Below are positions 1-32,993 of a stretch of 32,993 nucleotides of DNA, in pieces. The DNA is from Methanobacteriota archaeon (GTDB taxonomy: Archaea; Thermoplasmatota; Poseidoniia; Poseidoniales; Poseidoniaceae): assembly GCA_018662825.1 (NCBI GenBank), contig JABJFI010000116.1:1-32993 (forward strand). The letters run 5' to 3'. The first letter of the stretch is position 1. Each line of letters opens with the position of its first letter. The notes under the pieces are model-generated. The model saw only the letters and a program-made list of their open reading frames with translations, was not told the origin of the DNA and made no database searches. Position numbers and translations under genes: made by a program.

Positions 1-1967
1 GACAAATGGCTCGAGTTCACATCACTCCAGTGAGCAGATAATTTCTTGCCGCCTGCTGTTATTGCATCTGCATTCTGGACCCCAAGATCTTCGAGAAGAG
101 TATGCAAGGAATTGAATGATGTGTAACTGTTTCCAAACATGAGCGTATTGTTTACCACGGTGAGATTCGTCGAATTGCCGGTACTATTACCGGTGTTGTT
201 GCCGCCTGAGCCGCTGCCGTTACCACCCGTGTTGTTGCCACCTGCGCTATTGCTGGAGAACATGTACTCAAGATTTTCATTAGTATAATCATAATAGGTC
301 ACGTGCAGATTGTCATTAGAATCAATCGCTAATGAGGAAAAAGAGCCGACGTTATCTGTGCTGTCGAGTGAGACCGGTGTGCTCCAAGAAAAGCCATCAT
401 GGGTCATATACTCAAGATTGCCATTGGTGTAGTCACGATAGGTCACGTGCAGGTGATCATTGGAATCAATCGCTAATGAGGACATGTCGCCGACGTCATC
501 TGTGCTGTCGAGCGAGACCGGTGTGCTCCATGAAGAGCCGTCATAGATCATGTACTCAAGATTGCCATTAGTATAATCATAATATGTCACGTATAGATTG
601 TCATTGGAATCAATCGCTAATGAGGAATCATAGCCGACGTCATCTGTGCTGTCGAGTGTGACAGGTGAACTCCAGGAAGAGCCATCATAGGTCACATACT
701 CAAGATTGTCATAGACTTCGTCTAGATAGGTCACGTGCAGGTTGTCATTGGAATCAATCGCTAATGAGGAATATTGGCCGACGTTCCATCCGCTGTCTAG
801 TGAGACCGGTGTGCTCCAAGAAAAGCCATCATAGGTCATATACTCAAGATTGCCATTGGTGTTGTCAAGATAGGTCACGTGCAGATGATCATTGGAATCA
901 ATCGCTAATGAGGACATCGCACCGACATCACCTGTGCTGTCGAGTGAGACCGGTGTGCTCCATGAAGAGCCGTCATAGGTCATGTACTCAAGATTGTCAT
1001 ATGTGAGGTCATAATAGGTCACGTGCAGGTTGTCATTGGAATCAATCGCTAATGAGGAATCATAACCTTCGTGATTTGTGCTGTCGAGCGAGACCGGTGT
1101 GCTCCAAGAAGAGCCATCATAGGTCATATACTCAAGATTGAAACTGGTGTAGTCAAGATAGGTCACGTGCAGGTGTTCATTGGAATCAATCGCTAATGAG
1201 GAGTGTTCACCGACGTTATATGTGCTGTCGAGTGTGACCGGGGTGCTCCATACTTGAGAGAGATTCCCACCAGTTCCATTGCCGCCGGTGTTGTTGCCAG
1301 CAGTACCGTTTCCAGTACCGGTGCCGTTGCCAGTGCCGTTGCCACTTCCGGTACCGTTACCGCTGGAGCCATTGGTGTGATTCGCCCACCATGCTGCCAA
1401 ATCCGGCTCATATTCAACATCTAAGAGAAGTGTGTCTTCGACCGAACCAAGGTTTTCAACATCGATGGTGAATGTTGTATTTGTTCCAGAGTCCATATTC
1501 GTCAATGCGCCCCCCATTGGCGAGAGGTCAAGAGATGGGTGATAGGAAGGTGCTACAGACACATAGATCGTAATTGAACTGCTAATATTTTGGTCAGGTT
1601 CGGTTACAATAATTTCAAATGAACCACTGTCAGAAGTCACTGCGCCTTGGTCGAGACGAACAACAATAGTTGTGTTTTTCGACCACGTTGGGAAAACATC
1701 CTCAACAGTCTCTTCACTTGGAACAATATCCCACACTGAGGAAAGTCCAGTTACATCCACTGAGATATTGTATGTTTCAATGGCTGAAGCATTATTTTCG
1801 ATGTTCAAAGTAATATTGCCTGAATCACCATCCATTAGGATGAGATGTGTTGTATCTGCAGACAAAATAATTCTTGGGTGTGCACTGGCATGGTATGCCA
1901 GAGGAGACATACTTGCAAACAGCAACACTAGTACGAAGGCGACGGCACGAACTGGGCGAGACGACAT
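1..1967 (-). CDS. Secreted surface protein, truncated at left window edge: signal peptide, Ig/NEW3-like domains, sequon-rich linker, 7x48-aa propeller repeats, second sequon-rich linker, start of a possible SGNH/DUF4886-like domain
   Basis: Manual translation of the minus strand from ATG at 1967..1965: MSSRPVRAVAFVLVLLFASMSPLAYHASAHPRIILSADTTHLILMDGDSGNITLNIENNASAIETYNISVDVTG...; open through position 1 with no stop seen. Contains repeated SSLAIDSNDNLHVTYxDxxxxNLEYMTYDGSSWSTPVSLDSTxxVGxx and ends ...LMFGNSYTSFNSLHTLLEDLGVQNADAITAGGKKLSAHWSDVNSSHL. Missing from the supplied ORF track, presumably because it runs off the edge. Confidence 0.85.
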   Translation of the reverse strand, partial: MSSRPVRAVAFVLVLLFASMSPLAYHASAHPRIILSADTTHLILMDGDSGNITLNIENNASAIETYNISVDVTGLSSVWDIVPSEETVEDVFPTWSKNTTIVVRLDQGAVTSDSGSFEIIVTEPDQNISSSITIYVSVAPSYHPSLDLSPMGGALTNMDSGTNTTFTIDVENLGSVEDTLLLDVEYEPDLAAWWANHTNGSSGNGTGSGNGTGNGTGTGNGTAGNNTGGNGTGGNLSQVWSTPVTLDSTYNVGEHSSLAIDSNEHLHVTYLDYTSFNLEYMTYDGSSWSTPVSLDSTNHEGYDSSLAIDSNDNLHVTYYDLTYDNLEYMTYDGSSWSTPVSLDSTGDVGAMSSLAIDSNDHLHVTYLDNTNGNLEYMTYDGFSWSTPVSLDSGWNVGQYSSLAIDSNDNLHVTYLDEVYDNLEYVTYDGSSWSSPVTLDSTDDVGYDSSLAIDSNDNLYVTYYDYTNGNLEYMIYDGSSWSTPVSLDSTDDVGDMSSLAIDSNDHLHVTYRDYTNGNLEYMTHDGFSWSTPVSLDSTDNVGSFSSLAIDSNDNLHVTYYDYTNENLEYMFSSNSAGGNNTGGNGSGSGGNNTGNSTGNSTNLTVVNNTLMFGNSYTSFNSLHTLLEDLGVQNADAITAGGKKLSAHWSDVNSSHL
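262..1250 (-). repeat. Seven tandem 144-bp (48-aa) coding repeats, probable seven-bladed beta-propeller
   Basis: Anchor string caatcgctaatgag occurs at 323, 467, 611, 755, 899, 1043 and 1187, exactly 144 bp apart; the encoded repeat is near-identical apart from a few variable positions. Confidence 0.9.
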
Positions 1968-2039
1968 AAGACCAAGTCAAGCCACCAGCACATACCTCTT
2001 GAGTGAATCGGCCCTAAGGGCCGTTGTACACATGCTTTT

Positions 2040-3278
2040 TTAGTTTTGAAGTGCCTGAATCCGTTCTTGCTCAATGCGCTCCCAAGGGAAACTTCCATCT
2101 TGCCCTGGATTTCGTCCAAAGTGGCCACCTGATGCGGTGACTGAATAAATTGGATTGAGTAATTTCAAGTCTCGAGCGATTGCACCAGGCCTAAAGTCAA
2201 AGGTCGATTTCACACGCTGAGCCAATTCGCGTTCTGAAAGTTCAGATGTTCCGAATGTCTCGACACGAACACTGACTGGTTGTGCAATTCCGATGACATA
2301 TGCCAATTGTATTTCGCAACGTGTTGCTAGACCTGCAGCAACTACGTGCTTGGCTGCCCAGCGTGAAGCGTAAGCTGCTGAACGGTCAACCTTTGAAGGG
2401 TCCTTTCCAGAGAAAGCACCGCCGCCGTGACGGCCCATGCCTCCATAGGTGTCGACAATGATTTTTCGTCCTGTTAATCCTGCATCAGCATATGGACCGC
2501 CTGGGTCTGCAAATCGCCCAGTGCCGTTTACAACAAGAATATAATCACCTGCGCGCAAACCTGCTGGAATAACCGGTTCAACCACGTGCTCCCTAATTTG
2601 TTGTCGAACATATTCGAGTTCTTCAGTTTCCGAACCGTTGAATTGATCTTTTAGGTCTTTGTCATGTTGAATGGCAATAATGACCGTGTGAACATTCGAG
2701 ACTGAGCCATCATCGTTGTATTCAACGGTGACTTGAGATTTACCATCAGGTCGTGCCCACGGCAAGATTCCTTGCTCACGAACTGCGGTCAATCGACGGG
2801 TGAGGCGCTGAGAAAGAGCAGCAGCGAGTGGAAAATATCTACCCTCAAGTTCCGAATAGGCCTCGGTTTCTGTGCAAGCATACCCAAACATGAGGCCTTG
2901 GTCTCCTGCTCCTTGGGAGAGAAGGTCTTGGTTTACACCTTGAGCAATGTATGAAGATTGAGTAGTGATGTGTACTTGAACTTCTGTAAATTCAGCGGAA
3001 GTTGCGTCCATACCAATTGAATGGGAAGTATAGCCAACATCTGCTGCGGCTTTACGGGCTACCGCTTCATAATCAGGTGGTGAGCCACTGAGTGACACTT
3101 CGCCAGCAAGAACAATCAATCCCATGTCTTCTTTGCCTTTGACACATGTTTCTACAGCAACACGAGCGTTTGAGTCTACGGCAAGACATGCATCGACGAT
3201 AGCATCCGAGATAGTATCGCATAATTTGTCAGGATGGCCGCGGGTTACGGATTCGGATGAAAATAAGTCACCAGTCAT
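2040..3278 (-). CDS. metK: S-adenosylmethionine synthetase, bacterial/eukaryal MetK type
   Basis: Motifs SVTRGHPDKLCDTISDAIVDA, GAGDQGLMFGYACTET, GRFADPGGPYADAGLTGRKIIVDTYGGMGRHGGGAFSGKDPSKVDRSAAYA. Confidence 0.95.
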   Translation of the reverse strand: MTGDLFSSESVTRGHPDKLCDTISDAIVDACLAVDSNARVAVETCVKGKEDMGLIVLAGEVSLSGSPPDYEAVARKAAADVGYTSHSIGMDATSAEFTEVQVHITTQSSYIAQGVNQDLLSQGAGDQGLMFGYACTETEAYSELEGRYFPLAAALSQRLTRRLTAVREQGILPWARPDGKSQVTVEYNDDGSVSNVHTVIIAIQHDKDLKDQFNGSETEELEYVRQQIREHVVEPVIPAGLRAGDYILVVNGTGRFADPGGPYADAGLTGRKIIVDTYGGMGRHGGGAFSGKDPSKVDRSAAYASRWAAKHVVAAGLATRCEIQLAYVIGIAQPVSVRVETFGTSELSERELAQRVKSTFDFRPGAIARDLKLLNPIYSVTASGGHFGRNPGQDGSFPWERIEQERIQALQN

Positions 3279-3437
3279 GACTTTGGCGCAAATCCCCGCC
3301 TATATGAATAAACCGCCTATTTATGCACTCAATAATTCTTAAAAGGAATAAAATGTGTAAAAATAGCCCTCAAGTGTGGTGGCAATGGATACGATTGAAA
3401 CGAATGGTTGATGTTCTCATCCCGTACCCCCCGCATC

Positions 3438-4844
3438 ATGAGCACTTGGGTTCCGACTGCATACCGCACCCACACATTAGGCGAAATTCAACGCATTGGT
3501 GCTGAATTGATAGGACAAGAAGTCACCGTATCGGGATTTATGGAAGCGAACCGAGGCAAGGGCGCCATCTGTTTTGTCGACCTTCGTGATGGAACAGGAA
3601 TCACTCAAATATTCCTCAAAAGCGACAATGTTGGTGAAGAAGCATTAGACATGGTTCAGAGAATGACTCGAGAATCGACTTTGCAATTCACCGGAACTGT
3701 TTCTGAAAAAAGGCCTCCAAAGGTGAAAGAGGGTGAGCCAGTACCTCCACCTGCATACGAAGTTGTTGCAACTTCTGTCAACTTAATTGCAAGGGCTGTT
3801 GCTCCACTCCCTCTTGGGGTAACGGACACTGTGCATGTTGCCCTTGATACCCGATTGGACAACCGTTTCCTCGATTTGCGTCGTGGACATGTCAACGCCA
3901 TGTTCCATTTACGTGGGAAAATTTTGCAATATGGTCGTGAGGCTTTGATCAATGAGGGTTTCTTTGAAACACACACTCCCAAAATTGTAGCAACAGCAAC
4001 AGAAGGTGGAACCGATTTATTTCCAATGATGTATTTTGATACACCTGCATTCCTCAACCAGTCTCCTCAACTCTTCAAACAACTCTGTATGTCTGGTGGA
4101 CTTGAGCGCGTATTTGAAATCGGACCTGCGTTCCGAGCGGAAAAGCACGACACATATCGACATTTGAATGAATTTATTTCGTTCGATATCGAATGTTCTT
4201 GGGCCAATGATGAAGATGTTATGGGCGTTCTAGAACGGATGATTCATCACATGTGGAAGTCTGTTGCTGAGGACCCCGAATCACAAAACTTCATCGGTAC
4301 AATCAATGCTTATCGAGCAACTCAAGACGAAGAGGCAATCGAAGTTATTGTCCCCGAACTTCCTTTCCCACGCTTGTCGTACTGTGATGCAATCGAAACC
4401 ATTCAACGTAAAGGTGGAAAAATCGAATGGGGAGACGATATCGATGCTGAAAACTCTGACCTCTTGGCCGAAGACTTACCTCAATTCTACTTCCTCCCAC
4501 GATGGCCAATGGAACTCAAACCGTTCTATATTCACCACGTTGAAGGCGAAGATGGTAGTACTGGGCGGCAACTCAGCAGAGGATTTGACTTGAACTTTGG
4601 CCGTGATGAATTAACTTCAGGTGGCCAGAGAGAACATCGAATTGATGTGTTGATTGAGAACCTCAAAGCAATGGATTTGGACCCTGAAGAATTTGAATTC
4701 TATGTCGCTGGATTCCGCCATGGAGTTCCGCCACATGCAGGATGGGGACTTGGTGTTGAACGGATATTGATGAAACTCACCGGCTCAAAGAATGTTCGTG
4801 AAACTGTACTATTCCCTCGTGACCGTCGCCGAGTCAGCCCTTAG
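3438..4844 (+). CDS. aspS: Aspartyl-tRNA synthetase (archaeal type)
   Basis: OB-fold N-terminus, class II motifs [73 protein letters not shown]. Start placed at MSTWV rather than the longer ORF start at 3408. Confidence 0.93.
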
Positions 4845-4961
4845 ATTCAAACAACATTAGCCCACGTTCTTGCCGTTCTGAGATTGTCGGCTGTTATTTT
4901 GGTGGTACAATATCCAATACAGACCAATTGTAAGCCACCCAAATGCGTTACTAGTTCAGGA

Positions 4962-5417
4962 TTACAGTAGTTCTGAGGGCAAGTCGCGTGATGAAAAACG
5001 TGACACTTCTCCTTCTTTTGTGATGACGAATTTCTCGAAGTTCCATCGGATATCCCCGGTGTAGTCATCTAGGCCCACCGTTCGACTAAGTTCAGTAAAG
5101 AGGGGGTGCTGTTGTTCACCTTTGACTTCGAGTTTTGCCATCAAGGGAAAAGTCACATTATATTCTCTAGAGGTGAAGTCACAGATTTCTTGGTGTGTAC
5201 CTGGTTCTTGTGCTCCAAACTGATTGCAAGGGAAACCAACGACTGTGATTCCTTCAGCAGTAGATAGTTCTTGTAATCCCGCATAATGATGGGTGAATCC
5301 GCAAGCACTAGCAACATTCACCACGACCCAGTGTTCGCAGTTTGAGCCGCCTAGTACTCTTAAGGTGGTAAGTTCGCCGTTCATATCTTCAAATTCGATA
5401 TCCAATGGATTGCCCAT
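4962..5417 (-). CDS. Glutathione peroxidase-like thiol peroxidase (Cys type)
   Basis: VVVNVASACGFTHHYAGLQEL, GITVVGFPCNQFGAQEPGTHQEI, DIRWNFEKFVITKEGEVSRFSS. Start placed at MGNPLDIEFEDMNG. Confidence 0.88.
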   Translation of the reverse strand: MGNPLDIEFEDMNGELTTLRVLGGSNCEHWVVVNVASACGFTHHYAGLQELSTAEGITVVGFPCNQFGAQEPGTHQEICDFTSREYNVTFPLMAKLEVKGEQQHPLFTELSRTVGLDDYTGDIRWNFEKFVITKEGEVSRFSSRDLPSELL

Positions 5418-5505
5418 ACATTGCTCACAAAGATGCTCCTTTTCAACTCTTGTAATCGCCGTAGAAAGAGTAAGGGTGATAGATGACGCCTCACAGCGTT
5501 TGAAT

Positions 5506-6252
5506 ATGGCAGTCGACCGTATGCAATGGGGAGCGCAGGAGTGGCAATTTGCGGATTTGTACATGCCTGATGACCCTTCACCGTATCAGAAGGATGTAGG
5601 AATACCTTGTATCATGCTTATTCACGGAGGTTTTTGGAAAAAATCTTGGACCAGTGACTTGATGAAACCGATTGCACAAGACCTTGCGCAAGCAGGTGTT
5701 GCAGCGTGGAATATCGAATTCAAAGGTTGGAGTGAAGGTGATGAGGGGGTTTGGATGGATACACTCTCAGATGTGTTACGGGCTTGGGGTCAACTTGCAC
5801 TGCTTCCAGGAATCGATATCACTCGCTCAATGGTCATGGGTCATTCAGCAGGTGGTCATCTTGCACTTTTACTAGCGGCAAAAGCCGAAAGGAAACCTTG
5901 GTTGGCCATAGCTCAAGCACCGATAACAGATTTAATTGGTGCAGACCATGCTAAACTTTCTGATGAGGGAGATGCTGTTCGCCGATGGATTGGTTGCAGC
6001 CCCGAAGATAATCCTACTGTGTGGGAACAACTCAATCCGATTAGCCACCCACCTGTTGCCCCCGTATTGCTCATCCATGGTGAGAATGATGAAGAAGTCC
6101 CAAAGGAACAATCCGAAACCTATGCGCGTATCATGGCTGCAAAGGGTGCTGATGTCCAGAAACTGTGGCTCCCTGGCGGCCATTTTTCGATTATAGATGT
6201 TGCATCGGATGATTGGTTAGTTGAATTAGATGCGATTCTTGATTGGCTTTGA
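5506..6252 (+). CDS. Alpha/beta hydrolase, kynurenine formamidase/esterase-like
   Basis: MLIHGGFWKKSW (oxyanion HGGFW), nucleophile elbow MGHSAGGHLALLLAAK, LLIHGENDEEVP acid region, LPGGHFSIID His. Start placed at ATG 5506; the longer ORF start at 5293 would overlap the GPx gene. Confidence 0.82.
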   Translation: MAVDRMQWGAQEWQFADLYMPDDPSPYQKDVGIPCIMLIHGGFWKKSWTSDLMKPIAQDLAQAGVAAWNIEFKGWSEGDEGVWMDTLSDVLRAWGQLALLPGIDITRSMVMGHSAGGHLALLLAAKAERKPWLAIAQAPITDLIGADHAKLSDEGDAVRRWIGCSPEDNPTVWEQLNPISHPPVAPVLLIHGENDEEVPKEQSETYARIMAAKGADVQKLWLPGGHFSIIDVASDDWLVELDAILDWL

Positions 6253-6292
6253 AAAACGAAAGACACTTTGAGGAGTAACCTCTGCCCCAACC

Positions 6293-7108
6293 ATGGACCT
6301 CCTTGGTAACGACTTCCCGTATTCTTCCGATGCTCTAGTTGGCAAGCATGCATTGGTGTGCGGTGCAAGCAAAGGTATTGGAGCGGCGACTGCCAAAATG
6401 CTGGCAAAAGCAGGTGCAAGCGTAACAGTTTGTGCTCGCAACGGTGAGGCTTTAATCGCACTTTGTGAAGAATTGTTTGAACTTGGGAGTGGTGAACATT
6501 CATCTTTAGTTCTCGACCTTGAAGATACCACTGAAATAAAAAATGGAATTGAATTATTACTTGAAGAACGTGGACCAGTTCATGTGTTGATTAACAATGC
6601 AGGTGGGCCACCCGGTGGCCCTTTGCTTGAAAATTCAGTTGAAGATTTTGAAGCACCATTCAAGCGCCACCTTCATGCGGCTCATACATTAACGCAATTA
6701 TTGGTCCCGACAATGGTCGAAGAAGGGTATGGGCGCATCATACAAATCATCTCGACTTCTGTCAAAGAACCAATTCCAAATATTGGACTTTCCAATACTC
6801 TACGCGGGGCAATGGCTTCATGGGCGAAGAGTTTGTCACGGGAACTTCCACCTTGCATCACCATTAACAATGTCTTACCTGGTTTCACCAACACCGAACG
6901 TTTGGATTCACTTGCCTCCTCCATTCATCAGCGAACTGGAAAAAGTATCGAAGATGTTCATGAAGGTTGGCTGAGTCAAGTTCCAATTGAACGATTGATT
7001 GAACCTTTGGAAACCGCATCGGCTATTGCGTTCCTTGCATTGCCGGCATCCGGAGGAATTCGCGGCGTTAGTCTTGCCGTAGATGGTGGCCGATTGCGGA
7101 GTATTTGA
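6293..7108 (+). CDS. Short-chain dehydrogenase/reductase
   Basis: HALVCGASKGIGAATAKMLAKAGASVTVCARN, VLINNAGG, C-terminal FLALPASGGIRGVSLAVDGGR. The usual YxxxK region reads SNTLRGAMASWAKSLS, so the Tyr appears replaced. Confidence 0.85.
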   Translation: MDLLGNDFPYSSDALVGKHALVCGASKGIGAATAKMLAKAGASVTVCARNGEALIALCEELFELGSGEHSSLVLDLEDTTEIKNGIELLLEERGPVHVLINNAGGPPGGPLLENSVEDFEAPFKRHLHAAHTLTQLLVPTMVEEGYGRIIQIISTSVKEPIPNIGLSNTLRGAMASWAKSLSRELPPCITINNVLPGFTNTERLDSLASSIHQRTGKSIEDVHEGWLSQVPIERLIEPLETASAIAFLALPASGGIRGVSLAVDGGRLRSI

Positions 7109-8086
7109 TCACTTTTTGATATCAAACCATACTGGATAATGGTCAGATATTTCGCTGTCCGAAAATGATGTGTCAACACCCCATGTTCCAACCAGACGTC
7201 CATCGAGGTCACCATTGGTTACAATTCGGTCATAAGCACAATAACTGTCTGAAACAGTTGTATCGACATTGTTTTCAATTAACCATGTATAATTGGAATG
7301 AGCCAAGGGTGAATTCGATAATTCGTTTGAGGATACATACGTGCATGCTGCATTGAAATCACCGAGAATGACTACTTCAGATTCGTTAGGATTATTCTCA
7401 AGATAAGTGTCAACAACATGAGGTAACGCGTTGATTTCACTTAATGCTTCAGCGGGTTTTGTGTGAACGGTGATAAGACTCAAATCAAAACCCGTATCCG
7501 TACCATTTGTATCCAATAATTGAAATTGTGCGATGAAGGGTTCTCTTTGAAACGAATCATTGGCGCTGTCATCATGCAGAGTGCCATTTCCCATCGCTCT
7601 AAATACTGAGGTGTTGTAGTAAAAAGCATACTGTTCTTGAGACGATTGGTCATCATCTTGCAATCCACTTCGGGGACTTAGAACCATGTCCCAAGTTGTG
7701 TTTGATTTGGCATTAATGGCATCAAGGAAATCATAAGGCACTGTTTGGTCCATGTCTTTTATCTCTTGTACAGCAACCAAATCATAATTCAAAATAGTGT
7801 CTACAAGAACCTCCACAACCGCTGGTTTACCCATTTTGGTTTCGCCAAATACTTTGATGTTAAAGGTAGCAATTCGTGCAACTTCAGAGCGATTCAGTTC
7901 CGTGTCACGAGCATCATCATTTGTAGTGTTGTTCTCAATGTAGATTGTGGTCACTTCTTCCTCGCCTGGCACCAAGACATAAACGACTTCTGTGTCATTG
8001 GAAAGTAAAGATTGCAAAGCGATTGGAGCAAGAATAAGGATTGCCGCAAGGCTCAAGCCTTGCAAATATCCACTATAGTCACCCAT
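7109..8086 (-). CDS. Membrane-anchored DNase I-like endonuclease/exonuclease/phosphatase family protein
   Basis: N-terminal hydrophobic anchor LSLAAILILAPIALQSLL; RIATFNIKVFGE, DLVAVQEIKD, QYAFYYNTSVF, VVILGDFNAAC, SEISDHYPVWFDI. Confidence 0.87.
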   Translation of the reverse strand: MGDYSGYLQGLSLAAILILAPIALQSLLSNDTEVVYVLVPGEEEVTTIYIENNTTNDDARDTELNRSEVARIATFNIKVFGETKMGKPAVVEVLVDTILNYDLVAVQEIKDMDQTVPYDFLDAINAKSNTTWDMVLSPRSGLQDDDQSSQEQYAFYYNTSVFRAMGNGTLHDDSANDSFQREPFIAQFQLLDTNGTDTGFDLSLITVHTKPAEALSEINALPHVVDTYLENNPNESEVVILGDFNAACTYVSSNELSNSPLAHSNYTWLIENNVDTTVSDSYCAYDRIVTNGDLDGRLVGTWGVDTSFSDSEISDHYPVWFDIKK

Positions 8087-8175
8087 ATTGTGCGGTATGA
8101 CCTATGGGTTATCAACGTTTAACTCTCAACTAAGCAAACACATAGGTTCTTGACGCGAAGGGATAGCGCACACAC

Positions 8176-9021
8176 ATGAACGGGGAAGTAAATGCTGAGC
8201 AAGCCCGTCGAATTCTCGATATGCTCACTGCTGGTGGTGCAATGGATGACATCAACACTGCACTTGCCCTTCGTCTCGTACCTTTGGCATTAGAGTTAGA
8301 AGATGCTGAACTTAGTGAAAAGTTGCTCCACCATGCAAAAGCCAATGCTTCTGACGACCTTGAACGTAGTTGGGCTGATTTTGAAATCTTCAAGCATGCT
8401 CAAAGAGATATTGATGTGTTTGCTGAATTAGGTGCTCATTCTGAACTGTTAGAGGGTGGCACTGCATTAGCTGCGGCAATCTCACACCATGTAGCCTTAC
8501 TTCACCTGAGTCAAAATGAATATGAAGAGGCACAAACATTTGCAACACGTTCGCTTCGACTTCGAGAAAGCATCGATGACAAGAAAGGTATTGCTTACGG
8601 TCTTGCGCTTCTCGAAACATGTTCAAAGAAATTAAATGACCATGACAATGCATTGGTCCATGGCACCCGTCGTATCGAATTAGCCATGCTGATGAAAGAT
8701 GAAGAAGCACAAGTCGAAGCGATGGCTGATTTGGCTCATACACAAGCGACAATTGGAAATTTTGCTGCTGCTAAAGATTTGTATGAACAATCACTCAATC
8801 TGTCAGTCGAACTTGAAGACTTGTCTGGGCAATTGGTGGCTCGATGGGGCCTAGCAGACATCGCAGAAATTGCAGAGGATTATGAAACTGCTATGCTTCA
8901 CCTCTCAGATTGTCTTCATTCATTCCTCAATGTAGGCCTTCCATCGCCTGTGGCTGTTCGACAACGTATCGAAGACTTGGCTAATTTCAATTCAACCAAC
9001 TCCAAAAAAGCCAATGAATAA
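8176..9021 (+). CDS. TPR-repeat protein
   Basis: Repeated amphipathic helices such as NEYEEAQTFATRSLRLRESIDDKKGIAYGLALLETCSKKLNDHDNALVHGTRRIELA and GNFAAAKDLYEQSLNLSVELED. Confidence 0.75.
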   Translation: MNGEVNAEQARRILDMLTAGGAMDDINTALALRLVPLALELEDAELSEKLLHHAKANASDDLERSWADFEIFKHAQRDIDVFAELGAHSELLEGGTALAAAISHHVALLHLSQNEYEEAQTFATRSLRLRESIDDKKGIAYGLALLETCSKKLNDHDNALVHGTRRIELAMLMKDEEAQVEAMADLAHTQATIGNFAAAKDLYEQSLNLSVELEDLSGQLVARWGLADIAEIAEDYETAMLHLSDCLHSFLNVGLPSPVAVRQRIEDLANFNSTNSKKANE

Positions 9022-9081
9022 TCATCCAAATCAGCCACACTCGTTATGATGTGGTTTCGATTGGAAGGATTGGTGCCACCC

Positions 9082-10332
9082 ATGGAGCATGATATTTTCT
9101 TCTCAATAAGTCAAACTCCGGATTCAACGGGTTTGATTCCAACTGAGCAAGAAATGTTTGCAAATTATTTCCAGCAACTTGAGTGTGCTGATAAACTTGG
9201 ATTTGGCGTAGGGTGGCTTGCACAAGCACATTTGTCGACTGAAATTCAAAAATCTAATTCAAAGCCAGTCGTTCCGCATTGGCAGGGTGAAGTTGGACTT
9301 TGTACCGATTTTCCACAATTAGCAATGGAATCGTTTAGAAGGACAAAATCCATCGAAATCGGAAGTGCTGTAGTCTCAATTTTGGCCTCTGGTGGCCCGA
9401 TTGCCCAAGCGGAAAGGATTGCTAATACACTCCTCTTGCACGGCCTCAATCAAGATGAAAACCGTAAACTCCATGTTGGATTTTCAGCAGGTCGCTTTGA
9501 ATTCATGGCTCGCCCATATGGTATAATACCTCGGAATTCGATTGAGGAAGCGGCATGGCCGGCTTTGCGCGGTCAAATATTCTTAGAAGCAAGTGACATC
9601 TTTTTGCGGCTCTTACGCGGAGATGTTATTAATTCCGAAATGACCTATTCGACCGTCCTTAGACGCAGTAATTTTCGCAGTGATGAAGATTGGGGAAAAG
9701 TTCAAAACGCTGCCGTAGAGTTTGAAAACTTAGCATCTGCTCCTGATGAAATTGAAATTCCAAAACGCTACATCTTTGAAGACTTGAAGATAATACCCCA
9801 AGACTTCCGCAAGGATTTGTTGGTCATGGTTGCAGGCACTCATGACCCAAAAGCGCAGGTATTTCTCAACACAATTTCACCCGTTAAAGTATTCAATTTA
9901 TCAATCACAAAACCAGAAATTATTGACGCAACTCACGAACGAATGAGTGAAGTGTACCATGATAATGGTGGGGCATGGAAGAGAAGTGACATGCCACGAA
10001 CATCTTTCGTGTTTCTAAATGCAGAAGAAAATCTAACTTCCGAACAGCAAAGCGTTGCTGCAAAACAAGAAGCAAAATTAGCACTTGGTGCTTATTGGAA
10101 TGCATTAGAGGGTACTATCGACCCCTTGAAAGTAGAGAATGCCGCTCATAATGCATTGATTGGAAACATCGATGAAGTGGCCCAGCAAATTTGCGAACGC
10201 TTCCATCCTGAAGATCGGATTATGGCTTGGTTTGATTTCTTTAATCATGACTCGCAACGAGTCTGTAGAAATATGACCGCTTACATGAATCAGGTTGTAC
10301 CTTTAGTCGAAAAAATGCTTGCAGAGAGGTGA
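9082..10332 (+). CDS. LLM-class (luciferase-like) flavin-dependent monooxygenase
   Basis: MEHDIFFSISQTPD..., ADKLGFGVGWLAQAHLSTE, IEIGSAVVSILASGGPIAQAERIANTLLLHGLNQDENRKLHVGFSAGRFEFMARPYGI. Start placed at ATG 9082; ORF track start is 9046. Confidence 0.8.
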   Translation: MEHDIFFSISQTPDSTGLIPTEQEMFANYFQQLECADKLGFGVGWLAQAHLSTEIQKSNSKPVVPHWQGEVGLCTDFPQLAMESFRRTKSIEIGSAVVSILASGGPIAQAERIANTLLLHGLNQDENRKLHVGFSAGRFEFMARPYGIIPRNSIEEAAWPALRGQIFLEASDIFLRLLRGDVINSEMTYSTVLRRSNFRSDEDWGKVQNAAVEFENLASAPDEIEIPKRYIFEDLKIIPQDFRKDLLVMVAGTHDPKAQVFLNTISPVKVFNLSITKPEIIDATHERMSEVYHDNGGAWKRSDMPRTSFVFLNAEENLTSEQQSVAAKQEAKLALGAYWNALEGTIDPLKVENAAHNALIGNIDEVAQQICERFHPEDRIMAWFDFFNHDSQRVCRNMTAYMNQVVPLVEKMLAER

Positions 10333-10336
10333 AAAA

Positions 10337-11452
10337 GTGGCAATTGAACACGATACGCCTTCAGCAGTTGAACCTGGTAATCCTGGCAGTTCACTGTTTC
10401 CAGATTCGCCGCTTGGAGAAAAGGTCGAAGGAATTCCAACTGGTCGTGAAGTAGCATGGGAACCGTTGGTAGATTATCGTCGAAACGGTGTTTCAGAAAC
10501 CACTATTCATGGAGCCATCGCTTGGTCCCATGGTGATGAAGTCATCCACTCCTTTGGTGGAAATGTGCTGTGTTATGGTCGTTCAATGATGAAGCCATTT
10601 ATGCTCAAAGCATTCACTGAAGAGTTGGAGGATACTTCTTGGGAGCAAAAAGCGATTGCTGTTGCTTCTCACAATGGCGATACGGAGCATGTCGCTGCAG
10701 CTCAATCACTTCTTTCCGAAGAAGAATGGCCACTTATGCTTACACCATTGGATGTTCCATTGATTCAATTTGGACGTCAAGTTCGACGTCCTCGCCGCTG
10801 GTTCCACACATGTTCTGGCGAGCATGCTGCTATCCTACATGGATGTCGTAAGAAAGGATGGAATCGAGCAGGATACACCTTGCCCACCCATGAAGTATTC
10901 AATGCCTACATGGTAGAATTGCGTACATATCTTGGTCAGGACTGGAAACCCTTGCGTATTGCAAAAGATGGATGCGGTCTCCCTACAGTATCAAACACCG
11001 TTGCAGAACTTGCTCAAATCTATGCAGGATTGGTTCGTGATAAGGACAAAGATTGGATCTGGGAAGCCATGGTTCGACATCCTGATTTAGTCGGTGGTTT
11101 CAATCGTCTTGATTCGACTGTTCTCAAGGCAGGAAAGGGCAAGGTCATCGCCAAAGAAGGGGCTGATGGCTTGCTTGGACTGGCGATTGAACACCCAGAT
11201 TACCCCAAAGGTTTGGGAATCGTCGTCAAGATTGCACATGGCTGGAATTCTCAAGCGATGTGGTATGTCGCTCGTGCCGTACTCGGAGTACTTGGAATTG
11301 ATTTGCGCAATCCCTATCCGTTGCATCGTCAAAAAGCATTCATTGTACCAGGCATTGTTCCTGAACATTACTTGGAGCGACTTGAAACATTGCCAACATG
11401 GGATGAATGGGACCCTGACCAAGACCGTTGGTTGTATGATGTGGAGGCATGA
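10337..11452 (+). CDS. L-asparaginase II/AnsA-like (Rhizobium etli-type) amidohydrolase
   Basis: MMKPFMLKAF, VASHNGD, CSGEHAAILHGCRKKGW, AKDGCGLPTVSNT, VIAKEGADGLLGLAI. GTG start at 10337 is preceded by gagaggtga; ORF track start is TTG at 10319. Confidence 0.8.
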   Translation: MAIEHDTPSAVEPGNPGSSLFPDSPLGEKVEGIPTGREVAWEPLVDYRRNGVSETTIHGAIAWSHGDEVIHSFGGNVLCYGRSMMKPFMLKAFTEELEDTSWEQKAIAVASHNGDTEHVAAAQSLLSEEEWPLMLTPLDVPLIQFGRQVRRPRRWFHTCSGEHAAILHGCRKKGWNRAGYTLPTHEVFNAYMVELRTYLGQDWKPLRIAKDGCGLPTVSNTVAELAQIYAGLVRDKDKDWIWEAMVRHPDLVGGFNRLDSTVLKAGKGKVIAKEGADGLLGLAIEHPDYPKGLGIVVKIAHGWNSQAMWYVARAVLGVLGIDLRNPYPLHRQKAFIVPGIVPEHYLERLETLPTWDEWDPDQDRWLYDVEA

Positions 11453-12912
11453 ACATGCTCAGCATCCAGAATTTTATTGATGGTTCTTTTCATCATGCTG
11501 CTGATGGCGAATTCCTCGAAGATTTCAATCCAGCTACAGCACAATGTATTGCCACCATTCCGCGTTCTAAGTCTGTAGATATTGAACCGGCTGTAGCCGC
11601 TTGTCAGGCTGCACAATCTGCTTGGAGTGCATTATCTTTGGACCAACGTGCTGATTGGCTGGACCGAATTGCTGATGCTCTTGAACAAAAAGCAGAGCGT
11701 ATTGCTCAACTTGAATCAATGGACACTGGTAAACCAATCGCATTATCTCGACGAGTTGATGCCGCACGCTCAGTCAGCAATTTCCGGTTTTTTGCATCAT
11801 TTGGTAGAGAGCAATCCGAACTGACCTTTCAAATGGAGGATGCAATGAATTATGTTCACCGTTCTCCTGTTGGAACTGTAGGTCTCATCACACCGTGGAA
11901 CCTTCCCCTCTACTTGTTGACTTGGAAAGTTGCTCCTGCCCTGCTCATGGGAAATACAATCATCGCCAAACCAAGCGAAATTACACCTCTTACCGCCAAT
12001 CTATTGGCCGAAACATTACTTGAACTTGAATTTCCAAAGGGTGTGTTCAATCTTGTCCACGGCCTCGGCCCTGAAGTCGGACAAGCCATTCTCGAACATC
12101 CGGATATCAAAGCGATTTCATTTACTGGAGGCACTGAAACTGGACGAATTGTTGCTCGAACTGCTGCACCAATGTTCAAGAAATTATCTCTTGAACTCGG
12201 TGGGAAAAATGCAACTATAGTGTTGAAGGATGCTGAGCTTGACAAAGCGGTTGATGGTGCGGTTCGTGCAGCGTTTACCAATTCTGGACAAGTGTGCCTT
12301 TGCGGTTCTCGGATATTTATTGAGGCAAGCCTCGAAGAAGAATTTACTCGCCGATTTATCGAAAAAGTCAATGCTCTTCAAATCGGCGACCCTCAGGATG
12401 AAAATACAAACATGGGAACTGTCATCTCACCGGAGCATTTGATGAAAGTTGAATCATACATCAATTTAGCAATAGAGGAGGGGGGAGTTATCCTAACCGG
12501 TGGCACCCGTGCAATGACTGGCTACAATGGACCAGAAGGAATAGGTGCATATTTACTCCCAACGGTTGTCGGAAATCTCCACTATACTTCTCGGTGTGCT
12601 ACGGAAGAAATATTTGGGCCAATGGTGACATTACATGCATTCACAAGTGAAGAAGAGGCTTTGGAGATGGTGAATTCTTCCGAATATGGTCTTGCCGGTT
12701 CTGTTTGGACCAATGACCTAGAACGTGGAAGGGCGTTTTCTGCTCAAATAGATTCGGGAATTGTTTGGGTGAACACATGGCTTCATCGAGATTTACGAAC
12801 TCCTTTTGGGGGTGTCAAAAATTCTGGCGTAGGGCGAGAAGGGGGGCGTTGGTCTCTGGATTTCTTTTCTGAAATGACCAATGTGTGTATCAAGAAGCAC
12901 GATTCCAACTGA
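11449..12912 (+). CDS. Aldehyde dehydrogenase resembling 2-aminomuconate/2-hydroxymuconate 6-semialdehyde dehydrogenase
   Basis: GTVGLITPWNLPLYLLTWKVAPALLMGNTIIAKPSE, SLELGGKNATIV, NSGQVCLCGSRIFIE, WLHRDLRTPFGGVKNSGVGREGG. ATG overlaps the preceding stop (ATGA at 11449..11452). Confidence 0.88.
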   Translation: MNMLSIQNFIDGSFHHAADGEFLEDFNPATAQCIATIPRSKSVDIEPAVAACQAAQSAWSALSLDQRADWLDRIADALEQKAERIAQLESMDTGKPIALSRRVDAARSVSNFRFFASFGREQSELTFQMEDAMNYVHRSPVGTVGLITPWNLPLYLLTWKVAPALLMGNTIIAKPSEITPLTANLLAETLLELEFPKGVFNLVHGLGPEVGQAILEHPDIKAISFTGGTETGRIVARTAAPMFKKLSLELGGKNATIVLKDAELDKAVDGAVRAAFTNSGQVCLCGSRIFIEASLEEEFTRRFIEKVNALQIGDPQDENTNMGTVISPEHLMKVESYINLAIEEGGVILTGGTRAMTGYNGPEGIGAYLLPTVVGNLHYTSRCATEEIFGPMVTLHAFTSEEEALEMVNSSEYGLAGSVWTNDLERGRAFSAQIDSGIVWVNTWLHRDLRTPFGGVKNSGVGREGGRWSLDFFSEMTNVCIKKHDSN

Positions 12913-13039
12913 CACACAAATATTCAAACGTAGTTCGTAAACCCTACTCGAATCACACTGCTCCATCATTGACCCTCTGTGAATTTGAGTGATGTTTCAC
13001 CTGCGAGGGTTTCAAAACAAACATGCCCGTCGCACAACC

Positions 13040-13861
13040 ATGTCGGTTCACAGTAAGGCGAGGAAAGTTACCACGCACACTCTTCAGGAAATGAAGCGTG
13101 CTGGTGAAAAAATCACCATGCTGACGGCTTACGATTACTCGCTTGCCAAACTTGTTGACCAAGCAGGTGTTGATGTCATCCTCGTGGGTGATTCTGCATC
13201 AAATGTTATGGCAGGACAAGTCACCACCGTCCCAATTACTCTTGAGCATATGATCTATCATGCGCAGTGTGTCCAACGTGCTGTCGATAGAGCATTGATT
13301 GTTGTCGATATGCCATTTGGAACATATCAAGGAAATTCTGCAATTGCATTGGAATCCGCAATTCGAATAATGAAAGAATCCGAAGGCCATGCTGTTAAAT
13401 TGGAAGGTGGGACGGAAATTATTCAATCAGTTGAGCGTATACTCACTGCAGGTATTCCGGTAATGGGCCACTTAGGTCTTACACCGCAATCCATTTACAA
13501 ATTTGGAACCTATACAGTTCGTGCAAAGGAGGATGAAGAGGCTGCAAAACTGATTCAAGACGCATTACTTCTCGAAAAGGCTGGGTGTTTTGCGATTGTT
13601 CTGGAGAAGATTCCACGTGAATTGGCGCTTAAAGTAAGTCAAGCCATTTCGATTCCAACGATTGGTATTGGTGCTGGACCTGATTGTGACGGCCAAGTAT
13701 TGGTCTTGCATGATTTACTGGGCATTACAATGGACTTCTCGCCTCGTTTCCTTCGACGTTACCTTAATTTGGCCGAAGAAATTGATGGGGCTATCAAAAA
13801 CTATTGCGCAGATGTACGTTCGGGAGAATTTCCGAATAATGAAGAGAGTTATACCTCGTAA
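13040..13861 (+). CDS. panB: 3-methyl-2-oxobutanoate hydroxymethyltransferase
   Basis: [87 protein letters not shown]. Start placed at MSVHSK. Confidence 0.95.
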
Positions 13862-14356
13862 TCACATAAATTGTGTGTAGACTAATACACTACCTGCAAA
13901 TGCACCTAAATCGATTCCAATGGCATGCCACAAACCATATCTGAACGGTGGTAAATGATAACGCCCCCAATCGGTGCTCACCCACACCCAAACTAGTAGA
14001 GCACCGTATCCTCCACAGAAAATTGCACCCCATCCAGATAACCAGATAATAGAAAACAGCAGACTTAGGGATGAGAGGCCAAGAGTGTATTCTTTCCATC
14101 TTGATGCCTCATCACCAACTAGAACCTTGTACAATAATGGAGAGAGTATTATACCAACTAGTAGGGCTCCATGTATCGGATTAGGCAAATTGATTTGCCC
14201 CACGTGTGGCATTACCTTCCATTGCCAAATACCACCGATTACAGCACCCAAAAAGGCTGGTGCCAAGATATGTTTTATCCCCGTTTCTACATCGAAGGCT
14301 CGTGCTAATAATGGCGCTTTGACTAGAACTTCGTGAGGTTCCTGTTCTGCCTCCAT
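13862..14356 (-). CDS. Small multi-pass membrane protein, unknown function
   Basis: MEAEQEPHEVL..., hydrophobic segments ILAPAFLGAVIGGIWQW, GALLVGIILSPLLYKVL, LGLSSLSLLFSIIWLSGWGAIFCGGYGALLVWVWV. Start moved from the ORF start to ATG 14356 to avoid overlapping the divergent LigB gene. Confidence 0.6.
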   Translation of the reverse strand: MEAEQEPHEVLVKAPLLARAFDVETGIKHILAPAFLGAVIGGIWQWKVMPHVGQINLPNPIHGALLVGIILSPLLYKVLVGDEASRWKEYTLGLSSLSLLFSIIWLSGWGAIFCGGYGALLVWVWVSTDWGRYHLPPFRYGLWHAIGIDLGAFAGSVLVYTQFM

Positions 14357-14445
14357 GCACTTGCCAAGTAGGGGGGTTGTTTGAGGGTTCGGGCGTGAAG
14401 GTTTGTGAAGGGTGATTCTCCGATGCCGATATAATCCCCCGGCAC

Positions 14446-15360
14446 ATGGGTTCATCCATGTCGAAGGGTGAAATTGTCGCAGGTTGTATAGCACCTCACC
14501 CACCACACTTGGTTTATGCAGAAAATCCTCCACAAAATGAACCGAAATCTGAAGGCGGATGGGAGCAGTTGCGTTGGGGCTATGAACGGCTACGGGAATC
14601 GCTTGCTGATGTCGAATACGATGCAATTGTGTTGCTTTCTCCACACTGGCAAACATATGTTGGAACACACTTCTTGGGATTGCCTCACTTCAAGAATCTC
14701 TCCGTAGACCCTGTATTTCCAAATTTATTTCGCTACAATTACGACCTTGAAATCGATGTCGATTTGTCTCGACAAATCCATGATAGGGCTAGTGAAGCAG
14801 GCTTAGCTGTCAAAATGATGGAGAATCCCGATTTTCGGGTAGACTATGGGACAATTACAACCGGACATATGTTCAATCCTGTGTGGGATAAGCCATTGGT
14901 TGTCATCTCTAGTAATCGTTCAAGACACTATTACTCGGTTGAAGTCATGCAAGAAATGATGATTGAATTAGGACGAGTAACCCGTGAAGCAATTCTGGCA
15001 AGTGGAAAAAAAGTTGTTGTTATAGCAAGTAATTCTCTCTCACATCGACATTTCACAACTGAATCAGCAATACCTGAAGACATGAGTAAAGAACATATCA
15101 CTAGCCATGCCATGCATTTGTGGGATATGCGAATGATTGACTACTTCCGCTCTGGACAAGCCCAACGCATCCTCGATGAAATGCCAGAATTCACTGAACA
15201 AGCCATCGCAGAAAGTGATGGCGGAGGTCTTTCATGGCTACTTTCTACACTCGACGTGCCATCTTACCCAGCAATTCTACATGGATATGGAACGATTATC
15301 GGTACTGGAAATGCAATTGTTGAATGGCCTGCTCGAAACTATAAGGAGGCGAGTGAATGA
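14446..15360 (+). CDS. LigB-type class III extradiol ring-cleavage dioxygenase, catalytic subunit (2-aminophenol 1,6-dioxygenase catalytic-subunit-like)
   Basis: IAPHPPHL (His18), LLSPHWQT (His67), NSLSHRHF (His200), AIAESDGGGLSWLL (Glu256): spacing matches the LigB fold metal ligands and catalytic His. Alternative start 14458. Confidence 0.85.
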   Translation: MGSSMSKGEIVAGCIAPHPPHLVYAENPPQNEPKSEGGWEQLRWGYERLRESLADVEYDAIVLLSPHWQTYVGTHFLGLPHFKNLSVDPVFPNLFRYNYDLEIDVDLSRQIHDRASEAGLAVKMMENPDFRVDYGTITTGHMFNPVWDKPLVVISSNRSRHYYSVEVMQEMMIELGRVTREAILASGKKVVVIASNSLSHRHFTTESAIPEDMSKEHITSHAMHLWDMRMIDYFRSGQAQRILDEMPEFTEQAIAESDGGGLSWLLSTLDVPSYPAILHGYGTIIGTGNAIVEWPARNYKEASE

Positions 15361-16781
15361 GTGACGGAGAATTAATTGGCTCGTATATTGTTCCAGTTCA
15401 TCCTCATACCGTTTTGGTTCCAGAACAAAACGAAGGATGGGGGCGATTACGTGATGCCTTTGAAGACGCAGCACAACGTATCAAAGACAGTGAGGCAGAC
15501 CTTTTGATCATCTATTCCACAACTTGGCCAAGCATCATTGGACACCAAATCATTTCAGACCCGAACCCAGAATGGGTGATGGTTGACAATGACTTCCATG
15601 ATTTAGGCTCTATTCCATATTCCTTCAATATCGATGAAAATTTCGCTCATGCTTGGAACGAAGCAAATCAAAAACGAGGTCTCAAAAGTCGAACTATTGC
15701 TTACCATGGATTCCCTATCGATGTTGGCTCAGTTGTTGCATTAAAACTCCTGAATCCAGATAATGCAATCCCTGCAGTAATCGTTTCATCGAATGTATAT
15801 TCAAATCGTGCAGAAACTACGGTTTTAGCAAAAGCATGTATGGATGTTGTCAAATCAACTGGAAGAAAGGCAATCGCAATTGCGGCTATGTCCCTTTCCA
15901 ATCGAATGTTTACCAAACCCATTGAACCAAAAGATGACCGAATACATTCACTCAAAGATGATGAATGGAACCACAAAATCTTAGAATTCTTAAGTGAAGG
16001 ACGGCTTGAAGATGTTGGTCAGTTATCTCGTACTATTCATCAACAAATTAGAGTAAACAAAGTGGTTACATTCAAACCGATGTGGTGGCTTTCAGGAATG
16101 AATCAAAATCGAAATGATTTGACTGGCGAGGTCCTTGCCTATGAAGCACTTCATGGTGCAGGTGGAGCAGTAGTTCATCTAGACCCTGCCCCCTCAGGGA
16201 CTGGTGATAAGGAATACGATGAAGATGATGTAGAATATTTCTCTGGTGAACGAAATGTATTGGATGCAGAACAATCTGCGACTGAAGAACTTGTTTCAAA
16301 CGATTCTGATACTGGCGATAAGATTGAGCAAAATGGTCCTGCTCTTTGGGAACCTACAGAAAGCGAAGATTCCGTAAATAGCGCGGCTGCACCCAAACCA
16401 GTAGGTGCGTACCCACATGCGCGCCGTGTTGGAGATCTGCTCTATCTCTCCGGCGTCGGTCCACGCCAACCAGGTACAAACGCAATCCCCGGTGGTCCAA
16501 TACATGATGAAAGTGGAACGACTTTAGATTATGATATCAAAGCTCAAACTCAAGCAGTTATCGATAACATAACTCGCATTCTTGAAGAAGCAGGTGGTTC
16601 GATTGATGATGTACTCGATGTCACGACCTTTTTGGTTGATATGGACCGTGATTTCCAAGGCTATAATGAGGTCTGGGCTGAAACACTTGGCCAAGTTGGA
16701 CCAACTCGAACAACACTCGCGATTCGCGCCCTCCCTACTCCGATTGCCGTTGAAATGAAGGTCATTGCCAAAGCCCGGTGA
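15357..16781 (+). CDS. Inactivated LigB-like dioxygenase subunit, acidic linker, C-terminal RidA/2-aminomuconate deaminase-like domain
   Basis: N-terminus GSYIVPVHPHTVLVPEQNEGWGRLRDAF, YSTTWPSIIG, IAAMSLSNRMF aligns to the preceding ORF; acidic linker about 16190..16385; RidA domain KPVGAYPHARRVGDLLYLSGVGPRQPG...DVTTFLVDMDRDFQGYNEVWAETLGQVGPTRTTLAIRALPTPIAVEMKVIAKAR. ATGA overlap with the previous gene. Confidence 0.85.
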   Translation: MSDGELIGSYIVPVHPHTVLVPEQNEGWGRLRDAFEDAAQRIKDSEADLLIIYSTTWPSIIGHQIISDPNPEWVMVDNDFHDLGSIPYSFNIDENFAHAWNEANQKRGLKSRTIAYHGFPIDVGSVVALKLLNPDNAIPAVIVSSNVYSNRAETTVLAKACMDVVKSTGRKAIAIAAMSLSNRMFTKPIEPKDDRIHSLKDDEWNHKILEFLSEGRLEDVGQLSRTIHQQIRVNKVVTFKPMWWLSGMNQNRNDLTGEVLAYEALHGAGGAVVHLDPAPSGTGDKEYDEDDVEYFSGERNVLDAEQSATEELVSNDSDTGDKIEQNGPALWEPTESEDSVNSAAAPKPVGAYPHARRVGDLLYLSGVGPRQPGTNAIPGGPIHDESGTTLDYDIKAQTQAVIDNITRILEEAGGSIDDVLDVTTFLVDMDRDFQGYNEVWAETLGQVGPTRTTLAIRALPTPIAVEMKVIAKAR

Positions 16782-16871
16782 AAAATAATTTCCGCATTCC
16801 GGCAAAGTTCATTGTAAATAAACGAAAGAAAATATATGCTTTAGTCGTATCGGCTCAATTATTAGCCTTAT

Positions 16872-18545
16872 ATGGTTGGATTTCGGGGATTGAGGATGCC
16901 AATTGATACAGCCGGAAAAATACTCAAAGGTGACCTGAAAGGGGCTATGAAGGATGTTGGTAAAGGAATTGAGCGTACACTCGGATTATCCGGCGTAATC
17001 ATAATTTCACTATCGGCAATGCTCGGTTCTGGCCTGTTTGTTTTGCCCTCCATGGCTGCAGAGTTAATGGGGGATGGAATGTGGTTAGCCTACGTACTTG
17101 CCGCAACAGTCGTACTACCTGGGGCGATTTCCAAATCGGAAATGGCATCAGCCTTACCGGTATCTGGAGGTACGTATGTGTATGTCGAACGAACCTATGG
17201 ACCTCTGATTGGAACCATTACTGGGTTAGGATTGTGGGCTTCATTCCTACTCAAGGCTTCCTTTGCCCTGATTGGACTCTCAGCATACATGTATGCTTTT
17301 ACATCCTTTTTTGACCTTCAATTCAATACAATTAATGTTTCACTCTCAGTTTTAGTTTTGATCGTCGTGATTAATATTCTCGGCGTCAAAAAGATAAAAT
17401 CCATTCAAGCACCAATTGTTGGTTCAGCCGTTGTGTTCCTCCTTTTGCTTTCGATTGCTGCCTTATTTATGGACTCCACGGAGTTATCACGACCCGGTAA
17501 AGCGGCATTTGAGGCTGATTCGTTACTCTTAGCAGAAACCGCAGCACTTGTCTTTGTAGCCTATGCAGGAGTCACCAAAGTTGCTGCAATTGCTGGCGAA
17601 ATAAAAAATCCCGGGACGAATCTCCCGAATGGGATGTATTTTTCACTCCTGTTTGCGACCTTATTGTATGCAGGTGTCTCCTATGTATTGATGGCTGCAT
17701 TACCTGACCAGTGGTGGATTCATGATGGCCATACTGCTCAAGATCCGATTTACATCTTCGCCACACACGTAGGCGGGCAAACAATTGGTCTCTTAGCTGC
17801 ACTTCTTGCGATATTTACCATGGCCTCGATGGCTTTAGCAGGAATTTTGGCATCGTCTCGATATCTTTTCGCCATGTCAAGAGACAGTTTGTTACCTCAA
17901 TTATTTGAAGATTTGAACCCAAAGTGGGAAACTCCCCATTGGGCTATTATCATTACAGGTGTTATGATGGCTTTTGCAATTCTCTTTTTACCAGTCTACG
18001 ATGTTGCTAAACTTGCTTCTGGATTCCAAATCATGGTATTCATTGTCATTAACTCATGCGTGATAGTCTTACGTCAACTCAAATCAAATATTGATTGGTA
18101 TGAACCAACCTACAAAGGGCCGTTCTATCCTTTCATCCAAATATGGGGGATCGTTGCCGGAATTGTACTTATTTGGTTGATGGGAGAAAAGGCGTTTATT
18201 GGCGCTGGTGCTGCAATTCTCATTGGCATGGGCACTTACTATGGTTACGGTAAAAATCATGCACATCCTCGTGAAACTCCTTTTGAGACCTTCCGAAAAC
18301 AATTCACAAACCCAAGTAAAGCGGAACATGACCGACGGGTTGCGGTCTTCCACGCTGCAGACCTTGGTGGTAAAAATCACCTAACACTCAGCGAGTTCCA
18401 ACATGCCTTGGAGTCTCTGGACTTCAATTTCAGCAACGATGAGTCAAGATTAATTTTCCATAAAGCAGACATCAACAGCGATGGCTTTGTCGACATTGAT
18501 GAATTCGTCACGACGTTTGAAAATAATATCCTAGAAGAGGAGTGA
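16872..18545 (+). CDS. APC-superfamily amino acid/polyamine permease with C-terminal EF-hand pair
   Basis: Start of APC core GLSGVIIISLSAMLGSGLFVLPSMAAELMG, many TM segments; C-terminal soluble tail with canonical EF loop DINSDGFVDIDE and a degenerate first hand DLGGKNHLTLSE. Confidence 0.88.
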   Translation: MVGFRGLRMPIDTAGKILKGDLKGAMKDVGKGIERTLGLSGVIIISLSAMLGSGLFVLPSMAAELMGDGMWLAYVLAATVVLPGAISKSEMASALPVSGGTYVYVERTYGPLIGTITGLGLWASFLLKASFALIGLSAYMYAFTSFFDLQFNTINVSLSVLVLIVVINILGVKKIKSIQAPIVGSAVVFLLLLSIAALFMDSTELSRPGKAAFEADSLLLAETAALVFVAYAGVTKVAAIAGEIKNPGTNLPNGMYFSLLFATLLYAGVSYVLMAALPDQWWIHDGHTAQDPIYIFATHVGGQTIGLLAALLAIFTMASMALAGILASSRYLFAMSRDSLLPQLFEDLNPKWETPHWAIIITGVMMAFAILFLPVYDVAKLASGFQIMVFIVINSCVIVLRQLKSNIDWYEPTYKGPFYPFIQIWGIVAGIVLIWLMGEKAFIGAGAAILIGMGTYYGYGKNHAHPRETPFETFRKQFTNPSKAEHDRRVAVFHAADLGGKNHLTLSEFQHALESLDFNFSNDESRLIFHKADINSDGFVDIDEFVTTFENNILEEE

Positions 18546-18714
18546 TTAGCCAAAGAAAAGGCTTAACAGATGACATAGATTCATCAAGGGATAAACAATT
18601 TCACTTGCGAATAGTGAAATAAGTGAATTACCTTGCCAACAAGCAACAATTGGTAGAAGCCACAATGTTTGCTTCAAGTCATCTGAATCCACAAGAGGTG
18701 TCGAATTTGACACT

Positions 18715-21372
18715 CTATTCGCCCCGGGTCCAAGAACCATCAGCACCAACGTTCCAATATTGTATTTCACTGCTGACATCGACATACCAACCGCTTGACC
18801 CTTGTTCAGTTCCTGGTGCTGCTTGCATTACTCCTACATCCGCAGCTTGTTGAGCCAAAGAAGCGCGTAACTCATCGGTCAAGGTAATACCCGATTTATC
18901 ATCTGCCACAGAACTGTCTTCTTGCAGTTCTTCTGTAATGACGTCCTCTTCATCCTCGAATTCGTCTTCATATTCTTCATCATCCTCGAAGGCATCTTCA
19001 ATCCATTCATCTTCTTGTTGATTTGCTCGCCGAACTAAAACGACTAATGTGACAAGTATGAGGGTTAACAAAAATATTCCCAACCCCATTGCAGTATTTG
19101 TTGAACCGACAGCCCCTCCAAGAAGAACTGCTTCAACATCAAAATAATTTTGTGAGATGAGACCATTCCAAAGAACGTTGCACGAACGGTCATTACCAGC
19201 CGAAGACACATCTAATTCCCAAGTATCAGAAGTGACATGTTCTGCAGAACCAGATGTACAACTGACAGTGGTATTTTTGGCATCGACATCTACGATGTTA
19301 TCAAACATATCAATACCTTGAACACGCAACAAAACTGTATCGCCTTGTGCAATACTTTGGTCTTCAATCGAAGAAATGAGCCGTACAGCATCACCAGGCT
19401 CTACTGTAAGTGGAATACTGTGCGTCGCACTGTCTTGAACCAGTTCAAGGGAATATTCCCCTGATGTTTGACCAATAAAATCCCAATACCCATTGCCCGA
19501 TGAAGAGGCTTGTAAGGTTCCGAATTGAGACTCTAATGTAGTGGTTACCTCTGTTGAAGGAGCGAGATTTCCATGCGCGTCAATAGTTTGGATAATTAAT
19601 TCACTGGCCACACCAGCTTGCACTGTCAAACCATCTTCCACATTGGTGATGAGATTACGTGCATCACCTGCAACGACAGTCAATCGAATTGTTGCGAAAA
19701 CGCCATCCGCATTTGCTCTAATCTCATGACCTCCGACCTCTGTTGGATTCCATTGGAGGTCTGAAAGAAGAATATCTACGGTTGCATCCAAACCATCAAC
19801 AGTCCAATTCAATCCAATTTCCTCTAAAGGATTGGAAAAAGCGTCAAAGAATAATGGTTCGAGTGCTAAAGCAGTATCTGATGGCAAAATTTCACCTTCG
19901 CCGTTTAATTGTATAAAGGCTAGGCGCCCTGGAAGAGATTGAGTTTGCAATACAGGTTCAAAGCGCGTATCAGTCGCAAAATCAAACCAAGAACCTTCTA
20001 ATCTCCATATCATGGTTTGTTGAGAAGTAATGGTTGCATATCCATTGTAAGCAATAAATTGAGAGTCATTTCCATTTATCATGGTCACCGAACCATTCAC
20101 CATCCATTCATTGCCAATGACGTCAATTGCTGTGAAAAGAACTGTGCTTTGTTCTCCGGCTACCAAAGACGGTGATGAAAGTTGCAAGAAGGTATCAATG
20201 GCATTACCATGAATCACTTCAACCATCAAAGTCGATACAACACCATCATCGACTACTCGTAATTCATGCATCCCCATTGCACCAGGTGACCAATAAACTG
20301 CATCGTTCATGGATGTTAATCCTCCACTGGTCACTGAGAAATTTTCAAGAGGTGGGGTGATAGTTCCAGTATATCCTTGTGAATCCGTACGCATTGCAGC
20401 AATTTCATAAGATGCGCCTGCGGTGAATTTTTGATCTTCTGACAAAACTACAACTTGGGAAAGTGCAGCATTAGCAGGGACGACTCGTATCATTCCGGCA
20501 CCAGTTATATTACCTGCTGAAACACTGATATTCCAATATCCTGGATGTGATGCAGTAAACCAACCGGAAGGTATGATGCTGCCATTTTCAACAGTCCAAA
20601 TTCTATTGCCTGCTTCAGTTATGTTCATCTCGAATCCATTGATGTCCAAAAGATGAGGTGAGATGAAGATTGAATGTCCGCTTCGAACCTGCAACCCCTC
20701 GTCAAAGGTGAATTCATACGGATTTCCAGCTGTAACTTGAATGGTTGCAACATGTTCCATTTGATGGAGTCGAGCGCGGATTGTGTAATTACCGACATCT
20801 TGGGGTGTCCATGAAGGGCTTCCAATTCCAACATAATTACCATCCACAGTCCATGCCGCATTTTGTGAAAATTGTGCATTACCCCGCGCATCGAGAAGAT
20901 TGGCAGTGAGGAATACTGGGACCAGCGCCTGGGCATCCAAACTTGTGATATCGAGTGATTGTCCGGCACCTGCAGTAACTGTAATGTTAAAGGAGCCAAT
21001 CAATCCATTATGAGTTGCTTCAATAGTGATTACTCCAGAACTCCAAGGGTAAAAGATTCCATCAGAAGAAATAGAACCATTGGAACTACTCCACACAACC
21101 TCTCCAGATGCAAGGTTATTGACTGAGTCGTATAATTCAGCCGAAAACATGGTGACTTCATCTGCAGAAAGAGTGGCTACATCTGCAATAACTTCAACCC
21201 TAACTGGTGTTCCAGCACGAGAAATTATTCCATTATCATCAAATGAAGGTGTGGTTAGTACAGGATGAATACTATGAAACGTAAACAAGATGATACATAG
21301 GGCGCAAAGCATGTTTCTCCTAAGATAACTCAAGGTTCGCATGATTACACCTTTGCCTTCAACATCTATCAA
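18715..21372 (-). CDS. Type I-like surface protein with tandem bacterial Ig-like domains, C-terminal TM and acidic cytoplasmic tail
   Basis: N-terminal hydrophobic segment MLCALCIILFTFHSIHPVL; repeats of VTAGxxxxL...WTVDG...W.P...G.Y.I.A; TM MGLGIFLLTLILVTLVVLV followed by EDEWIEDAFEDDEEYEDEFEDEEDV and terminal WYVDVSSEIQYWNVGADGSWTRGE. Confidence 0.85.
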   Translation of the reverse strand: MIDVEGKGVIMRTLSYLRRNMLCALCIILFTFHSIHPVLTTPSFDDNGIISRAGTPVRVEVIADVATLSADEVTMFSAELYDSVNNLASGEVVWSSSNGSISSDGIFYPWSSGVITIEATHNGLIGSFNITVTAGAGQSLDITSLDAQALVPVFLTANLLDARGNAQFSQNAAWTVDGNYVGIGSPSWTPQDVGNYTIRARLHQMEHVATIQVTAGNPYEFTFDEGLQVRSGHSIFISPHLLDINGFEMNITEAGNRIWTVENGSIIPSGWFTASHPGYWNISVSAGNITGAGMIRVVPANAALSQVVVLSEDQKFTAGASYEIAAMRTDSQGYTGTITPPLENFSVTSGGLTSMNDAVYWSPGAMGMHELRVVDDGVVSTLMVEVIHGNAIDTFLQLSSPSLVAGEQSTVLFTAIDVIGNEWMVNGSVTMINGNDSQFIAYNGYATITSQQTMIWRLEGSWFDFATDTRFEPVLQTQSLPGRLAFIQLNGEGEILPSDTALALEPLFFDAFSNPLEEIGLNWTVDGLDATVDILLSDLQWNPTEVGGHEIRANADGVFATIRLTVVAGDARNLITNVEDGLTVQAGVASELIIQTIDAHGNLAPSTEVTTTLESQFGTLQASSSGNGYWDFIGQTSGEYSLELVQDSATHSIPLTVEPGDAVRLISSIEDQSIAQGDTVLLRVQGIDMFDNIVDVDAKNTTVSCTSGSAEHVTSDTWELDVSSAGNDRSCNVLWNGLISQNYFDVEAVLLGGAVGSTNTAMGLGIFLLTLILVTLVVLVRRANQQEDEWIEDAFEDDEEYEDEFEDEEDVITEELQEDSSVADDKSGITLTDELRASLAQQAADVGVMQAAPGTEQGSSGWYVDVSSEIQYWNVGADGSWTRGE

Positions 21373-21384
21373 AGATATGGCGGA

Positions 21385-24300
21385 TTAATCCGTCCATTCG
21401 CCCCATTCAGTATCGCCTTCTTGGCGGTACCACCATGTGCCATTTTCATCTTCAGCCCATTCGGTTCCATCATCATCTACGCGATGTTCAACTTGCCACG
21501 ATGTATCATCGGCAGTAGCCGTCGTAATTTCCGGAACTGACTTTGCTTCAGGTGCAGGGCCAGATGGCCCTGGTGCTGGACTAGATGACTCATTATCATC
21601 TTCGTCATCATCTTCATCATATGAATAATCCTCATCGTCATCATAATCTGAACCTCCACCACGAAGGGTAGATACAAGCAAACCAAGAATCACAAGACTC
21701 ACAATTGCAATGAGAACAGCACCAACATAGTAAAGCGCCCCTCCTGCTTTGAAGAATCCGCCTACGTTTCCTTCGACTTGAACGGCTCGTTCCTCAGAAA
21801 CTGTTCCTGCAGTGATGGTAATCGTTTGTGGACCATCATCGAGAGTCACTATATTCCAAACACCTTGACCTTGATTCAATACTTCTGCACGACCTGTTGC
21901 ATCAACATCTGCACTCGAAGGAATTGGTATAGGGTTGAGATATTTATCAAAAGCCTTGACGGTCACAGTGAAACTGCCTAATTGGTCAATGGATTCAGAA
22001 GAAAGTTCAACCGTAAGTGAATCCACAATATACAGTGGGTCTACAGAAATATTTTCCCAACTTTCGACAATGCCTGTCGAGTAAACTAAAGTGTGTGTTC
22101 CAGCAATAGTGGCGGTGTAGATGTACGTACCATCGTCTTGGCCAGCTGTAATGTTTTCAACAGTAACTCCATCTTCAGACCATTCCACAAGTTGTGGGAA
22201 TGTGTTTCCATCAGCGTCTTGACCTGTGATGACAAATGAAATTTGACCGCCAGCAGTTTGTTCACTGGTGTCAAGAATGGCCGATATAACAACTGCTTCA
22301 CCATGATGAACCACCATAGTCACTTGGTCGCTGACATTGAAGCCTGCATCGTTGATAGAAGAAGCGGAAATACTCCAATTACCAACGCCTGAGGCTCCCC
22401 AACGCATGTCGTCATTCAGTAAAGAATCCGTAATCAGTTCCACTTCACCTGTATCAAGATTGGTGAGATACCATGCCAAAATACTCGAGTCAATTGTATT
22501 CATATCCAAATCATAGAGTTCTGATGAGAAGTCGATGTATTCATCGGCTGTTAAGTCAAACGCTGTATTTGAAGCACCATCCGAGCCTGCGGCAGAAATG
22601 ATGACTGAATTCAAATCGCCATGTGATACAGACACATTGATGCTCACATCGTGTTGGAGAATACCATCATTGTAACTAGCAGTAATTGTATAAGGAGTCT
22701 CTGAAGCATAGTATGGAACAAATGTTGTTTCATCGCCTGTCAATTGTTCGAGGAATGATTGTGATGACCATTCAGGGTGTTCAATTAACCAGTTTGCAGA
22801 AACTATCCATCTGTTATCCTTCTGGTCATATGCCTTCACTTTGATATCAATGATATCATCTGAAGTAATGTCAAATGATTCCCATGTGGAGACATTATTG
22901 TCAACAATCAAGAGTAACGAAACAATTGCTCCTGCTTCAACAGTGATAGTAATTTGAGCAGAAATGGTTTCATAAGTTGCTTCAAGGATTTTTGCACCCC
23001 GAGAGGTTGGAGTCCATATTGCTGGCGCACCAACCAGCAATTCACTGTCCTGTGGAGTCACCCATTGGTCGGAATTAAGCAATACTGGCAAACGGTTTCC
23101 TCGTATATCGATACGAGTCGTATTGATCCAAACCTGCTCATCGGCAGTAATGGATGTCGAGGAAGATGCGAGTTCCAAACTCGCCATTTGACCATGGCCA
23201 ACTGTAAGCAACAGAGAACCTCCAGCACCAGATGTGGAGGTTAGATTCAAATGCCATACGCCAATGTGATCGGGGAAATATTCACTTGAAGTTTCACTGT
23301 AATTTCCATTTGTAGTCGTCCACGTAAGGTCACCTGCTTCACTGACATCAATAATTTCATTACCAAATTGGTCATACAATGTGTGGGTCACCGCACACCA
23401 AATCCCTGCAGGAACTGTTCCTTGGCATCCTTCAACTACAAAGTAAGAAGGAAGTCCTGTTTCGACAGTGATGGAAACCGTGGTTGTTTGAGTTGTGCTG
23501 GTTAGGTCCACCCAAGAGACTTGAACGGTTTGAATTCCACTTGCATAAGGAATGAACAAACCTTCTGTACTCGAATCCATACTACCATTGCTTGGCAAAT
23601 AGTTGATGGTTTGTCCTGAAACTATGTTTCCATTTTGGTCAACCACTGATGCTACAATCTGCAGAGAATTATCTGCAGAGATTGTTGCCGATTCGGGATT
23701 AACAACCAATTCAACAGGTGCACCAGGTGTAACCGTAACGATTTCGCTAGAACAAATTATACCGAAACATGCCGAAATGGTGTGCTGGCCAACTGCATAT
23801 GGGGTAAAGACTCCTGTTTGTGAGATGCTTCCATTTGTAGCACTCCAAACAACAGGCGCATTGATAGCCATGGTCAAATGGTCGTACGCAGCATAAGAAA
23901 AGGTCACAGAAGTATCTGCATCTGTCGATGGAGCTGTCGGCGTCAAATCAATTGAGGTCACATTAGTGTGATTCAACAATATTTTCGGCCTGTTGTCTTC
24001 CAAGCCATTTTCGCTTGATACAAAGTTAGCAAGTAATGTTCCACGGTTAGGAGTGGCAATAATAATCCAAGCATTGTCGTTGTCAATTAGCATTCCATTA
24101 ACTCCAATGTCGAACCATACCCAACGCTTATCGCTCATGTCAGAATCAACGAAAGTAGAAATTGGTGTAGCATCATAATCGATACCTGCTTGCATTCCAG
24201 GGGCACCCCATGCGCCTGAAGAAGCAGTGGATGAAGCATTCCATGTCGAGGAGGATTGAGCCCATTGACTGTTAATAATTCGATGAACACTAAATGTCAT

Positions 24301-27300
24301 TTCATTTGCCCCGCCAGTGAAAAGCCAGGAATCCAGATAAAGTCCAATACTTGCAGAATGGATATTTGAAAACGCAGGCAGAGGGACTTGGCTGTTATCT
24401 AAAGCAAAGGTGAATCTGGCTTCCATACCAGCATTGGCACCGGAGTAGGTACCCAATTCTACGAGTGCAGCATCGCCAAAGTTTGTTGTAGGATTAACTT
24501 CACTGAGATGTGTTTCGCGAATATTTGTATGGCCAAATTGCATTACTTCGTTACCGGTTTGGAAGGTGTATGTATAGGTGAGGTCGCTATTATCGGCATG
24601 ATGAGGGTCTCCGATGGCAAAACTCCAACGAGAGGAAGAAGGCCCAGGAATTGATTGATTGACACCTTGTACCCACCAAGTAAATACTTCACCAGTAGTA
24701 AGAGAATCGGTAAATCGGAATGTATTACCGATAATTTCATTCGCTTCCCAAGAATTGAATTTGTAGACACCAGTTTCATTTGCAATCGTCACGACATATC
24801 CTGTCGCCCCACTGACTGCTGACCATGAAAGAACTGGCTTGTCGTCGGGTTGCAAAGTTGGAGCAGAGATGTTGTAGAGTACTTGTCCATCTTGAGGTGA
24901 TGTCAAAACAGGTTGTGCAGGTGGTTGAATACCATTGACGTTATCGACATACTGTACAACTAATCGAGGACGGTAATCTTCATTGCTTCCTTCTGATGAA
25001 TAGAACGCATGGCTGGTTGAAGGAGTCCCTACTGATTTCAGCAGAATTGTCATCGTCAGATTTCCGTTTGCCACATTGCTTTGAGCAAGACTGGTGAGGT
25101 CCCATTCGACCCAGCCAGATGCTGGAGTGAGGGTAAGGGTCGAGCGAGTGATTTCACTTGTCATACAAGGAACATTGGTGTTCCAAGTAACTGAAGATTC
25201 GGAAAATGTTGAACATGCATGTGCCGAAATCGTAGTTGATGTCGTCCCGGTTACGCTAGTTCGATACATTCCTAGAATCATCGATGTTGGAGTCATGGCT
25301 GTTGGCCAAGGCATTGAACTCAAATCAAATTCAAGATAAATCTGACTTTCTCCCGTTCCAGATGAAGAAGTTCCTAGATTAAGTTGAGTCGCCGAGCCAA
25401 TATTGCCTGTTGCTGAAGAGGAAATTTCTGCATCGGGGACATCGGGGAGAAGACCTGTTTGCGAGAATATGGAGCCACGGCTAACTTGAACAGTATAGTT
25501 CCCTAATCCATCTGTGAAACCTTGATCTTCTGGAATACGGAATTTCTGAACATTTGACCAGTGCCCGATTCGGCCATCTTGGTCACCACGAACACGCCAA
25601 TATTTCCATTCGTCACCTTTCGTAATATTCGTAGCTGACAAAGTGAGGTTTTGAACATCCCAAGTCGCATTGAAAGTACTACCATTCACTACTAAATTCG
25701 AATCGAAGCATTCTAAATCTTGAGTCATTCTACCTTCGGAAGAACCACACAGAACCCAACTGGTGTGATTGCTATCTCCAGATGACCAATTTGCATCTAC
25801 AACTTCAGTTCCACTTGGAGTTGATGCTGAAAGATTCCAAAGTGTCGAGCCATCTACAGGAACCATATTTGTTGGATTAGAAGGAGACCATGGTGATGTC
25901 AACTCATAATTCATGGTAAGTTTCGGGCGGTCTGAAATGCTTGAGTATTCACTGCTAGCAATATAGTATGTGCCATCGATTGTACCATCGATTTCTTCTG
26001 GTTGAATAATAATATTCAGACTCTCTTGCCCTCGTTCAATCGCATGTTGAAGTATTGCAGTGACGTTTATTTCAAAGGTACCGGTGCCATTAATCCAAAA
26101 TCCACTTGTTTCGGGAATCTCGCTATCGGCCGAATGATACGCTCCAGTACCCATCCATGAGGTAGTATTGTTACCAGGATGAGACCAACTTGAAGATTCA
26201 TCCCAGCCAGTAATCATTTCAGAAACAGTGACGAATATATCATCGGAACCTGCAACAACGCTGATTTCCAAAGTAGCATTATTGATTTCATACGATGAAG
26301 GGAAAGGAAGTGATGAGAAATCCATTTCAATCAAAGTTGTAGACTGCAGAATACTATTTGTTGAACTTTGACCAACTGCAAGATATGATGAGCCACCATT
26401 ATTTGCAAGTGAATTACCTTCATCCAAAGTGGTGTCTTGAGTAATCATTGGATACAATTCTGATTCGACAATTGCACCCTCTTGAAGAGAAACCCAAGCA
26501 TGTGTGGAATCAATTTCAGCAGCATCTGTATCTGGTATATGGAATATAGTTGAGTTACTTTGTGGGCCAATCATACCGGCTTGAACAGGTTGAACGGTCC
26601 AGCGTATGGTTTGTGCGTGGTTCAGAGAAGAGGTTGGAGTGAACGTGAGGTTCTGCAAATCAAATAAGGTCGAGTCAACACGTGAATCATAGGTGTAACG
26701 ACCTGCCATATCGTCATCTGCATCCTCAAAAATATGCACTCGCCAAGCATCGACTGAATTCGAGGAATTGTGAGACCAACTGAATTCTGGCGTGTCATTT
26801 GGTATCAATGCATGTGAATTAGTGTCCCATGAGAACGAATTATTTGCTGGTCCAATGTTGATACCAGTCGAAGTTGGAACTGGACTTGTGCCGTTGGACC
26901 AAGTCAAATTGAGCCATGGATGTTGACTGGAAAGTCCTTCGGTTGAGGTAAAGGTGATTACATTCGGTCCGTTTGAATAAGCTGTTATATCATTGGATGC
27001 ATATACCGCCAATGATAGTGTCGAAGAACCAGAGTCCAAAGCCGCCTGTACTGCTTCACTGACATCCCAAGTCATCCAGCCAGCACTGACTGAATCTTGC
27101 AAATCAACATATGGTCCAAGGTCGACACCGAGGTCTCGGCCACCAAGTTGCGACCAATTATTGGTTCCATCATAGGTTGTATCGTTTGCGCTCGTTGTCC
27201 AGTTTTGATACACTGGGCGAACAGCAATTGGTTCTCCTGCAGTGGAAGAAAATTCAGAATAGAGGCTCATTTGAGCAGAGGTGACCCGAGCATTAATTGG

Positions 27301-30300
27301 CTGTGGAATCGAATTCAGAGGGATTTTGATGAGCGAGATAGCCTGACGATTATACGCAACAGCACCGACTTTCAGTTGCGATGAAGAATTGTATGTATTC
27401 GACGCGCCGCTTCCCGATTCAATCACATATGTATCGAGGAAATTCGGTAGATTCAAATTCGGCATTGCTTCCCTGTGATGTAATTCAACTGAAGCACATG
27501 AGCCATCTTGACATGTTTGCCATGTGGTCAAATCAGGGATAGAGAAAGAAAAGGAGTTCGACCAATTGCCGATTTGGTTGGTTGAAGATATTGCCCGAAT
27601 TCTCCAATACCATGTCACACCATCATCTAAATCCGTAACAGGTGTGTATGAAAAATTCGTAACATCAAACCCAGCATCATTCCAGGAAGTCTTCGTTTGA
27701 AGAGAGGTTGAATCGAAAGTTGGTGTTGTATCAAGTTGAACTGCCCAGCCACCGACGGCCAAATTACTTCCAAATGACCAAGTAAGTGATGGACGCTTAT
27801 CCGGAGTGAGGTCAACTCCAGTACCCATAGACCACGAGCCATTCAATGGCGTAAGAGGGAGAGGGTCGCTTGGAACGACATTAGAACCAGGAACATAGAC
27901 AAAAGTCAATTCAGGCTTTTGGGCATCTGCTGCTACACCAGGATACAACTGAACTTCACGGCTTTGACCGGTCCCAATTCCGAGGATTCCAATTAAGAAA
28001 TCAACGCTACGATTCTCACGCATTGCGTTTTGGACCCCTAAGGTGACGTTCCAGTCGATACGGTCGCCAGTAACATAGGATGTATCAAGTTGAATTGAGT
28101 CGAGCAAAGAAGAACGTTCCCAACCCTTTGCACCTGACATTCCCCAGTTATTCGTTCCATCATAGGATGACCAAGTCGCACCATCATCGGTCCAATTGTG
28201 TTGCCGGCTTTCCCAAACAGCGACTTTCGGTGAATTGGTGGGGGTACTTCCAACCACCATCGAAAGGTGAGCTGATTCAACAGCGTATCCAGCAGGGAGG
28301 AGATTTGAGCGTAGATTACAGTTCAAGAGGCCAAGTGCTTCGATTGGATATGTGTTGTATGCGATGAGAAGTTTTGACTCCTCGTTGTAATTTTGCGATG
28401 GCGTACCACTGTCGATATATGTGTCAAGGCATTCGGGGTATAGACCATCATTTGTCCCGTTTCCATGCTTCATTCGGAACTCATATCGCTCGCCACCAAG
28501 CCATGTACTTTCGAGTGAACTAACAAGGAAACTGGATGTAGACCATGGACCATAACGCCCATCTGAATCTTGATAGGCCATTCTCCAAAAGTACATATTT
28601 CCAATATTTAATGCAAGGTCACCGGTCATGTTGAGTATGCCATCTGTAGGTGCGAAGTCATTATCCACTGCAGTGTTAGAAGCCCAAACTCGGTTCCTAA
28701 ATTGTTCATCTGTTGCCAATTGAAGAATCATATCATGAGATGAAGAACTTGGAGTCCAAGAAACCGAAGGCGTCAGATTTGCAGTGAAGTTGTGACCTGA
28801 TTGATTCCAAACAGCCTCTCCTGATAGAGGTGAAGTTAAACTCACGGTTGCTAAAGGTGCTGTTGGCCCCCATGCATAGGTAATAGAAACTGCAGGTTTC
28901 TTGGCGTCATCAGCTGCATCCGATGAATAAAACACGGCACTCTTGGTGCCTGTGGACGAATACGCTTCGTTTTGACCGCGAGCTGTAATCATGAAGTCCG
29001 CACTATCAGTTGAACCACTTTCCAACCATGATTGCAAGACGTCGGTGAATCCAAAGCCGAATTTTGAACTAGCTTGAGAACCGTTTATTCCAGTATCAGA
29101 AGCGGTTGATGAATAGACACGCCCACCATCTGTCCAACTATTGGCGTTGGAACCTCGATTCCAAGTGACTTCACTTTCTATCCATTGATTTGGAACCATT
29201 TCATGCATGGAGAGAAGTGCATTATTTGAAGATGAATCACGCGTAAGGTTGACTTGTGCATCAACAATTGTTGCATTCGATGGAAGACCAAGTAATCCGA
29301 GGTCTAAACGGATATGAATGAGTGATTCTTTATTCGAAGTCACGCTGGTTTCCATGATATCGGATGAACCATATTTGCTATTCTTACTCAGTTGATTTGA
29401 ATAGGAGTCTTCAATGAAGTTCCCAACTACTCCCAAGTCGTCAACATCAACTTCGATACTTGCCGTGCCATCACCATTATCCGTGACAGAATGGGCCGGA
29501 AGAAGGAACTTCTTGGTCACAGACCAATCGCTCAAGGTATCGGTTGAATCCATGCTCCGCACACGGTAATACATCTTTGTGCCGTTTGAGAATTGCTCTG
29601 AAACAGGAACTGAAAATGTTCCGCTGGTCGTCGTTGTGGTAAACGTATCCCAGATGGTAGAATAATGCCATTCAAGATCATTTGCCACCTTGAATTGGTC
29701 ATCGAGAGAGAGTTGGTATTCAACATGGTCTCCAACTAAAGTGTTGTAAGAAAGTGTAGGGGTTATGTCTGCAGACAAAATCAAGTCTCCACTCATCAAT
29801 GGCATATCATCAACAGCGAAATCCGAGACGACCGAACCGCCGTTACCTGCTGCTGATGCCGAAGTCACAAGAACAAGTTCGGGCTGATATAACAGATTAG
29901 TTGAATCAGAGAAATAACATTCATACTCAGAATCAAGTGCTGATATGAGGAAACTTACCGTGGATTCATTCGATAGAGCGGCTTGCTGAGCAATTCCAGT
30001 AACATTGAGTGAAAAGGTGCCGTTGGTAGAGGAACGGAATGGCGGCTCCCATGCCCCACGGTCACTCGTACTGTCAGCACCAAAAGTACTCCAAGGATTA
30101 CCAATATCTGATTGAGACCAAGTTGCAGTGGTTGAATTCCAAGTGGAAAGTGATGCTGGATAGATGATGATATTTGATGATGAAACTGAACTTTCATCAC
30201 ACACAATGTTCAATGTTGCCGAATGTACAGTATCGGAGGAGGTGAAATTCATTGGGAATTCAAACAACAGTCGACTCTCAAACCCAGCGTCAGAAACACC

Positions 30301-30555
30301 AAGATATCCTGTGCTACTTTGATTGTAATTTGTGGTTGGATTGAATTCGTCGATATAAGTATCAGCGGAAGCAGATATCATTGAAGTGACGAGCGAAACG
30401 CTGTGCTGCTCAGCGAGTTCCACCTCATAATCCATCGCTTGAGGTAACAGTAAATCTGCAAATAGGAACATCAAAACTAGGAAGATGGTCAAAGTGGTCC
30501 GACGGGGGGCAGTCTCGCGTAGCATGGGGCTCATCGCGTTCAAGACCTGCGCCAT
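21385..30555 (-). CDS. Giant surface protein (about 3056 aa): seven DNRLRE-like plus Fn3-like supermodules, then Ig-like repeats, C-terminal TM and acidic tail
   Basis: Single ORF; recurring D(T/A)YI...NxG...L.VG....R.L..FD...P......A.L......W....V.W modules; Ig-like VVWSATNGSISQTGVFTPYAVGQHTI; TM YYVGAVLIAIVSLVILGLLV followed by DYDDDEDYSYDEDDDEDDNESSS and terminal EWAEDENGTWWYRQEGDTEWGEWTD. Start placed at MAQVLNAM; ORF track start is 30627. Confidence 0.85.
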   Translation of the reverse strand: MAQVLNAMSPMLRETAPRRTTLTIFLVLMFLFADLLLPQAMDYEVELAEQHSVSLVTSMISASADTYIDEFNPTTNYNQSSTGYLGVSDAGFESRLLFEFPMNFTSSDTVHSATLNIVCDESSVSSSNIIIYPASLSTWNSTTATWSQSDIGNPWSTFGADSTSDRGAWEPPFRSSTNGTFSLNVTGIAQQAALSNESTVSFLISALDSEYECYFSDSTNLLYQPELVLVTSASAAGNGGSVVSDFAVDDMPLMSGDLILSADITPTLSYNTLVGDHVEYQLSLDDQFKVANDLEWHYSTIWDTFTTTTTSGTFSVPVSEQFSNGTKMYYRVRSMDSTDTLSDWSVTKKFLLPAHSVTDNGDGTASIEVDVDDLGVVGNFIEDSYSNQLSKNSKYGSSDIMETSVTSNKESLIHIRLDLGLLGLPSNATIVDAQVNLTRDSSSNNALLSMHEMVPNQWIESEVTWNRGSNANSWTDGGRVYSSTASDTGINGSQASSKFGFGFTDVLQSWLESGSTDSADFMITARGQNEAYSSTGTKSAVFYSSDAADDAKKPAVSITYAWGPTAPLATVSLTSPLSGEAVWNQSGHNFTANLTPSVSWTPSSSSHDMILQLATDEQFRNRVWASNTAVDNDFAPTDGILNMTGDLALNIGNMYFWRMAYQDSDGRYGPWSTSSFLVSSLESTWLGGERYEFRMKHGNGTNDGLYPECLDTYIDSGTPSQNYNEESKLLIAYNTYPIEALGLLNCNLRSNLLPAGYAVESAHLSMVVGSTPTNSPKVAVWESRQHNWTDDGATWSSYDGTNNWGMSGAKGWERSSLLDSIQLDTSYVTGDRIDWNVTLGVQNAMRENRSVDFLIGILGIGTGQSREVQLYPGVAADAQKPELTFVYVPGSNVVPSDPLPLTPLNGSWSMGTGVDLTPDKRPSLTWSFGSNLAVGGWAVQLDTTPTFDSTSLQTKTSWNDAGFDVTNFSYTPVTDLDDGVTWYWRIRAISSTNQIGNWSNSFSFSIPDLTTWQTCQDGSCASVELHHREAMPNLNLPNFLDTYVIESGSGASNTYNSSSQLKVGAVAYNRQAISLIKIPLNSIPQPINARVTSAQMSLYSEFSSTAGEPIAVRPVYQNWTTSANDTTYDGTNNWSQLGGRDLGVDLGPYVDLQDSVSAGWMTWDVSEAVQAALDSGSSTLSLAVYASNDITAYSNGPNVITFTSTEGLSSQHPWLNLTWSNGTSPVPTSTGINIGPANNSFSWDTNSHALIPNDTPEFSWSHNSSNSVDAWRVHIFEDADDDMAGRYTYDSRVDSTLFDLQNLTFTPTSSLNHAQTIRWTVQPVQAGMIGPQSNSTIFHIPDTDAAEIDSTHAWVSLQEGAIVESELYPMITQDTTLDEGNSLANNGGSSYLAVGQSSTNSILQSTTLIEMDFSSLPFPSSYEINNATLEISVVAGSDDIFVTVSEMITGWDESSSWSHPGNNTTSWMGTGAYHSADSEIPETSGFWINGTGTFEINVTAILQHAIERGQESLNIIIQPEEIDGTIDGTYYIASSEYSSISDRPKLTMNYELTSPWSPSNPTNMVPVDGSTLWNLSASTPSGTEVVDANWSSGDSNHTSWVLCGSSEGRMTQDLECFDSNLVVNGSTFNATWDVQNLTLSATNITKGDEWKYWRVRGDQDGRIGHWSNVQKFRIPEDQGFTDGLGNYTVQVSRGSIFSQTGLLPDVPDAEISSSATGNIGSATQLNLGTSSSGTGESQIYLEFDLSSMPWPTAMTPTSMILGMYRTSVTGTTSTTISAHACSTFSESSVTWNTNVPCMTSEITRSTLTLTPASGWVEWDLTSLAQSNVANGNLTMTILLKSVGTPSTSHAFYSSEGSNEDYRPRLVVQYVDNVNGIQPPAQPVLTSPQDGQVLYNISAPTLQPDDKPVLSWSAVSGATGYVVTIANETGVYKFNSWEANEIIGNTFRFTDSLTTGEVFTWWVQGVNQSIPGPSSSRWSFAIGDPHHADNSDLTYTYTFQTGNEVMQFGHTNIRETHLSEVNPTTNFGDAALVELGTYSGANAGMEARFTFALDNSQVPLPAFSNIHSASIGLYLDSWLFTGGANEMTFSVHRIINSQWAQSSSTWNASSTASSGAWGAPGMQAGIDYDATPISTFVDSDMSDKRWVWFDIGVNGMLIDNDNAWIIIATPNRGTLLANFVSSENGLEDNRPKILLNHTNVTSIDLTPTAPSTDADTSVTFSYAAYDHLTMAINAPVVWSATNGSISQTGVFTPYAVGQHTISACFGIICSSEIVTVTPGAPVELVVNPESATISADNSLQIVASVVDQNGNIVSGQTINYLPSNGSMDSSTEGLFIPYASGIQTVQVSWVDLTSTTQTTTVSITVETGLPSYFVVEGCQGTVPAGIWCAVTHTLYDQFGNEIIDVSEAGDLTWTTTNGNYSETSSEYFPDHIGVWHLNLTSTSGAGGSLLLTVGHGQMASLELASSSTSITADEQVWINTTRIDIRGNRLPVLLNSDQWVTPQDSELLVGAPAIWTPTSRGAKILEATYETISAQITITVEAGAIVSLLLIVDNNVSTWESFDITSDDIIDIKVKAYDQKDNRWIVSANWLIEHPEWSSQSFLEQLTGDETTFVPYYASETPYTITASYNDGILQHDVSINVSVSHGDLNSVIISAAGSDGASNTAFDLTADEYIDFSSELYDLDMNTIDSSILAWYLTNLDTGEVELITDSLLNDDMRWGASGVGNWSISASSINDAGFNVSDQVTMVVHHGEAVVISAILDTSEQTAGGQISFVITGQDADGNTFPQLVEWSEDGVTVENITAGQDDGTYIYTATIAGTHTLVYSTGIVESWENISVDPLYIVDSLTVELSSESIDQLGSFTVTVKAFDKYLNPIPIPSSADVDATGRAEVLNQGQGVWNIVTLDDGPQTITITAGTVSEERAVQVEGNVGGFFKAGGALYYVGAVLIAIVSLVILGLLVSTLRGGGSDYDDDEDYSYDEDDDEDDNESSSPAPGPSGPAPEAKSVPEITTATADDTSWQVEHRVDDDGTEWAEDENGTWWYRQEGDTEWGEWTD

Positions 30556-30693
30556 ATACTGTCTTTTCCCTTCCGTGCCTATGGGCCCCCTTTCAAGAAT
30601 ACAAAAAAATAGCCAATAACAATACATTTCCTACTTTGATTTTCTTCGATAAAAAGGAGAATGTTCAAGGAGGCTCGGCAATGACATCCATGC

Positions 30694-31650
30694 ATGAGCG
30701 AACTTTGGGTTGAAAAGCACCGCCCCCAGTCAGTCAACCAAATTCGCGGTCAAGCAGCAGTTGTGCAGCGTTTGATCATATATTCTGAAAAGAAAGAGTT
30801 TCCTCATTTGTTATTTGCGGGCCCACCAGGGACTGGAAAAACAACTGCTGCAATGGCTTTGACAAAGGATGTATTTGGAAAAGAATATCGCCGGAATTTA
30901 CTCGAGATGAACGCTTCTGATGAGCGGAAATTAGAAAGTATTCGTACCAAAGTAAAGCAATTTGCTCGTACCGCACCCTATGGAGGCGCCTCTTTCAAAA
31001 TTATTTTCTTGGATGAAGCGGATGCTTTGACCAACGATGCCCAAGGTGCTCTACGCCGAATAATGGAACAGTATGCTGAAACATGCCGATTCATTTTATC
31101 TTGTAATTATTCTTCCAAAATTATTGAGCCAATTCAATCCCGATGTGCAGTGTTCCGATTCCGGCCCTTGGCAGATTCCGACGTCAATGCCCAAGTTCAT
31201 CATGTGGCAAAGGAAGAAGGAGTGAAATTAGAAGATGATGCTGGTGAGGCTTTGACTCGTATCTCGCAGGGTGACTTACGTAAAGCACTCACTGGCCTCC
31301 AAGTAGCAGCAGCTCTCAATATGAAAGTAACACGTGAACTTATCTACGAAACATCAGCAACTGCTCCACCAGAAGCACTCCATCAATTCCTTATGGCGTG
31401 TCGAGATGATGGATTTCATGCTGCACGTCGACGATTACGCGAATTACTTGACAAATATGGCCTCGCCGGTACTGATTTTGTAAATCAATTACACCGCGAA
31501 CTCTACACTGCGGATTTCCTAACAGAAGATGCAAAGTTGGACATGACTGAATGGATGGCTGAAGTCGATTATCGCTTGGTAGAGGGTGGAGGAGAACAAA
31601 TTCAATTGGATGCTCTTACCGCGCGTCTTGTCACTCATTTGCGTGCATAA
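30694..31650 (+). CDS. rfcS: Replication factor C small subunit (clamp loader)
   Basis: MSELWVEKHRPQSVNQIRGQ, LLFAGPPGTGKTTAA, IIFLDEADALTNDAQGALRRIME, FILSCNYSSKIIEPIQSRCAVFRF. Confidence 0.96.
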   Translation: MSELWVEKHRPQSVNQIRGQAAVVQRLIIYSEKKEFPHLLFAGPPGTGKTTAAMALTKDVFGKEYRRNLLEMNASDERKLESIRTKVKQFARTAPYGGASFKIIFLDEADALTNDAQGALRRIMEQYAETCRFILSCNYSSKIIEPIQSRCAVFRFRPLADSDVNAQVHHVAKEEGVKLEDDAGEALTRISQGDLRKALTGLQVAAALNMKVTRELIYETSATAPPEALHQFLMACRDDGFHAARRRLRELLDKYGLAGTDFVNQLHRELYTADFLTEDAKLDMTEWMAEVDYRLVEGGGEQIQLDALTARLVTHLRA

Positions 31651-31715
31651 TTTCACTTTCACTTTTCGGCAAGGGCGTTAGAAAACAACTCCTTGTATAT
31701 CTCCTCGGCAGAGAT

Positions 31716-31892
31716 ATGACCACTCTTGTTAATCGCTGCTTGGACCTCATGTGTTGGACTGCTGCTGCACCGCTAATACACGTATTACGAAGAAGACAAT
31801 TACAAAAGCAAACCCAAGAACAACGAGATGTGCATCGAATTAGTCGACTGCTCAACAAGATATTATTGGCTCACAGCGATTTACTCTCATGA
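31716..31892 (+). CDS. Possible 58-aa small protein, unknown
   Basis: ATG...TGA ORF MTTLVNRCLDLMCWTAAAPLIHVLRRRQLQKQTQEQRDVHRISRLLNKILLAHSDLLS filling the gap between rfcS and the convergent membrane gene; below the size cutoff of the ORF track. No independent evidence. Confidence 0.25.
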   Translation: MTTLVNRCLDLMCWTAAAPLIHVLRRRQLQKQTQEQRDVHRISRLLNKILLAHSDLLS

Positions 31893-32810
31893 GGGTAAGT
31901 CTTCAGGGAGTTGTTCAACGACCCTAAGTTTCCACTCGTATGTACGGGTGTTTTCCCAAGGATCTCCTTGTTCATAAATCGTCACGATGATGTTGTGCTC
32001 TCCGAGTGAAAGGTCAGTGCCTAGAAGTATTGCAAATGCTTGGTCTAAATCTCCATGAGGCATGAGTTTTGAACTGCGTTCAGTATTCGATATATTTCCT
32101 GTGTTTTCTGCGATAACCTCGGCATTGTCCTCCCAGAAATCAGCATGACTTTCAAGTTCTACATCGCCTGCATTATTGGAAAGTGTGACCGAAATTCTTG
32201 CCCCATCAACATTGACGTTGTCTGCCAATCCGAAGAGAAGCCAAATTTCCCCTGTCAGTATTGTATCTTCTTCCACTTCCCAAGTGAGGGCACCAGATTC
32301 ACCCATACCTTTGGAAAAATTGAATTCTCCTCCTTCATTCTGAACCAAAACCCACTTGTCCGCTAATTGTGGCGCCACGATATCACCTAAAGGAGGATTC
32401 ACCAGCAGGAAAGCCATGGCCAAGAAAGTGAACGTATGAAGAAAGCCCGCTTTGAACCAAGTTCCCTTAGTGTACAATTCATTGAAAGAAGATGGCATTA
32501 CCATTCGATGCACTTGTGGAATTAGAAAGATTGCAGCCAATGGTGCCAAATAAAGAATGTCGGATTTTTCAACGGTGGTTCTAGGCATCAGAACATAGCG
32601 CATCAATAATGAAATAATCACGGAGAAACCGATTACAAGCCACATCGATGCGGTTTCTGCTTTTTCTTTGGCAACGTGTTTGACAGGGTCGAAAGGCTCG
32701 ATACCAAGGTCGCGGCCACTGCGCCTTTTCATCCGCTCTTTACCCTCATCAGCCACACGTTTTTGGCGGTCGACAGAGGCAGCAGCCATAGCGGTACTGA
32801 GGTCAACCAT
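31887..32810 (-). CDS. Membrane protein with about three TM segments and a C-terminal extracellular beta-rich domain
   Basis: MWLVIGFSVIISLLMRYVLM, ILYLAPLAAIFLIPQV, AGFLHTFTFLAMAFLLV, then TWEVEEDTILTGEIWLLFGLADNVNVDGARISVTLSN...HNIIVTIYEQGDPWENTRTYEWKLRVV. Confidence 0.75.
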   Translation of the reverse strand: MVDLSTAMAAASVDRQKRVADEGKERMKRRSGRDLGIEPFDPVKHVAKEKAETASMWLVIGFSVIISLLMRYVLMPRTTVEKSDILYLAPLAAIFLIPQVHRMVMPSSFNELYTKGTWFKAGFLHTFTFLAMAFLLVNPPLGDIVAPQLADKWVLVQNEGGEFNFSKGMGESGALTWEVEEDTILTGEIWLLFGLADNVNVDGARISVTLSNNAGDVELESHADFWEDNAEVIAENTGNISNTERSSKLMPHGDLDQAFAILLGTDLSLGEHNIIVTIYEQGDPWENTRTYEWKLRVVEQLPEDLPS

Positions 32811-32908
32811 ACCATCTCCAAATGAGTGGAGTGCATGAAGGCTACGGTGAAATTACATCACTTTTCATCCGTATGGTTGAAATGGGGAACGCGACAGGCG
32901 AGAGATAA

Positions 32909-32993
32909 GCCGGGGTGGCGTAGTTGGTGGCGCGTCGGACTCATAGGGCAGCCTACAAGGCAATCGTATGACGTGCAAACCCCTTGCGGTGTC
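32909..32993 (+). tRNA. tRNA-Met(CAT) 5' half, apparently interrupted by an intron after position 37; truncated by window end
   Basis: GCCGGGG-TG-GCG-TAGTTGGTGG-CGC-G-TCGGA-CTCATA: acceptor strand 32909..32915, D-arm 32918..32933, anticodon stem 32935..32939, anticodon CAT 32942..32944. The expected TCCGA 3' anticodon strand does not follow; GGGCAGCCTACAAGGC... follows instead. Confidence 0.75.

Follow-up and report, generated by a model that had tools for sequence, protein, structure and literature searches.

The locus

The window analysed here, a stretch of 32,993 nucleotides from a genome of the Poseidoniaceae (Marine Group IIa), carries a gene cluster in the order SDR, Lux, AsnII, ALDH, dioxygenase beta subunit and alpha-RidA (Table 1). 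The same order is found in Marine Group III and in two other families. The SDR is a conserved neighbour in these lineages as well, including Marine Group III and the genomes G217 and G247, and the pair that it forms with the alpha/beta hydrolase remains joined where it has been moved and inverted.

Table 1. Features of the cluster and of the fused gene.
Feature	Position	Strand	Basis
Alpha/beta hydrolase, candidate formylkynurenine formamidase in Poseidoniaceae	5440..6252	+	Pfam BD-FAE 2.1e-20
Short-chain dehydrogenase/reductase (SDR), conserved cluster member	6293..7108	+	Pfam
Luciferase-like flavin monooxygenase (Lux); proposed Baeyer-Villiger oxygenase on kynurenine	9082..10332	+	AF2 and Foldseek
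Class-3 (type II) asparaginase homologue (AsnII); proposed beta-aspartyl ester/anilide hydrolase	10319..11452	+	PF06089; PDB 8cly/7os3
Aldehyde dehydrogenase (ALDH), probable 2-aminomuconate 6-semialdehyde dehydrogenase	11449..12912	+	Closest PDB sequences
Catalytic beta subunit, 2-aminophenol 1,6-dioxygenase	14446..15360	+	8ihg_A, 3vsg_B; His18, His67, His200, Glu256 conserved
Alpha-RidA fusion ORF	15357-16781	+	474 aa; coordinates and frame exact
LigB-like domain, aa 1-280, non-catalytic alpha subunit of 2-aminophenol 1,6-dioxygenase	15357..16196	+	Pfam LigB; PDB 3vsg_A
Acidic C-terminal tail of alpha, aa 281-304, conserved	16197..16268	+	Motif in every fused protein aligned
Disordered variable linker, aa 305-337	16269..16367	+	Low pLDDT; length variation among fused loci
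RidA domain, 2-aminomuconate deaminase clade, aa 338-474, then stop	16368..16781	+	PDB 6izh; tree; residues and loop
APC-type amino-acid permease with C-terminal EF-hand pair; possible importer	16872..18545	+	Beside alpha-RidA in most loci

A dioxygenase subunit fused to a predicted deaminase

The original prediction of a single ORF encoding a LigB-like domain, a linker and a RidA domain was borne out. Both Pfam domains score above their curated cut-offs, LigB at residues 17-268 (9.9e-12) and RidA/L-PSP at residues 344-472 (2.6e-23). The segment between them had been described as a low-complexity linker, which holds for residues ~305-337 only. This is the variable part: the distance from the end of the alpha domain to the start of RidA ranges from 45 to 113 aa among fused loci, and residues 297-332 have a pLDDT below 50 in the structure model. 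In contrast, residues ~281-304 (GDKEYDEDDVE..GERNVL) are kept in 13 of 13 aligned fusions and belong to the alpha subunit, as a KEYDEDDVE..GERNVL-type tail forms the C-terminus of the ~311-aa stand-alone alpha proteins in species with split genes.

In the PDB, the LigB part is matched best by 3vsg_A (2.7e-38), an alpha subunit of 2-aminophenol 1,6-dioxygenase. The upstream protein, the end of whose gene overlaps the start of the fusion by 4 bases, matches the catalytic beta subunit (8ihg_A, 1.9e-109; 3vsg_B, 7e-105), in support of the roles first proposed for the two proteins. The replacement of all four active-site residues, initially noticed in this one protein, extends across the aligned loci: columns 18, 67, 200 and 256 of beta read H, H, H and E wherever the residue is present (111-116 rows), whereas V, T, N and Q are the majority residues in alpha, with Asn at position 200 in 119 of 120 archaeal rows. 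The beta and alpha genes are adjacent in complete loci, and this adjacency, together with family membership, suggests that the fused alpha and the beta subunit form a complex.

The RidA part finds its best PDB match in AmnE (6izh, 1e-25). In our tree, to be read with a long-branch warning, it clusters with AmnE and the deaminases of amn plasmids, with generic PDB RidA proteins outside (support 100/99). This grouping rules out a generic housekeeping RidA and agrees with the NbaF/AmnD-type deaminase suspected at the outset. An Lp2 loop insertion is common to the archaeal domain and AmnE and absent from generic RidA, and the equivalent of AmnE Lys135 is Lys in 35 of 36 rows, the remaining row being ambiguous. 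The AmnE hexamer contact Arg56 is not conserved in the archaeal domain (Asn, Lys, Ile, Glu or Gln there), whose assembly may thus differ. Several bacterial amn-plasmid RidA proteins also lack Arg56, which therefore appears to be a trait of AmnE rather than one that defines the family. Judging from its sequence, the ORF very probably encodes a fused alpha subunit and deaminase of a 2-aminophenol-type pathway, the C-terminal domain being a predicted 2-aminomuconate-type deaminase.

Distribution of the fusion

The fusion is near-universal in Poseidoniaceae and is also present in some genera of the sister family and in two other Thermoplasmatota families. Remaining members of the class have alpha and RidA as separate neighbouring genes, which overlap or abut in every split archaeal species examined, and the tree requires at least five fusion or fission changes. 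We found the joined frame in 99 loci among those examined, from many separate assemblies including the closed-chromosome record CM001443. Such recurrence excludes chance or misassembly; the fusion is real and not confined to one assembly. Its occurrence in Bacteria was covered by one peptide-pattern scan, in which the 80 loci kept come from MAGs of the same archaeal group, except for one contig labelled Rhodobiaceae; fusions in Bacteria may therefore exist. Two fusion loci are disrupted in appearance, one by an in-frame TGA (L157/G069) and one by an apparent frameshift (L147/G034). Among titles and abstracts of openly accessible papers, no description of the alpha-RidA fusion, or of the route proposed below, was found.

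The other enzymes of the cluster

All seven of the closest PDB sequences of the ALDH are 2-aminomuconate(ic) 6-semialdehyde dehydrogenases (AMSDHs; 4u3w, 4.6e-140). Beta, alpha, ALDH and RidA, the four proteins of the lower pathway, each have their closest solved relatives in the 2-aminophenol pathway. AsnII matches PF06089 (1.1e-46) and the PDB entries 8cly/7os3. Ser89, Lys92, Ser117 and Lys279, corresponding to both Ser-Lys dyads of the Rhizobium etli enzyme ReAV in the PDB-match alignments, are invariant in 76 sequences. The Cys-Lys-Cys Zn site is not kept: Lys is replaced by Glu, or by Gln in Marine Group III, where both Zn-site Cys are missing as well.

No model of Pfam or NCBIfam matches Lux at E <= 0.01. 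Its AF2 model (pLDDT 85.7) was matched by Foldseek to luciferase-family monooxygenases, including the type II Baeyer-Villiger enzymes 4uwm/5aec, with E values of 6e-13 to 1e-9 at about 13-15% identity. Luciferase-family proteins catalyse many reactions and, at such identity, Baeyer-Villiger activity is not readable from the fold, which does include type II Baeyer-Villiger monooxygenases (PMC4631483). A 45%-identical homologue is encoded on a megaplasmid of Streptomyces clavuligerus with neither AsnII nor dioxygenase genes around it, indicating that Lux can occur independently of this pathway.

A 4-hydroxy-2-oxovalerate aldolase (DmpG) domain, PF07836, was found in none of 18 archaea, whereas the two plasmids used as positive controls both gave a score. 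In these archaea the lower route is therefore not the bacterial one, and the canonical lower meta pathway is rejected. Most Poseidoniales tested have one FAA-hydrolase-family protein per genome.

A probable link to tryptophan

Among 390 Thermoplasmatota genomes, Lux is present in 129 of the 135 Poseidoniia and in 2 of the 255 others, and these same two are the only other genomes with alpha/beta and with an AsnII orthologue. The identical distribution of Lux, AsnII and alpha/beta accompanies that of tryptophan 2,3-dioxygenase (TDO), found in 128 of the 135 Poseidoniia. In Marine Group III (L144, L202), TDO is the immediate neighbour of the cluster; it lies ~1.3 kb from Lux in G247 and is located outside the cluster in Poseidoniaceae (on contig 99 in G000). 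In addition, a gene for a KynB-type cyclase directly follows the fusion in G217 and lies no more than about 0.5 kb from it in G247. The co-occurrence with TDO points to 2-aminophenol derived from tryptophan, and we consider tryptophan, via kynurenine, the likely source of the substrate, a source that was absent from the original prediction.

KynB was not found in any of the 15 Poseidoniia genomes tested, so that the formamidase of this class is a candidate only; kynurenine formamidase is not among the PDB matches of the alpha/beta hydrolase, whose role as such remains putative. Canonical kynureninase scored below cut-off in 30 of the 31 cluster-bearing genomes tested, the exception being G013, which has a bona fide one. 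In two TDO-positive genomes without the cluster (G222, G235), a class-V PLP enzyme is encoded beside TDO. This enzyme scores with kynureninase models as well as with SufS models, and the idea that Lux displaces an adjacent kynureninase is thus only suggestive.

A proposed route and its alternatives

The cluster probably serves the degradation of tryptophan along a hitherto unrecognised route. In the explanation that we favour as a whole, with a probability of roughly 60%, the fusion complex acts as the lower half of such a route. TDO would convert tryptophan into N-formylkynurenine, and a formamidase would release kynurenine. A step catalysed by Lux is proposed because kynureninase is missing: in a Baeyer-Villiger oxidation, the enzyme would insert oxygen beside the aryl ketone of kynurenine, giving a 2-aminophenyl ester of aspartate that can rearrange into N4-(2-hydroxyphenyl)asparagine, and AsnII would hydrolyse the beta-aspartyl product to L-aspartate and 2-aminophenol. 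AsnII, in which both ReAV dyads are kept, fits this scheme, whose intermediate would be an ester or amide of the beta-aspartyl type. Drawn from protein families and gene context, this passage from kynurenine to 2-aminophenol has in our view about an even chance of being correct. The 2-aminophenol would then be degraded by the fusion complex, in which the alpha domain would serve as structural partner of catalytic beta, while the RidA domain and the clustered dehydrogenase would remove nitrogen from the ring-cleavage product, yielding 4-oxalocrotonate (or 2-hydroxymuconate semialdehyde) and ammonia.

In the pathway of bacteria, deamination follows the step of the aldehyde dehydrogenase. The fusion thus joins step 1 to step 3 and skips the dehydrogenase; close relatives and sister lineages manage without it. 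The tether probably reduces how much of the unstable semialdehyde is lost as picolinic acid, a loss documented in bacteria (PMC3790839). All three enzymes might be held together, or the semialdehyde might be deaminated directly, ahead of the dehydrogenase.

The latter possibility amounts to an alternative in which the dioxygenase hands its product straight to RidA, forming 2-hydroxymuconate semialdehyde and ammonia before the ALDH acts, two steps being swapped relative to bacteria so that picolinate is avoided. Step 1 is indeed fused to the deaminase and not to the dehydrogenase, the top-scoring profile of the ALDH is the 2-hydroxymuconic semialdehyde dehydrogenase model (albeit below its cut-off), and the non-conserved Arg56 leaves room for a different RidA assembly. 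However, known 2-aminomuconate deaminases act on the acid and, among solved structures, the ALDH is nearer to AMSDHs. We regard this order as rather unlikely, and action of the deaminase on the semialdehyde as equally doubtful.

The odds are similarly against a neutral origin, in which overlapping neighbour genes became joined without functional advantage, merely fixing stoichiometry. The close spacing of alpha and RidA in split species, the repeated fusion or fission and the variable linker length are what one would expect from it, but the fusion is kept across a whole family and in distant families despite large sequence divergence, and the acidic tail ahead of the linker is conserved.

A more conventional reading would make the complex an analogue of 3-hydroxyanthranilate dioxygenase within the usual kynurenine pathway, followed by decarboxylation, AMSDH and deaminase. 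TDO co-occurs, and the relatives of the ALDH include AMSDHs of the 3-hydroxyanthranilate route. Yet this reading needs cleavage of 3-hydroxykynurenine, whereas kynureninase stays below cut-off in 30 of the 31 cluster-bearing genomes tested, and it leaves Lux and AsnII, which are distributed as the dioxygenase is, without a role; we judge it quite improbable. Still less credit goes to degradation of an aminophenol from the environment, or of some other aromatic compound, with no connection to tryptophan. Bacterial amn/cnb clusters do serve xenobiotics (PMC3790839) and TDO of Poseidoniaceae lies outside the cluster, but the co-occurrence with TDO is near-complete, TDO adjoins the cluster in Marine Group III, and KynB stands beside the fusion in two other families. 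Finally, an artefact of assembly or frameshift is refuted by the 99 one-frame loci, the isolated disrupted loci being of the reverse type.

Among the uncultured plankton of the surface ocean, Marine Group II archaea belong to the most abundant, and what is known of their metabolism comes from genomes alone. If the favoured route through 2-aminophenol exists, breakdown of an aromatic amino acid with ring opening would be a core, nearly order-wide trait of this group. Lux and AsnII provide a directly testable candidate replacement of kynureninase, and alpha-RidA is a naturally occurring fusion in which the cellular handling of a self-cyclising intermediate can be studied.

Comparison with known systems

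The archaeal dioxygenase resembles AmnAB and CnbCaCb (PDB 3vsg, 8ihg, 7txy) in its catalytic beta subunit with His/His/Glu ligands and a catalytic His, its alpha subunit without ligands, and the adjacency of the two genes. It differs in its archaeal host, in the Lux and AsnII genes nearby and in an alpha subunit that continues into a conserved acidic tail and, beyond it, a deaminase domain. This last domain belongs to the same RidA-fold clade as AmnE (PDB 6izh), AmnD and NbaF, with the extra Lp2 loop, Arg117, Lys135 and a PH motif in place of the generic SQ; unlike them, it is fused to a dioxygenase alpha subunit in the family of the window and does not conserve the hexamer-forming Arg56. Bacterial amn/cnb clusters likewise group dioxygenase, AMSDH and deaminase, whereas in the archaea a DmpG-type aldolase was not found, Lux, AsnII and SDR occur instead, and tryptophan is the probable source.

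The archaeal system shares TDO with the kynurenine pathway, as well as a KynB-type cyclase that two genomes encode beside the cluster; a monooxygenase and an asparaginase homologue are proposed in place of the missing kynureninase. Lux shares its fold, according to Foldseek, with the type II Baeyer-Villiger 3,6-diketocamphane monooxygenase (PDB 4uwm; PMC4631483), at about 13% identity. AsnII is similar to the class-3 L-asparaginase ReAV (PDB 7os3) in its two Ser-Lys dyads (PMC8602277), but Glu takes the place of the Zn-ligand Lys138. In Marine Group III this position is Gln, and the two Cys are missing too.

A further parallel is the ARO bacterial microcompartment of Actinobacteria, for which a role in handling unstable intermediates has been proposed and the source of 2-aminophenol was stated as unknown (PMC10470539); the route suggested here would provide a physiological one. 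The text of that paper mentions neither luciferase nor asparaginase. That Marine Groups II and III possess an undescribed branch of tryptophan degradation, with Lux and AsnII replacing kynureninase and the fusion complex in a containment role like that of the ARO shell, seems to us slightly less probable than its converse. In both systems the same dioxygenase, dehydrogenase and deaminase are kept together, by encapsulation in shell proteins in ARO and by covalent fusion in the archaea.

Conservation and history of the fused protein

The original prediction of a LigB-RidA fusion is borne out: the open reading frame is present as described (474 aa), and each domain exceeds its curated Pfam cut-off. 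The top PDB match of the first domain is the alpha subunit of 2-amino-5-chlorophenol/2-aminophenol 1,6-dioxygenase (3vsg_A, 2.7e-38), and that of the second is the 2-aminomuconate deaminase AmnE (6izh, 9.9e-25). The upstream frame, whose end shares four bases with the fusion, gives a beta-subunit match (8ihg_A, 1.9e-109). Across the aligned loci, beta has H/H/H/E at the metal and catalytic positions and alpha has V/T/N/Q as majority residues, so the proposed active-site replacements also hold. The proposed linker stands as a variable segment, but aa 281-304, which precede it, belong to a conserved acidic tail of alpha.

The fusion is not peculiar to one assembly, as it occurs in the window's family (f1; contig titles read Poseidoniaceae), in some genera of family f2 and in two genomes from other families of the phylum (G217 and G247, full fusion, 52-53% identity). 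Within the order Poseidoniales, 182 of 194 genomes give a match, nearly always a single full-length frame in f1. Most genera of family f2 have separate genes, where alpha and RidA are same-strand neighbours that overlap or abut; fused forms are found in g14, two g18 genomes and one g21 genome. One apparent f2 fusion (L147) looks frameshifted, and at L157 the two parts are separated by a single in-frame TGA. The split form is also that of family f3, which belongs to this class and is taken to be Marine Group III. A scan of GTDB contigs gave 80 loci, 79 of them from MAGs of the window's archaeal group; the Rhodobiaceae-labelled bacterial MAG contig L100, carrying a Poseidoniales fusion (76% identity), is probably misbinned.

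On an alpha plus beta tree rooted with bacterial plasmids, the fused and split states require at least five changes, and fused forms are both basal (G217, G247) and within f1. Fusion and fission have likely happened repeatedly.

In the RidA tree, which the program flags for long branches, all archaeal domains, fused or split, cluster with AmnE and the RidA of bacterial amn plasmids (support 100/99) and not, as was conceivable, with generic RidA structures. Like AmnE, they have the Lp2 insertion, Lys135 and PH in place of the SQ motif of generic RidA proteins, but they lack its hexamer residue Arg56. The fusion is thus real and conserved, and it represents a novel domain architecture within an already known enzyme system.

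Gene neighbourhood

The commonest gene order (28 loci) is hydrolase, SDR, luciferase-like monooxygenase (Lux), class-3 asparaginase homologue (AsnII), ALDH, PanB, beta, alpha-RidA and permease. At fewer loci the hydrolase-SDR pair is relocated and inverted as one unit. Marine Group III and G217 retain the core SDR-Lux-AsnII-ALDH-beta-alpha-RidA; in G247 the SDR lies downstream of the fusion. The seven closest solved relatives of ALDH in the PDB are all 2-aminomuconate(ic) 6-semialdehyde dehydrogenases. The nearest solved relatives of alpha, beta, ALDH and RidA therefore give four independent pointers to the 2-aminophenol/2-aminomuconate pathway.

In Marine Group II, the permease gene sits next to the fusion at most loci; to our knowledge, a calcium-binding domain on an APC-type permease is unusual. 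The window's two repetitive proteins are encoded on the - strand; in many relatives, related large proteins border the cluster.

Features of the cluster and its downstream flank in the window
Feature	Position	Strand	Evidence
Alpha/beta hydrolase	5440-6252	+	
SDR	6293-7108	+	
Lux	9082-10332	+	
AsnII	10319-11452	+	
ALDH	11449-12912	+	
Beta	14446-15360	+	
Alpha-RidA fusion	15357-16781	+	
APC-type amino-acid permease with C-terminal EF-hand pair	16872-18545	+	Pfam EF-hand_7 1.9e-9
Repetitive protein, 885 aa, C-terminal membrane segment and acidic tail	18715-21372		
Repetitive protein, 3080 aa, C-terminal membrane segment and acidic tail	21385-30627		

A probable link to tryptophan

Tryptophan 2,3-dioxygenase (TDO) directly adjoins the cluster in Marine Group III (L144, L202) and in G247 is separated from Lux, on its upstream side, by about 1.3 kb. 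A gene for a KynB-type cyclase follows the fusion directly in G217 and lies no more than about 0.5 kb from it in G247. Among 390 Thermoplasmatota, TDO was detected in 128 of 135 Poseidoniia and 11 of 255 others, and Lux in 129 and 2, respectively; outside Poseidoniia, strong alpha and beta matches and the AsnII orthologue were confined to the two Lux-bearing genomes, G217 and G247. Kynureninase stayed below the cut-off in 30 of the 31 cluster-bearing genomes tested. The exception, a Marine Group II species (G013), has a canonical enzyme (L208, contig 29, 1501-2718, 3.4e-127, above the cut-off); the GC content there (0.62) resembles that of another contig from this genome (0.595), so the gene may stem from either recent transfer or contamination. 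Co-occurrence with TDO and the rarity of kynureninase therefore indicate a TDO-initiated route without the usual middle enzyme, in which Lux and AsnII strictly co-occur instead. Two TDO-positive, cluster-free genomes (G222, G235) encode, beside TDO, a class-V PLP enzyme (L201 8047-9138; L209 1501-2616) whose kynureninase and SufS scores are about equal. The PDB matches of the alpha/beta hydrolase, the candidate formamidase of Poseidoniaceae, include no kynurenine formamidase.

Lux matches no Pfam or NCBIfam family at E <= 0.01; its predicted structure (pLDDT 85.7) resembles the bacterial luciferase family, which includes type II Baeyer-Villiger monooxygenases (PMC4631483). A homologue 45% identical lies on a Streptomyces clavuligerus megaplasmid (L185 14908-16191), in a neighbourhood without asparaginase or dioxygenase genes. 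Both Ser-Lys dyads of the class-3 asparaginase ReAV (PMC8602277) are invariant in AsnII, whereas the zinc site is altered. In Marine Group III (L141-L145), both zinc-ligand cysteines and the lysine predicted by comparison with ReAV are missing (NSSGQHAA, DGDGLPT/DGDGFPT), which suggests, from sequence, a zinc-free variant.

Kynurenine is an aryl ketone with an ortho-amino group, built on a C4 amino acid. Baeyer-Villiger insertion by Lux with aryl migration would yield aspartate 2-aminophenyl ester, which should rearrange to N4-(2-hydroxyphenyl)asparagine; AsnII could cut this beta-aspartyl compound into aspartate and 2-aminophenol, which would be the substrate of the adjoining dioxygenase. This inferred route would explain Lux, AsnII and the missing kynureninase together; no description of it was found in the open literature consulted. 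The gene cluster thus suggests an undescribed tryptophan route. To the specific branch, with Lux and AsnII replacing kynureninase and the fusion complex processing the resulting 2-aminophenol in a containment role like that of a protein shell, we assign a probability of about 0.45.

Comparison with known systems

The DmpG aldolase that bacteria use in the lower pathway was absent from all 18 archaea searched, and the search did recover its positive controls; most Poseidoniales genomes tested have one FAA-hydrolase-family protein. The deaminase, rather than the dehydrogenase, is the partner that the fusion ties to the first enzyme. Either dioxygenase, deaminase and dehydrogenase would therefore all assemble together, or the deaminase domain would act directly on the semialdehyde. 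Combining a two-fold dioxygenase with a three-fold RidA could produce a larger assembly. In bacteria, part of the 2-aminomuconate semialdehyde cyclises to picolinic acid (PMC3790839), and Actinobacteria house the same enzymes in a protein shell (PMC10470539). The archaea instead carry a covalent fusion, plausibly an alternative means of holding the pathway enzymes together.
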